Below the pieces are notes generated by a model. That model was given only the letters and a program-made list of their open reading frames with translations, was not told the DNA's origin and did not search any database. 64,000 bases of DNA from Eutreptiella sp. 'Long Island Sound 2002' (Eukaryota > Euglenozoa > Euglenophyceae > Eutreptiales > Eutreptiaceae): the NCBI GenBank assembly GCA_964036045.1, contig OZ038392.1:42828978-42892977 (forward strand). The letters are read 5' to 3'. Position numbers and translations under genes: made by a program. Of this stretch, positions 1 to 64,000 are shown in pieces. The stretch's first letter is position 1. Every line of letters starts with the position of its first letter.

Positions 1-2
1 GG

Positions 3-428
3 GTGGATGCCATCGTGGGCCGGGCAGCCTCCCTCGACCCCTCCCCCGATGTCATCCACATCGACATGCGCAGCCCCACCCGCAACAGCTACCTCGGGGG
101 GAGGGGATGGGCCACAACCCTGTGGAGGGAACTGCGCCACCAACTCCCCACCCTCAAATTTCTCCATCTGACCCCTCTCCCCTCCAGTGTTGACCAGCTC
201 CTCAACTCGATGAGGAATAACCCTGTGGGGAAGCCTAAGGACGCCCACGTCCAGGTGTACCCCACCGCTAACCTTGTCCACACCCCCCCCAACTGCGATA
301 TGGTGTGCCTGCAGGATCTTTCTGTAGGTGCACCAGCAGACCACTCTTTTTTCCCCTTTTCTTGGCATCTTGCCAACCCCCGGTGGTGGGATGATTTGGG
401 CATTCGAATTTCGTACGAATTTCTGTGA
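3..428 (+). CDS. Possible partial coding stretch, unrecognised
   Basis: The frame is open for 141 codons from the window edge, so its true start lies outside. I recognise no domain. The last dozen codons read through a short palindromic repeat (TTCGTACGAA near 410-420), so the apparent stop is unlikely to be a natural protein end. An exon running into an intron before the acceptor near 524 is possible. Low confidence. Confidence 0.15.
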   Translation: MDAIVGRAASLDPSPDVIHIDMRSPTRNSYLGGRGWATTLWRELRHQLPTLKFLHLTPLPSSVDQLLNSMRNNPVGKPKDAHVQVYPTANLVHTPPNCDMVCLQDLSVGAPADHSFFPFSWHLANPRWWDDLGIRISYEFL

Positions 429-440
429 ATTTCGTCCAAT
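402..440. repeat. Short palindromic repeat, outlying copy
   Basis: Contains CGAATTTCGTACGAATTTC followed by a TGTGAATTTCG stretch. It matches the palindromic arrays at 2425-2586 and 4563-4650, and may mark the outer left edge of the same mobile unit. Confidence 0.5.
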
Positions 441-524
441 TTGCTCCTTTTGCTCTTCCATTGCCCCGTGTCCACTCCCCCTTTCTCAATTTTTGCCTTG
501 CACACCTCCCCACATCTGCATGCA

Positions 525-2085
525 GGTCCCGTTCACCGCTTGGTCGCCGGATATTCGGCACCACACCAGGCGCCAGTACAAGCCCCGGCCCCGATTGCCT
601 GAGGAGCACGCCGAGCCCGCCGAAGGCCCCGGTGGCGCCCAGCCCGCAGGCACCGGCGGTGGACGGGCACCAAGCGAGGCCGGCAGTGTGCGCAGTGTGG
701 GGTCGCAGCGCTCTCGGCGTTCGGGAGGCAGCGAGGCCAGCACCGCCAGGGGGCATATGGCGCGCGAGGTGGTGGTGCCCCAGCCGTCCCGCGACGAGCT
801 GGGCGAGGCCCACACCGACCCCCCCCTGGACCGGGTCACCCTGGCCGCCAGGCAGCCGGATCCGGCCTGGACCCAGCAGGTGCCGCCCGGGCCGGATGGG
901 CGGCAGCGGCACCTCAGTGCCGTGTGGGACATGGAGTTGGAGTCGCGGGGGGTGCAGGGCACCCTCCGCATCTCCTTCCCCTGCCCCATTGTGCTCCGGG
1001 GGGGGTCCAACCTGCCTGCGGGGCAGGAGCTGGTGGGCATGTTTGCCTACCGGCTTGTGAGTGGGCACTGGCGGGTGCAGACGGGGGTGTCGGGGATCGG
1101 GGAGGGGGGGATGGTGACGACGGCAGGGATTTGTGGGCTGAATGTGCTCACGGGTTGGGAGCAGCGGAGGCCGGAGTGGGTGGACGTGGCATGGGTTGCC
1201 ATGCGCGTCCATGTGGGGAGGCAGCGGAAGGGGGTGGTGGCTGACGTCATTGACGTCGAGGAGGACGAACCCCCCCCCACGCGCAAGCGGAAAGGGCGCC
1301 CCGAAGGGGACACGGGCCCCACCCCCCCCCCCCAAAGCCCCGCGTACGGCCACCCCGGGGGAGCGGGCAGGGCGGGCGGAGCAGGCGGAGCCGTCGGGGG
1401 GGCGGGGGCAGAGGGGGGTGGTGCAGGAGTGGGTGGACCAGCAGCGGGCGGGGGCGTGGGAGGCACGCGCCATCAGCGCGGAGGCCGCCAACCGCGACCT
1501 CGAGGCCCGTCTGTCCAGGGTCCACGAGGACAGGCGGGACTGCGAGTCGCGGTTGGCGGACGTCACCAGGGAGCGTGACCGGCTGGCCACCAAGGTGAAG
1601 ACCCTGGAGCGTGACGTGGCGACGTTGCGCAAGGCAAAGCCAGCGGCACAGCCAGCAGAGGCAGTGGAGAGGGCTGAGGGTGCCGAGGCCCCCGCCCCCC
1701 CGGGTGACAGGGGGGGGGCCAGTGCTGCCGGTGTCCGGTACCTCCTGGCCGGCGCACAGGCCTGGCATGCCCAGGCCGAGGCATGCGCCGGCCAGATGTC
1801 CGCAGTGTCCACCGGCCTGCGGATGGCCATGATGGCCAGTGGCCAGCAGGTCGATGTGGACAGCGTGGCCCCGGACGCCCCCAAGGTGACTGCCGCACTG
1901 GAGGAAGTGCGCCGGCAGTACCCCCCCCCACCGCCTCACGTCGGCGGCCATGGACCCCTCCTTTGTGGAGGCGGTGGCGGAGCAGAGCTCCCAGGGCTCC
2001 GCTAGCCGGAGCTCTGCTCCCGGGGGGGGGGGGGGTGCGTAGGTACCCTCCGGAGCACCTGTCCTTTCTAACCACGACTTTCTAA
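525..2085 (+). CDS. Unidentified coiled-coil protein, frame broken at C tracts
   Basis: A pyrimidine-rich stretch ending in TGCATGCAG at 516-524 gives a plausible 3' splice site. From 525 a GC-rich frame runs to the C11 tract near 1321. It includes a globular-looking part (about 905-1250) and an acidic-then-basic stretch (DVEEDE, then KRKGR). Past the C tract the sense continues one frame over, through about 70 residues of heptad-like coiled coil (about 1430-1640, rich in E, R, L). A second C tract near 1921-1930 appears to shift the frame again, so the C terminus is ambiguous. No known family is recognised. It might be a host exon, or the first ORF of a transposon whose second ORF is at 2692-4455, because the same palindromic motif lies before it (402-440), between the two and after the second. 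Confidence 0.4.
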
Positions 2086-2424
2086 CCACGACGAATGTTA
2101 TCCTGCCCCCCCCCCCCCAAGCATGGGCAGTTTGACCGATATGTGGGGTACTCCCCCCCCACTGTGCGAAATTTTCTGCAGCACTGTTTGTACATTACCC
2201 CCTGACCTGATGTGCCCCCTGACCTGTTAACCTGTTAACCTGTTAATTTGCGATTCCTTTCTGCGGAACTGTTTGTATATTACACTGCTGGCTGAGTGAC
2301 AGCCGGAATGACAGCATGAGACAATGACAATGATAATGACAGCATGAGCACCATCCTGAGCTTGCTTTGTGAGGGTCAACGAGGGCACAAGGATGAGGCT
2401 TTGGCAGAAATTCTGTGACAGTCA

Positions 2425-2586
2425 TGTGAAATTCGCACGAAACTCGTACGAAATTCGTACGAATTTCGTACGAATTTCGTACGAATTTCACATTTTCAGA
2501 ATATTCACACATTTCTATTCATGTCAAATTCGTACGAAATTCGTACGAATTTCGTACGAATTTCGTGCGAATCTATGTGAATTTCT
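2425..2586. repeat. Array of the palindrome TTCGTACGAA, left side
   Basis: Two blocks (2425-2491 and 2523-2586) are built from overlapping copies of the 10-bp palindrome TTCGTACGAA joined by AATT or AAATT, with ends degenerating to GTGAATTTC. Being self-complementary, the array reads the same on both strands and could form cruciforms. It lies about 100 bp upstream of the ORF at 2692. Confidence 0.8.
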
Positions 2587-2691
2587 TTTAATTGCATGCG
2601 AATCACAGTAGAGAGAGTGGTCTGCGGCAGGGGGATGGTAGAAACTTTGCGATGACTGCCTGCCCATTCAACAGGTCCTGTATCTCACATC

Positions 2692-4455
2692 ATGCCACGG
2701 CCCAAGGAGCCATTCCATCTGGTAGCGGATCGTACACGACGGCGGCGCCTACAAGAGCTCCAGGAGGTTGTTACCAAGGAGCTTGCAGCACCCTACACCG
2801 TCAAGTACCTGCCCGACACGGGGCAAATAGTGCTTACCCCCGAAACAAGAATTGTAGCCACCGTCCAGCCCGAGCCCACCCAGGAGGAGAGGTTGATTAT
2901 GGCCGTGTGGAGGATCCGGTCATTGCACCTCTCTAGGACAGAGTCCCGGTACCTGGTCCGGAGCATGACGTACGGTGTGGTATGGGACCAGGTGTACGGC
3001 ATGCTCCGGCAGCTAGCGTTGCCGGAGTCCCGGGCGTTTACTGCCTATACGGGTGACGACACGGCCATCAATGGTGCGGCCTGCTACCTACCTGACCGCA
3101 TCGCCCACCTATTCAAGTGTCGACCACCACCACCCTCGGCCATCATGCAGCCCGGGGACCGACGGCTGCATTGGTTGCCTATTGCGGTGGACGGTACATC
3201 GAGGCATGAGGCCTCGTACGTCCATTGCACGCTTGGTGGCACCGCCAGCCCCAACCAACTATCTAGTTGGTGGCTACTAGGGGGCAGTGAAAAGTGGGAC
3301 ACCCTCTACGCGGCCTCCCAGGAAATTGATTTTGATGATGAGTTGCGCAAGGCCGCAACCGTAAGTTTTAAGGATACGGCAGGGAACGATAGGCAGTCCC
3401 TTTTTTTTCTGTGTGCAGATGGTAAGGCACAGGTGCTCATGGCGGGCTGCCAAAACTGGAAGGCAGAATCCCCTGGTGCCACTGTGTGTTGGGTCTGCAT
3501 GCGTAACCGTGCTCTGTGCCTTGCTACCTTTGGCACAGCAAGTGCGATAGACGGCAACTGGGAACCAGCCGTTGCCATAAGTGCTATATATAGGACCATT
3601 ATGAGTGATAGGCGAGTGCCTGATTATGGCCTCCATGGGGTCCTTCGTGTCCTGTTGTGTGCAGTCAACGGGACACGGGACCTAGTTGTACAATTGACAG
3701 GGAAGGCACCGGCCACTGTGGCACGCACCATGATGCAACCGGTTTTAGATGAGGCACGGCTTGCTGCACGAACTTGCACCCGTGCCTCATTAAATAATGA
3801 CAAGGCAAACAGCAAGGGGAAGGTGAGGATGGAGTGTGCTGCTGCCATCCATTTCATGCGCAATAAGGGTTGGGAGAAGATAATAGATGCTTGCCTAGAG
3901 CAGCCTAGTGTCAGGCAGCATCAAGTAGGGGGAAAAAGTTGGGAGTCGGTGTGCAAAACGTGGTGGGAGAATTTTGCAAGCATGTGTGTATACGCGTGGC
4001 GTTCCGCATGGTTCTCCGGGGCCGACTTGGGGCGGCTCCGGAACCATAGCATAGCCATGGGCGCTGCCCACAATGAGCTCCAGTGGGGCAAACTTCTGTG
4101 GACGCATCTTTGGATCGACCACATGTATTATTTTGCAAAGAAGTGGAGAATCTTGTCAAAGTTCTCCTGCTTTGCCATGGAGGGAAGTCACCGGAGGCTG
4201 AAGCGCATGTTGCGCAACAGCGGGGGCCTAAGCCTCCTCCGGGGGAGACTAGGGGTGCAAGTGGTTGTGGACAACCACACCATTGACGATAGCCTTTGGT
4301 TGCATGGGTGGGATGCGACCAAAAGGGCTCAACATGGGCAAGGGCCCATAAGTGTACAAACGTATGCAAGCCGCACAAGAAGACGGCTTCTAACCGACAT
4401 GCAGCACCTTCAGACTCTACAGCGGCGGTTCCGGTGCCGCAAGAGACGGACATGA
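2692..4455 (+). CDS. Intact 587-codon transposon-like protein of unknown family
   Basis: The longest unbroken frame in the left half, ATG to TGA, with no homopolymer breaks. Visible features are a basic N terminus, a motif LFFLCADGKAQVLMAG (codons about 237-252) followed about 14 residues later by a CWVC pair, a Trp-rich central part, and a conserved-looking EGSHRRLKRMLRNSGG (codons about 502-517), then a basic C terminus ending CRKRRT. I cannot place it in a named transposase superfamily and I see no obvious DDE/D triad. The similar minus-strand relic near 7317-7720 shows it is a repeated gene. I infer a mobile-element protein, possibly a transposase, but this rests on copy number and flanking arrays and not on a recognised fold. 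Confidence 0.75.
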   Translation: MPRPKEPFHLVADRTRRRRLQELQEVVTKELAAPYTVKYLPDTGQIVLTPETRIVATVQPEPTQEERLIMAVWRIRSLHLSRTESRYLVRSMTYGVVWDQVYGMLRQLALPESRAFTAYTGDDTAINGAACYLPDRIAHLFKCRPPPPSAIMQPGDRRLHWLPIAVDGTSRHEASYVHCTLGGTASPNQLSSWWLLGGSEKWDTLYAASQEIDFDDELRKAATVSFKDTAGNDRQSLFFLCADGKAQVLMAGCQNWKAESPGATVCWVCMRNRALCLATFGTASAIDGNWEPAVAISAIYRTIMSDRRVPDYGLHGVLRVLLCAVNGTRDLVVQLTGKAPATVARTMMQPVLDEARLAARTCTRASLNNDKANSKGKVRMECAAAIHFMRNKGWEKIIDACLEQPSVRQHQVGGKSWESVCKTWWENFASMCVYAWRSAWFSGADLGRLRNHSIAMGAAHNELQWGKLLWTHLWIDHMYYFAKKWRILSKFSCFAMEGSHRRLKRMLRNSGGLSLLRGRLGVQVVVDNHTIDDSLWLHGWDATKRAQHGQGPISVQTYASRTRRRLLTDMQHLQTLQRRFRCRKRRT

Positions 4456-4562
4456 GATGACCTTACGAACCCAGACCATTGTTGCCTGTGACCGGGGTGC
4501 ATGCTGGGGGGCTTACTAGGGGTGTGAGGACAAATCAGGGGGTGCACACGGGTACCATTTGT

Positions 4563-4650
4563 GTAAATTCACGTGAATTCACGTGAATTTCGTACGAAAT
4601 TCGTACGAATTTCACGTGAATTCACGTGGATTCACGGCTGTGAATCGGCT
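4563..4650. repeat. Array of TTCACGTGAA / TTCGTACGAA palindromes, right side
   Basis: Alternating 10-bp palindromes TTCACGTGAA and TTCGTACGAA in near-perfect tandem. A further TTCACGTGAA-like pair lies at about 4833-4856. Probably the right-hand counterpart of the array at 2425-2586. Confidence 0.75.
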
Positions 4651-4876
4651 ACAGGCTTGCCGGGTTCCGGCACCCCTCGTTTTGGGCACGGTGCGGTCAT
4701 GATGCATGCTTTTGGGGCGGGACTTTCATTGGATGATGCGTAACAAAGCTAGGGGAGGAATTTTGGCCCCTCAAAGCCCTTGAAATGAACCAAGAATATG
4801 GCATTTTCCCCCAAAAACCTCAAATTTTGGGTAAATTCACGTGAAATTCACGCAATTATTCAAACGGCCACTTAAC

Positions 4877-5475
4877 GGCCGTTCACGAAGGGTACAACAT
4901 AGCACTTCCACCCACTCGTGGGCCCCCGAGAAGACAGGGCTGGGGCAGCCACTTCTGATTTTGTCCCCTTTGATGGGGACCCCCGAGAACACAGGCGTTA
5001 CATAGCACTTCCTCCCACTCGTGGGCGCACCAGAAGGCAGGGTTGGGGCATCCACTTTTGATTTTGTCCCCTTTTATGGGGACCCCCGAGAATGCAGGGG
5101 TTACGTAGCACGTTCGCCGTCATGTGGGCCCCCGAGAAGGCAGGGGTGAGGCAGCTCTTTTTGATTTTATCCCATTTAATAGGGACCCCGCGAACGCAGC
5201 GCTTACGTAGCACTTCCGCCCTCATGTGGGCCCCCGAGAAGGCAAGGGTGAGGCATCCACTTTTGATTTTGTCCCCTTTCTTGGGGACCCCCGAGAACGC
5301 AGGGTTTATGTAGCACTTCCGCCTTCATGCCCTCATGTGGGCCCCCGAGAAGGCAGGGGTGAGGTAGCCATTTTTGATTTTGTCCCCTTTGATGGGGATC
5401 CTCGAGATCGCAAGGGTTATGGAGCACTTCCGCCCACTCAGAGGCCCGCGAGAAGGCTGGGGTGAGGTAGCCACT
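4877..5475 (+). repeat. Tandem satellite, period about 103 bp, about 5-6 copies
   Basis: Successive GGGACCCCCGAGAA landmarks start at about 4976, 5079, 5182, 5284 and 5395, giving spacings of 103, 103, 102 and 111. The last is longer because a short stretch is duplicated. Each unit consists of two related halves, one carrying GAACGCAGGGGTTACGTAGC and the other GAAGGCAGGGGTGAGGTAGC, so the family likely arose from a ~51-bp ancestor. Monomers recur at 28157, 36195-36640, 37375, 53495 and 53995. Confidence 0.9.
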
Positions 5476-5654
5476 TTTTTGTGCAAGTGGTGTCTTGAGG
5501 AAATGGATATTGAAGTGAAAGTGGTAGATGGGTCCATCCCCCAGGGTTTTTTTTTCGGGTGCGAAGTGCATGCGTCAAGTGGTTCCGCGCATTGCTGCGA
5601 GACACACAATATCACACAACCGCAATGTGCCAGACGATGTACTTGTTGTTGGCA

Positions 5655-5865
5655 CAACCCAAGTTCCGGGAATGGGCACCCCGTGAAACTCGAAACAACC
5701 ACATTTTGGGATTGGGCACCCCATGAAACCGTGTTCCGAAGCGGAAAACGATTCGAAACGACCGTATTTTGGGACTGGGCACCCCATGTAGCGGTGATCC
5801 GAAACGTGAAACGTGACGAAATGTACGCCTTGTAGGATTGGGCACCCTGTGAGGCACCCTCTTCG
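5655..5865 (+). repeat. Degenerate minisatellite, unit about 60-75 bp, about 4 copies
   Basis: The core TTTTGGGATTGGGCACCCC(A/G)TG recurs at about 5676, 5714, 5777 and 5838, separated by AC/GA-rich spacers containing CGAAACGA-like words. GGGCACCC within the core is nearly self-complementary. Confidence 0.7.
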
Positions 5866-5869
5866 GTGT

Positions 5870-7250
5870 AGGGCCACGCCGAAGAGAAGTCGTCCATGCC
5901 CCCCTCCCCCGGCAGGGAATGTGGGCGGCTACAACCACCATGACATTGGTGAGGAGGTAGAGTGGAGGCCTATGTTGTTGTATGCTAACCCCTTAGCCCA
6001 CTGCATCCCTGCCACACTTGATATGTGAAATAGCAGCATCAACTAAGCGTGCAAAGATCCGTCACTTTTGAAGCAAACCACCTTTCCTCAAATGCCATCT
6101 TGCTTGCATCCAACTGTTGAAAACTACTCTTACTGCAGCCACATGTAGGGCACCCACCATTGACCACCTCCGAGCAGCCACCGGCTAGCGTTGGTTTGGG
6201 TAATTTTACCACGAAGGTATAGTGGACGCAGGCCCCTTCATGCCGCATCATTTCATCCACATTGGTATTGCAAGTTGCCACGCTGGTACACATCCACTAC
6301 TTCACTGCAAAGAGTCCTGCAGCCAGCCTAGCATCGTAGTGTACATGTCCTCCATGTTGCATTGCTCACTAGCTGTTGGGTGAGGTATTAGGCCTCTATC
6401 CTTGGCATGTGGAGTGACCAGTGGAACACGTCTATGGGTGTTGACTGTTGGGGCTCATGCCAGTGCGGGATGCACCAAACGGCACTGACAGCCTTTTCCC
6501 AATATAAAGGAGCCCTAGCTTTGCCCACGACCTCCTCCATGAATTGGGGATCGGGACTTGACATGGCTTAAAGCTTACTTGACTTTCAATCCTGTCACTC
6601 CATAGCAAGAGTGCAGAAAACGAAGAATCTGACAATTGCACGTCATGAAGGGCACACAGTCACATGAATAGATAGGTACAACAAGGTCACAGTGTATTGA
6701 GCACGGAACTGTTTTGAGTGAGAGCATCAACTTCCAAGCCTGAATGGTTGCAATCAGGGGTGAGGGGGGGTGTTTCTGCGAAATGTGAAGTCATGGGGTT
6801 TTGCCTAAAATTGGCCACATCGAAAAAAGGGGGGGGGTTTACCCGCTTTGCGCGCAACTGAAATTTTCCAAACACTGCCACGGGGGGTTACCTTGGATGT
6901 GCACAAGTGTGTATTTGTCCATTTTTTGGGCATGCAGAAGGAAATTTGGGGGCCCCCCGACTGATGGTGGTGGTGGTTCTGCCCCTTTGCTTTTTAAGTT
7001 GTGCCCCATGGCACAAGGCCAGGAGAATGCTCTTTGGCAGCTCCTCATCCGTGTGGCCCGGTGTGTAGAGGGATGTAGTTGTACAAAGACCGCCAACCAT
7101 CTCTAACCGGGTTTCCCCCTTCCAGATTGCCTCGGTTTAAACTTATCTTGATGCTATTCTTGGCCGCTAGGCACACCAAATCAATTGTGGGTTGGAATTA
7201 AGAGAGCGTGGGCAACTGAGGCTACTGATTTCCCCTATGGCTGCCACCAC
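5870..7250. other. No supported gene
   Basis: No convincing coding region. A minus-strand frame at 6039-6293 contains a Cys cluster (GGCPTCGCS) but has no supporting context. Short C/G runs and a (GGT)n stretch near 6962 are present. Confidence 0.5.
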
Positions 7251-7316
7251 AACACTACTAACACACGTCGCACCATGCAACCCACAATCTGGAATGCGGT
7301 GGTCGGCTAGTATGGC

Positions 7317-7720
7317 TTATGGGGAGGCATACATCCCACCATCCATCAATTGTTTGCAAGAAAGCATCCGCCCTATTATGCCCACACTGCCAGCATACAC
7401 AGACTTGCGGGGCTTCTGCCTTCCACGTTCATCAACCCCATACCAAAACATGCGCTTTGCCATCGGCACATAGAAAGTAAAGTGTTCGGTGATCTTCCAG
7501 AATACCTTGTGAATTTGGGAAAGGCTCATTCCGACTTGCAATGGCGGGGGGGGGGGGGGATTGTTGCAGTCTCAATGTGGGGACCAACGGCATGCATTTT
7601 ACAAAAATGTAGAATGTTTTGCACCTTCTCAAAGTCTGGATTGGGGCTCCCCCCTCCCCACAGACACTGTTCCCTGCAAGCACACACAGTCCAGAGGCAC
7701 GCCTCCATGAAAACACCCAA
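7317..7720 (-). pseudogene. Decayed antisense copy of the 587-codon ORF
   Basis: Reading the minus strand, LYFLCADGKAHVLVWG matches LFFLCADGKAQVLMAG of the ORF at 2692-4455 at 12 of 16 residues. After a frame break the similarity continues weakly (an N-V-E-G-R-S-P-A-S-L-C stretch against N-W-K-A-E-S-P-G-A-T-V-C). A long homopolymer run (7542-7559) and several stops interrupt it. No palindromic arrays are evident beside it, so only an internal part survives. Confidence 0.65.
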
Positions 7721-8054
7721 GTGCATTAAACTGGAAGTGCCAACCGGTAAACCTACCCGACTTCGGATGCTTTACCCCCCGCCCACCCATCCACACACAC
7801 ACAACTGAACAATCTTTTTGGGGACAGATCAACTTTCATGCTAGAAAAACAAATGTTTGGGCTGTTTGAGGTGCACAAACCCCTGGGTCTCAGTCCCCCC
7901 CCCTGCACCATAGCATCCCTGGTTGGGGCTTGGCAGGACATTGCATGGCGTGCACTGTGGTGTGCAGTCCCAGCTGCCGCACACCAGTGTCACCCTTGGT
8001 TCATGCTTGCGGGATGCTGCTTTCAACACGGGTACTCTCTCTTGTCTTTCACAG

Positions 8055-8861
8055 TTGCTGGACCATCGTGGGACGACCCTGGGCGAGGCCCGCACCTGCA
8101 CTCCGCTCGAGTGGTTACACTGCAAGGGCAAGAAGGCCGTGCTTCAGCCAACACAGGGGCCGTTGCCCGCAGTCACCATCCCGCCTGGGGCAGCCTCGGT
8201 GCTGGTCACCTTCGACGGGCTCGACTGGGGCCTGGTGTTTGGCGAGTGGGTGGGCCTCAAGCTTGGGGTGCCAGGGGTGCCAGGTAACACAGCCGCGCGC
8301 ACACGTGGCATACGGGGTAAGAAGGGCGTTATGGGTCACATGAACCTCCATTTTGCGCCACTGTCCCCCGCGGCAGCTGCATTGGCCGGTCTTACTGATT
8401 TCAAGGAGGTGGCTATGGGCAAGTGGGTCCTGGGGTCCAGAGGGGACACACCATTGCTCACCGTGGACCTAGCGACCGGGCAGGTCATCGTTGGGGCGCA
8501 GGCTGACGCGCGCGCGGCGCTCCCGTTGCTCCTTACGGCGTTTGCGGTGCCGCTGCTGCTGAGCATCTGCCGTGCAACGGCGGTGGAGAAGGCCGCCCAG
8601 GCCCTGTCATTGGAGGAGCGCAGCCGTGCAGTGCGGACGCGGAAGGACGATGACCGAGACGATGTGGGGTTTGCGACAGCCTTTGGGGGGCTTTACATGT
8701 ACACATCGGTGACGTCTATGAGCGGTGGGGCGGGGTGCGTTGGGGGTGGTGGGGGTTGCGGAGGATGTGGAGGGTGCGGCGGATGCGGTGGCGGCGGATG
8801 CGGGGGCGGCGGATGCGGGGGCGGCGGATGTGGTGGTGGGGGATGTGGCGGCGGCGGTTAA
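8055..8861 (+). CDS. Candidate host exon: membrane protein with Gly/Cys-rich tail
   Basis: A strong acceptor (TCTCTCTTGTCTTTCACAG, ending 8054) opens a 268-codon frame that ends at TAA. Visible are a hydrophilic N-terminal domain, a hydrophobic segment LPLLLTAFAVPLLLSI (about 8518-8566) that is probably membrane-spanning, a charged stretch (EERSRAVRTRKDDDRDD), and a ~45-residue tail of repeated GGGGC and GCGGC units. Gly/Cys-rich tails after a membrane segment occur in some uncharacterised membrane proteins, but I recognise no named domain. Upstream exons were not identified. Codon use is GC-rich, unlike the nearby transposon relics. Likely a real gene, terminal exon. Confidence 0.55.
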   Translation: MLDHRGTTLGEARTCTPLEWLHCKGKKAVLQPTQGPLPAVTIPPGAASVLVTFDGLDWGLVFGEWVGLKLGVPGVPGNTAARTRGIRGKKGVMGHMNLHFAPLSPAAAALAGLTDFKEVAMGKWVLGSRGDTPLLTVDLATGQVIVGAQADARAALPLLLTAFAVPLLLSICRATAVEKAAQALSLEERSRAVRTRKDDDRDDVGFATAFGGLYMYTSVTSMSGGAGCVGGGGGCGGCGGCGGCGGGGCGGGGCGGGGCGGGGCGGGG

Positions 8862-10075
8862 CTTGCCACTTGTGGTGCCCCTGCTCAACACAGTGGCTTC
8901 CCTTTCATAGGGAGCCAAGCCATTGCCCCAACCAGCCCCGCCCCCCCTTCCGGCGCCGCTTCGGCTCGATGCCGGAGATGCGGGTTTGGCAATTTTCCGT
9001 CTCTTTGATGCGATTTGGACAAGGGGAGGATAGGGCCCGTGCTTGAAGGAGAGGGAGAATAAGGGGCGTCTCAGGCGCTGTGTCAAACGCGGTTACTGGC
9101 GGTAGGACATGTGGCTGGGGACAAAATGCTGGGAGGTTTTAAAACTCTTGGTGCGTGGTTGGGCGGCCGGGACAGAACGGACCCTCAGACCGGGGGGGCG
9201 GGGGTAGGGGGAGCATCACCCCCTTGAGGCACAAATTTGCATAGGATGCAGTACCACCAACTGGGGCCCTTTGTGGCAACTCCCACATGATTCATGCTGT
9301 GTGCGGCCCCCCTGCCCCTGATGGTTTGGGATGGCCAAAGCCAAAGCCTCTACCGGTGGTACCAGTGGGAGTGGACGCTGCGGTAATGCTGCAATAGTGA
9401 GCAGTGGGGCTGACATCGCATTTTGACCCACGAAACTGTCACAATGCCCTCAACCAATCAAAGCAGGTCACACAAATGGGCCCAGAGTGGATGTACCACA
9501 CAGTGCCCACAGCCCCTTAGGCAACCCTCCTCCCCCCCGCCCGCAACACAGAACACTGATGTTGCAGTGAACGCCTTGTGACGGCAGGCGCGGCTGGGGC
9601 AACAGTGGCGGGTCCACCCCTCGCCGTTCATGGCTCTCAACACAGACAAGGTGCACTGTGCTATGCTGGTATTGACGCGCCAGTGACCACATCACATGGC
9701 ATTACGCGTCCGAGTGCACTCCGCCTCGGGTGGCGTGCCTCTGGAGCGCGCTGGGTTGCATCCCCTTTCTCGGGCTGTGGTGGCCCACAGACTGTCTCGA
9801 TGTGTCCGGCATCTTCCTTCCCCACTCTTGGTACACCCAAACGAGCCCAATCAGCAGCAGCAGAGGCCAGGCAAAAGCCAGAGCACTGAACCAGGCCATT
9901 GCTCAGTTGCTTTCCCTGGAGTGGGGTTGGGGTGGAGGGTTCAAGGCTTTGCTTTAATGTCATTGCGGTAAGGGGGGGAGGTTCACCCCTCCCCCTTTGG
10001 ACCCCCTCCCCCCCCCCCGAAACAGGAGCTCGTGAGGAACGGAGGTTCCGCCAATAACCCTCTGTAAGCCCCATG
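8862..10075. other. No supported gene
   Basis: GC-rich, with C/G runs near 9180-9200, 9525-9545 and 10005-10020. No convincing coding or RNA feature seen. Confidence 0.5.
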
Positions 10076-10800
10076 TATCAAGATCTTTTATCACTCAATA
10101 GCAGTGTGCCAATACAAGCGGTTTGCAACGTACGTCGACGGGTGGTCAAACAGTCGGTCAAGGCAAGCGGGGGATGCCCAGCGGAGCCGGAGCGTGAGCT
10201 TAAGAGGTGCTGCTGGTCGATCGTCAGGATCTGCTCGACGGAGCATGGTCGTTCCTGGTTGGGCACCTAGGCAGAGCGGAGGAGTTGCCGACCGCATATC
10301 AAGCGGACGTCATTACCCTGGGAGTCAATAACTGGCAGGCGTGCACACAGCTAAACACGACCACGCTGGCAAGTGTTTCCCACGAAGTACGACGTACGAA
10401 GTATTGCAACTCATTTCTCTTCGGCCTTATGTTGGCTTGGGGTGTGCAAGTCTAAAGCTTCCATCCCACAATGGACCAATGAACGGCAGCTTTCTCGGTG
10501 GCAAGTTGGTTGAGTCGCGTACGGGCCCGGAGAAGATTGCAGATGATTGGCGAGACCGGGTGAACAGGTCAGATGAGGAAGAAGCCAGGCCCAGGTACGA
10601 CGCCATGGCGGTGAGGAACATCAAGCCCATGATGAAACGAACGGTTGCGACGCACTGGACAATCGCGACTATGCAAAGGGTTGGAGAAATTCACAAAAGG
10701 AGTGCTAAAGTACCACCGACAAGGTACCCCCAACCCATGATGAGAGTGACATCAAGGCCACATGGAGCGGAGAGCTGTCACAGCGCGTGTGGAGCACCGT
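10076..10800 (+). pseudogene. Possible degraded retroelement coding remnant
   Basis: Several short overlapping frames (10104-10331, 10207-10455, 10341-10874) with charged composition. They lie directly upstream of a repeat end that abuts a microsatellite, the arrangement expected for a 5'-truncated LINE. No diagnostic motif is preserved, so this is inferred from context only. Confidence 0.2.
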
Positions 10801-10945
10801 TCTTGATTGTTAGGCTCAGAGGGAGGAAAGGCTTGCAGGCGGCAAGGAGCAAGCCAAACATTGGTGCGGTGTGAACGGAGCCGTAGTGTGGTGATGTATG
10901 TCAGCGAACGCCATGCTTTGCTTCAAAAAATATTGGGCGTCATAC
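10801..10945 (+). repeat. Repeat 3' end 'TTGGGCGTCA', copy 1, abutting (GA)n
   Basis: About 140 bp that align with 11862-11998: both carry GAGGGAGGAAAGGC, AACATTG, GATGTATG and GCGAACGC in the same order and end in ATTGGGCGTCA directly before a simple repeat. Probably the 3' terminal part of a LINE or SINE family. Confidence 0.7.
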
Positions 10946-10946
10946 A

Positions 10947-11060
10947 GAAAGAGAAAGAGAGAAAGGGAGAAAAGCCAGAGAGAGACAGAGAGACAGAGAG
11001 AGAGAGAGACAGGGAGAGAGAGAGAGAGAAAGAGACAGAGGGAGATAGAGAGAGAGAGGG
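10947..11060 (+). repeat. Imperfect (GA)n microsatellite
   Basis: Purine-only tract of GAGA, GACA and GAAA words starting immediately after the TTGGGCGTCA repeat end. Confidence 0.9.
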
Positions 11061-11400
11061 CTTGCGGATCTTAGAAGTACATCATGGCTGCTGGCCATTC
11101 ATTCTCTGGGTTGGAAGGCACATTCTCCATGCAGATTCTGTGCAACCCCAATACACACCACAACTCTGTTGACACATGAATGTAGCACAGCTCTGTTCGG
11201 GCAACTTTGTAGATGGGGTGAGCGGCCTCCAGAGCTGTGTGACACACAATGTACAAATACTTCCCCAAATGGGGGATTTATTCGACGCTTTATGCAAAAA
11301 TGTGGGTGAGTGTTGCTTGCCTCAGAGGGACCATGCCCCACTATGTGCCTGATGTCCCTCCTGGTGCATGTGGGACACGCCTGCACGCAGCATATAGATG

Positions 11401-11426
11401 CACACACACACACACACACACACACA
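11401..11426 (+). repeat. (CA)13 microsatellite
   Basis: Uninterrupted CA dinucleotides upstream of the 45-bp repeat block. Confidence 0.95.
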
Positions 11427-11432
11427 GCACTC

Positions 11433-11645
11433 AGTCCTGTGTCGTCAATTTACTCGAATGTGAGGACCCTCACTCCCAGTCCTGTGTCTTCAGTATACTC
11501 CAATGTGAGGACCCTCACCCCCAGTCCTGTGTCATCGGTATATTCCAACGTGAGGTCCCTCACCCCAGCATCATCGGTGTACTCCAATGTGCGAACCCTT
11601 ACACCGGCATCCTCGGTGTATTCAAATGTCCAGACGCCGGAGTCA
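11433..11645 (+). repeat. Coding-capable 45-bp tandem repeat, about 5 units
   Basis: Units of about 45 bp (the last two shortened to about 39) encode SPVSSVYSNVRTLTP repeated in one frame, part of an open frame from about 11310 to 11732. Unit lengths are multiples of three and the YSNV core is kept in every unit, which suggests past or present coding constraint. It sits between microsatellites and repeat ends, so it may belong to a lost retroelement ORF or a small repetitive protein gene. Confidence 0.6.
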
Positions 11646-11861
11646 GGAGCCACCTCGGAAAGGCCCAGTGTCAGAGCCAGAACGGGGAAGGGGGAACAGA
11701 AAAGGAACGTGCAGAGGTCACTTTTTTCGTAGTCTAGCATCACGTCGGTCAATCCATCGCCGTGTGCTGTCGCAGGCTCGCCCACAAGGGGGCCCCTGCA
11801 GAGGGGTCGGCACATGGGCATGCTGGGATGCCGGGAGCGGTAGGGGCATGAAACCTGTACA

Positions 11862-11998
11862 TAGTCTTGATGTCGTGCTGAGAGGGAGGAAAGGCCGCGA
11901 CAGGGCGGAAAACCAAACATTGCTGCAGTGCGAACATTGCTGTAGAGAGGTGATGTATGATGGCGAACGCTATGATGTTGTTGAAATGATTGGGCGTC
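11862..11998 (+). repeat. Repeat 3' end 'TTGGGCGTCA', copy 2, abutting (AC)n
   Basis: Homologous to 10801-10945 and ending in GATTGGGCGTC directly before (AC)n. A shorter third copy ends at about 19818. Confidence 0.75.
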
Positions 11999-12256
11999 AC
12001 ACACACACACACATACAGACACACAAACACAGTGCAGTGGCACGGCCGCGCAGGCACGGAGGTAACATAAACACCCCCCCCCCCCCCCAAGAGAGGCTCT
12101 GGCCTAGGCGAGGGCCGCATGCGGGGGAGAGGAGCCTCTCTCCACCCACCGACCGGTGCGGGGGCTTATCTGCGGGCACCCCTCCCTCTTTTTTTCATCG
12201 CACGCGGCCCGTAGACCCATGCAGGTCTTCCTCTTTAATATGGCATTCCCCCCCCC

Positions 12257-12265
12257 ACACACACA

Positions 12266-12308
<43 letters not shown>
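12257..12308 (+). repeat. (CA)n microsatellite, left flank of an orphan LINE 3' end
   Basis: CA array with one interruption, directly followed by a ~118-bp copy of the 3' terminal sequence of the LINE at 12464-19687. Confidence 0.95.
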
Positions 12309-12313
<5 letters not shown>

Positions 12314-12424
12314 GTGATTCCGCAGAAGGGAGGGAAACAACGTCACAAAGAGGCCTCAGCACACCCGAGCCAAATGAGGCGTCCAGCCCCAGGCTGCACA
12401 AGGATCCACCTCTAAAAGTACAGA

Positions 12425-12426
<2 letters not shown>
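12309..12426 (+). repeat. Orphan copy of the LINE 3' terminus between two (AC)n tracts
   Basis: Nearly identical (about 5 differences in ~118 bp by eye) to 19570-19687, the 3' end of the full LINE, sharing GATTCCGCAGAAGGGAGGG and CTAAAAGTACAGATC before (AC)n. It is best read as a severely 5'-truncated insertion of the same family that landed in the same microsatellite just ahead of the long copy. Confidence 0.85.

Positions 12427-12463
<37 letters not shown>
12426..12463 (+). repeat. (AC)n microsatellite at the LINE 5' junction
   Basis: AC array separating the orphan 3' end from the first non-repeat bases of the full LINE (AGGTGTTTTG). Confidence 0.95.
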
Positions 12464-12467
<4 letters not shown>

Positions 12468-12620
12468 TTTTGTTTGGTGCCTGCCAGCTGGTGACACTGC
12501 ATACCCAACCGAAAGCCAAACAGGCGCGATCTTCGGTGACTCTGTCATCACACGGGCTGCTTCTGCCTCCCCCTGGGCTGGTGAAAACCCTGCTTGGCAC
12601 GACCCCACGGGTCATAGAAA

Positions 12621-14009
12621 ATGTCGGGACTTACCCATGAAATTTTGGAAGCGCTACATAAACCAGAGCTCCTGGAAGCTCTAGCCGCAGCCATCGCACC
12701 ACTTCTCAGTGGGAAGAAGGATCTACCGCCGCCGGCGAAAGCGACTACTGCACGGGAAGAGGAACTCCTTGGCGTCATCCGGGAGCTACGTGGCACGGTC
12801 CGCGAGTTGCGCGCAGCACTACAAGCGGCAGGGGGTAAATCGGTTCCCCCAAAGGAGCAGACCGTGGTGGACGAGCAACAGTCCCCCTATCGCGCGGCCC
12901 TCACTCGGAGGATGAAAACACAGAGCCGTCTTGTCGTACAGGATGTCCCAGACCTGGGAGAACCACTGCAGCCAACAGCCACTGCGGTGCATGAAATTGA
13001 GGGCAAACACGGCTTCACTGCGGTCCAAGGACGCCGCATCTACCAGGGAGAGCACAAGACTGCACTCAAGTCTTTGCAACAAATAGGAGCAAACAAGCCT
13101 GTCCATGATTGGAAGGTCACAGAGGCCACCGCAAAGGCCTTCGAACATGTTTTGCTTGTGGGGCAACCGCTGGCGGAAGCGCACGCAATAGCAGCACAGG
13201 CCTTAACAAAATATGACAGCATCCAGAGCGTCAGCGCACACGTGCTAGCGACAAACTGTAGACGGGGAGTGGTCAATGTGCCAGGCATACTGGCAGCGCT
13301 TGGCAGTTCACGAGAATGCTTGCATGTCAAGGATTTCGTTCTCAGCATCAAGGTCGTTACCAAACGTATGTCTTGGGAAGTCAAGAGAGACCCGGATGTG
13401 ACTGTGATCCCACCTGAGCACTCCATCCTGCTTTGCTGGGAGCGACCCAAAGACGGCGTCGAAGGACAGGACACGGAGCCAGAAGTGCTACCTCAGGACA
13501 AGGCCGCCATTCGGATAGTGTGCTGCCTAGACCCTTCCGCACTGCGCGCGGGACAGGACAGCACCAAAGTCAAGGCATCCCGCTGGGCTGAAAACACGTG
13601 CTGGGAGCTAACGGCCTTCCTACTCCAGCCGGCACTCACCAGTCCCCCACCCATGCAAGTGGGCAAGAGGGGCAGCAAGTATGAAGTCACGGTGGTGCTA
13701 CGAGCGCCCATGGCTAAGCAGGTGCTCTGCAGCAGTGGCAAAATCGTCGGCCTGGAATACAAGCTGTTTATGAGCAAAACCATCGATGTCGATGACCTGA
13801 AGGCCAACATGGTCTGGGTCAAGCTCCCTCCATCCAACAAGCGCTTTCGGAGTAGTGGCGTAGATTATGCAAACAGCCTTGGTTCGCAGGCCTCATGGCA
13901 GGGGACAAGGACGACAGACTCGGGGTACGAGTATGGGGGGGGCTGTCTTGCCCGAAACCAGGGAGGAAATCGCAGGACTGTTGGGCATACAACTCACCCC
14001 CCCCCGTGA
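12621..14009 (+). CDS. LINE ORF1 protein
   Basis: A 462-codon frame from ATG. It has a Leu/Ala-rich N-terminal helix, a charged coiled-coil stretch at about residues 45-68 (EEELLGVIRELRGTVREL) and a long central domain of unknown fold. This fits LINE ORF1 proteins, which bind RNA and oligomerise through coiled coils. I see no CCHC knuckle or RRM. The end at 14009 is probably artificial: after the G8 run near 13936 and the C8-9 run near 13997, neighbouring frames continue with sensible protein (LPETREEIAGLLGIQLTPP, then VRVRGYG) to about 14200, so the native ORF1 is likely longer by about 60 residues. Confidence 0.75.
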   Translation: MSGLTHEILEALHKPELLEALAAAIAPLLSGKKDLPPPAKATTAREEELLGVIRELRGTVRELRAALQAAGGKSVPPKEQTVVDEQQSPYRAALTRRMKTQSRLVVQDVPDLGEPLQPTATAVHEIEGKHGFTAVQGRRIYQGEHKTALKSLQQIGANKPVHDWKVTEATAKAFEHVLLVGQPLAEAHAIAAQALTKYDSIQSVSAHVLATNCRRGVVNVPGILAALGSSRECLHVKDFVLSIKVVTKRMSWEVKRDPDVTVIPPEHSILLCWERPKDGVEGQDTEPEVLPQDKAAIRIVCCLDPSALRAGQDSTKVKASRWAENTCWELTAFLLQPALTSPPPMQVGKRGSKYEVTVVLRAPMAKQVLCSSGKIVGLEYKLFMSKTIDVDDLKANMVWVKLPPSNKRFRSSGVDYANSLGSQASWQGTRTTDSGYEYGGGCLARNQGGNRRTVGHTTHPPP

Positions 14010-14453
14010 CACGAGTGAGAGTGAGAGGCTATGGTATTTCCATGGGCCTTGTCTCAGGGTCGCAGTCTGCGGCCCAAAGGGAGGCTGACCGCGTTTTCGG
14101 CGCTAACACTGTCAAAGTGCAGCGATGTCAACACCTGAAGCACAGTGGGCTGGTCAGCCCTGTGTTTGATATGGATATTACGGGAGTCCCCCCAGACTAG
14201 GAGGGCTGCACTGCACCGGCGAAGGATTCGCGGATGCCTGTCCGTAGGTGGCACCTATGTCTGCGTAAATCCACTGGCCCCTCATACACCCAGGTGGGGA
14301 AAAACACGACGCTCCTTGCGGTCCAGGGGTGTGTCTTGCCTGATGATGAAGAAATGGAGGACTCGCCTGCAGGAGCCCCCGCAGCAGAGGAGGATGAGAG
14401 CATTCTCTGAACCCCCCCCCCCCCCCGGAAGATGGCATTGAGTTACAGGTCCT

Positions 14454-15266
14454 CTGAAATTCATTCAGACAAACGTTACCTCTTTGCGCGTCCATCACGA
14501 GGACGTATTCAATTTTCAGGCAGATGTGATTGGAATGGAAGAAACCCAGCTCACTGAGGCTGGGCAACGCTGCACGAAGGCAATTGCAAAAGAATGGGGC
14601 TGGGAATGCCACTGGGGAAAACCCCTGGGCTCCCCAACAGGGGGCATCTGGGGAGCTCCCCAAGGAGGGGTGGGACTTTTGTTCAGGAAGGGCTGGAGTG
14701 TCCGCAAGGTTGAACCAGATCTAGACGACCCAATTGCCCGCAGGCTGTGGCAATCAGGGCGCTGGCTACACATGCGGGCGGGAATCGGTGCAGGGCACTG
14801 TGTGCTGAACATATGTGTGGCCTATGGCATCCCAGGCAACGAATCTTTGAACCAGGAGTTCTGGGAGCAGGTGGTTTGCTATATGAGCAAACTAGGCAAT
14901 GCTAGATGCATCCTGCTAACGGACGCAAATTTTAATTTCGACCTGCTGCACAAAGTTCCTGCCGCACTCCTGACGGCGCTGGCAGACGGCTGGCTGGTGG
15001 ATGCCGACCGCACTTTTAGCGTTCTCCATGGCACACCATGTGCATGTGGCTTCACAACGGCAGGCAAACCCCCCAAACGCATTGACGGCCTCTTGGTCAC
15101 CCCAGCGCAAGCGGTCACGTTGACTGATGTCACAGCGCTGAAGTCTCATTCCCTCCCTGGGCATGCTCCAGTGTGCTTCACTTTCTCGCTTGACGTCCCG
15201 ATGCAGAAAGTTGTTAAAATGAAGAAACTGCCTCCTTTCTCCCCCCCCCCCCCCCAGATCGGCTGA
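14454..15266 (+). CDS. LINE ORF2 N terminus: apurinic-type endonuclease domain
   Basis: The frame after the C16 run (14411-14426) shows the exonuclease-endonuclease-phosphatase signature in order: TNVTSL near the start, ADVIGMEETQL (catalytic Glu), GGVGLLF, ILLTDANFNF (the usual GDxN region), RIDGLL and SLPGHAPVCF (the C-terminal His motif). This domain nicks the target DNA for target-primed reverse transcription. The frame ends in TGA only because it slips at a C17 tract (15239-15255). The next frame continues directly into the rest of ORF2. The start codon is uncertain: an in-frame TGA lies at 14439, and the conserved block begins about 14454. Confidence 0.8.
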   Translation: MKFIQTNVTSLRVHHEDVFNFQADVIGMEETQLTEAGQRCTKAIAKEWGWECHWGKPLGSPTGGIWGAPQGGVGLLFRKGWSVRKVEPDLDDPIARRLWQSGRWLHMRAGIGAGHCVLNICVAYGIPGNESLNQEFWEQVVCYMSKLGNARCILLTDANFNFDLLHKVPAALLTALADGWLVDADRTFSVLHGTPCACGFTTAGKPPKRIDGLLVTPAQAVTLTDVTALKSHSLPGHAPVCFTFSLDVPMQKVVKMKKLPPFSPPPPQIG

Positions 15267-18200
15267 GGACACTCAGAAAATTTGTGACTCGCTGCTCCGG
15301 CCACACAAGGCTGAGTGGAATGCCCTGCTGCAACAGGGAAATGTCAATGACATTTGGGACAGGTGGACCTGGCTGGCCGAGGAAGTAGGCATGGCACTCA
15401 CATGCACGCATCTTACACTGGACACCCCCAACCCCACGCTCCCATTTGCACCCAAGAGTGCCCCACGGGGGCGTGGCACGGAGCGAATGCTGAAGGACAC
15501 TACGCTAGCACCGACAGGCCAGGCGCCCAACGGTGGCCCGCGCACGCGCATACTTTCCAAAATCACAGGGACCCTGGGAGCCCTTCGCTCGGTCATCCAG
15601 TGGCAACGTGCCCAGCTGGGCATCAGGGGCAAACGAGTCCCGGCATCCGCCAAACGCAAAGCCAGCCAGGTTTTCAGGCCAGGGGTGGTGCCCAGACAGG
15701 TGGAATCATCGTGGCAGGCCGCGTGCCGCCGCATGCGCAAAACGGCGCTGGCCTTTCGTGAGGACCTGCTGCTTCATGAATTTGTGGCCAGTGCCCCTGA
15801 CTCCTCCCTCCCACTCATACGCCCCCTGCCAACGCTGGTAGACTGCATGTCGCTGTATGACAGCCTATGCGCACTAGGGAAGAGATATGCCCGCTATGAA
15901 GAGCGCACGCGCATTGATAAATGGAAATCCAAAATGGACCAAGCCTGGCTGGATAGGCCAAAGGAGGTCTATCAGTGGATACAGAACGAGTACCAACCTC
16001 CTCTGGTTATGCTCCTGGACCCAGACACAAGCCAACCCACGGCGAACATCCCCCGCATGGATGAAATTCTTCATGCCTCTTGGGACCAGGTTATGCGAAA
16101 ATATGCAGACACCCCAGAGCCAGACGTGCACGCTTTTGCACAGAAGTATGATAAGTTTCTGATAAAGGGAGTGCAGATGTAGTCCACCCCTATCACAGGG
16201 TCCCGGCTCGCGAAACGCCTTAGAAAGATGGGTGTTCACACAACCACCGGCCTGGATGGCTGGTGTGTTTCGGACCTTTTACTGTTGCCCACCTGTCTGC
16301 TGGACATGCTGTCAGAAATTCTGTTTCTAGTTGAGGCAACAGGTACCTGGCCCAGGGTCCTGGCGAGGGGATACGTCTCACTGATCCCGAAAGGGGAAGG
16401 GATGATGCCGATGCAGCAGCGCCCACTGTCCGTATTGTCCCAGATCTACAGGGTCTGGGCAGGGATCAGGTTAGAGGAGTGCATGGTGTGGCAGGAACTG
16501 TGGATCCACCCGCACGCATACGGTTTTCGCAAGAAGCGCGGCGCCACTGATGCGGCCGCCTTTATCTCCATGCTCATTGAGCTACACAAACTGATGAAAA
16601 CAGTTTTGCATGGTTTTGGATTAGACTACATAAAATGCTTTGATCTAATCCCACAATCCATTGTAATGCATATTGCACTGACGCAGGGGATGTATTTGGG
16701 CACACACAGGGCCCTTTCTGGCATGTATCGCACCCTCACAAGGTGCTTTAAAATAATGGGATGTTTGGCCAGTTTTTTCGATGCCACCAATGGCATCCTC
16801 CAGGGTTGCCCATTGAGTGTGATACTCATCAACCTCCTGACCTCGGTCTGGAAACGGGTGCTGGATGCACAGCAACAGGGCATCAAAGTCGCAGTACAGG
16901 CCCTCCCCCCCAGCGATCAGCCAGCGCAGGCCCTGCAATTCATCCTAACTGCCCTTGGGTATGCGGATGATACTTATGGGTTTGCAGCCGGAAGCAATAC
17001 CCTCACCGCCCTGCTAGACTGCACCACTGACTGGCTTGAGGACACGGGTCAAGGGGTGAACGCAAAGAAATCTGTCGGCTTTTCGTCTGACGCCCGTCAC
17101 CCAGTGAAGGCGGCACTACAGGGGGTGCCCTTCCCTATCTCTTCTGAGTTTAAGTCCCTGGGCGCGGGGGTCCGCACCATGGACGCGACTTGTTCGGGAC
17201 CGCTCATCAAGAAAAGGATTTCCAGAGCCTGCAGCCTCCTGGATAGGGTGCATGGCGCTTAGGGCAATTTTGAAAGGAGATGCGACATCATCTCCACAAT
17301 GATCACGGCCACTGGCCTGCACGCAGCAGAAATAGTACCACTTCAGCCCAAAGACCTCCTGCCCTTCGAGACTAAGGTCATGCAGACCATTTGGGGACGA
17401 TCACGGCCCGGCAGGGCCAAAGAAATCTTTTTCACGTTGCTGTGCAAAGGGCACCGGATTGCACCTACTTTGGTACTTAAGTATCATCGCATCCTGTGGT
17501 TATCCCAGCTGTGTCGCACCAGGGGTGTTGGACAGATCACAGCCCAGGCCATTTGGGAGATGACAACATTTCACAAAGGCTCCGGCCCATAGGACCGAGC
17601 CATGTCCACAGCACAGGAGTGTGGCTGGACCGCTACGCAGGGGTGGTGGGGATGGAAAGTGCCTGGGCGCCAGGAACCCCTCCTCCTATACGGGGATAAA
17701 AACACTATCAAGCACGAGGTGCGTGAACAGCTGCGCTCGCAAATGCTGGACAGCCTGGTTCAGAGACGTCCCTGCCTTTTCGCGGGGGCTCATTACACCA
17801 CATGCCGGCGCCTGGTCCAGCCCAGCATAGCGTCTTTTGCCACAGAGTTACAGCGCTCTATCCTGCGGGGCATCCTATCAGGAGCAACCTGGACAGCCCT
17901 CCGGGCCTGTCAACGTGGCATGAGAGCCACATCCACGTGCCCGTACTGTGGCAATGCTCCGGAAAACGAGGAGCACATTTTTTGGCAGTGTTCAGCCTGG
18001 AGTACGGTGCGGGACACCCACCTGCCGGGCATCAGGACGGCGGCAGCACAAATCCCAGGCCTTCCCCTCATGGACCAGTGGCCCCCATGTTTACGACTTT
18101 GTGGATTAGCCCCAGAGTTAGACACAGACAGCGTCAAGTCAGGGACAGCGCTCGCATTCATGACAGCTCTGCACAATATGTTGGTAGCCGTCTTGCAGGC

Positions 18201-19557
18201 CCGCAAGTTACGAGACACACAATCCCCCATGCTTTTCATGGGGTCGAGCCTCTCACAGCAGCTTCGGCAATACCCGTACCACCAACTGGTGGGACCCCTC
18301 CCCAGACCGGAAGACAAAGGGTTACTTCTTTTGCGTACCCCTAAGAAGGTGGAGTGGCAGTGGGAAATGCCCTTTTTGGCGGACCTGCTACGCTGGCTGA
18401 GGGAACTGCACTGGGCCCCTGAACCAGGCACAGTAACCTTCTTGGAACTCGCACTGGATTTTGAGGACTTTGCGCAACGCACCCTCCCACACGCTCCACA
18501 AGCAAAACTCAAGGGCACCACCCTTTCACTGCAGGAGAGAGGCCGGGTCTTACGACTGGCAATGGCAAATGCGCAGCGCCTGGTCACCAAAGGCCATTTG
18601 CATCCTGCGCGTGTGGTCACACGCTGCAGCTCTTTACTTCCTCTGGGGGGGCCGGCACTCTGCGGCCTGAACCGCCGCCCCTATTTCACCTGCCGCAGTG
18701 CCATGAACATGCACATTCAGCAGTTAGCGGCATACTGTGAGCGCGCGTGGGCCACCAAGGTTGGTCTCAACAGAATACACAAACTGCGCCCGTACACACA
18801 TAGGCCACGCAGAACAGCGCAGGAAGTGGAGGAGCATCGACTACAACGTGCACTCCAGGGGAATCTGCAGTTGGGGCTTGCTTCGTCCTCGGAGCAGACC
18901 ACTTTTGCCAAAGGGGGAGGGGGCTGCTCCTCCTTTGCAGCTGATTTCTTCCCTGTGATAGGGGATGGGAAGCTCCCACAGCGCCCCTACACCGGGACAC
19001 GCAGGCGCGCAAACACACACAGGGCGCCACAACCGGCGCCGCCGGCTGATCCGTCAAAATGTGCCCAGCACTCTGCTGACGCATGCACGACCTGCAAGAG
19101 ACTTCGGCGCACAGCTGAAGCATGCTGTGCGCTGGGACATCACGCTGATGACCACATAGCACGCAGACCGCAACTGCAACTATGCCCAATGCATGGCCTG
19201 CCACCGTGCCTGAGGTGCACACTCAAGCAAAGGGGAGTGCGCCACTGCTGTCAGCGGGGACACCATAAAGTGTGCACCCCAGTGCCTGCGCGCCGGAAGC
19301 GCCCACTTGCTGCACATGCACAACTGCCCAACAAACGACCACGCCTGCAAGGGCCTGCACGTATCTCTACGGGTCTGCTGAGGTCCCCACACCAACCCCC
19401 CACCCCTCCAGCCCCCAAACGCAGGAGGCCGAAAACCCCCCCCCCTCCGTCCCCACCAGCCCCAGGTCCACGGGGGCTGGAGGAGACCGTGGCCGAGGAT
19501 GTCGCCCGCCCGCTTTTCGTGACGAGGCACGGGAGAGCAAACACTCTGGATACTTAG
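15256..19557 (+). pseudogene. LINE ORF2: reverse transcriptase and zinc-binding C terminus, interrupted by three TAG codons
   Basis: One reading frame of about 1430 codons runs from the C17 tract to TAG at 19555. It is interrupted only by TAG at 16180, 17260 and 17590, with no TAA or TGA. RT motifs in order are TTGLDGW (~16240), YVSLIPKGEG (~16375), RPLSVLSQIYRVWAGIR, YGFRKKRGATDAA (~16520), LDYIKCFDLI (~16622), NGILQGCPLSVILINLL (~16792) and GYADD (16957-16971, catalytic Asp pair). A CCHC motif CPYCGNAPENEEHIFWQC lies at 17938-17991. The last ~190 codons contain a second, unusual Cys/His cluster (CX2C, CCALGHH, CPMHGLPPCLRC, HCCQRGHHKVC), then a proline-rich tail. No RNase H domain is seen. 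All domains remain in register, so the copy is either recently inactivated or tolerates TAG. Confidence 0.85.
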
Positions 19558-19687
19558 CCAGCAAAATACAGAGGTTCTGATTCCGCAGAAGGGAGGGAAA
19601 CAACGTCACAAAGAGGCCTCAGCAGACCTGAGCCAAATGAGGCGTCCAGCCCAACGCTGCACAAGGATCCACCTCTAAAAGTACAGA
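19558..19687 (+). repeat. LINE 3' terminal sequence
   Basis: Tail after ORF2 ending in CTAAAAGTACAGATC then (AC)n. Matches the orphan copy at 12309-12426. The ORF2 frame stays open past the TAG at 19555 all the way into the AC array, so part of this tail may have been coding. Confidence 0.8.

Positions 19688-19735
<48 letters not shown>
19688..19735 (+). repeat. (AC)n microsatellite at the LINE 3' junction
   Basis: Uninterrupted AC array continuous with the LINE 3' end. Confidence 0.95.
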
Positions 19736-19737
<2 letters not shown>

Positions 19738-19818
19738 GACTCATGGTTTCGCTGATGAAAAGTAGGACGTAGGAATGTTGAACCCCGCAGTTTGTGCTTT
19801 GATTGAAATTCTTGGGCG
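19736..19818 (+). repeat. Repeat 3' end 'TTGGGCGTC', copy 3 (short), abutting (AC)n
   Basis: About 80 bp between two AC arrays ending TTGAAATTCTTGGGCGTC. The terminal ~20 bp match the copies ending at 10945 and 11998; farther upstream the match fades. Reads as another severely truncated insertion into the same microsatellite. Confidence 0.6.
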
Positions 19819-19936
<118 letters not shown>

Positions 19937-20269
19937 TGTTATGCACACACCCTGCACCAACAGTCAGCCTGTTTCAGTTTATCTGTGGCAGGATATCATC
20001 CTTCTGACCAAAGGATGCCCTTTTGCTATTGCACATGTACCCTCTTTCATTTTTTCAACCTGTATTCCCGGAGGTACCGTTTTCACTGGCTGTATAATAT
20101 TGTATTTTCTGTACATACAAATGTTTCCCCTGCCGAATGTGTGCGGGCCTTGCCTTCATGGCTCAAGCCCTGCTGCTACTTTGAGTGGGTTGGGGTGGTG
20201 GGCAGCAGTGTTCAGTGATTTGTTCGAGGACGAAATCCGAACGGTTTTGCTTCAAGTTCCCTAGGCCCC

Positions 20270-20835
20270 AGGTCCCCCCCTTATCCTGCCCATGGCCTTG
20301 CTCAGGAGCGGAAAGGGGTTGCACTTGGGCCTGTACACCCTATCCCAGGCTCTCTGGATCACCTTTGACTGCCACAATGCTTCTGTCACCCCAACGACGG
20401 CTGGGAAACGCTTGGGGGCGCGCACGGGGCCGCCTATGCTGCAGCGCCGGCGTACCACACTTATGCACAGCATCACAGCGTCACAGAGGGGTGCGTCACT
20501 GCTGTTCCCGCCGGCATGAGGGACGACACCTGACAGAAGGTGCCCTGCGAGGAGGGCCGGGGCGCCCCAGGCATGCGAGCACCACAGAGGGGCGCATCGC
20601 GCCAAGGCATACTGATGCAGGCAGGTTTTGCCCCCCCCCCCCCCTCCCCACACAGTGCAGGGGTCAGGGCAGGTATTGGCTGGGCTGGTGGAGCCAGCGA
20701 CCGCCCCGGACAGGGGGCACGGAGGAGACTTAGCCCTGGCGGCATGGTCCCTCTCACACACCATGTTGCGGCAGGAGGTGACCAGGAGGAGGGCGGGAGA
20801 AGCCCAAAGTGACGTCCCCACTCAGACTGGCCCCT
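20270..20835 (+). pseudogene. Remnant of a related LINE C-terminal tail
   Basis: A translated stretch at about 20490-20520 reads RGVRHCCSRRHEG, close to RGVRHCCQRGHHKVC in the LINE ORF2 tail at about 19236. Frames change repeatedly and a long C run lies near 20629-20644. Only this tail motif is recognisable. Confidence 0.4.
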
Positions 20836-20839
20836 CATG

Positions 20840-21560
20840 ACACAAGAGCGTGTTGGACCTTAATGGCCTCGTGATCTCTGTCACACGATGGCCCTGCCCT
20901 GAAACCCACAGACACACACTCTCAGACAGACCCTCAGACGATGCGGTGCAGTGTGGACAGGGCTGCTGCAGGGGCGATGTCTTTCATACAAACACTTGTG
21001 GATTTCTGAAATGCTCTTGGGTGTCACCTGCGCGCCTGCGTCAATGAGGTCCAGACCAGAACCATGAGAGGGCACATCAATGATGTGCTGTGATGCCGTG
21101 TTGCTATGCTACGCCAATCAGACCTGTGGTTAGAAGGGTGCGCACAGACCAGGGTTAAGCATGCGCCAGCGTGCGCAGTGTTGGGTGGTAAGTGTGCGTA
21201 AGTGTGCGCCATCTCCCCGTCCAAGCGTGCGCAAGCGTGCACTTTTTGTTTTTGACCGGAAAGCCCCTTAAGTGCCTTTTCGGCACACAGTGCTCTTAAA
21301 CAAAAATTCCACCAGCACCAATTTTTTTTCTGCAGAGAACCTGTGCATGACTATACAAGAGGTCCACCTTTGTGTCCCTGAGCCCAAGCGTACACAAGCG
21401 TGCGGACCGTTGGCGTGTAAGCGTGCGTAAGCGTGCATAGCCATGCAAAGTAAGCGTGCACAAGCGTACACGCACGCTTCTAACCACGGGTCTGACACCA
21501 ATCACTCACAGGTGTCTCACGCAATCTTGAGAAGCCGCACAATAAGGAGGGGCTTTGCAA
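20840..21560. repeat. Non-coding region with clustered AAGCGTGC words
   Basis: At 21125-21242 and 21385-21480 the octamer AAGCGTGC and variants (AAGTGTGC, AAGCGTAC) recur many times at close, irregular spacing, on a background with no gene. Possibly an eroded short-period tandem repeat. Confidence 0.5.
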
Positions 21561-22925
21561 GGGGCCCCTTCCCGTCACGTTGCAGCAACATATTCTAGTC
21601 TGCATGTCTAGCACGCCGTGTGCATGTTGTGCGGAAATAAGTATGTTTATTATTGTTATTCTTATTACTGCACATGGACGCCATGTACTGTCCTTCTGTC
21701 TTGCTTCTCCTCCTGCACCTCCTCTTCCCGAGCCGGTGGAATCAATGAGGTTTTATGACCCCCTGTTGGATCGACGGTGCAGCTACCCCTTTTGGAAACA
21801 AGCAGCAAAATCAAAAAGAAGGATGGGCGATTTCTGCTGATTTTTGTCTTTGGAGCCTTGTGCGCCAAAAATCGACCACTTTTGTGGCTGATGGAACCGT
21901 TTTGAGTGATTGGGGGGTTGATTTGGGCCCAAATTGAGAGATCCACACAGTCAAATACAGAAAAAATACAGCTTTACAGCTGAAAATGGATGCTCCAAAG
22001 TTCATGCAAATGCCAAATGAGCGAAAAAACACTTTTGCACATTCAGAAACAATACATTTATGATTTTGGGTACAAAACTAGTGCATGCCTATGGTCCTAG
22101 ACAATAGAACCCATAGAGCCCTTTCTGCTTTTCCTTCTTCTTAGGCATTACATGCATGCAACAGTACAATTGAGAGACATCAGTGCAAAAGTCATGCCAT
22201 ACAACATCACTTTCACCATCAAACATTGTCATAAGGTTCTACCAATCCAACATCACTCGTTTGTAACAAATTTGTAAATTTTATTACATGGTATACAAAA
22301 TGGTGAATGGTATACAAACTGGCGATTTTACCTTACCTCAGCAAATGAGACTTGAGTGTTTTAGCCATGGCAAATATTGCATGAGCACTTTCTTTTCGTT
22401 TTTGGCCTTTTCTGTTGTAGTGTCTTTTGCAGTTGAGGCCGACGGCCTATTTGCACATACTACAAACGCGTCAAGGTGTGCCGTAGTGCTTTGTGCATGC
22501 TAGTGCAGTAGGGGGCTGTGTAGTGGATCGTGCTAGTTTACTTGGAGGCTGTGTAGTGGTGATGGATCACCCTTGCCTGGTTGCATATATGGAAATTTGG
22601 CAATTTGTGGTTGTCATGCGCATCTGGGTTAGATGTAGCCAGATTAAGCTGGTCTGAACCCTTAGTAACCTCTCAGCACCAGGTAGAGCCACACTACGCG
22701 AGTAGCTACGTGTAGCTACACTACACGCGAGTAGTTCTTCGGTGTTTGCCAACAGAACCTTCACTTGGTGGCTGGAGCCATTGGTCCAGCACGTGTCATT
22801 TCGGAGAAACATTGTAGTTTGCATCACAATTTGAATTGGCTTGTAAATGGTTGACAGGGCCACAGGAATGGGCTCTCCAGCTACAAGCTGGCCTGCAGGC
22901 TTGGCTGCCACCTGGGCAGCATGAG
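21560..22925. other. No supported gene
   Basis: AT-richer than the rest of the window. No exon, RNA gene or clear repeat unit seen, apart from dispersed words. Confidence 0.5.
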
Positions 22926-22929
22926 ACCC

Positions 22930-23100
22930 TTATGATGCTATCCAACGATGAATGGGAACACTTGCAAGATCTTTCCCCATTGTAAAACAATGTCCAATGC
23001 CCCATTGACACCAAAAAGTGGTGCCTCATGCATGTGCTCGGGTGGGGTTTCTGAGCTGGTGGAACTAGTATAGTTTTATACCTTGCGGGTGGCAATGTGT
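22930..23100 (+). repeat. Dispersed ~370-bp family, partial copy
   Basis: Contains GATGAATGGGAACAC, CAATGCCCCATTG and AGTGGTGC in the order found in the copies at 24424, 24745, 33660, 35025, 35391 and 41740. Confidence 0.6.
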
Positions 23101-23194
23101 ACAACCATGGACTGGGGATGGGCTGGGAACTAGCAAGCACTTGTTTCGTCGGATTGTTTAACATTCCGCAAGAAAGCAATTTTTTCGTTGAGAG

Positions 23195-23910
23195 TGTCAC
23201 CAGATCCAGCGAACCTGAATAGGGTTTTTTTCCGTTTCAGTTCATACTGAAAATTGAAGAAATTGCCACAGAAATTTCAAAGGGGCATTTTTTGCCGGAT
23301 TCAGCGAAAGTGTGCGTCATAAAAGTGCTTGTGTCCAAAATGGGGTGTGCTTTAAAACACATAGTGTTGAAAGGCCTATCTTCAAAAGGAAAGCCTTGTT
23401 TCACAAAAGAACCTATTCCCAAAATGAGGCTTCATTTGCTAAAATGCCTCATTTCAAGAGGATGAGTTTTCTTCTATGAAGGCAATTCTTTTATGCAAAT
23501 GCCGTTTTCCCAAAGCGTTTTTCACCGGATCCAGCGAAAATTGTACTCATTTTTGCATGTTTTGTTTTCTTTTGTGAAGGTATTCCTTTCCGGCACGACT
23601 TTGTTCATTAATTTGCTTTGATTTGAAAGAAGTTTAGTTCGGGAAATCTAGGCAATCCTTGTCACAACAACCATTCTTGACCATTTTTGGCCGGATCCAG
23701 TGAGAGCATGGTCTTTTACAAAAATGGCTTTGAAATCCTTGTCACTAAAAGGGTGGTTTCGATTTCAAAACCCAATTCATGCTCAAGGGTAGGGGAAATG
23801 AGAAGTTAAACATCACTAAAATTTTCAGAATTCTTGCAGATCAAACACCTATCATAACAGTACGAAACCCCATGTGCGAACAAAACACTCGCTGGAGCTG
23901 GATCCGGCAA
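23195..23910. repeat. Recurrent CCGGATCCAGCGAAA motif in non-coding DNA
   Basis: Near copies begin at about 23200, 23297, 23524 and 23691, with an inverted version (CTGGATCCGGCAAA) at about 23898. Flanks differ, so this is a short motif repeated at irregular spacing and not a clear tandem array. Confidence 0.45.
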
Positions 23911-24177
23911 AGCTAACGGAAAAAGATGCGAAAAACAGACGAGCAGAAAAACTTACAGCATGCAAACATGTTGTTGCATTGCACATGTGAGAATGAGTCA
24001 ACCTCTCTCAAACAAATACACATGTTCACAGTGCAACACTGCTGCTGTCAACTATAATTGGTTCCTCACTCTCCGGACCTGAGTTTCTACACATTCAATA
24101 CCAGGGTACACTTCAACAGGATTGACACTACCAGTGTTGTGCATGCACTGCCAAGATTACTAGGTGTTACAGTTTCG

Positions 24178-24250
24178 TGGTGCCACCCCCCCCCCCCCGC
24201 CCGCCGCGAAGGGGGGGGGGCAGTGGCATTGTGACCCCCCCCCCCATGGG
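24178..24250. repeat. C-tract / G-tract inverted repeat
   Basis: GTGCCAC followed by a C13 run, then a G run followed by CAGTGGCA, then another C12 run. The arms could pair as a long G:C hairpin or form G-quadruplex or i-motif structures. Confidence 0.6.
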
Positions 24251-24419
24251 GGGCAATCCGCCACAACATTCAGGGCGAGATTTAAAGGGCGGCACAGGGC
24301 ACTAGCGTTTGCACGCATCTGGTAGGCACAAAGACCCATTTTGGGTGTCAAAAAACCAAACATTAACTTGAAAAGGACCTTTTTTGCCAACTTTTTCACC
24401 TTCCTTTCATGTGTTTGAC

Positions 24420-25140
24420 AACCACGTATTGCCTTAGGCAGCCTTGTGATAAAAAAGGTGAATGGGACCGTTTGAACGCTATTTCCACACCACCAGTCCC
24501 CTTCAATGCCTTAGTGGCGCCAAGAAGTGGTGCACTGTGCATGTGCTGGGGTAGGGCCACCGAGCTGACGGAACCCAGAAGGTTTTCTAACCGTCTTCAG
24601 GGTCAAGGGTGGAGCAAATCCCTTTAGCGACGGCACGAATCAGCAAGCAAACAAGCATTTGTTGGCATCGAAAGTGGCCAAAACTAGCCCCGAAAAGGAG
24701 CTTACTTTTTGTAGCATCACCTTCGTTCAGTTTGTTTGGTGTCATCTATTGCCTTTGGCAGCATTGTGGTCCCAAGTAATGACGGTGCGAACATTACCAC
24801 TCTACCAACACCTTTCAGTGCCCTAGTGGCACCCATGAGTGGTGTATGGTGCACACATGCTAGGGTAGTGTTACCGGGCCGGTGGAACCAGTAAGGTTTA
24901 CAACCCTCTTTCGGGTCCATGTGGGATGACTTGCTGGCAAAGGTAGAGCAGGTTGCTATGGGACATTGTGGACTAGCTTTAGTGCCAAATGAGTGGCCTT
25001 AAGCACCACCTTTGGCAGTCCTTGAAAGGCAGTCTTTTGCTTACTTTTCTCCATTTTCACGGTCCTTAGCTGTCTAGATGCCATCTGTTGCCTTTGGCAA
25101 CCTTGTGGTGTTTCATAAGGGGAACATTTGCGAGATATTT
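24420..25140 (+). repeat. Dispersed ~370-bp family, three successive partial copies
   Basis: Units begin at about 24424, 24745 and 25088 with TTGCCTTxGGCA, followed by AATGCCxTAGTGGC, AGTGGTGxA and GCTAGGGTAG words. Spacing is about 320-345 bp. Confidence 0.65.
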
Positions 25141-25179
25141 CAGCGCTGCCACACCCAGGGGGGGGGGTGGAAAAAATTC

Positions 25180-25320
25180 GCGCAAATTTTTTCGTACCCC
25201 CCCCCCTCCCTCCGGGGAATTTTTTCGTCCCCCCCCCTCCCTCCAGGAATTTTTTTCGTACCCCCCCCCCTCCCTCCGGGGTACCCCCCGAAAAAAAAAA
25301 TAGCACCCACTGTAGGAATT
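25180..25320. repeat. T-run/CGTACC/C-run tandem with a closing inverted arm
   Basis: Three units of about 30-45 bp, each T6-7 CGTACC C-run CTCCCTCC, are closed by GGGGTACCCCCCG followed by an A10 run, which is the reverse complement of the unit start. The block at 28430-28500 has the same layout. Confidence 0.7.
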
Positions 25321-25532
25321 TTTTTTCGCAAGGAGGATTTGCATGTAACCTTCACTTTGCTACATTGTGCGCCATGAGGAAAATTTGCTTCATCTGGTAG
25401 AGGGTGACAAAATGGGTTTTCAGCCCATCTGTCTATACTCAAAATACCCAGATTTTTCAGGAGACCTCAATAATGGATGAAAATCATATTGGACCAAATA
25501 TCAATACCATCCCTGTGCAGACACCCCTGAGA

Positions 25533-25605
25533 GATGGCCCATACCCTAGTGGGTAAACAGTGCTTCTACAATGGGAAGGTCTCTGGTTCAATTCTTGGGA
25601 CTCCC
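25533..25605 (+). repeat. tRNA-derived SINE-like head
   Basis: CCTAGTGGGTAAACAG (A-box-like) and GGTTCAATTC (B-box, 25585-25594) lie about 40 bp apart as in tRNA genes. The anticodon arm does not fold canonically, so a tRNA-derived repeat is more likely than a working tRNA. Confidence 0.45.
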
Positions 25606-25910
25606 AACATTGGTGTTCACAAGTGGGCAAGCAAGAGCTAAGTGGGTACGGAGTCGGGTGTTTTGCAAAAAAGACGCGTTTTTTGGTTCCCCCCCCCGTT
25701 TTTGGCCCTTTTTGGCCGCGGGTTGGTGTTTTTTCATGTTTTTTGGTATTTTTTTTTGTTTTTTCATGGTGGTATTAGGTACAAACGCATCTTGTGGTAC
25801 CAAGGAAGCATTGTTTTTTGAATGTTTTTGGCATTCCTTGTTTCTCCGACGTCTTCTGGCAGAGAGTTTTTTTGTTTTTCTCCCTCATGCATGACGTACC
25901 AAGTAGTTCT
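25605..25910. other. No supported gene
   Basis: T-rich with T and C runs. The frames here encode only low-complexity Phe-rich strings. Confidence 0.4.
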
Positions 25911-25917
25911 ACAATGG

Positions 25918-26140
25918 GGAACCCACATATATGGGAGACGTGGGATTTGGGATGTTACGTCCACATGTCATGGCATGAACATGTGCAATTGTGAATGCAA
26001 ATCTATGATGAAATGGCAAATAGAGGTGCAATGGGGGCCACACGTATATAGGAGATGTGGTATTTGGGATGTTACGTCCATATGTCATGGCATGTATACG
26101 TGCAATCGGCGATCACATAGCAGATAGAGGTGCAAAGGAG
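25918..26140 (+). repeat. Two-copy tandem repeat, unit about 118 bp
   Basis: GATTTGGGATGTTACGTCC and ATGTCATGGCATG occur at about 25945 and again at about 26068, each followed by a GCAAATAGAGGTGCA / GCAGATAGAGGTGCA word. Lies just upstream of the hAT-like relic. Confidence 0.75.
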
Positions 26141-26283
26141 GTCACAAAAAGAAAGTACCTTGATGGGATGTGGGATCAGGGATGTCTGGTATGGGATGTG
26201 GGACATGGGATGTGGGATTTGCATTGCAAATACGTACAACATGTCCGTTGTTTCCCCTTCTTGCTGGCGTATGTTTTGTTGAT

Positions 26284-27576
26284 GCCTGGTGTCGGGGTGA
26301 AGAACGACGTCGAGGGCGCCGAGTGGTCGTTCCACAAATCCGTCTCGGCCGCCGCTCGTTACCTGGGAGAGCAGGGTGTCAAGTTGCATGACGCCCAAGT
26401 CAGCCGGGAGGCCAAGCGCAATGGTGCCCGCGAGGGTTGGCGTTTCACTACCGACCTGAACACGGTAGCCCCCCGTAATGCCACCGTTGATGCAAAACCC
26501 CGCGGAGCACCATCCATCCCCAGCGGTCTTGCCGGTGCCAACCGCGCTTGCGGTGCTTGCGATAGTGAGTTTGGAGGGCACCTTAAGAAATTTGTTTCCT
26601 GTGGCAAACCGTGAAGAAGCATGATCGCTCCGCTCCCCACCATGTTGCACTGGCAATGTGGGTATCCAATGGCCAGAAGTCCTCTGCCTGAGGGGCCCTG
26701 CCGCCACACGTACGTGACGGGGTCCTGACAGCGTTCCGAGCGGTGTACCAAGGGGAGAAGAGCGGGGGTTCCCTGCAGGACTTTCCTGGGGATGTGTCTA
26801 TGATCGAGCTCTTTGGTGGCAATGTCCTTCCGGGCTACCGCTCCCGGTTCTCTGCCCGTGGCATTCTTGTGGCCATAGCAGTGCCCTTCCGCAACACCCA
26901 AGGCACCATCATCCAGAGCGCCGAGTACTTGGCTCTTGCTTCGGATTCGGCCACGGACAGGGCCGCCGACAAAGCAGAGCTAGTCTACTACCGGACCATG
27001 TTTGAACGAAAACTCCGAACGGCATTCTTGTCATGTCGGGCCTTGCCAAATGGTACGGCTTCCGGGATCTTCTCCTCGTACAAGCGTGCCTTTACCGTTG
27101 CTGGTTTGGAGGTTACCGATTGGATCCCCAAGCCAGTGTGGTATTGTGCTGGCGGTGCCACAATTATGCAAGGCCGGCAAGAGGGTGTGTATGCCCTTCT
27201 CCGTGACCTGCAGCAGGAGATTTGTGGATGGTGGGTGCTGGTGCCGATCCATGCGAACTGCCACCGCACAGACCTCGCCATCAAGGCCGCTTTCAGTGCC
27301 GGGCACGCTTTCGTGGATGTCGTGGCCAACGGCATGCAGCAGGTGGCGCTCTTTTGGAACAATCGCCCGGCGCGCCTCCCCGTGTTGCGCCGGGTCGCAC
27401 TTGCTTTGGACACCTCGGTGCCCAGGTTTGGTGTCCTTCGAGAACGCCGATTGGCAGCTTTCGCGGCGGACGCCGTGCGTCACATGCTCCGCAGCTATGC
27501 ACCCCTGATTTGCGCCTTGGTCAAGGTGTACGGGCTGTGGGTGTTACGACGGAGGGTGCTCAGAAATTCTGCCTGA
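26284..27576 (+). pseudogene. hAT-superfamily transposase-like relic
   Basis: Two frames (26284-26614 and, one frame over, 26743-27576) carry a degraded transposase. In the second, ALASDSATDRAADKAEL resembles the first catalytic Asp block of hAT proteins (DESTD-like). GGATIMQGRQEGVYALL followed by HANCHRTDLAIKAAF resembles the second Asp block and the C/H...CHRxxLA block of the ZNF862/KIAA1586-like branch. The Asp expected before GA in the second block is Gly here. There is no recognisable BED zinc finger or C-terminal dimerisation domain, and no terminal inverted repeats were found. The N-terminal frame is basic and unrecognised. Moderately confident as hAT-like, and clearly not functional. 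Confidence 0.55.
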
Positions 27577-28150
27577 GGGAGCATGGGAACAACAGGAAAC
27601 AACAGCAACTATTCCAAAATTACAGTGACCATCCAGAGCACACCAGGAAATAACAGTGAGCATTCAGAACGCAACAAGAAATAACAACGGCCATCCACAG
27701 CGATGTAGGAGGTAACGTCAACCCGGCAGTCCTTGGGCAAACCCACCTAAAAAACACCCTGGCTGCCGGAATACATCAATTTGCAAACACACTAGCAGGA
27801 ACAACTGAAAATGGTGGGAAAATGCCAGCTCGGGTCACAAGGCCGAAGCAACCAATCTCCAACACAGTATTTTTTTTCTGGTTTGTGTTGTTGATTGGTT
27901 GAGCTGTTGAGTGACACAATGTTGTGAATCTTTAAAAAACATGTTAATTGTTGATTGGAAAATGCATTTGAGGTCATAGGGATGTAGAAAAACAACATTT
28001 TGGGTGAAAAAACAAAAAAAACGGGATTTAAAAAAAAAACACCGTTTAGGGTGTCCGGGTGTCACCGGGGTGCGTGACACCCGTTTACCTCTACCTTGCA
28101 AGTGGCATGTACGTCACAATGGCAATTTTTCATTTTTGGTTTTTGTTGCT
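27577..28150. other. No supported gene
   Basis: Contains a short degenerate repeat (GTGACCATCCAGAGC / GTGAGCATTCAGAAC / CGGCCATCCACAGC, 27620-27705), A and T runs, and no coding signal. Confidence 0.5.
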
Positions 28151-28156
28151 TTTTTT

Positions 28157-28245
28157 GTGCTTTGATTTTGTCCCCTTTGTTGGGGACCCCCGAGAATGCA
28201 GGGGTTATGTAGCATGTCTGCCCTTTTTGGGCCTGCTGATAAGAG
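28157..28245 (+). repeat. Single monomer of the ~103-bp satellite
   Basis: TTTTGATTTTGTCCCC then GGGACCCCCGAGAATGCAGG and GGTTATGTAGC match the array at 4877-5475. Confidence 0.85.
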
Positions 28246-28429
28246 GCCAAGGTTGGCGCTGCACCGCAGCCGAAACAGACCGGGGGTCTTTCTGCCCCGA
28301 AACACAAATACCACCCATATCTGCTGAAACATCAATGGTTACCTTGAAAAATATCCTCCCTCCACCTTCCGAATCCAAAGAGGTGGGGTAGAGTTGAGGA
28401 AAGTTTAGGTTCAGGGGTCTGGAAAAAAA

Positions 28430-28505
28430 TTTCATGCAATTTTTTTTCGTACCGCCCCCCACCCCCCCATCCTCCAGGGGTACCCCTCGAAAAAAAAGTT
28501 GTACG
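28430..28505. repeat. T-run/CGTACC/C-run block with inverted arm, second copy
   Basis: T8 CGTACC, a C-rich core and GGGGTACCCCTCG plus an A8 run repeat the layout at 25180-25320. It immediately precedes the truncated LINE. Confidence 0.7.
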
Positions 28506-28539
28506 CCGGCACAGGAATCCCCCCCCCCCCCCCGCGACA

Positions 28540-29920
28540 CCCGTACGCACCGTATCTATACTCCGTTGGAAAAGGATACGTCCCAGGGGTTTACCACCAC
28601 CCGAGGGCAGGCACGCGCCAGGGGGATCCACTCTCCCCGGCGCTGTTCTCCCTGGTGGCATCCTTTGTGATTTTCCCACTACAAGACCTGGGTCCCATGC
28701 TGACTGTCATGATGTATGCAGACGACCTCATCATCTTCTTGGATGGAAGAGCCAACCCACAACTGTTGAAGAGGGTATGGGAAGTGGTTTCTCGTTTTGG
28801 ACAGTCTTCGGGGTTGAAGGTCAACCTGAGCAAAACGGCAGCGTTAGTTCGCAACTGTGGGGGAACGGAGTGGGCGAGGTGCTTTCGGAACATTGGAGTA
28901 GATGTCAAACACTTCGTCAAGTATCTGGGTGTACGCTTGGGGAATATTCGGCACCAACAAGATGACCAAGGATGGGGGCTGACGATAGAGCAGGCTTTCG
29001 CACCAGCGCTGCAAGAGGCCTTCCGTCGCGCTAGGGTGGTATCCACGCTGCAACTGTCAATGAACGAACGTGCATTCATGCTGACATCATGGATTCTGCC
29101 GGTCGTGGCATGGGTATCCAAGGCACACTACGCCCCAGTCTCGGTGATCAGACAACTGAAGTTGGTGTACGACGTGACTATGGGTACCAACAGCTGGGGA
29201 ATCACCCTACCAATCCTCTCACGACCAAGAACGCAAGGGGGACTGGCACTACCAGAACCAGAGCTGTTTCTTATGCACCAGGCAGCGGCTCCGTTCGTCA
29301 GCCTGTTGGGAGAGCCTCACAAAATTCCCGACAAGGCAGTGGAGACCTTCTATGCATGGGCAACAACCATAGGGTTCACACCATCCAAGGACAACCTTCC
29401 ATATATTCAATTGGGCATGGTCCGAACGGCTGATCTAACGTTCCTGGGATGGTCGGCAAAAGCACACTCCAACATTCAGCGAGTAGCCCCGCAGGTGGCC
29501 CCCCCGGCAAACCGGGACCGCCTGCCGTTGTGGCACTCTGTGTATTTCCGAAATGAGTTCAACTGCTCCTACTACAACACGAAATTGATCCGGCAGGGGG
29601 TGCTGACGTGGGGTCAATTCCAATCCCTGGAGGACGCAAGATTGTTCAATGCACTGCCTCGGACATGGAACGGGGTCTACAATCATGGCGGACAACTCCT
29701 CAACAAAGTCCCGTCACAAGGGGGGTTTGATACCCCCGCAGTTCACACCCAAAACTGGACCAGGGCATGGCTGCTCCAGTTCTACGCCTCTCAGCCAGGG
29801 GTCCGCGACCCGCAAACATCGGAGGTATGGGAACAGTTGGCACAGGCACAGCTACCACCGAGGGTTCGGGACTTTGCACAAAAGGCGCTGTGCAAGAGTC
29901 GACAAGAGGTCAAGCACTGA
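28540..29920 (+). pseudogene. LINE reverse transcriptase, C-terminal half
   Basis: Starts just before TRQGDPLSPALFSLV (~28614), followed by MMYADDLIIFLDG (~28712, catalytic Asp pair), GLKVNLSKTAAL and KYLGVRLG (thumb). A long connection region follows, with typical LINE words (FMLTSWILPVVAWV, QGGLALPEPELF). The fingers and endonuclease are missing. The frame ends in TGA at 29918 one frame away from the downstream CCHC segment, so a 1-nt indel lies near 29890-29920. Confidence 0.85.
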
Positions 29921-31337
29921 CAAGTGCCCGGTGTGCTCACAAAAGGAGACGATTAAGCACGCGATGGTCGAATGCCCCATGTTCAAAGCGGCGGCGGCGG
30001 TTATACAGCACTACTATGGCCAGGTGGAAACTGATAACGGGACATCCACAGTTCGAGACATGATGGAGTCCGACGACCAAGAATGGTTACTGAAAACGAA
30101 CCAAGGCTGGGCAATGTGGTCAGCAAGAAGTGCCCACTGGCGGTACCGGTGCGAGGTCAAGGCAGGAGCGTCGCCGGTGTTCACGTCATACCTAACAACA
30201 TGGCTAAGGGGGCTATGTGAGTGGGTGGGATTTTACACAGGGGAGCGCAGGGAACAATGGAAAGGCTTTCAAAAATCGTTGGAACAACTTCGAGACACCG
30301 GAGTGCAGCCGCGACAAGGGGAAGTGCAAGTGCATGGGGGATTGAATGCATGGTGGCAAACACACACGGAGTGCTTCACCCAAGAGAAATCAGCCAACAA
30401 TCACAGTTGGCAAGGGGCAACGGAATCACGCCCGAAGCGCCCGAGGCAGGCAGGCCCGGGAGTGCTACAAGGAGTGCAAGATCTGATTGCAGAACTGGTG
30501 GCGAAGGGCTACAGGATCGTGTACACGGACGGATCGTCGAAACGACTGAGCCACAAGGACATGCGCAGAGCCGGGGGATTTGGCGTGTTCGCGGCGGAAG
30601 ACGACCAAGGACGAGAGGTGCGCTTCTGTGGCTACGTACCAACACATCACAGGCAAACAAATAACGGAGCAGAGCTTTGGGCAGCCGTGGAAGCCTTACA
30701 GGGATTCTGGGTGCCAAAACTGGCAATCCTCACCGACTCGCAGTACCTGCAGCTGGGAGCGACTGGCAGGGCCCAACACTGGAAGTCAAAGGGATGGACA
30801 ACCACATCTGGAAAACTGCAAGTCCATGTCCCAGTCTGGGAAAAGCTGCTCCAGGAAATGGCGACGCCGGGAAGAGAAGTCAGGTGGGAACATGTCCCAG
30901 CACATGTCAACGTGCAGGGAAATGAGGTGGCGAATGGATTGGCCATGGAAGGCATGTGTTCAAGCCCAATGTGGTCTCGGCATGTTGCACCAAATTCATC
31001 ATCAGGGTCAGAGTCCACGGTAGGCTTGAGGGGAGGGTCGGGATCAGAGTCAGAGGGCACCAGGGCACTCTGGTCATCCTTGGGTATGGTACCCATGGAC
31101 AGTGATGAACTGACAAGGGAAGCATCCGGGGAGCTAGCGCCACGTGAAATGGGACCACACTCCTCAAGCAGTTCAGAAAGTGAGGAAATGAGGACAGGAC
31201 ACACACACCAGGGAGTGCTGTCGAGTGCACTGTCAGCAGCGGACACACTGTCCTTCAGCACTGATGTGAGTGACACCAGGAGGCAGCGCAAGAAGCGAAG
31301 GCTCAGGAAACGCAGGAACCCAGGACAGGGTCGATAA
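29890..31337 (+). CDS. LINE CCHC motif, RNase H and acidic/basic tail
   Basis: CPVCSQKETIKHAMVEC (29925-29975) fits CX2CX7HX4C. RNase H then shows VYTDGSS (~30518, first Asp), NNGAELWAAVEAL (~30661, Glu), LTDSQYLQL (~30731, Asp) and HVPAHVNVQGNEVAN (~30891). The last position, normally Asp, is AAT (Asn) at 30933-30935, a single G-to-A change from GAT. The domain would remove RNA from the cDNA hybrid if active. The C terminus is Ser/Glu-rich and ends in a strongly basic RRQRKKRRLRKRR stretch, possibly for nuclear or nucleic-acid binding. Confidence 0.85.
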
Positions 31338-31559
31338 TGACAGAGCCAGTGGCCCTTGCACAATGGTGCGGACATCTCACAGGTTCCAAGCACAACAATG
31401 CTCGTCTGAAATCTGTGTTCTGACGCAGAGTTTGCATCACACGAGCTGCGTTTTGTTGCAGCGAGCAGCAGCACGCAAAGGAGAACTCCAAGCAGCTGAA
31501 CGCCGCGTCCTGTCGCGGACAGGCACCCAGGCGTTATGCCGTCTGGAAGGACATAGCAG

Positions 31560-32177
31560 GAGAAGGGATCACATCAGCAGCGGTACGGCCCATACACACA
31601 CATTCAGCCAACCCCAAAGAAGGTCAAGCCTCAGCAAGAACGCCAGCGTTTCAAAGTGCAAGCACTGAGTCAGCTGGACGCCATCGCGAGCGAAGGACTG
31701 CAGGCAGTTGAAGCAGAGCTGACCACAATGGCCTGGGCCCGCAACCAGCAGATCTGGCTCCGACTGGACCAACCACATGACACCAAGATGCACTGTGAGA
31801 TTGTGGACAACCATGGGGAACCATTGTTGATGAGCAATCAGGAGCTCTACTCGGTGATGGTCCAGATCAACTGGACCCTGAAGTCCCAGGCTCTGGCGAA
31901 TATGCAGGTCCAGTGGCGACCCAAAAGTGCAGGCAAGTGGCACCCGTTCCAGTGGGAGGCGATCCTCCACTGTCCGACGGCAGAGGGACACGGAGCGGTG
32001 CCCTCCTCGGTGAGCAGAACTGGAGATTGCATGCATGTGTGGCCGGCAGGCCGAGCGGACCTCTTACGGTTGTTCCAAAGAACGCTCTTCAGGCAGGCGG
32101 ACCCGGTACCTGGGGACGCTGTGCGGTTCCTCTACACGCTGCTGAACACACCCCCATGCGAAAGAAGATACGCATGA
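31560..32177 (+). CDS. Unidentified ~205-codon frame downstream of the RNase H LINE
   Basis: Open from after a TAG at about 31557 to TGA at 32175, with balanced composition and Trp-rich stretches (MAWARNQQIWLRLDQ, VQINWTLKSQ, MQVQWRPKSAGKW). No family is recognised and there is no good ATG near the 5' end. It may be a further LINE product or an exon. Same frame as the RNase H ORF, but separated by three stops. Confidence 0.35.
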   Translation, partial: EKGSHQQRYGPYTHIQPTPKKVKPQQERQRFKVQALSQLDAIASEGLQAVEAELTTMAWARNQQIWLRLDQPHDTKMHCEIVDNHGEPLLMSNQELYSVMVQINWTLKSQALANMQVQWRPKSAGKWHPFQWEAILHCPTAEGHGAVPSSVSRTGDCMHVWPAGRADLLRLFQRTLFRQADPVPGDAVRFLYTLLNTPPCERRYA

Positions 32178-32228
32178 CAGGGGGTGACACACAGGAGAAG
32201 AAGATTGGAGCGCATGGTGCAGATACCC

Positions 32229-32300
32229 CATCGTCGTGGCTCAGTGGATACACCACACCTCTTCTGTCCCGTGGAGGATGGTTCGAACCCCGGGGGGGGG
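32229..32300 (+). repeat. tRNA-derived SINE head with (GA)n tail
   Basis: TGGCTCAGTGG (32237-32247) fits a tRNA A box, and GGTTCGAACCC (32280-32290) is a perfect B box at tRNA-like spacing. The arms between do not make a good cloverleaf. A pyrimidine run and (GA)n follow. Probably a SINE transcribed by RNA polymerase III. Confidence 0.6.
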
Positions 32301-32346
32301 TAGAGATGCACCGAACGACCCGAACCCCCCTTTCTTTTTTTGGGCT

Positions 32347-32394
<48 letters not shown>

Positions 32395-32396
32395 GG
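32347..32396 (+). repeat. (GA)n microsatellite
   Basis: Nearly pure GA array 3' of the tRNA-like head. GA-rich sequence continues to about 32500. Confidence 0.95.
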
Positions 32397-32514
32397 TAGA
32401 GCACAGTGGGAAAGGAACAGAGAGGAGCAACAGGAGAGATAGAGCAGGAGAGAGCAAGAGATATTGGGAGGGAGAGAGTAGGAGAGAGACCCACAGAGCA
32501 AGAGACCGGGGCTA

Positions 32515-33015
32515 ACCGGCGCAAAGGGAGGGTGGTGGGTTCGAGCTGACCAGGGTAAATGGGACGCCACGACATCACGGAACAGTCAAGAAATGAAAAG
32601 CAGGGCGCCGTAGCGCCCCTGAGCCACAGGCTCGACACGTCGTCACGTGTTGAACAGCCGAAGCATGACTGGGGCTGCGAGAGTGCGGCCCACGTGAGGC
32701 AGCTGGAAGCCAGTGGGCAAGAAAAAGTGGACAGCATGCGCAAGAATGGTGTCGAGCGAAAAAGGTAGATGCCACACACGACACAGCAATGAACTGTTGA
32801 GACACATGACACAACGAGCACAAGCTGAAGTGTTGAGACGCCTTTGCACCAACACAGGCGCCTTTGCGCCCCTGGGGCACGACAACGACACGTCCTTACG
32901 TGCCAGGGAAAGAGTGCAAGGCAGGGGCATGACCTGCAGGGCAAGGGTTAGAGTCTAACCGGCACTGTGGGTGGGTGGTGGGTTTGAGCTGACCTCACCG
33001 TTCAGAGGAGCAGAG
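32515..33015 (+). repeat. Duplicated ~150-bp segment with B-box-like word
   Basis: CTAACCGGC...GGTGGTGGGTTCGAGCTGAC at about 32512-32550 recurs as CTAACCGGCAC...GGTGGTGGGTTTGAGCTGAC at about 32956-32994. GCCCCTGAGCCAC/GCCCCTGGGGCAC words also pair (32615, 32869). Possibly two SINE copies; GGTTCGAGCTG resembles a B box. Confidence 0.45.
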
Positions 33016-33129
33016 CCAATGCACAGTCAGAAACGACCTGGTGTGGTACAGAACTGGACTACGCTGCAGTGCAGCAAGCATGACATTGAACAATGTGGTT
33101 ATGACCATGCGCCCGTGACACGGGGGCGT

Positions 33130-33240
33130 ATGCGAACCCAGTTTCTGTTGCCTCATGGCCCGCGACACCCTGACCACACCCTTCAATGCCCCAGCGGCAC
33201 CAACAGGTAGTGCACCAAATGCACAAGCGAACATCAAGGA
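33130..33240 (+). repeat. Dispersed ~370-bp family, fragment
   Basis: TGTTGCCTCATGGC, CCTTCAATGCCCCAGCGGCAC and TAGTGCACCAAATGC match the consensus order of this family. Confidence 0.5.
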
Positions 33241-33644
33241 CACATGAATGGGCAAAAGTTACAACTCTATCACAGTGGTTCAGATTCGGCGTAAATTTGA
33301 ATGGGTGATAGCTATGCCATGGGTAAAGTACAATCACGACATCTTTTTCAGCAAGAAACTCGACAGTGGCGGTCAAGAAGGGGTGTCACAAGTGGTGGGC
33401 CTGGGTTTCAAAATGTGTCAAAAAGGCCCCCCCAAAACGCCATTTTTTGGGGCGGTTTGGGTGGCTAGGATGTCGATTGACAAGGCCATTTGCATTAGAA
33501 CCAATCTAGATGACGGACAAATACCATGGGGCACTCTTTTGTGTGCAGCAAATAGCCGGAATTACCTGTTTTGGCAGCCAAAAAATCTCCAAAATCAGCC
33601 TTGAAAACTAGGTTTTTTGCTTACGTTTGCTAGCATTACCATCT

Positions 33645-35720
33645 TTAGTTATGTTTCGCTACCATCGGTTGCCTTGGGCACCCTTGGGGTGTCAAATAAT
33701 GATGAATGGGAACATTTTTCAGCATTTTTCGCCGCCAACACCCTCCAATGCCCTAGTGGCACCAAGGAGTGGTGCACGGCGCGCACCTGCAAGAGTAGGG
33801 TTCACGGGGTCAATTGTGGGTAGCAGTGACCAAACTGATTTTTTCCAAAGTTGGTCCTAGACCATTTGGGGTGCTCCAAGAAGTCTTTCACCGCTGCTTT
33901 GACCTATTTTTGACTAATATTAGCCCATGCACCTTTCTCGGCCAACAGTGGCGGCCAAGAGTAGGCGTTGCAAGTGGGCAAAGGTTTCAAAATATGTCAC
34001 AAATGGCAAAAAAAAAAAAAAGCCATTTTTTGGGCAGTTTGGGTGTCTAGGATGTCCATGGCGGGGGCCATTTGGATTGGAACCAATCTGGATGTTGAAC
34101 AAACACCTTGGGGCACTATGCATTAGCTTTCCCACCCAGCTAGTGGCCTCAAGCACCATTTTTTTCGGGGGGGGGGGGGGGGGGGGGGCTACAGATCAGT
34201 TTATTGTGCCACCATCAACGTGCTATGACAGTGAGAGCCTGTCAAAAGTCCCTGCACCGGCTGCTGAGTTATACACCACACAATGCGGGGTTGAGCCAGC
34301 GCTGGATCACATACATTTCCCACGACATGCCTTGTAGCAAAACTACTGTGCGTTCCAAATTGGGGCAGTGGCTGCGTGTTCATGCCACATGGGATGATAA
34401 TAGATATGCATCATGGCACATTCCCCACAGTGGACCCCATACTGACTGGTGTGGTGACTGGTCCACCTGCAGCGGTGCCACCATGAGCCCCCAATCAGGG
34501 GGCGGGGGGAGGGGGCCTGTTTGACGTTTGAGACCTGGTGTATGTCTGTAAGAGACACCACAGTCGATTCCTTTCAGTGCGTTAAGATAGTGTGCAACTC
34601 ATGGCATGGCTGGCCCAGTCTGAGCGGGCAACATTTCACTGTGCATATGCAGATTGTCCCGACGCACGACTTTGGTTACAGACTTTGGTGAAAGGCGCCT
34701 AGGGCCGGTCGCTCCGGTCCGTGATCAGCCTTGATCTCTTTTCTTTGGCTGTGCATGTTGGTGCTTTCGCAATCTCCTTGATCGCAATCATCACTTGACA
34801 CAACCACGTGTCACCGCACGGGGGGGTCAGAAATTACCAAATTAAGCCTTAAGAAGGGTAGGGGTCCAAAGTGGGTCAAAAAATGTCCAAAAATGGTTTC
34901 TTCCGAAGTTGTTCCCATACCCCTTCGGTTGCTCAAACAAGTTGTTTTAGGGCTGTTTTTGCCCCATATTGGCCCATGCGAGCTCTCAAAGCGCTTTCAA
35001 ATGGCCAAAAAACGGCCAAAATCTTATGCCTTGGGCACCCTTAGGATGATAAGTAATGATGAATGGGGGTGTTTACAAGCTACTGCACCACAAACGCGCT
35101 TCAACACCTCGTGGGTAGCAAGGAGTGGTGCACCGCATACGTGCTTTGGGAGGTTTACGGGGGGGGGGGGGGGTCACCTTCGGGTCAAAAAGTGGTACAT
35201 GAAAATTTTCCCTCAAAGTTGTTCCTCGACCACTTTGGGTGCTCAAACGAGTGGGGGATGGCTATTATGAGCCATTTTTCACCAAGATTGCCACATACAA
35301 ATTCCCAAAAATCGTTGAAAAGGGCAAGAGAATAGCCAAAAATTGCCTTGAAAGTTTTGATACAAGTCCCACCTTCATTCGCCTTGTTTGATTGCCATGT
35401 ATTGCCCTAGGTACCGTCCACATGATGAGCAATGATGAATGGGAGTGTTTGCAAGCTAATTTCCACACCACCAACACCCTTCCATGCCGCGTGGCACCAA
35501 CATGTGGTGCGTGGCACGCATGCTAGAGTGGGGTTACCAACCATCACCACGTATTGGTCAAAATGTGGTCTAGAATGATTTTTTTGTTCCAAAATTGTTC
35601 CCAAACCACTTGGGGTGCTCCAACAAGTGGTTTCAGGCTTTTTTGAGCCATTTTTGACCCATATTAGGCCATGCAAGCCTTGAAAGGGACCATTTTGGGA
35701 CCGAAAAGGGGTCAACAGGG
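33645..35720 (+). repeat. ~370-bp repeat family, partly tandem
   Basis: Part A (TTGCCxTxGGCACC ... AATGATGAATGGG ... AGTGGTGCAC) starts near 33660, 35025 and 35391. Part B (CAAAGTTGTTCC, ACCACTTGGGGTGCTC, ATATTGGCCCATGC) starts near 33840, 34890, 35205 and 35580. The 35025-35391 and 35205-35580 spacings give a period of about 366-375. A G20+ run near 34167-34188 and a G13 run near 35158 lie inside. No gene seen. Confidence 0.75.
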
Positions 35721-35734
35721 GATCAAAAATGCAC

Positions 35735-35860
35735 CATGTCCCCATGGTTGAGGCTTCAGACTAGGAAGTCGCAGGCGCGAGTTGTAGAAGTAGCAGCAGT
35801 AGCAGCGGTGGTGGCGGCGATAGTAGTGGTGATATCAATGGCAATAGTAGTCGTTCCTGT
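35735..35860 (+). repeat. tRNA-like word followed by (AGY/GGY)n trinucleotide stretch
   Basis: CTTCAGACTAGGAAGTCGCAGG looks like a tRNA anticodon arm, but A and B boxes are poor. A run of GTAGCAGCAGTAGCAGCGG-type triplets follows to about 35850. Confidence 0.3.
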
Positions 35861-36194
35861 AGCAACACTAGTGGGCCAAGCCAACCTACGGTAACCTAGA
35901 CTGCTCGGTTCCGTGGTTTGAATGAGGGGCATGTGTGATTGCGTCTCTCCATTCTCTCCACATCTCCTCTCTTACATGACCATCTGTCTTGGCACACACT
36001 CTCTTTGAGTGCATAGAATTGCATTCTTGTCTCCTTGGGAACTCAAGGACATCACAATCACTGTCTTTGATTGCAATAATAAAATTAGCAGTCTTGCCTG
36101 GGTTGCTGTGTCCAAACTAGCGCCGTCCTTGATGTGTGGATTCATCTCTTGAATGCATTACAAAAGGTCTAGTTCCCATTGCATGAAGGTGTTT

Positions 36195-36650
36195 TGGGGA
36201 ACAACGAGCTGATACGCTGATACGGGTTACGCAACCATCCCGCGCAATTCAGGCCCCTTGAGAAGAAAGGGGTTTTGTAGCCACTTTTGGGTTTGTCGCT
36301 TTTGTTGTGGACCCCGAGAACGTAGGGGTTACGTAGCCATTCGGCCCAATTCTCGCCCCCTGAGAAGAAAGGGGTTATGTAGCCACTTTTGGGGGCGTCC
36401 GCTTTGTTGGGCACCCCCGAGAATGCAAGGGTTGCGTAGCTTTTCCGCCTAATTCAGGGCCTTTGAGAAGAGGGGGGTTATGAAGCCACTTCTGATTTTG
36501 TCCCCTTTGTTGGGGATCCCCGAGAAGGTAGGGATTACGTCGCCAACCTGCCCACTTTTTGGGCCCCAGAGAAGGCAGCAGTTATGTAGCCACTTCTGAT
36601 TTTGTCCCCGCCGGAGTTATGTATGTTAGTTATGTGATTTTGTTCCCCTT
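36195..36650 (+). repeat. Satellite array, ~103-bp family
   Basis: GACCCCGAGAACG, GCACCCCCGAGAATG and GATCCCCGAGAAGG landmarks near 36308, 36411 and 36514 give a ~103-bp period, with the same two-half unit structure as 4877-5475 but GCCCAATTC in place of the CCCACTC words. Confidence 0.85.
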
Positions 36651-36674
36651 TTGGGGGGGGACCCCTGAGAAGGG

Positions 36675-36890
36675 GAATGCCGTTCACGCATTGTGCACAT
36701 AGTGCAAAGTTTTGTATGCCGGCAACTACTTGAACCCTAGTTTTGCCTTTTTTTCACAAGGTTGTTGTTCCATAACAGGCTTTTTTTTACGCTTCTTGTG
36801 CATTGAGGATGTGACACATTTGAATTGCCATCCATTTTCACCTATTTTCAACCATTTCAACCCATTTTTACCCGGTATGGTTGCACGTTC
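36675..36890 (+). repeat. ~210-bp repeat, copy 1 (partner at 41918)
   Basis: GGGAATGCCGT, GTGCAAAGTTTTG, CATTTGAATTG and CATTTTCAACCATTT words occur in the same order at 41918-42130. The second copy flanks the DIRS-like element. Confidence 0.7.
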
Positions 36891-37374
36891 TTTGTCATGG
36901 GTGGATGTTGGATTATGATGATGGGGAATCACCGGACGTCTTGTACATTCACAATGCAACAAATTGGCAGGCCGGTTGTTACGCACTCCTAGGCACATTC
37001 CAACCTTCATGGCCACCGCCTTGCTATCCCTAGTAGACGATGTCCTTTGTAGATTCTCTTTATGAGCAAGCACTTGAACCCAGCAACCGCGTTCTCGGAT
37101 CACTAGCACGGCTTATCAGTAACGGCCCACACAGGGCTGCTACAAGTTGGGCCCCAATCGGGTCAAGGCAGAATGTCTATGTTGCCAGAAGGCTGCCACC
37201 ATCTTCAAACACACTCAAGCAACAGCAGGTTGGGCTTGGCCACCAACCACCAGGGGTATAAAGAACCTTGTGACGCCTAAATGCAGGGTGTCCTCCCTTC
37301 CTCCTTGGCTGGGTTTCATTGCGTTGGGCACGACATGTAGTGCGCAGTACCCACGCAGTGCATTGACATGCCCA

Positions 37375-37440
37375 AGGCAGGGGTTACATTGCCATTCCGC
37401 CCAAGTTTGGGCCCCCAAGAAGGCAGGGGTTATGTAGCCG
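37375..37440 (+). repeat. Satellite fragment, ~103-bp family
   Basis: GGCAGGGGTTACATTGCC and CCCCCAAGAAGGCAGGGG with TTATGTAGCC match the satellite. Confidence 0.7.
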
Positions 37441-37680
37441 TGGGGGTGTTATTGGGCCATGACCTCAACCATGGGCCGCACACATGTTGACACGTGTAAG
37501 GGCCTTTGAGCATGTGCCGTGATTGTAGCAATGGCAGGGAGTCGTCATTTCAGGGGGATGGGAGGAATCGTTCAGTGTTGATGTAGAGAGGAGCCCCATC
37601 AAGGGCAGCTAGATGAAGTTCCCTCGCACTTTAGTTGAGGATGTGCACCCTCCGCCTTTCATTTCTACTGTCTGTTGCAG

Positions 37681-38923
37681 GTCTTTTGATTGCATCGCAT
37701 TGCTGGGTGACCGACTGATGGTGGAACAAAACCTCTACGCATCAGGCTGCTACAGGCCTCTGCTCACTGAGCGGGAAAGATCAAGAGAAATGTTGATCGA
37801 AACCAATTGCGCACTGAAGACAGAATTGCACAAGAAGGCTCAGGAAAATGATGCCTTGGCCTTGCAGATGAGTGCCATCGAAAAAGAACTATTGAATCTG
37901 AGGCGGCAGCAGCATTTGTCTGCGGCGAGGAGCCATGATGGCCTGAACCCTGTTGTGAAAGTGCTGAAAGAGCAGTTGGCCAAGAAAGATGAAGAACTGT
38001 TTGCGCTGAGGACGGCTGGTAATGCTACTGCCCAGTGCTGGCAAGCGTTGAAGACCAAGCGAGCTGAGGAGTTGAAAAGCCCGTTCCCACAGTCGTCCTA
38101 TCAGATCAATCCACAGAGCACAGCCAACATCGCTGCTGTCAGACGTATTTTGCAGGGGCCATTGCAATACAAGGGCCTCTTGCCAGAAAGTGTCGAGGAG
38201 ATGCTCTCTCGCAGTGCTGAGGTGATGGAGAACCTGGTGGTGTTGCAAGATTTTGCCAGATCTGTGACACAGGCGGTTTTGCCATCCATGTCCACTGCTG
38301 TAGCCAGTGCACGGCAGTCAGACATGAGCACCTCAGCGTTAGCCACTGAGTTGAAGCATGTACAGATTCGATTAAATGAGATCCTCGGGTCATGCAAGCA
38401 TGAGCATCCGCAGCCTCAGGCCCTGCGCACCTCTCCACCCAGGAGCTTAGAGAGGGGAGAAATGTGTGCCGGAACTGCAAGTGGTAAAACCATCGCTCGA
38501 GGCCAGCCCCCCACTAAACGCCCAGTGGGTCGCCCAGTGGCCCCTGTAAGGCGGTTCTCCAGGCCATTTGCCCTGCAAGCGAAGGAGGAATCTGGTAACG
38601 CCGTGTCAAGTGAATCCAGTGACAGTGCGCCGCCACCGACATCAACAAATTGGGTGTACCGTCGTACGAAGGGCCGCGAGGCCACTCCCATCGCAGCCAC
38701 GAAGCAGAAGGAGGACCCCCTCAAAGGGCAGACCAGAGAAGGCAGGCTTTCAGTGCGCGGCCGGGCCTCCTTTATAGCAGATGACCCCAGAACCCCCAGA
38801 AGCCGCAGCCACTGCGATGGTATGGGTAGGTCCCGTTCAAAGGAGCGCGCTGGGTCCCGCCCAAGGGGCCGCAGTTCGTCAAGAGGGTGCACTGAGCACC
38901 GCCAGCAAGCATTTGGGGCCTGA
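37681..38923 (+). CDS. Candidate host exon: coiled-coil protein with basic Ser/Arg-rich tail
   Basis: A good acceptor (TTTCTACTGTCTGTTGCAG, ending 37680) opens a frame of about 413 codons ending in TGA, free of homopolymer breaks. Residues about 18-105 are charged and Leu-spaced (ERERSREML, KELLNLRRQQ, LKEQLAKKDEELFALR), predicting a coiled coil. A mid-region with helix-forming sequence follows, and the last ~150 residues are low-complexity, Pro/Ser/Arg-rich with GRSRSKERAGSRPRGRSSSR near the end, as in RNA-associated or cytoskeletal linker proteins. No named family recognised. A retroelement ORF1 is the main alternative, but the intron-like acceptor favours a host gene. Confidence 0.5.
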
Positions 38924-40005
38924 TATCCAAAGCACCGACAGTGGACTGCAGCATCGCAGCAGGGCCGTCATTAAGGACGCCTTTGACGGACGCCAGCAAT
39001 TTTTTCCTCGCAAAAACCGCCATGCAAACGGCGGTCGCAGATATTGGACACTAATGTTGGCGACGAACGCACGCCAGAGCATCACTGCACAGGCCGCGTT
39101 CGGGGCAAATACTGCCCTCCAAAGGATGCTCTTCCTGTCTGTGCAACATGTCTGACAAGGTCTGATTGTGTTGGGTCGTACCCAGTCGCAGGTGAGGCAT
39201 GTTTTTCAACAGGGTAGTAAAGGAAGCGCCTCCTCATCCCCCCCTTGGCATCCTCAATTGTAATGGGAGCCCTCGTCGCATCCCGAGCCTGAAACACGAG
39301 GTCGAGTGGATGACGCACGCAACAAATGCAAAAGTACCTGCGGTCCTGAAATCCAAAAAGGGCGAGACAAAGCATTGTGTTTGCCCAATACTCAGTGCAA
39401 AGCCGTCAAGCATGTGCATCATCATCTGTTATAAGGGCAATTTTTTGACTACGGGTTTTTGAGTGGTAAAAGGTCGGAGAAAGTTCGGTGCACCTGCCCA
39501 TCCCTCGTTTCTTTCTCTCGTGTTGCATCACTGCTAGGTTTCCCGGTTGCTCACTGCAAAGCGGTTACTGTCTTCACCAGCAATTGTTGAACAACCCAGT
39601 CCCATTTGTACAGAACACAGCGAAGCTTAATCTTTCTGACCCAGGATTATGTTTGGAACAAGCTCCAGGCCCCGTAATGCAGTCCTGTGGCAGATGATCT
39701 ACAGTGGGAATCCTGGGTAAGCAGGGACCCAGCTGGTGTCGCGCGAGTGCACGTTTTTTTTTTACAATGCACAACCTCCGCTGCAACGTCCACAAGAATC
39801 CCGATGAAATCGCACTATTGTGTGCATTTTCTTTTCTTATGTATGTTGTGAGTTGCATCTCTTTATATATCCGATGACTATTTGTGTCATTTGATTGCCG
39901 TCAGGATGTGTTGGTAGTTAGCACCTGCAATTATTGGACAATGGAACAATCATATATCTTTTGGCGCCGTATTATCGGCGCCTCAGCGGGCCACCCCCTT
40001 CCCGT
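38924..40005. other. No supported gene
   Basis: Presumed 3' flank of the upstream exon. A run of T near 39756 and no further coding signal. Confidence 0.45.
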
Positions 40006-40010
40006 ATGGC

Positions 40011-40340
40011 GTGTGCATGGGGTTTGGCTCTCCTTTGCCTGAAAGCTGGGTGATGCAACGCAGGCATCGGGTGGTGCATGCTCGCCATTTAGCTGGGCAA
40101 TGCTTCACCGCCCATGTGCTACCAGAGGTACATAACATGGGCTTTGATGGCCCGTACCGTTTCAGGGAGAGGGGCCGTGTATTTTCAGTGGCTAGGCCTT
40201 TTGCAGACACAGCGGTCTTGGGTGGTGTGGAAGCGTCATGCTGGCTCCATTGTGGCGAGCTGAGGCCCGTGCTGCTGGAGGGCTCCACTATGTGGTTTGA
40301 AGAGGGTCGGAATGTATACCCCCCTTTCCCCCTTGCCTGA
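40011..40340 (+). CDS. Candidate exon or small ORF, unrecognised
   Basis: 109-codon frame with balanced composition (FDGPYRFRERGRVFSVARP, ASCWLHCGELRPVLLEGS) ending in TGA. May belong with 40990-41144, which has an acceptor and is also plausible protein. No family recognised. Confidence 0.3.
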   Translation: MCMGFGSPLPESWVMQRRHRVVHARHLAGQCFTAHVLPEVHNMGFDGPYRFRERGRVFSVARPFADTAVLGGVEASCWLHCGELRPVLLEGSTMWFEEGRNVYPPFPLA

Positions 40341-40989
40341 GGCACAGTTTGTCCAAATACGGAGGGCGTATGCACCATATTGATTTGGGACAATTCAATT
40401 CGGTCCCAAGTTGTAGATGTGGGCCAAGATGCCTCATTTGGGTACATTTCCGGTGCCATTGCTCATTTCCAGGGTTAATGTCGATTTGGCTGACCGCCAT
40501 GTTAGTTCATGGCGATGCAGCAAAGTTGGCATGGGAGCCCTTTGCATCCCTGCCTCGATGATGTAGTTTTAAGTGCCTGAGCTGTCTAAGATGCCATGTG
40601 TGTACTGTATTCATTTTGGGGCCTGATTGCATCTTGGACAAGGGAGGGGGCGGTGGCCAAGAGCAGCTCCTGGGAGTAGGGCAACCCCCCAAGTGGGGGT
40701 GCCGATGTGGTGCGGGCTTCCAGTGCATTGCCTGTGCGGCCTGTGTTCAGGAAGGAATTTTGTCGTGGCATTTGCTATGCAGTTGTGCTCACTGGGAATG
40801 GAGGGTGCTTTGCGTGTGTGTGGTGCGCGCACGTGGTCTGATTTAAGCCCAACTGGTGCTGTGTTTGGGTAGAAATAGCAACGTTTTGGTCCAGAGGCAA
40901 TTGTGTGTGGTGTGTTTGTGGGCCGCGGGGGACATTTTACATCCGAAAAAAAAGGTGTTACTATAATTTGCCTCTTTTGTATACCACAG

Positions 40990-41144
40990 GGCATGTGGCC
41001 ATGAATGCTGAGCTCTTGAAGCGAGGAAGTGATGTCTTTTATCTAAGAGGCACAGAGCACATGCTTGCCACTGTTGTGGGCCTCTTGTCCTTCCCCAACT
41101 GCATTGCTATCGGATATACATGCTCTGGCCATACCAAGCTCTAG
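40990..41144 (+). CDS. Candidate terminal exon, unrecognised
   Basis: Acceptor TTTTGTATACCACAG ends at 40989. About 51 codons (HVAMNAELLKRGSDVFYLRG, ATVVGLLSF, CIAIGYTCSGH) run to TAG. The beta-rich pattern looks like real protein, but I cannot assign it. Confidence 0.35.
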
Positions 41145-41529
41145 TGGAATTGCCCAGTGTAGCATCTCACATTTCCTATTTCCCGTGCAGATTCTGCTGC
41201 CCTGTGCCTCCCCATAGTCTGTGGTAGTTGCAAGCCATGCAGTGGACCGTTGTTGCTAACATCTTGGGCCATCCTTGGACGCAAAAGCAGTGAAGTACAT
41301 CGATCGATGATGGTCCACTAAAGGAGGGCGAGCATGGAAGAGGCCTAGTCCTGACCAGCTTGTCCCTCTCGGCCGCCATACTCCATAGGAGGGGGGCTTG
41401 TATTGGGGGGGGGGGGTGAACTCTGATCGGCCCCATTTCTCCGCTTCTACCCCTCTGTACATAGGCCTGAGGACTTTACAAGGAGTCGTACCCCAAAATG
41501 CTTTCACGCAATTTGGTGCGGGGTCACAT

Positions 41530-41885
41530 GTGGGTCCAAAAGTGGTCAAAAATGATTGTTCCTAGACCACTTGGGGTGTTCAAACAAGTGGTCTAAGGCT
41601 ATTTTGAGCAGTATTTGGCCCACATTATCCCATGCAAGATCCCAAAAACCCTTGAAATAGGCAACTTTAGGACCGACGGTGCCCGGTGCGTATAGGCAGA
41701 GGAGGTCCCGGGGGGATGTGCTTTCTTTGAATGCCATGGATTGTGTTGGGTACCTTTGTGGTGATAATTAATGATGAAGGGGATCACTTCTAACCGATTT
41801 GTGCGCAGTCAACACCTTTCAATGCCCCATCAGAGTGGTGCAACACGCATCGTGCATGTGCTAGGGTAGTTCACCGGTGGGTCCA
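41530..41885 (+). repeat. ~370-bp family, copy
   Basis: Part B words (CCTAGACCACTTGGGGTG, CAAACAAGTGGT) at about 41560 and part A words (GTTGGGTACC, ATTAATGATGAAGGGG, CATGTGCTAGGGTAG) at about 41750-41865. Confidence 0.7.
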
Positions 41886-41917
41886 AAAGTGGTCAAAAAT
41901 GATTTTTTTCTGGAGTT

Positions 41918-42130
41918 GGGAATGCCGTGCACGCAGTGCGCACGCAGTGCAAAGTTTTGGATGTCGGCACTCTACTTTACTCTACCCTACTTTTGGCCCC
42001 TTTTGACAAGTTTTTGGTTCCATACTGGGGTTTTTTTAGCTTCCTATGCATTTGGGGCGTGACCATTTGAATTGTCACCCTTTGTTGCCCATTTTCAACC
42101 ATTTTTGCCCATTTTCCATCCCCCATATTG
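41918..42130 (+). repeat. ~210-bp repeat, copy 2, interrupted by the DIRS-like insertion
   Basis: Matches 36675-36890. Its continuation would lie beyond 49302 if the DIRS-like element inserted here. Confidence 0.65.
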
Positions 42131-42172
42131 AACTCCTGGTACCATGATACAACTTCAAGGTGTCTGTGGCGT

Positions 42173-42281
42173 AAATGAGGTTTGCCATAAGCAAACCCAA
42201 GTTTGGTCTGTGCTGAGTTGAGTTTGTATGTATCTGCTGTGGATGTCCGCACAGTTGTCTTTTATATTTGTGTGAGGATGG
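42173..42281 (+). repeat. Split direct repeat A1 (left terminus)
   Basis: 109 bp beginning AAATGAGGTTTGCC and ending GTGTGAGGATGG. Differs from A2 (49054-49162) at only two positions (42240 T/C and 42254 G/A). Confidence 0.95.
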
Positions 42282-42831
42282 GTTCGGCTTTCAGCTTGCC
42301 GAGTGGGCAGGTGCGTCGCCATGGCATGCCCGGAGGAGCGATTGTTGGATGGGCGGGAGTCCAAGAGCAGACAATCGGGGAGGCGGAGGCGGCCCGAAGT
42401 GCCCCATCAAAGGGCGGCAGCGATGATCAGCCCAGCGGAGCCAACGACCGGAGCAAAGGGGGGGAGGGGTATGGTATGGTATGGTATGCCCTACGGTATC
42501 GGGAGTGGCTGGCGGGCCGCTCCCTCACGCTCTCCGTGTTTAGGGCCGGGGTCCGGGGCCCGCTTGCCGTGACACTCGGTTGCTGCCCTCCTGGCTCTGG
42601 GGGGGGGGGGGGCTGTCGTTGCTGCGCTCACCTCCAGCCCGTCCCCTCGTGCTCCCGCCTCCTGTGCTGGCCCGGTCCCTGTGGTCCCTGTGCAGTGCGT
42701 CCCTCCGCCACCCATGCCCATAGTCACATGCACTGGTCGGGCGTACTGGTTTAGCTGTAGAAGTCCAGGTTGGTCTACAATGTCCGTGGGCTCGCCGCAG
42801 AGCCCAATGGGAGGGGGGGAGGGGTTCGGGG

Positions 42832-43386
42832 TTGAAACACCGGGGCGCCGGATCCCTGGAGCCTTGGGCGACCCCTCCTGGTGCCCCAAACAAACACAAC
42901 GGTCAACCTGTGGCCGAACCAGGGGGGCTAGCTCAGGGGGAAGGGGTGAAGGTTCTACCCCGGGCGGATCGGCCACGCACCTCGACCCCCCGCCACATTT
43001 GGATGCAGAGCCCGCGGGGTTGGGTGCAGGTGCACTCCGAGGATCCACGCCAGCTGCGCTTTGCGATTGCGGGGCTCTGGGGCTGTGAAGAGGACGATTT
43101 TTGGATGACGTGCGAGGGGCGCGTTCTTGGGGTCGACATGGAGCTACCCCCAGACGGTGGTCACGTGTAGGTGCGTATGCGCGGGGTAGGGGGTATGCAC
43201 CCTGGATTTGCTACCCCCAACGAGATCGAGGAGGCCATGCGGGAAGAGGAGGAGCGCAAGGGTACGGCGCGAGATGGCACCCCGTCGGAGTCCAAGGCAA
43301 AGAGAGGAAAAGGGAAGAAGATGATTTCTTTCCGGGAATATACGCAATCGGGACTACACGCCCAATGGAGTCTTGTGGCACCTTAG
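42832..43386 (+). pseudogene. 5' frame with ubiquitin-like module, interrupted by TAG
   Basis: One frame runs from 42832 through TAG at 43168 and TAG at 43384 into gag (43396). Residues encoded at about 42994-43200 resemble ubiquitin: a short strand-turn-strand start (IWMQSPRGWVQVHSED), a helix-like middle, FWMTCEGRVL in place of the QRLIFAGKQL region, and after the first TAG a VRMRGVGG tail reminiscent of LRLRGG. A Met follows, so the module could be processed like a ubiquitin fusion. Then comes a basic, Glu-rich linker (REEEERKGTARDG, KAKRGKGKK). The homology is my inference from spacing and pattern only. Confidence 0.4.
42895..42919 (+). repeat. 25-bp internal direct repeat, copy 1
   Basis: Identical to 47646-47670. 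Core GGTCAACCTGTGGCCGAAC. One copy lies in the 5' frame, the other after RNase H. Confidence 0.9.
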
Positions 43387-43395
43387 AGGGACTTC

Positions 43396-44352
43396 ATGAG
43401 GTTGAGAATGGAGATCCAGACCGACCTCAACACGTTGGGTGAGAGGCGAGACGAATGGGTGGAGAAGGCAGTCAAGGCACATGGGTTGGAACTGACAACG
43501 GTGGAGTTGGTGGAGTACATTGCCTGTCATTGCTTGCTGGAGGACCTGAGGTTCGACGTGACCACGGGAAACTTCGCGAAGGCGGTGGAGGAGGGCAACG
43601 AGACCTCGTCCAGTGGCATCAATGAGGTCCTCAAGAAGCTGGAGCAGATGGAGAAGAGGTTGGAGGAGGTAAAGCTGGGGAAAGGAGAGACGGTCAGAAA
43701 GGTTCCCCCTTTGAGCAACAAGGAACTATCAGATTTGATGGAGATGGATCATAAGCCGCAGTGGGTATGCCGTTTATTGGTGTTCTTTAAGGCCGTATTG
43801 GACGGAAAGAAGGTGGATCCCCAACTGATGGAGTGCACTTCAGCCTGGAAATCGTCCGACCTCCAAGAAGAGTTGGTTATGTCACCGGAGAAGGCGAAGA
43901 TCAATGACGTTTGGACATCGGGCGCTTGGCTGGAGGCCATAACCGCCCCGATGGACGGGTCGGACAGCGGAGGAGGCCTCCCGATTCCGGCCCTGATCGC
44001 TAATTATGTTGAGAGCTTGTGGGTGCTGCTGGTGTCGGCGATGGGGTCGTACGATGAATCGTACTGTCGGCACGCGGGCAGTGGGCGGGGGAGCGAGACC
44101 CCCAAGGAGGCGGGAGAACCGCCCGAAAATTTTGGTGACACTACGGTCCCTGTGGAGGAAGTCCGTCGGAGGCTAGCCAGCCTGAGGAGCAGATTTTCGT
44201 ATGAAAACGGGCGAAGGATCTGGATCCCGAAGAATAATAATCAGCAAAGGACCGCCATGACAGATCCGCCAGCAACGGGTTGCCGCACATGCAAGAGCCA
44301 TGGGGCGCCGGGCAAGAAGCATTGGTTTTTTGCCTGCCCCTACTACGAATGA
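43396..44352 (+). CDS. Gag-like protein of the DIRS-like element
   Basis: 318 codons, ATG to TGA. The N-terminal part is helical and charged (LNTLGERRDEWVEKAVKAHG), with a Glu/Lys-rich coiled coil near residues 70-100 (LKKLEQMEKRLEEVKLGKGE). The C terminus ends in CRTCKSHGAPGKKHWFFAC, a CX2CX9HX4C zinc-binding pattern that could bind the element RNA. Position directly before the recombinase and the zinc motif support a nucleocapsid role. The TGA overlaps the next ORF's ATG as ATGA (44349-44352), suggesting termination-reinitiation coupling. Earlier start codons upstream are cut off by TAG at 43384. Confidence 0.75.
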   Translation: MRLRMEIQTDLNTLGERRDEWVEKAVKAHGLELTTVELVEYIACHCLLEDLRFDVTTGNFAKAVEEGNETSSSGINEVLKKLEQMEKRLEEVKLGKGETVRKVPPLSNKELSDLMEMDHKPQWVCRLLVFFKAVLDGKKVDPQLMECTSAWKSSDLQEELVMSPEKAKINDVWTSGAWLEAITAPMDGSDSGGGLPIPALIANYVESLWVLLVSAMGSYDESYCRHAGSGRGSETPKEAGEPPENFGDTTVPVEEVRRRLASLRSRFSYENGRRIWIPKNNNQQRTAMTDPPATGCRTCKSHGAPGKKHWFFACPYYE

Positions 44353-45668
44353 CGGTGTCCCAACGGGGGGGGAAGAACAGGAGGAGGGGGGGGAGAGCCG
44401 GAGAGCCGTCGCGAGAAATGGAGGGAGTGGTGGGAGAGCCGGCAGACTGGTCATCATGGTGGGCGGCATGGAAACGACTCAATCGCCAGGACCCCGCGGA
44501 ATGCTCACACGCCCTTGTCGCCATGTCGTGGAGCGCCGGCACCAGAAGTAACTACGCCGTTCACATCCGGGCGTTAAGGACGCTTGCCGCCACACAGCAT
44601 GGAGTCGACAAATCCAAGTTACTGGACCGATACTTGCGTGCCCTCTTCGCCAAGGGTAGATCACGGTCATACATGCGAGGGGCCATCAACGCGGTACGGG
44701 CTTTGGAGGACTGGGGGTGGATCGACGGCGTGGTCCAGGCCAGGCATTGGCGCATGGCAAAGTCCACCATCCGAAATACGGAGGAGCAGAGGCCGTACGG
44801 AGGACTGGAAGCACTGTCCGTATTTGCACAGTCGTGTCGCACGAAGGAGCAGTGGTCCGGATTCGCCTTGGCCGTCCTCTCCTTCACGTGCCTGTGGCAT
44901 CTGGGGGAGGCCTCCGGGGTTCGACGACGGGGAATCGAGGACGAGGCCGTCTGGTTTAGATGCAACAAGAACGGTGACAAAGTCGTCCAGCGGGAGCTGG
45001 GCCCATACTCCGCGAAGTGGGCGCGGTGGCTCCGTGACTATGGAACCAGGGGTCGCCGCAGATCACCCATCATGTGCCCATCCGGGGCGCCATTGTTGGA
45101 GTCGTTCGTGGAGTACGGATTCCGGGCGACGGAATTCGCAAGTGACAGGTGGCATTGTTGGAAACGCGGGGGTGCTGCACTACAGAAGTACCTCGCCCTC
45201 CCCGCCGAGATCCGGCAGTGGTGGGGCCGGTGGAGGTCCCGCAGAGTGGCGGAAGACTACGCGCAACCACCCGAAGAGTATAAAGTATGGACGTCAATCA
45301 AGCTACCCTGGCCGGAAGCACCCTCCGAATTCGTTAAGCGCACAATGCGAGGACACGACTTCTGGCCTACGGCGCTTTCGGAGTTATTTCGGGACGGACA
45401 GCAGACTGTGGAACAACAGCCTGACGTTGGGTCCAAGCGAGCGTGCATTGTACTGTCGGATGATGACACGCCTCAGCGACCTAGAGTCCAGGTGCGGCGC
45501 ACCGTCCGGGTGCGTAGGGATGGGGGTGCAAGCCCCGTGGCATCGGCAGCGGTGGGGCCTCGAGTTGGCCGAGTGGATCCTGCAGCGCGTACGGGACGGA
45601 GCAGTTCGGGAGTGGTGCAACAGGCTCCGGGAAGTGATCGACCTCCCGCCAAGCAGCGGAGGCGATGA
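44349..45668 (+). CDS. Tyrosine recombinase of the DIRS-like element
   Basis: 439 codons from an ATG overlapping the gag stop. An N-terminal helical core-binding-like domain (SAGTRSNYAVHIRALRTL, SRSYMRGAINAVRALEDWG) precedes the catalytic domain: LWHLGEASGVRRRG at box I, HCWKRGGAALQKY at box II, WWGRWRSRRVAEDY with the candidate nucleophile Tyr304 (codon 45258-45260). At the two Arg positions of the R-HxxR-Y signature I read His184 (CAT, 44898-44900) and Lys272 (AAA), each one G-to-A step from Arg. Either this copy is catalytically dead or the family uses a variant site. A disordered basic tail ends at TGA. The enzyme would integrate the circular DNA form at the AAA core. Confidence 0.75.
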   Translation: MTVSQRGGKNRRRGGRAGEPSREMEGVVGEPADWSSWWAAWKRLNRQDPAECSHALVAMSWSAGTRSNYAVHIRALRTLAATQHGVDKSKLLDRYLRALFAKGRSRSYMRGAINAVRALEDWGWIDGVVQARHWRMAKSTIRNTEEQRPYGGLEALSVFAQSCRTKEQWSGFALAVLSFTCLWHLGEASGVRRRGIEDEAVWFRCNKNGDKVVQRELGPYSAKWARWLRDYGTRGRRRSPIMCPSGAPLLESFVEYGFRATEFASDRWHCWKRGGAALQKYLALPAEIRQWWGRWRSRRVAEDYAQPPEEYKVWTSIKLPWPEAPSEFVKRTMRGHDFWPTALSELFRDGQQTVEQQPDVGSKRACIVLSDDDTPQRPRVQVRRTVRVRRDGGASPVASAAVGPRVGRVDPAARTGRSSSGVVQQAPGSDRPPAKQRRR

Positions 45669-45699
45669 TGGTTGGATTTTGGGGAGGTTGCTGGTGTTG

Positions 45700-46965
45700 A
45701 TGCTCAGGATGTGGAGGCATTCATCGGAATTGGGTATACCACACCCGGGAGTGCATATCGGTCAGTTTTGTGTGCAGCTCACGCGGGATGCGTGGTTGAT
45801 CTGGTTAAGGGACTCCACTTCCCCGAAGTTGATTGTGGTACCATTGACTGCAGCCATTTTGGAGAAGGGGGTGGGGCCTGTGGGTAACGTCCGCATCCCC
45901 CCCTACATTTGGAGGGCATTGGTGCCGGGGAATTTTGGGGAGTTGAATAGACGATCCTTTTCTTCTCTGTCGCCTGTGACGGGTCAATCTGCAATCTTGG
46001 CTAGGGCATTGGTTGAGCACGAGGTGCTCCGCCCCTGTCGTGCGGACGGTTTGGGCCCCAATGGGTCCCTTTTCGCTATCCCGAAAAACAGCGAAAAGGC
46101 AAGCTGTATTTGCCCAAGGGGGCGGCAGCCCCCCACTACAATTGCCTAGCGTTGGGCTTGTGGCTTTTTTATAAATTGTGCATTGGAATGTCCACATGGA
46201 TTTCGTTCTGGCCGGTTATGCGGGAGTGGTGGGAGATAATGTGATTTTTGTTCCACACCAGATGGCTTCGCTGAAAGCCGACCCACTATGTCTGGGGGAG
46301 GACCCTGTATTGTGTGCATGTCATATTGATCTTAGTAACTGTTTTTTGTCTTTGAAGACCCCGGTTGAGTTTGCGGACGCTTTTCGCGTATCCATTGACG
46401 GATTGTTGTATAGTTTTGACTGTCTGCCATTCGGGTGGACGCACAGTCCAGCCATCTGTCAAGCCGTGATGGTTCGGCTGGTTCGGGACGCGGGGGTGGA
46501 GGGGGTTTTAGTTCTGGTTTATCTGGATGATGTTTTTGTCATTGGGTATGGCAGAAAATGGGTGAGTGTGCAAGCGGGAATCGTTGCATCGCGCCTAAGG
46601 GAGGAGGGAGCCATTGTCAGTCCAAAGAGCACCCTGAGGCAGTTACTGGCTTAGCCTGGATTGGAAAGTTTTTCGATTTCCATGAAGCCACGGTGTCCAC
46701 AGCGCGAGGCAATTGGCACGCTTTAATGGCGCGCTGGTGGCAGGTGGCTGTGGGCCCTTGTACGCGCCGCCGACTGTTGCGTTTTTTTGGCGGGTTGCTG
46801 CGTGCGTCCGAGTTGGGGAGTGCTGCCATTCGTGGCGCTGGTGTGGGCGCGTATTCTGTGGCAGCCGCAATGGATTGCCGATGCCTCGATAAGACTATTG
46901 CACACCCTTGCAGGCTTACCGCCATAGGGCCTGACGGCTTGGAGGCCTTTGTTTTTTTTTTTTGA
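45700..46965 (+). pseudogene. Reverse transcriptase of the DIRS-like element, frameshifted
   Basis: Three frame segments. 45700-46149 carries the fingers (FAIPKNSEKAS, ending TAG). About 46178-46654 carries HIDLSNCFLSLK (first Asp), YSFDCLPFGWTHSPAICQA and VLVYLDDVFVIG (YLDD, ~46519). About 46657-46965 carries LAWIGKFFDF and a thumb/connection (RRRLLRFFGGLLRASELG). Breaks lie near 46120-46175, 46650 and at the T13 run near 46950-46964. The LPFGW...YLDD pattern places it with DIRS/LTR-type RTs, not LINEs. Not translatable as it stands unless the breaks are assembly errors. Confidence 0.85.
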
Positions 46966-47521
46966 AGAAACCACGAGATGGGGCCGAGTATATATTTTTT
47001 GATGGTGCTTGTGACGGGGGAACCTGGAGGATGGCTCTATGGGGCTACACGGTGGGTGGGAGGGTAGGGATTGTGCACGAGGTGTTGTGCAATCAGCAAA
47101 TTGCCGAGTACGCGGCTTTGGAGTACGCGGTAAACTTCGTTTCCGCTTTGGGGTGGGACAGAGTGGGGCTGGTCGGGGATAACTTTTCAGTGTTGCTAAG
47201 CTTTGCGGCAGGAAAGGCGAGTGTGGGGTTGAAAGTGCAGAATCGTATATTGCGGCGTCTGGTATACGGTTGCACGGGGTCTAGACGAACGTGGTATCTG
47301 TGTTGGGTCCCGGGAGAGTGTAACCCGGCGGATCCATTTAGCCGCATCAGGTCGGTGTGGGGGGGGGGGACTACGGCAAGGCGCAGTTGGAGGCCACGCG
47401 TCGTCTGCGTTTGGCGATGGGGGGCCCCACAATGTTAGTTCAGCATGTATGGACCCTGGGACTGCCTGTTATCAAACAGCTGCAAGGTCATGTGGGGTTA
47501 AAGATCCGGAGACCCGCTTAG
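46966..47521 (+). pseudogene. RNase H of the DIRS-like element
   Basis: YIFFDGACDGG (first Asp), QQIAEYAALEYAVNF (Glu), VGLVGDNFSVLLSF (Asp) and WYLCWVPGECNPADPFSR (final Asp) give a complete active-site set of the DIRS/LTR type. After the G9 run at 47358-47367 the sense appears to shift frame and continue (YGKAQLEATRRLRLAMGG) to TAG at 47519. It would degrade template RNA during cDNA synthesis. Confidence 0.85.
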
Positions 47522-47645
47522 GTTTTGGTAAGTGGTGCGTGAGGAACCCCGCTGCTTAGTGCCGTTCGGACGTGGATGTGTGCGGTTGGCTAGAGATGTC
47601 GGATCCCCCGTCCCTGACGTGCCCTCACCCTGTGCTGAAAACAAC

Positions 47646-47670
47646 CACAACGGTCAACCTGTGGCCGAAC
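47646..47670 (+). repeat. 25-bp internal direct repeat, copy 2
   Basis: Perfect match to 42895-42919. Confidence 0.9.
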
Positions 47671-47816
47671 TGAGTGAGGGTGCCGAAGAGAAATGTGGGG
47701 GAGCACAAACTCCAGAAGGGGCGTGCGATTGATCATGTGGACGGCCGTGGGTGTTAGGGCTGTTTGCACTAACGTGGTGAGGGGGTTGGACAAGCGGGCT
47801 GGTGTTAGCTTAGACT

Positions 47817-48671
47817 TTGTTTACGATTGTCTTGCCACAGTCGTTGTCTTACATGCCGAGACCAGTGGTGCTGCCGTGCTTCCACCCCTTGCCGCCACCG
47901 GCGCCATCGCATATGGGCCGGCGCAGGCGCCAGCACGATTGGGGGAGGTGGGAGGAGGATCGGCTACGGGGCATCGCACGCGCCCACCCGGTGCCGATTT
48001 TGCGGGGATGGGCGAGAGAGCTGACGGCGGCTGTGGACGGATTGCGGCGCTGGGGGAAGATTGTGGACGCGGCGTGCGTCTTGTATGCGGTCTTCATGCT
48101 TTTCCCAGGTGCCCTGGACTTGCCCGCGCTCCTGGTGGGGGCGTTTGAATACTTCATCAGCGTGGGGGCCACACGTCCCGCGGCCTCCATAAGCTTTACG
48201 GGGACGGGGCTGGCGGTGGCCCCGGGAGTGGTGCGGGCGGCGCTGCGGTGGAGATATGGGGCGGCAGCGTCCATTGCATGGAGGGCGCCTCGGAGGCACT
48301 TCCTGGCGGGCGCAGTAGGGCAGGTGGTGTATAATATAATATCGCCCCTCCGGGGCTAGGGGCCATTCGACCTCCGGGGCGAGCGACAGTGGGTGCTGGA
48401 GCGGTGGTGGCGACTGCCACAGTGCAGGTTGGTGGTGTTGGTTGGATGGTGTCCAGGTTTACTGGCGGGCAGTGCGGGGCACGCGGTGGGGTTGTCGTAC
48501 ATGGGTTGGCTGGCGTGTGCGCAACATGGCACGGTTTACGTGGGGCGTGACCCGGGCAGGGCGGTGGAGCTCATCAGTCAGTGGCTGCCGGACGTGTGGG
48601 AGGCTTGGTACTTGGTGCGGCATGCAGCCGGAGTTATTGCAGGCACCGCCCTTGGTTGTGCGACCGGGTGA
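47817..48671 (+). pseudogene. Unidentified ORF after RNase H, one in-frame TAG
   Basis: A frame of about 284 codons continuous except for TAG at 48357. It begins Pro/Arg-rich (HMGRRRRQHDWGRWEEDRL), then has hydrophobic, helix-like stretches (AACVLYAVFMLFPGALDLP, RLVVLVGWCPGLLAGSAG). DIRS1 carries a methyltransferase-like domain after RNase H, but I see no methyltransferase motif here. It may be a membrane-associated or novel accessory product. Position inside the split repeats shows it belongs to the element. Confidence 0.45.
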
Positions 48672-48841
48672 GGGGGTAAGGTGCTAGGAAGGGGCGGTAG
48701 GTCGTGAGAGGCTTTACCGCGCGGTGGTAGCCATCGCGGAGGACTGGTACGCGCGACGGGTGCCGGTACGTATGATGAGAGACGCGCCGGAGTACTGCAG
48801 CTAGGATCGCGCGGGTAGTGCGGCTTGTGAGCTGGTAGGAA

Positions 48842-48877
<36 letters not shown>
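48842..48877 (+). repeat. (GT)n microsatellite inside the DIRS-like element
   Basis: GT array merging into GCGCGCG, about 95 bp upstream of B1. Confidence 0.95.
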
Positions 48878-48970
48878 CTTTGGACGGCGCGGGTGATGAG
48901 GCCTTACAGCCGGGTTGAGCATTCCAGCGTTGCGACAGCCGTCCGTCACGTCGGTGTAGGGGAGTGTTTG

Positions 48971-49055
48971 CGCCCAGGCTTCGCATACCGACGCTTCTTT
49001 TCGTTTTTTGTGTGCGTGTGCTTTTGCATGTGGACGGGTATGGATTTAGACCAAA
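48971..49055 (+). repeat. Split direct repeat B1
   Basis: 85 bp from CGCCCAGG to TTTAGACCAAA, five differences from B2 (49218-49302). Overlaps A2 by the two to three A residues at the junction. Confidence 0.95.
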
Positions 49056-49162
49056 ATGAGGTTTGCCATAAGCAAACCCAAGTTTGGTCTGTGCTGAGTT
49101 GAGTTTGTATGTATCTGCTGCGGATGTCCGCACAATTGTCTTTTATATTTGTGTGAGGATGG
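49054..49162 (+). repeat. Split direct repeat A2
   Basis: 109 bp, 107 identical to A1. Fused head-to-tail with B1 at GACCAAAATGAGG, the sequence expected from joining the element's two ends (GACCAAA and AAATGAGG). Confidence 0.95.
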
Positions 49163-49217
49163 CCCACCCTCCCACCCTTGACAGTTTCTGTGGCACAGGC
49201 TGCCTTATGCGACATCA

Positions 49218-49302
49218 CGCCCAGGACTCGCATACCGACGCTTCTTTTCGTTTTCTATGTGCGTGTGCTTTTGCATGCGGACGGGTATGGATTTAGACCA
49301 AA
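49218..49302 (+). repeat. Split direct repeat B2 (right terminus)
   Basis: 85 bp ending GGATTTAGACCAAA. Flanking sequence CTAGTATATTTTGC begins at 49303. Confidence 0.95.
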
Positions 49303-51290
49303 CTAGTATATTTTGCGCTATTTTGGCAGCAATCACACAATTTGAAAGTCGAGCAAAAGAAAATCACGGTTGAGTTACTATTTTTTTTGACAGAGCTGCA
49401 ACCTGTTTTGGCAGTTTCGTTTGTGATCCCCCCCAATTACCTTGCTTACCCCATCCCACCCCCACCCCCACCCTTGTGCCGCCCTGCACATTGTGCTGCA
49501 GCATTCCTTGCTTTGTGCTCTTAGGGGTTGCTGGTGGTTTTTCATGGCATGACGCCCGGCGTCCTTCAGGTGGGCTGCCTCAGATTTCTCATTGAGCTGT
49601 TGACCAGATTCCATCTTTGAGGCATGCTCCATTCCAAGTGGTCTAAGGCATCTGCAACACTGGAGTGCGAGTGATTTGTATCGAGTGCAGCAATCAAGGC
49701 TGCCGGCAGCATGCAGTACAAGTTACTGTTATTCATGTCATTGAGCTTCATCATATTTGGGCTGGTTTACTATGGCTCCCCCTACTTGCAGCGCTCCATG
49801 GAGATGCAGGTTGACGTCGGGCCCTGAGCAGTGTCACATCCAATTTTGTCAGGGGATAGGGTTCGGAGTCAGCCACAGGAGGTGGGCATTTAGACTGTCC
49901 CGCGATGAAACCATTTGCGAGGATGGTTGGTAGCCTGGGTGATTTCATTGCCCAATACGTCCGTTCATCCCAGCTGTGGGTCCTGATAAATCCTGTGGGG
50001 GAGGGGGTCTGTGGGGTGTGAGGGAGGTTGGTATCCAGCACAATGAACCAAAGATCGTGGTTTTGGAAACTGTGGTGCTGCTTCCTGAGAACCAAGTCCT
50101 TGTGGGTGGTGTGCAAAATGCGGCCAATATTTGTTTGTGATGGACAGATACCCACAGTGCATCAGCACCCTCTTTTAAGGGACTATTTCTTATGTTCCAC
50201 GTGGTAACCTGACGTTTCTTGGTAGTTGACTAACGTCTGTTGGTGGTTGCTTGACGGTGATTGGCCGCCACTTGTCAGCAACAAGTAACTAAGGCTGGAA
50301 ACTTTGTCGAGACAGGTCCACATGCAGTGGTAGCCTGGCAAGGTGCAAAACCTGTGCAAGGCACATTGTACCATTTGCGCAATTCACATTTGCTGAGTGG
50401 CTTCACCAGCGGCGAGCAGGTTGGGTGTGGCAGCTGGCTTGAGGAGGGATCTGAGCGATACTTTGGTTTGCTTGCGCCGATGAACAATTGGTAGAGCCAG
50501 GGCAAGGGGGAGCTGCAGGACGTGTCAGAAGGTTTTACAACACCAAAGAGTGGTTGAATCCTTGGTTTTGGGTGTATGTCGTAAATTGTGTAATTTTTAT
50601 GTGGTGAAATGGCAGGTGCAAACAAAAATCATATTGGCGAGTGTTGAAAAACTGGGTTCTCGCTTTTACAGCGAAAACAGCCACTCGCCCTTGCAGCAAT
50701 AAATACTTGCCTTCACCGCAAAAGCAACATTACACTTCGAGGCCCTCTGTACCCATTCTTTGAAACCTCGTCTCTTTGGGGACTCCTAGACCAGTCGGCG
50801 ATATGGGTCATGTAACCACTCTGTTGCTCGCCCCGTGACGATAGGGCATATAGACAGTAGGGGCTATGTAGCCCCTTTTTTGCATCTCCGCTTTACGGGC
50901 CTCAAGATGCCCCCTCTAAGGGCAAGTAATTTTCTTCATTTAAACCCGAGTTCCAGCGTTTTGTTGTGCTTCCCCTCTTTTTGACCTCTTTTTGGCCATC
51001 TCATCTCTCCCTGATATGGCGGGGTTATTGGCCATTTCATTTCACAACCATTTTATTTGTCGCCGATACGGCACGTGTTCCGCAGCCACTCTTGGGTGCC
51101 AAAGGGGTGGAGGGTAGAAGCTCTATATGTTCCCCCTATATTCAACTCCACCTTGTCTTGACGCAACCACCTCTTTTGGGGTGCTGAAAGGGTGGATGTA
51201 TAAACGTACTGTTACATTGGCCGTGCCCCTCTAGTTGGCTGCCACATATAGTAGTTTGTGCTTTGTGAACTCGGTGTCCCGTCGTTAAGG
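49303..51290. other. No supported gene
   Basis: Mixed-composition DNA with a (CCCCAC)n stretch near 49455 and a fragment resembling the ~103-bp satellite near 50850 (GGGGCTATGTAGCCCC). No convincing exon. Confidence 0.5.
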
Positions 51291-51295
51291 TCGCT

Positions 51296-52252
51296 ATGGG
51301 GCGCCGTAAGGTGGCAAGTGTACATTTTGCAATGGTTGCATCATTCCAAAAATTAATTGTTCCCGCCTTTACAATGATAATTGTTTTCCCCAACCCGGGC
51401 CACGCTTTCTCAAGGGGGGGGAGCGGCTCCACGGCCTGCCCACACCGTGCCCTACATCCCCCGTACTGCATGGCCTCTCCGATCACACACTCGCCGCAGG
51501 ACGATCGAGTGGATCCCAATCTGGAGGGCGCGGATATGGGGGAGCGCACCAGCGGCATCTCTGCGCTGATTTCCGGAGAAGCGGCAGGCGGACCTAGTCA
51601 AGCCTATGGAAGTAACGCGCAAGTAGCGACGGATAGTCAATCCCGTATGAACAGTGCACACGTGCCGGGCGTTGACCGGGGTCCCGTGAGTCCTGCTGAA
51701 GTGCCGGGCAGTGCTGCAGCCGCCTCCATTGAGGAGCCGGTGGTCGCAGCCCCTTCTGCTGTGCATCCGGAGGTCAGAAGCGGTGTGGATGGCATGCCAA
51801 TGCAGGATAGCACGGCGGATGTCCTCCAGACCGCCCCTCAATCATCGGAGGCAAAGACTGTATGGGACGGTAAACAGTTGATGGCCAAAAGCAGCGAAAC
51901 TGTGGATAAACCGTTGGAGACAACGACTTCAGCCTCCGAGTCCACCGAAGCGAAGAAGAAGAAGAAGCCGCGGCAAAGCACTGGTTCAGAGCTAACAAGT
52001 ACCACCGCCTCTGAATCAAAGGAATCCAAGGCTGAATTACCGCAGGTGTCCCACGTACCTGCCACCCCCTTCCCAACTTCAAATCCCTTTTGCATATCTC
52101 TCGGGGACATTCATAATATGCCAACGCGGTGCATTTTGGCACTTTTCGGGAAATTTTGCAATTTTTGCTTTGATGTGTGGGAGTACGGAAACCCCCCCCC
52201 CACTATTTTGAGGTTGGGGAACTCAAAGAAACATGTTTTGGGGGGTATTTAG
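51296..52252 (+). CDS. Candidate coding exon of a disordered protein
   Basis: 318-codon frame from ATG. Apart from a hydrophobic start (FQKLIVPAFTMIIVFPNPG), it is Ser/Ala/Pro/Glu-rich (SAHVPGVDRGPVSPAEVPGS, ASESTEAKKKKKPRQST) with a KKKKKPR basic patch that could be a nuclear localisation signal. Past about 52090 composition changes to non-coding-like sequence, so a donor near there is likelier than the stop at 52250. No domain recognised. Codon-level signal is moderate. Confidence 0.4.
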   Translation: MGRRKVASVHFAMVASFQKLIVPAFTMIIVFPNPGHAFSRGGSGSTACPHRALHPPYCMASPITHSPQDDRVDPNLEGADMGERTSGISALISGEAAGGPSQAYGSNAQVATDSQSRMNSAHVPGVDRGPVSPAEVPGSAAAASIEEPVVAAPSAVHPEVRSGVDGMPMQDSTADVLQTAPQSSEAKTVWDGKQLMAKSSETVDKPLETTTSASESTEAKKKKKPRQSTGSELTSTTASESKESKAELPQVSHVPATPFPTSNPFCISLGDIHNMPTRCILALFGKFCNFCFDVWEYGNPPPTILRLGNSKKHVLGGI

Positions 52253-53490
52253 ATGGGCAGGGGTCGATTTTGGGGGCCTAGTAAGGGGATTAGAAGGACT
52301 AAAAATAGGGCATGACATCATCCTATGCAGATTGCAAAAAATAGGCAACTTAGGGACAAAATTGCTGACGTGAACCATGATTCACCCCTAAAAGTCACTG
52401 TGAATAATGAAAATGAGCAAAAGAAAGGGGAATGTTTCCAACTTCCATGACGGCTATTTTTTTTACCACTCTGGGTAAGATCCCATCAACAGCGATGTCT
52501 TACCCCATTTTCAAATAATTTTGCCCTCGTACAGCTCTCCCACTGTCCCAACCTTCTCTGAAACATAGTTTTTTTGAATTTCCCACCCCAAATATAGGGG
52601 GTGTATCCTCTACCCCCCCCCCCCCAAAAGCCCGGTAACAGGGGTAGGGGTGCAGTGCAGTATGTCTGAAACCTGACCAGGACATGCGAAAAAAAAACCT
52701 AAACCGTCAATCGTAGCGGCCAATTTTCGAAAAAAAATATGGTTCCGGACCCCCCCACCCCCACCCCCACCCCTACATCTCCGAAAAGCAATTTTCAAGG
52801 GCTTTCCGTATATACCCCACATTGCCCTACCTACGGGACACTCAGTGGGCACAAATGAGGCAACAATTGCTCCGACCCCCAAAAAACGCTCCAAGCTGGT
52901 ATACTCAGCAACGACCCCAAGAGATATTCTACCCCCACTAATCCCCCTCAGCTGCCCACACTCTAGCCTGACCCGCCACTTGTTGTACGAGCACAGGGGT
53001 CATGTTAGATGAGATGCAAAAATGCTAAAGAGCATTTTGTTTGGTAACGCGGCTAGCCCCCAATTGTCCCTCAATTGGTAGCAGCGATGACCTAGTGATG
53101 GTGGCCCAGTGGCCCGAGTGCTTATAGGCACTAAGCCCATTGTGGAGGCGCCAAACACTCTGCATGGGAGAGTCGAGGCCATGGCATACCACTAGGGCAT
53201 ACCAAGAAACGACAAGAAACAACCAAGCCCAAAAAAACAATGAAACAACAGAAAAGTTCTGCCCATCAAACAACATGAACAACCAAGTAAAAAAAAACCC
53301 TCCAAACAAAGAACAACAGTTTCCTGCCAATCGAACAACAAGCCTAGGGTGCCCCCGTCCCCCACAATATTACCTCAAAACATAAGCATGAAGTTTTGGC
53401 ATCTTGTTGAAGGCCAAAAAACACAAAGTGCCAAACGCGGGACATACGCTTATGGTACTCCCTTTAGTCGGGTTTGGGGCATGGGGGGGA
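52253..53490. other. No supported gene
   Basis: C runs at 52613-52625 and 52749-52770 and A/T runs. A tRNA-like word (TGGTGGCCCAGTGG, ~53098) lacks a B box. Nothing else supportable. Confidence 0.45.
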
Positions 53491-53494
53491 CGTC

Positions 53495-53610
53495 TGCTAG
53501 GGACCCCCGAGAATGCAGGGGTTAGGTAGCATTTCCGCCCAATTGCGGGCCCCCAAGAAGGCAGGGGTGAGGTAGCCACTATTGATTTTGAGGTAGCCAC
53601 TTTTGATCAG
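53495..53610 (+). repeat. Satellite monomer, ~103-bp family
   Basis: GGGACCCCCGAGAATGCAGG, TAGGTAGCATTTCCGCCC and CCCCCAAGAAGGCAGGGG with GAGGTAGCCAC. A half-unit (GGGACCCCCGAGAATGCAGG) recurs at about 54015. Confidence 0.85.
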
Positions 53611-53831
53611 TGCTTTTGACTGCCAAATTAGCATGACGAGGCGCTGAACAAGTGTCGTTTGTTGGAAAGTGCGTACCAGCGGAAGACGCAAGACGGGCTG
53701 CAAAGAAAACGTCGTTTGTTGCGAAGTGAAGATCTTGCATTGGGAGCAAAACCCTGGCCCCCGTGCAGCGCCAAATTCCTTCAAGGGCGAACGCGGTACT
53801 GCGTTCTTTCTTTCTTTCTTGTCTCTCTTTC

Positions 53832-54617
53832 CCACGCTTTGGCGTGGCCCTTGAGTTGGGGTTAGGGGGCGCCTCAAGCGCAGTGCGCGCGCAGTGCAAC
53901 TATTTGGGCGTCTGGCCGTACTAGAGACCCATACTTTGAGATACTAGCGGCCCCTAGGGGCATCATGGTAACCCCTAGCGTAGACTTTGACTTCTGATTT
54001 TGTTCCCTTTGTTGGGGACCCCCGAGAATGCAGGGGTGGGCCTTGGGCCTTGTAGGTTAAGCCTAGTGGTCTCCCACCTCAGGACCCCTATACTCAATTG
54101 TTTTACCTACTTATTGTGGGCCTACCTTTTAACTGATTCTGAATTCAGTTGCTTGGCCATGCTAGCCAAGCCATATCCTGTGTCTGGCCCAACCTACTTG
54201 CCCCAGATTCCTAACCAACTCCATTGCATGTCAAAGTGTGCACATGAAGTGCTTGGGACTATCCTTGAGGCCAGACTGATGCCAGTTTTCATTATAAAAT
54301 CAATTGCAACTTTCTTGAGCTGGGGCAGTTTGGGTCACTTAATTCTAAGGGCATTTCCAAGGGGTTTGCTTGGGGGCTCTTCGGGGAGAACATAGTCTAA
54401 AAGTAGCGCGCAGTGCGCGCGCAGTGCGCGCGCAGTGCAAAGGCTCCCCCTTAGGGACTCTCAATCCACACTTTGTTGTGTGGCCCCTAGGGGGGGGGGG
54501 GGCTAGCCGCCAAGGCTTCTCTGGGGGAATGGCTAGTCGCTAAGGGGGGGGGCACGCAACAAAGCGTGGATTGCGAGTCCCTAACCCCAACTCAAGTGGC
54601 CACGCAACAAAGCGTGG
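53832..54617. mobile_element. MITE-like segment with ~35-bp inverted ends
   Basis: Left arm 53832-53865 (CCACGCTTTGGCGTGGCC then CTTGAGTTGGGGTTAG) is the near-exact reverse complement of right arm 54581-54617. Inside are GCGCGCAGTGC arrays at about 53880 and 54402-54440. No coding capacity. A target-site duplication was not confirmed. Confidence 0.4.
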
Positions 54618-54645
54618 ATTGCGAGTCCCTAACCCCAACTCAACT
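54454..54645. repeat. 48-bp direct duplication with an inverted partner
   Basis: CACGCAACAAAGCGTGGATT...ACCCCAACTCAA occurs at 54553-54595 and 54601-54643. An inverted relative (AGGGACTCTCAATCCACACT, TTGTTGTGTGGCCCC) lies at 54454-54487, with G runs between. Confidence 0.75.
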
Positions 54646-55014
54646 TTGGCCCACTTCTACTGGGGGGGGAGTTGCGTACAAAAGCGAGGAGACCCCCCCC
54701 CCTGGTTTGGGGCCGCTGTCCAGGCTATCGAGCTGGGTGCTACTTCAATGGATGCACACGCAACATGCTTGGTGGAGTGTTGGTGCAACATCCCACAGGG
54801 TGTTGACCAAGACACTGGCTGTACGGCGGGCTCACAACAGGGTGTGGACAGGTGTGCACCAATCAGCTGGTGAGGTTTTCCCCTGCCGTGTGGAGGAGCA
54901 GTTGGAGACGTTTGCAGTCCCACTTCTGTTGGGAGGGAGGACAGTCGCTTGCATTGTGTACTGTCGCTCTTGCTTTCCGTCCATTTTTGCCCCACGTCAT
55001 TTTTTTGCTTCGGG

Positions 55015-55247
55015 GGATGGCCCTTCGTCCATCACGACAGGTAAAGAAGGAGAAGAAAGTGCGGAGTAGCAAGGAGCGCGTGTTGGCCAAGGCCTACGCA
55101 CCACCGACGGTGCACAACGGCAAACGGGCGAAGCTCTGCAAGATGTTTGTGGAGGGATTGGCGAAGAAAGACACGACGGAGCCCACTTGTGAGCGCCTGC
55201 AGGATTACCACAGCTGCAAGAAGTTGGGCGGCGGCAAACAGGTCTAG
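55015..55247 (+). CDS. Small basic ORF or exon, unrecognised
   Basis: About 77 codons from an ATG at about 55017, Lys/Arg-rich (VKKEKKVRSSKERVLAKAY, NGKRAKLCKMFVEGLAKK) ending in TAG. It lies upstream of the kinase-like exons in the same orientation and could be an early exon of that gene, but no splice evidence links them. Confidence 0.3.
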
Positions 55248-56397
55248 TGGAACCCCAATGGGAGCTTGGACTCTCTCTCCCCCCACCCACCCATTTCGGC
55301 TACGGCAAGAGGGTTCACCCCACTTCCGTGCTCTGGGAGTACTCAGGGCTATCGTCCCCCATTTTGTAGGCTCATCTGATGCTGTTGCGCCGCTGGAGAA
55401 AACTGTTCCCAGTGGGCCTCGCCACAGTGCCTACAAACCCCTGAGGGCGGGCACTCAGGTCGAACGCCACCCCCTTCTGCGACACCCAACCCTTCCCCAC
55501 CCACTAAAGTCAATGCATCCCTGTTCGTGGGAGGTGTTCCACTGGGACCAAAAATCTGTTTTGCGCCTTCAGCAGCAACTGAATTATGGAACATCTGAAG
55601 AGTCACACTTGCAAAGCCCCCAGTTCTAGTGTTGACCCATTTTTGCATTCACCCATAAACCAACGAGCATATGACTACACCCATGGACCCGTGTCCGAAC
55701 CCCAGTTGACACCGACAGTTGGAAACACAAGTGGTATGCTGGTCACTGATCCTACCTTGCTGGTTTGAAATTTATGAAAATGCTGAAGTTACATCATATG
55801 CACACAAAGATGAATACCAATAGAAAAGATTAATGAAGTATTCTGGCGACCACATTCAAAAAATTGCCAGGTACAAGGTATTTCAAATACCACAAAGAGA
55901 ATGATTGGTTTGGGAGTAGGTTCACAGATACAATCTAAAAAGACCGATTCAAATTACCCTTCTGAAGGCACCTAGCGGGCCAAGAGGTCAACAGCAATGC
56001 GCACCTCCTCTTTCTCTCAGATGTCTGGGAAATGTGATCTTTGAGTCTTATTTGGAGTGCTTTCTCTTTGGTGAGCGGCGACAGTTGTGACCTGTGTGAT
56101 GAACCGGGGCTCTGTTATGATGTTGGGCCACCCTGTCATTCAGGCAAATTCTGCCCATGTGCATGTGCACGTTTTCTCATCCATCTGCTGTGCTGACTTA
56201 TGAAGGAAACCCCACTCGCTTTTCATGAATCCACAGCTTAACTGTGCTTACGGACTACTAACGAACCTCCCGTGGGTCCTACTTTGAGGCTGTCGGAGAG
56301 TGGAGCCCCATTCTGCCCATCTGTATAGAGTGACAACGGCCCATCCTGCCGAAGTGTGCGTATCTCCTGGTGATGCCGCATGTCTGCTTTTCTTCAG
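55248..56397. other. No supported gene; presumed intron or intergenic
   Basis: No exon-like frame besides short overlapping ORFs. AT-richer from 55760 to 56250. Confidence 0.4.
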
Positions 56398-56519
56398 GGA
56401 AAAGTGTACAAGTGTTATGATGCCGAGCAAATGCCGGTGGTGGTCAAGCACAGCACCCGAAAAAGGGACAACATGGCCCGCAATGAAGTCTTGTTGGCCT
56501 GTGAGCTGGGGCTGCTGAG
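56398..56519 (+). CDS. Protein-kinase-like exon, N-lobe
   Basis: Acceptor TGCTTTTCTTCAG and donor GAG|GTATCT bracket 122 nt. The translation starts GKVYKCYDAEQMPVVVKHS and ends NEVLLACELGLLR. GKVY resembles the end of the Gly-rich loop, VVVK the VAIK motif (Lys at 56446-56448), and NEVLLACE the alpha-C Glu (56485-56487). The exon ends in phase 2. Phase and content join well with 57374. The Gly-rich loop proper would be on an upstream exon not found. Confidence 0.5.
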
Positions 56520-57373
56520 GTATCTGTGGTGTCTGCGTGAGATGTGGTTCTGCCCCAGGCGCACAGCAGGGGTTTTGAGGGGCACAGCAGCAGGGCACCC
56601 CACATTTTGAATTGCGGGCGGGGGGGGGGGGGGGCGGAGTGGCTGTCTCAATCCCCGGCTGCCCCAAAACGGGGGCTCCATTGACGGGACCCCCCCTCCC
56701 TTAAGCCCCGTGGGATGGCCTGGAGGTGACCTGGACCCCAAATTGCAGAAAAGGTGAAAATGCCACTTTGGTAGATCAATTGAAGGCGCAGGCGCCATAG
56801 AACCCCCCCCTTTTGGGGGGTTCTTCACGTAGCATACCCCAGTATATGAAATATGTAATCAGGTTTCTACCGCCCCCCCTGAGGCAGCTGCGCACGTCGC
56901 TGGGCAAGCATTGTGGGGGCTTGGGCTGCAGTGTGTTGGGCCGGGGTAGTGGCATGTGGGGCCTGGGCGCCGGAGCAGTGGTCCTTGGGCGGAGGCAGTG
57001 GCGTGTGGGGCTGGAGGAGTGAAGACGGAGACCCTTGTGCCGGGGTTGGGCGATCCTCTGATGACAATGGGAGTACATATAAACCCACGGAGAGCCGTGT
57101 AGCACCAATTAGGCCCTCCTAGTGGTGCTGTTGGCCCCCAAAAGCACCAATTTGGGCCCATTTGCACTAGGGTTTCGGCCTCAACATCGCTCGTCTCTCT
57201 TTGAGGTGCCTTGCGGAAGGCAATAGAATTTTGACCAATTGCCAAAATGTTAACGTGACCCGTCAATGGTCCCAGTCGACTGAGCCCCGCCCGCTTTCCT
57301 CGACCATCAGTTTTTGGGGGCTCTGTCCCTGCTCCCCGCCCCCCCAAAATTCTAACACTTGCTTTTGGTGCAG

Positions 57374-57423
57374 GGATTTCAACGTTGCGGATACTTTTGT
57401 GGACATCTTTGATTACTGCCAGT
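57374..57423 (+). CDS. Protein-kinase-like exon, beta-4 region
   Basis: Acceptor CTTGCTTTTGGTGCAG ends at 57373. The first base completes the Arg codon from the previous exon, then DFNVADTFVDIFDYCQ, like the beta-4 strand (NVVRLxDY). A donor at CAGT|GTGATA (57424) gives the phase needed by 61860. Another phase-compatible donor is at 57487 (TTGG|GTGCTG), so the exon may extend to 57486. Confidence 0.4.
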
Positions 57424-57649
57424 GTGATACTCCTGATCAGCATCCGGAGGCCTTCCGCAACAGCTCTCATCCAATTTCCACTTTGGGTGCTGCCCCTGCC
57501 TATCCGCCGTCCTCTTTACTAAGTGTCTCGTTTTGCTTTCTAGCCCCACTGCTCACAGAATGGTAGCGAGGACTGGCCTGAGGTGCCATGACAACCAGCC
57601 TGTGGCGCGTTCGCCGCACTGACTGTCGCGCAAGGACACCAATCCACAC

Positions 57650-58110
57650 CCCACCACACCACACCACTGCCCACTGCCCACTGCCCACACTGCCCGGGGC
57701 AGTGTGGTAGTGCACCGCAGGCTTTCCACTGCCCACTGCGCTCAGGCAGTGCGGCAGTGTGCCGCGGGAGTTCCACTGCCCACTGCCCCAAGGCAGTGAG
57801 ACAGTGACCAGAAGGAGTTCCACTGCACACTGCCCCAAGATAGTGAAACAGTGTGCAGGAGGAGATCCACTGCCCACTGTCCCCAGGCAGTGCAGCAATG
57901 TACCGCAGGAGTTCCACTGCCCACTGCCCCCGGGTGGTGTGGCAGTTGAACGGAATCATCCCCACTATCCACTGCCCGGCACAGTGCGGCAGTAGACTGC
58001 AGGATCCACTGCCCACTGCCCACTACATGCCCACTACAGTGTGGCAGTCTATGGAAGGATCCCCACTGCCCACTGCCCAATGCGGTGTGGCAGTGTACTG
58101 CAGGTTCTCA
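57650..58110 (+). repeat. Hairpin-forming minisatellite, CACTGCCC / GGCAGTG units
   Basis: Eight or so units of about 45-65 bp, each containing CCACTGCCCACTGCCC followed after ~5-10 nt by GGCAGTGxGGCAGT, i.e. an inverted pair inside every unit. Further degenerate units lie at 58500-58620. Confidence 0.8.
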
Positions 58111-58189
58111 GCCACCCAAGAGCTGGCCTCAAAACCGCCCGAAGAGACCGCATAGGCGGCAGGAACTCCAGTAGCGCCATCAGGCAGAG

Positions 58190-58367
58190 GGGCAGGGTGT
58201 CCCCGGGGCAGCCCTGGACAGCAACCGCCCAGCGCCAGAGAACGGCTCTGCCACAGGTGCACAACACACTACACACAGTGTGTGTTTAGACACACAGCCA
58301 TCCTGGCTTGCATTTTTCCGCGTGCAAGACCATCCCAGCCATTGCCTTTTGGTAACAGCGCCTTCGG
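58190..58367 (+). repeat. Repeat end abutting (ACACC)n, copy 1
   Basis: Ends in CCTTTTGGTAACAGCG then CCTTCGGC directly before (ACACC)n. Similar order of words (GGCTxTGCCACA, CACTACACACAG) in 58780-58910. Confidence 0.6.
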
Positions 58368-58503
58368 CACACCACACCACACCCCTCACCACACCACACC
58401 ACACCACACCACACCACACCACACCACACCCCACCACACCACACCACACCACACCACACCACACCACACCACACCACACCACACCACACCACACCACACC
58501 ACT
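58368..58503 (+). repeat. (ACACC)n pentanucleotide array, 1
   Basis: About 27 units with minor variants. Confidence 0.95.
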
Positions 58504-58779
58504 CCCCACTGCCCTCAGGCAATGCGGCAGTGCGAAGCACGATTTCCATTGCCCACAGCCCCCAGGCTGCCTGGCAGTGCGTTACACTGCCCACTGCCCC
58601 CTGCCCACAACAACAGTGCAGCAGGGCACACACAGTGCAGTGTGGTGCAGAGCACCAAGCAGTGCGGCACCACACAGAAGGCACTGGTGGTGCAGCGCGG
58701 CACGCAGGGTGCAGTGGGCAAATGAGACCCTGTGTGACAGCGCGCAGGCGTCGGCAAGGCAGTGTCGGCCAAGTGCGAG

Positions 58780-58910
58780 AGTGCACTGGTCCGGCTATGC
58801 CACAACACACTTACACACAGCGCGCACACAACACACACAGCCCAGCCCGTTTACCTGTACCCGTGGGTAGACATCCCGGCCTTTTGCCTTTTGGTAACAG
58901 CGCCTTCGGC
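58780..58910 (+). repeat. Repeat end abutting (ACACC)n, copy 2
   Basis: Shares the terminal ~25 bp (starting CCTTTTGGTAACAGCG) with the copy ending at 58367. Confidence 0.6.
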
Positions 58911-59020
58911 ACACCACACCACACCACACCACACCACACCACACCACACCACACCACACCACACCACACCACACCACCGCACCGCACCGCACCCCACTCC
59001 ACCACATCACACCCCACTAC
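58911..59020 (+). repeat. (ACACC)n pentanucleotide array, 2
   Basis: About 12 perfect units grading into ACCGC and ACCCC variants. Confidence 0.9.
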
Positions 59021-59149
59021 CAAGTCAGGCCGGCCGACGACGCCGCCACCCACCCTGGGCGCCCCCTGGGGTCAGCGGTGCAGCCTGTGAGGGGCAGACG
59101 CACCACTGCCTCACCAAGTGTGCCTCGAGTGCGCGCGTCGACCGTCTAA

Positions 59150-59475
59150 GGTGAGACCCACCAGTTCCCAGAAAGCCGGGGCCTGTCGGCGGGACTGGTG
59201 TTTCTGAGCGTCCGCTCGCTTGCCCGTGGTGGACCTAGCTTGGTCTGGGCGCCTCTCTTCTTCGCGCCATGCATGGTGCTCTCGGCCCCCCCTCACCTGG
59301 GGCCCATTCCATCAAAGGTGAGACCCACCAGTTCCCAGAAAGCCGGGGCCTGTCGGCGGGACTGGTGTTTCTGAGCGTCCGCTCGCCTGCCCGTGGTGGA
59401 CCTAGCCTGGTCCGGGCACCTCTCTTCTTCGCGCCATGCATGGTGCCACAGCCCTCCTCACCCGGGGTTCGTCTC
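59150..59475 (+). repeat. 167-bp tandem duplication
   Basis: GGTGAGACCCACCAGTTCCC begins at 59150 and again at 59317. The copies are nearly identical to about 59270/59440 (CTTCTTCGCGCCATGCATGG). Confidence 0.9.
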
Positions 59476-59557
59476 ATCGGAGTGTGTGGGTGTGCACCGG
59501 CTGGACGTTCTGCCGATGGACGTCCTCGGACGGACCAGCGGACGATGGATCCAGCAT

Positions 59558-59582
59558 ACCATGACATGACATGACATGACCA
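59558..59582 (+). repeat. (CATGA)n short array
   Basis: Four CATGA units followed by an ACACC-like and (CACAG)n stretch to about 59630. Confidence 0.85.
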
Positions 59583-59639
59583 CACCCCACTACCACACCA
59601 CACAACACAACACAGCACAGCACAGCACCCAAAGGGCAG

Positions 59640-61859
59640 TGTTACCATAAAAGACCCGTTGCATGCGGTGGTATGCAATCAGCGTGTCCTGCTGATGTAT
59701 CGCTTGTTTCTGTTGCATGCAGCCATCCCTTGCTGCTGCATTCTGCCATCCCTTGCTGACATGCAGTAAAATGCCATCCTGTGGTGGGTGCTCATTGCAC
59801 TCTTTGCATTATGAGAAAGAGGCAGTCATGAACATTTTGATCATTAATATTTTGACTAAAAGAAGGGGGGGCACCTTGGAAAAATGTATTTGGGTTCTTT
59901 CTTGCATTCACCGCCCTCCATCCCCTTTTGGGGTAGTAGGTAGTGGGGGAGGGGGCTAGGAATTCTTCATTGAGGGAGGGATTGTTTCTCCAATTTTGTT
60001 TGTACCATTTCCAAAAAGGGGGCTGGTTTGGGTGAAGGAAGTGTGAATGTTGGCCCCATCAGGACGCGCCTCACGGAACAAAAGTATTCCATAACAAAGG
60101 ATGAGCAGGGAGGCGTTGCTTCTGGGGATGGGTGGCCCAGAGCTACCGTATAACCACACCCCGCACCCCCAGCATGGCTTAGAATTTGGATTGCGGGGTG
60201 TGCGGGTCCCATCCCCTGTCCCAGCCCCCTTCTCCCTCAAGCCACCCTCTACCCCGACTGTCCCCCACAAACCCTCAAAGACCCCCCCCAGGGGCCCATT
60301 GAACTCTAATTTCATTCAACATCCCTCATTTACCCTTTCCAACCCTTGCGCCCCCTGGTAACACCCATCAACCCTGAACCACCAACGTCATCAACCAGAA
60401 CACCCCTTGTCAAGCACCCCCGAACGTGGAGGCCCCTATGCAGGGCATGCCCCAGTTGTAGGTACTTGAAAGTTGCACAGGATTAGTCATCGAACGTCAA
60501 CGAAGATCAGTGAAAAAGGTTTGAGCAGTCGGTTCCGATTGTTGTTGTCAGGGTTTTTCACCATGCTGTGGCACGTTAAACCACAATGTATCACGTTTCC
60601 CCACTGTTTTGCCAAATCACATTAGACCACAGTTTATCGCGTTTCATTGGAGTTGCGGTTTTCTCAATTTTTGTGACAGGCCCCTTTTTCAATGCTGCGA
60701 AGTGTGCTCGGCGGTTCCTTGACGAATTTTTTGCCCAATCTGAGGACATCATGTGTTGTCCCCCCCCCCCTTTGCGCATGCACGGCCTTGTCTAAGCACG
60801 GGTTGGGCGTTGAACCGCTGTTTTGAGGGAATTTTGGGACCGCTGTTTTTGTGGTCCAGAATGGAGGATTGGGTGTTTGTAGAGCGCTTGGAAAGGGAAA
60901 GAGGGGCTCAGTCATGTTTGTGATAGTGCATTATGTTCATAGCAACATTGTACCACACATTGCAACCCCATGCTGTTTGTTCTGATGTGATTTTCAGCCA
61001 TGGCTCCCCCACACGTGGGCGCTCACAGGCGCGCAGTGCAAACCTGTGCCTCAACCTGCTGCGAAACCTGCTCCAAAGCCAGCTCCGCAATTGTTTAAGA
61101 TGAGGCGGAGGGTTGGAAAGGGCTTCTATTCCACGGCACCCGATGCCCCCGACAGTGGATAAGGACAAGCAGAATATTTGGAGAGTTGCTTGTGCATTGT
61201 ACCATGCTTTGTGTAAGGTTCGAGGTTTGCGCGTGCTTTGCTGTCACGTGTGTCTCACGCATGCACGGCCTTGTTGAAGCACGGGGTGGGCCTGCACCGC
61301 CATTTTGACCTGGTTTTTGGGACTGCGGCCGTGCTTGCGCAAGGGTGGGGGGGGTACATCATGATGAATGCTCTGCGTCCTGGGTTGAGAAGATTCATGG
61401 GAAAACTCATTTGGGGTCTGCCAGCCACAAGCGTGCCAAACAGAACGTGGCGAAGCTAAACAAGCAGGCTGGTCTTAGTGCTGCAGCTGAATGCCCACCA
61501 CAGCCACAAACATCAACGCAACCCTGCCCTTGCAAGTACATCAATTTGGGCCGTCAACAACGCATCGAAGCTCCAGAAGTACTCAAAGTGCAGCCTCATT
61601 GGAAGGATGCCTTTGCAGATTTTTGAAAAAGGCTTTGGAATCCCCAATCCTATGGATAGACAGTGTAGATGGGTGTACGCTGCCCAATCTCAGCAAATTT
61701 ACCTCACATTGCAACCCAAACAGTTTGTTACATCACGTTGAGTCACGTCAAAGCACATTTCAATACCAAGCCCTGTTGTTCAGGCGGTTGAGGCTGTGCA
61801 ACTGTGCAGAACGCTCGAACCAGACAAACACCTTCCGCGTTCTCTGTTGCATTTTTCAG
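59640..61859. other. Presumed intron of the kinase-like gene; no supported gene
   Basis: C runs near 59945 and 60760. A frame at 61345-61626 (LNKQAGLSAAAECPPQPQ, PEVLKVQPHWKDAFADF) looks mildly protein-like but lacks clear splice sites. Confidence 0.35.
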
Positions 61860-61996
61860 GGGCGTTCAGTATCATGGAGCTTGTAGCGACCGATCCCTGG
61901 GGTACCCATGCGGGGTTTAATTCATACGCTCTGTTTGAGCTCGTGTACAGCATCGTGGCTGCACATCTTGTTGAGTCGCACGTCAGAGATCTGCAG
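61860..61996 (+). CDS. Protein-kinase-like exon, hinge to HRD region
   Basis: Acceptor TTGCATTTTTCAG and donor CTGCAG|GTCTCA bracket 137 nt beginning in the phase left by 57423 or 57486 and ending in phase 0. The translation contains AFSIMELVATDPWG, like beta-5/hinge (xLVMEYV), then FELVYSIVAAHL and SHVRDLQ, like alpha-E and HRDLK with Gln in place of the catalytic-loop Lys. The third collinear kinase-like segment. The Lys-to-Gln change, if the alignment holds, suggests a pseudokinase. The activation segment was not found with confidence. Confidence 0.45.
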
Positions 61997-63807
61997 GTCT
62001 CATGCGCATGCATTCAATCAACTCCCAACATCACTCTCCAGTCATGCTACGTGTTGCCACATGTCCAACGCCTTCTTCCCTGCCACGCCTAGAAAACTTG
62101 TTGGTTTGCGTGCTGAGCTATGCTGTTCTGCGCTGGCACGATATGTGCTGAGAGGCTATGTGGCTATGTCACGTCATGACTCACTCCTGCGTGTCTCACG
62201 CAATTTGGAGCTGTGCAATGATGGGGCCCGCACGCCCCAGCCGCAACAAGTCGTCGATGCCTCGGCAAAGGACTGGGAGTAAGCCACCTCGGGTGGTAGT
62301 TTGCACCAGATGGTGACCCGTTCCCTTTTAGTAATACGCAGCGTAAGCTCAGCGGCAGCGGGCCCAGGGTGAACTGCCTCGCCGCTCGCCGTCCCAAGGC
62401 TACTGTGCCGCTCCACAAAATGTGGTGTCATTGAGACCCAAGGCTCTCGTGCACAGGAATAAATCCAAACTTCGCTGCAGGCGCGCTTTGCATTGTATTC
62501 ACGTGCGGGGGATTTGTGCGGGGGATGCGTGTATCTCGGTAGCACGTGCAGCACGGACCGCGCCGGGCGGGGCGTGTCAAACCCCCGGAATGGACTGCCG
62601 TATGGGCACCACTGCCTTTCACATGTTTCTTCAAAGAGGATCTCCTGAAAGTCAATAGGCACTGCAGGCACTGCGGCGGTCATAGGAAGTCAAAAGAAGT
62701 GCAATGCAGCTTCTACCATTGAGCGTTTTCCGTTTCGTCGCGGCCGTATTGTGCTCCCCAGTAGGCTGCCTTCGGGGGACGGGGCTCGCACAACCCACAA
62801 GCAGCAATCCAGCGAGAAGCCCTTGCGCCACCGTACATGTTTGCATTCCTCGCAGTCGATTGATTTGTGTTCTCAGGGCAAACACATTGGATGGTCCGAG
62901 GAGGCAACGTATCGTCGATATTCGGTTGGGAATTCCTCCCTTGTGCTTCCCCCAGGGCGGCGCCTCAGGTGCTTGCCATTGCTTCCGGCCGCTGTGCGTG
63001 GCACCTGCCTTCCAATATTTTAGTGATCACCAATGCCGCCCTCTAGGGCCAGGAGAGTAGCCCCCATTCCTGTCTTTGGAGGGCACGGGAGGTGAGCTTG
63101 TGTGACTGTGTTTTGCTGCCACTCCACTTCCACAGCATAGTACAATACCCTATAGTATACTACCCTCCCCTATCCCACCCTATGCTACACTGTACCACCC
63201 GAAACGATACTACACTGTACTATACTATACCATACCATACTATGATATACTACAATCACGGGGGCCGATCCTGGTCAGGACCCGACCCCAAAGGGGGGGG
63301 GTACCCCCCCCCCCTCTACAGACCCCAAAATGGCTGTACAGAACAATGGGTTTTGTGGGCGCCAGAGGCGCCAGAGATTTTGTTTTAGGCATACGGCAGG
63401 GGGAAATTGTTTTGTTCAACCCTATGTGTCTGTACTCAAAATACTCAGATTTTTGCGGAGAATTCAAAAAAGCTGAAAAGCACAAAAAAGGATTTTGACC
63501 CCGACCCGGCCTCCGGGTCGGACCTTGGCTGACGGGAGCCTGAGTTGATGGGCGATTTTTTTTTGAAAAAAAAATTACCCCACTTGTGCATATTCAAAAT
63601 GATCAGCGTGTCATGGGGATCATTTTGAGGTATGTATGTTGGGGTACCCACCGACCGCCCCCCTGGGGGGCCCGGCGGCTGAACGCCCGACCCACCAAAC
63701 CACAAGGTTTGGGTCAACCAAGGGGGGTGGGGGGGTCCCCCCCCCACAGCCCCCCAAACTGTCGCACAGCCCTCGGGGTCACACATTGGCTGGCGGCGGC
63801 TCCCGTG
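61997..63807. other. No firmly supported gene
   Basis: A frame at about 62470-62658 contains RMGTTAFHM, faintly like a kinase activation-loop end, but phase does not fit. 63120-63255 is rich in CTATACTA/ACTACC words. 63280-63320 and 63650-63780 have C/G runs. CTCAAAATACTCAGATTTTT at 63434 recalls 25437. Confidence 0.35.
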
Positions 63808-63948
63808 ACTACACTACACTACACTACACTACACTACACTACACTACACTACACTACACTACACTACACTACACTACACTACACTACACTACACTACACT
63901 ACACTACACTACACTACACTACACTACACTACACTACACTACACTACA
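63808..63948 (+). repeat. (ACTAC)n pentanucleotide array
   Basis: About 28 near-perfect ACTAC units starting right after CTCCCGTG. Confidence 0.97.
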
Positions 63949-64000
63949 TTCAGTGACGGAGGAAGTGGCAAAGGTTGCATCAGCAGCGAGGGGACAACAA

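Follow-up and report, generated by a model that had tools for sequence, protein, structure and literature searches.

The window analyzed here, a 64,000-nt stretch of contig OZ038392.1 from the euglenid Eutreptiella sp. 'Long Island Sound 2002', contains a retroelement bounded by two pairs of split direct repeats (Table 1). A repeat search of the window recovers exactly the four copies, in the order A1...B1A2B2, that the initial annotation had placed there. A1 and A2 are identical at 107 of 109 positions (2 mismatches) and B1 and B2 at 80 of 85 (5 mismatches); given this length and identity, the repeats are not a product of chance. The B1–A2 junction corresponds to the joined ends of the element. 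Between A1 and B1, the genes are read in the same order as before: gag, tyrosine recombinase (YR), reverse transcriptase (RT), RNase H (RH), and an extra reading frame (ORF4). DIRS1-like inverted terminal repeats with an internal complementary region are not observed, as no inverted pairs occur in 41000–50500 (seed 14, ≥25 nt), and neither Rfam families nor tRNAs were found in the window.

Table 1 Features of the element in the window.
Feature	Coordinates	Strand	Remarks
A1 repeat, 5′ end of element	42173–42281	+	Begins AAATGAGG; repeat search
25-nt repeat I, copy 1, 5′ of gag	42895–42919	+	Exact match to 47646–47670; 0 expected
gag-like ORF	43003–44352	+	Start uncertain; in-frame TAG at 43168 and 43384; intact part 43396–44352
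YR	44418–45668	+	Stop-to-stop ORF 44241–45668
RT/RH	45460–47521	+	Presumed start at ATGs 45460/45463; overlap with YR about 200 nt
25-nt repeat I, copy 2, 5′ of ORF4	47646–47670	+	Exact match to copy 1
ORF4	47853–48359	+	Stopped by TAG in window copy
B1 repeat	48971–49055	+	Repeat search
A2 repeat	49054–49162	+	B1–A2 junction GACCAAAATGAGG
B2 repeat, 3′ end of element	49218–49302	+	Ends GACCAAA, then C

The repeat layout and gene order are those described earlier, but the window copy is not intact: with stops, frame changes, and a lost catalytic Arg in its genes, it is a dead, worn one. The C-terminus of gag carries a CX2CX9HX4C motif. In the YR, a His stands in place of the first catalytic Arg (codon 44898), and box II reads HCWK. 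Pfam recognizes the RT domain (RVT_1, E 1.4e-11), and the RH profile (RVT_3) matches at E 0.1 only. As seen by tblastn with proteins P0012 and P0013, at least four frame changes interrupt RT/RH; two of them coincide with, or are close to, long homopolymers and may be artifacts of assembly. ORF4, which spans 316 codons in another copy (L017), gave nothing meaningful against the PDB by sequence or by profile. Several in-frame TAGs raised the question of TAG as a sense codon; this reading was rejected, both gag TAGs being Gln in L017. For the gag piece, Pfam gave weak matches, the best of them to HCV_NS5a over 14 residues (E 0.0038, below cut-off), and these were taken as chance.

The catalytic residues of YRs are as a rule R-H-R-Y, with Arg canonical in box II. 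In the family to which the window copy belongs (the window family), the motif is R-H-K-Y, with Lys in all ten rows in which box II was located, and a sister family in the same genome carries the canonical R-H-R-Y. The YR gives no match at curated cut-offs in Pfam or NCBIfam. Weak matches to phrog_1 are observed (E 0.0017 in one of eight rows, 0.02 in L017, and 0.1 in the sister), and the same rows match weakly elsewhere (DUF4491, E 0.023; phrog_35627, E 0.037). The strict motif spacing recurs in 10 of 200,000 shuffles, for a pattern picked after the sequence was seen. The assignment as YR is made because of these weak integrase-profile matches, the motif spacing, and the canonical motif of the sister. 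As box II was misplaced in the MAFFT alignment, comparison with XerD and lambda integrase was by residue spacing only; in lambda integrase, the H/W and Tyr sit one residue nearer than in the window family. An AlphaFold2 model from eight close rows has a mean pLDDT of 33.6, and searches of the PDB by sequence or profile returned nothing meaningful for the YR. A single element thus holds both an RT, recognized by RVT_1, and a YR, recognized by weak phrog_1 matches and motif spacing, the combination that marks a YR retrotransposon (order DIRS).

Further copies were sought in the 2.28-Gb host genome with A1, and 40 scored matches of 408 candidates were used. From these, 24 stretches were taken, several of them since two A matches lie 2.5–9 kb apart, a selection from which copy frequencies are not derivable. 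Among the 25 sequences examined, all 17 RT starts of the window family lie 3′ of a YR gene with the same overlap, which is 31 nt in each case when measured from residue 1 of P0012 to the YR piece covering its end. In L032, the RT of a diverged sister likewise has a YR upstream of its start, beyond the distance rule, and is not counted among the 17. All genes in this order, together with the 3′ repeats, are present in seven copies, of which two have a damaged layout; repeat I occupies both of its places in all seven. The A1...B1A2B2 plan is complete in the window copy, L014, L015, L016, L017, L019, and the deleted copy L024; in L018, B2 is shortened to 28 nt. The B1A2 junction reads GACCAAAATGAGG in seven of eight copies, and the eighth has GACT... 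at this point. In L017, the A repeats (110/110) and B repeats (85/85) are identical and four frames are open, and at least one copy was inserted recently. Relatives with flanking DNA were not confirmed in viral_contigs or genome_contigs, collections that may omit records near the host. The initial annotation had described a single YR retrotransposon whose direct repeats are split and whose YR lies 5′ of RT, a description that the window and the other copies support. It had also named copies with YR downstream of RT as a test; none of the copies examined has this arrangement within one element. The two cases of a YR 3′ of RT (L032 and L033) are neighboring or nested elements. Two diverged sisters keep the order as well, gag-YR in L031 and YR-RT in L032, and the YR-first order is therefore old in this lineage.

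Codon-position counts, with their excess at third positions, show that all four genes encode conserved proteins. Substitutions at positions 1/2/3, counted against L017 in 9 to 11 pooled comparisons that share this one copy and are not independent, number 423/262/867 in gag (11 copies), 254/202/1005 in YR (10 copies), 662/397/1917 in RT/RH (10 copies), and 409/330/892 in ORF4 (9 copies). Within the YR/RT overlap, the counts in YR phase are 130/52/90, position 1 there being RT position 3, and both frames show conservation in this stretch. These results bear on the caution in the initial annotation that a recombinase gene or element nested in an RT element might give a false gene order. Nested or interrupted copies do exist in this genome (L019, L032, and L033), and nothing else speaks for such a composite. 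Against it stand the identical YR junction at all 17 RT starts and P0013, the representative of a 114-member RT/RH cluster, whose reading frame continues across the YR gene in a different phase. Since the YR/RT overlap is under conservation in each of its two frames, a nested composite is ruled out, and we give this explanation practically no weight.

The ends of the element are compatible with YR-driven integration of a circle. A C directly follows B2 in all 19 strings, which represent 17 distinct flanks because two of the 3′ flanks are present twice; among the 18 tallied 5′ ends, 2 belong to A2 copies that lie after a diverged B1. In 12 of the 13 elements with distinct flanks, the flank-to-flank match is at most 3 nt, that is, no target duplication is observed. 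In L014, the flanks share 5 nt (CTACA), as would be expected from a short target duplication; a 5-nt match arises in 469 of 4,000 random sets of 13 flank pairs. The life cycle that we infer, including its RNA route, circle, and order of steps, would begin with the copying of element RNA into DNA by RT/RH. The internal B1A2 stretch would give the joined order of both ends, and thus a circle with a B–A junction. The YR would then recombine the A-rich circle junction with a short target in the genome, in most cases A-rich and with C as the next base, and would leave this target unduplicated.

The host was initially taken to look like an alga. It is algal, but it is also a euglenozoan, and kinetoplastids are cousins of euglenids within Euglenozoa. 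In agreement with this placement, a sequence that we take to be the Euglena spliced leader has 5,089 matches in the host genome (2566 + 2523, ≤2 mismatches), and the reversed control has 0. A dinoflagellate host was considered and rejected, as what we take to be the dinoflagellate spliced leader has 0 matches in the window.

VIPER and TATE, as described, have gag, overlapping YR and RT/RH, A1...B1A2B2 repeats, and no target-site duplication (PMC12278014, PMC6681497). The hosts given for VIPER are kinetoplastids, including Trypanosoma cruzi and Crithidia fasciculata (PMC6681497, PMC12278014). The window family resembles VIPER in its gag-like ORF followed by overlapping YR and RT/RH ORFs (PMC6681497, PMC12278014), A1 at the 5′ end and B1-A2-B2 at the 3′ end, insertion without target duplication, lack of a methyltransferase, and a host in Euglenozoa. 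Compared by description, it differs from VIPER in a fourth conserved ORF 3′ of RT/RH, the internal 25-nt repeat, a Lys in YR box II, and its gag motif, which is CX2CX4HX4C in some VIPER gags. TATE, from Leishmania braziliensis and other trypanosomatids, shares the ORF order, and the L. braziliensis copy in which all repeats were found has the same repeat plan (PMC6681497). In contrast, TATE is described as first found in telomere repeats, with a Peptidase_A17 (RH) hit in ORF3 and a gag without a clear CH-box (PMC6681497). A counterpart of ORF4 is not described for VIPER or TATE in the literature examined, and no protein-search hit is named VIPER or TATE, most hits carrying no name. The window element is quite probably a copy of a VIPER-type YR retrotransposon family in a euglenid, with the structure A1-gag-YR-RT/RH-ORF4-B1A2B2. 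Because the host is a euglenozoan, kinship with VIPER/TATE is the likeliest reading.

The claim that a VIPER-like order with intact split repeats in itself makes a distinct lineage does not hold, as VIPER and TATE have both (PMC6681497, PMC12278014). It is also countered by SymbioDIRS-Dnmt3 of Symbiodinium, described in two forms with shuffled YR and Pol ORF order and A-coding-B-A-B repeats (PMC5890265). This element is like the window family in its algal host and repeats, and differs in a cytosine methyltransferase in Pol and a distantly related host (PMC5890265); Pfam finds no Dnmt3 domain in Pol of the window family. The YR-first order by itself does not prove kinship with VIPER/TATE, since it is reported from dinoflagellates too. 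An independent euglenid YR lineage with the same workings, in which this order was gained separately from a PAT- or Ngaro-like ancestor, is nevertheless unlikely. SymbioDIRS-Dnmt3 suggests that such a change is possible (PMC5890265), homoplasy of YR-element features has been argued (PMC4157794), and ORF4 and the box II Lys set the window family apart. The tested anatomy, however, matches VIPER/TATE down to the overlapping YR and RT/RH frames, the host phylum is shared, and the YR-first order is old here. Deep support in the RT tree, which includes 17 of 31 RT proteins returned by the searches (P0010, P0013, and P0014 trimmed), is weak, as this alternative would allow. Of its 14 inner branches, 4 are well supported and 8 are drawn open, and long branches meet; all that the tree shows is that the members of the window family group together.

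Among other YR retrotransposons, Ngaro (Cafeteria burkhardae and others) is described with the same A1-[ORFs]-B1A2B2 plan and a YR for integrase, without a methyltransferase (PMC8547959). Its order is gag, RT/RH, YR, in contrast to the YR 5′ of RT in the window family. PAT, Kangaroo, and TOC3 (nematodes, Volvox, and algae) share split direct repeats and algal occurrence; they are described as encoding a methyltransferase, with internal repeats and YR orientation varying by subtype (PMC4157794, PMC3266345). Acquisition of such an element from a green-algal endosymbiont or another alga, followed by rearrangement, is very improbable. PAT-like elements are reported from chlorophytes (PMC8226300, PMC3266345), and a DNMT1 of Euglena is reported to have chlorophyte affinity tied to secondary endosymbiosis (PMC12344493). 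Yet no methyltransferase domain, a mark of PAT-like and DIRS1-like pol, scored above its cut-off when Pfam was run on eight window pieces, six proteins, and the four L017 frames. Green-algal relatives were also absent from the protein searches, a weak point given that nearly all hits are unnamed. A TP_methylase match in P0016 (E 0.18, below cut-off) lies inside RT.

Since the YR-first order with such end repeats is already described from relatives of trypanosomes, the window family probably adds a branch to a known group and is not a new kind of element. In the literature examined, VIPER-like elements are described from kinetoplastids, where copies look degenerate in most species, and Diplonema is mentioned as having TATE-like ORFs. 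Chances are roughly even that the window family, its diverged sisters, VIPER, TATE, and these Diplonema ORFs form one Euglenozoa-wide superfamily that predates the euglenid/diplonemid/kinetoplastid split and has since retained both its gene order and the split repeats, the euglenid branch having a fourth conserved gene. With its many copies, one of them with open frames, the window family would extend the VIPER-like group to the euglenid branch of Euglenozoa, and ORF4 would add to it a conserved fourth gene. The supposed oddity of the element is removed, as YR-first is the normal order in this group. An RH link between VIPER-like elements and hepadnaviruses has been reported (PMC6681497), and the window family would supply a much richer sequence set with which the RT, RH, and YR of VIPER-like elements could be placed among reverse-transcribing elements.

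The DIRS-like element of the window is 7,130 bp long and carries the split direct repeats A1, B1, A2 and B2 at exactly the positions proposed in the initial annotation, with B1 and A2 overlapping by 2 bases. The coding order proposed there is also seen: between the repeats, on the + strand, lie a gag-like ORF, a 475-codon ORF read as a tyrosine recombinase (YR), a reverse transcriptase (RT), an RNase H (RH) region and a further ORF (the extra ORF). The RT has an RVT_1 match (E 1.4e-11); the RNase H is weak in the window (RVT_3, E 0.1), but in P0016, a diverged relative, RVT_3 reaches E 4.5e-5. Two identical 25-nt stretches in direct orientation lie within the element, one 5' of gag and the other 5' of the extra ORF. 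This repeat is present at both sites, with few changes, in all seven copies with the full gene order, with a third copy in L017, and may act as a signal for processing or initiation.

Features of the DIRS-like element and neighbouring elements in the window
Feature	Position	Strand	Remark
A1	42173-42281	+	2 mismatches/109 vs A2
25-nt repeat	42895-42919		5' of gag
YR ORF	44241-45668	+	475 codons
25-nt repeat	47646-47670		5' of extra ORF
B1	48971-49055	+	5 mismatches/85 vs B2
A2	49054-49162	+	2 mismatches/109 vs A1
B2	49218-49302	+	5 mismatches/85 vs B1
Non-LTR-type element	15223-19557 (ORFs from 12618)		RVT_1 16183-17262; zf-RVT 17593-19557, below cut-off
Second non-LTR-type element	28409-31337		RVT_1 and RNase H (E 7.7e-23)

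A search of the host genome (2.28 Gb, 2,205 contigs) with A1 gave 40 scored matches of 408 candidates. The 24 stretches picked from these (L-numbers below) form with the window a non-random sample of 25 sequences, some having been picked since two A matches stood a few kb apart. A1, gag, YR, RT/RH, the extra ORF and the 3' repeats occur in order in 7 of the 25 (the window and L014, L015, L016, L017, L018 and L019); in L018 part of gag is inverted and B2 is reduced to 28 nt, and in L019 the YR is split by an insertion. L024, a 2.76-kb copy, lacks YR and RT; its gag adjoins the extra ORF, its repeats match at 92/96 (A) and 82/85 (B) positions, and it is possibly a non-autonomous form. Of L022 and L029 only solo A-B units remain, L025 and L026 carry inversions (parts of YR-RT-extra ORF, and RT-extra ORF), and L035 is a head-to-head duplication. 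L013 holds two solo A-B units (301-484 and 6727-6910) 6.4 kb apart; since their flanks are identical and no window-family genes were found between them, this is probably a duplicated host block.

The YR precedes the RT throughout the family: all 17 of its RT starts, two of them the arms of the L035 inverted duplication, are preceded by a YR end with an identical overlap. This overlap is 31 nt from residue 1 of P0012, an RT/RH protein, to the YR piece that includes its end, and other YR pieces extrapolate to 32-44. L032 contains an 18th RT start, belonging to a diverged sister; a sister YR lies upstream of it, beyond the distance rule, and this start stands outside the 17. Two cases of YR after RT are due to neighbouring or nested elements, not to one element. 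In the window, RT/RH extends to 47518 with at least 4 frame changes (tblastn with P0012 and P0013). P0013, representing a cluster of 114 member sequences, has an overlapping frame that runs across the YR gene and then into RT. Across the YR core (44578-45246) this frame shows low conservation (0.62-0.66 for three rows and 0.81 for P0015) and the YR frame is highly conserved (0.84-0.89, six rows); the RT frame is mixed at 45247-45430 (0.66-0.90), and both frames are conserved at 45431-45665 (0.83-0.96 and 0.79-0.88). The frame-by-frame conservation thus indicates that RT proper starts near 45460 or somewhat earlier, overlapping the YR end.

Neither Pfam nor NCBIfam gives the ORF preceding RT a match that reaches cut-off. 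A database search (5.8 billion proteins, with the best 7,998 candidates by shared words scored) returned 11 matches, all from the window family. The integrase profile phrog_1 matches residues 36-287 of the YR protein P0001 (E 0.0017, one of eight rows) and the YR ORF of L017 (E 0.02); rival weak profile matches to DUF4491 and phrog_35627 were counted against YR identity. H246, W272 and Y281 of P0001 are spaced as H244, H270 and Y279 of E. coli XerD, and the Trp and Tyr stand at XerD-like positions in 8 of the 9 rows reaching them, P0005 being the exception. A strict YR motif pattern, written after the sequence was seen, occurred in 10 of 200,000 shuffles. A sister protein encoded in this genome shares 33% identity with P0001 over residues 18-281 and shows the canonical R...HALR...W...Y. 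The first catalytic Arg is kept in 7 of the 9 rows with the box found (His in the window, Cys in P0007). In box II, the position of the second catalytic Arg holds Lys, followed by Arg, in all ten rows with the box found, as against the usual Arg in the sister family.

Two diverged sisters were observed. The first (L031 1988-4312, minus strand, overlapping L040) has a gag, ending in CX2CX9HX4C as in the window family, and then an intact 444-codon YR; 114-nt repeats lie once before gag and three times after YR, and RT was not found in it. Its second copy (L042 763-1704) has a shortened YR. The other sister is a fragment (L032 904-3305) with YR then RT/RH on one strand, its RT 50-58% identical to P0027; it sits between A1 and gag of a window-family copy.

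Substitutions at codon positions 1/2/3 were counted against L017, in which all four frames are open and the repeats are identical (A 110/110, B 85/85). The counts, not independent because of this common reference, are 423/262/867 for gag (11 copies), 254/202/1005 for YR (10 copies), 662/397/1917 for RT/RH (10 copies) and 409/330/892 for the extra ORF (9 copies); L033, very close to L017, adds little information in gag, but the bias recurs in the other copies. The third-position excess in the extra ORF shows that it is a real gene. Where YR and RT overlap, the counts in YR phase are 130/52/90, with the fewest changes at the second position, which is a third position in neither reading frame. 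The window copy is older and defective: gag has two TAGs at codons that are Gln in L017, YR has the catalytic change, RT/RH has the frame changes and the extra ORF is interrupted by a TAG. Some of the frameshifts adjoin homopolymers and may be assembly errors.

The combination of YR-first order with split repeats had been put forward as novel, a claim that falls to the kinetoplastid elements VIPER and TATE. PMC6681497 gives them three ORFs (gag, YR, RT/RH) and, in T. cruzi, C. fasciculata and L. braziliensis, A1 ... B1 A2 B2 repeats; PMC12278014 adds overlapping YR and RT/RH and no target duplication. Given this precedent, both the gene order and its occurrence together with split repeats are already known. 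Since the host is a euglenozoan, and Euglenozoa is the phylum including kinetoplastids, a VIPER-type element is the natural reading. We infer kinship with VIPER/TATE from anatomy and host rather than sequence comparison; the RT tree made here places the window family only. More than 60 Diplonema ORFs resemble TATE, MULE and Helitron proteins, according to PMC10161547. Passages from four papers found in a search for such elements in Euglena or algae (PMC3266345, PMC4157794, PMC10161547, PMC12344493) do not describe the window family, and 'retrotransposon' and 'transposable' are absent from the main text of the 2019 E. gracilis draft genome paper (PMC6366073).

Of 8 copies whose B1-A2 junction was read, 7 have GACCAAAATGAGG and one has GACTAAAATGAGG; the former is as expected from joined ends GACCAAA and AAATGAGG with two A in common. 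At the 5' ends the dinucleotide preceding ATGAGG varies: of 18 strings, including two A2 copies, 12 have A at -1 and 14 have A at -2. B2 is followed by C in all 19 strings (17 distinct flanks). Flank-to-flank matches at the ends are at most 3 nt in 12 of the 13 elements with distinct flanks; those of L014 match over 5 nt (CTACA), and 469 of 4,000 random trials with 13 flank pairs gave a match of such length. There is thus no regular target duplication. The end features fit the YR-retrotransposon circle model, in which RT would complete a DNA circle by means of B1A2 (we infer the circle and RNA steps) and YR would recombine its A-rich junction with a short target preceding C.

A 28-nt query, which we take to be the spliced leader of Euglena gracilis, has 2,566 + 2,523 = 5,089 matches with at most two mismatches in the host genome, and the reversed control has 0. 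These matches led us to take the host as a euglenozoan, Euglenozoa being the phylum of Euglena. Of the 100 listed places, many fall within the initial 1.6 Mb of one contig (C2) with a recurrent spacing of ~17.3 kb, which suggests large repeated blocks. The window also holds two non-LTR-type elements; in the first, the in-frame stops separating ORFs are TAG.
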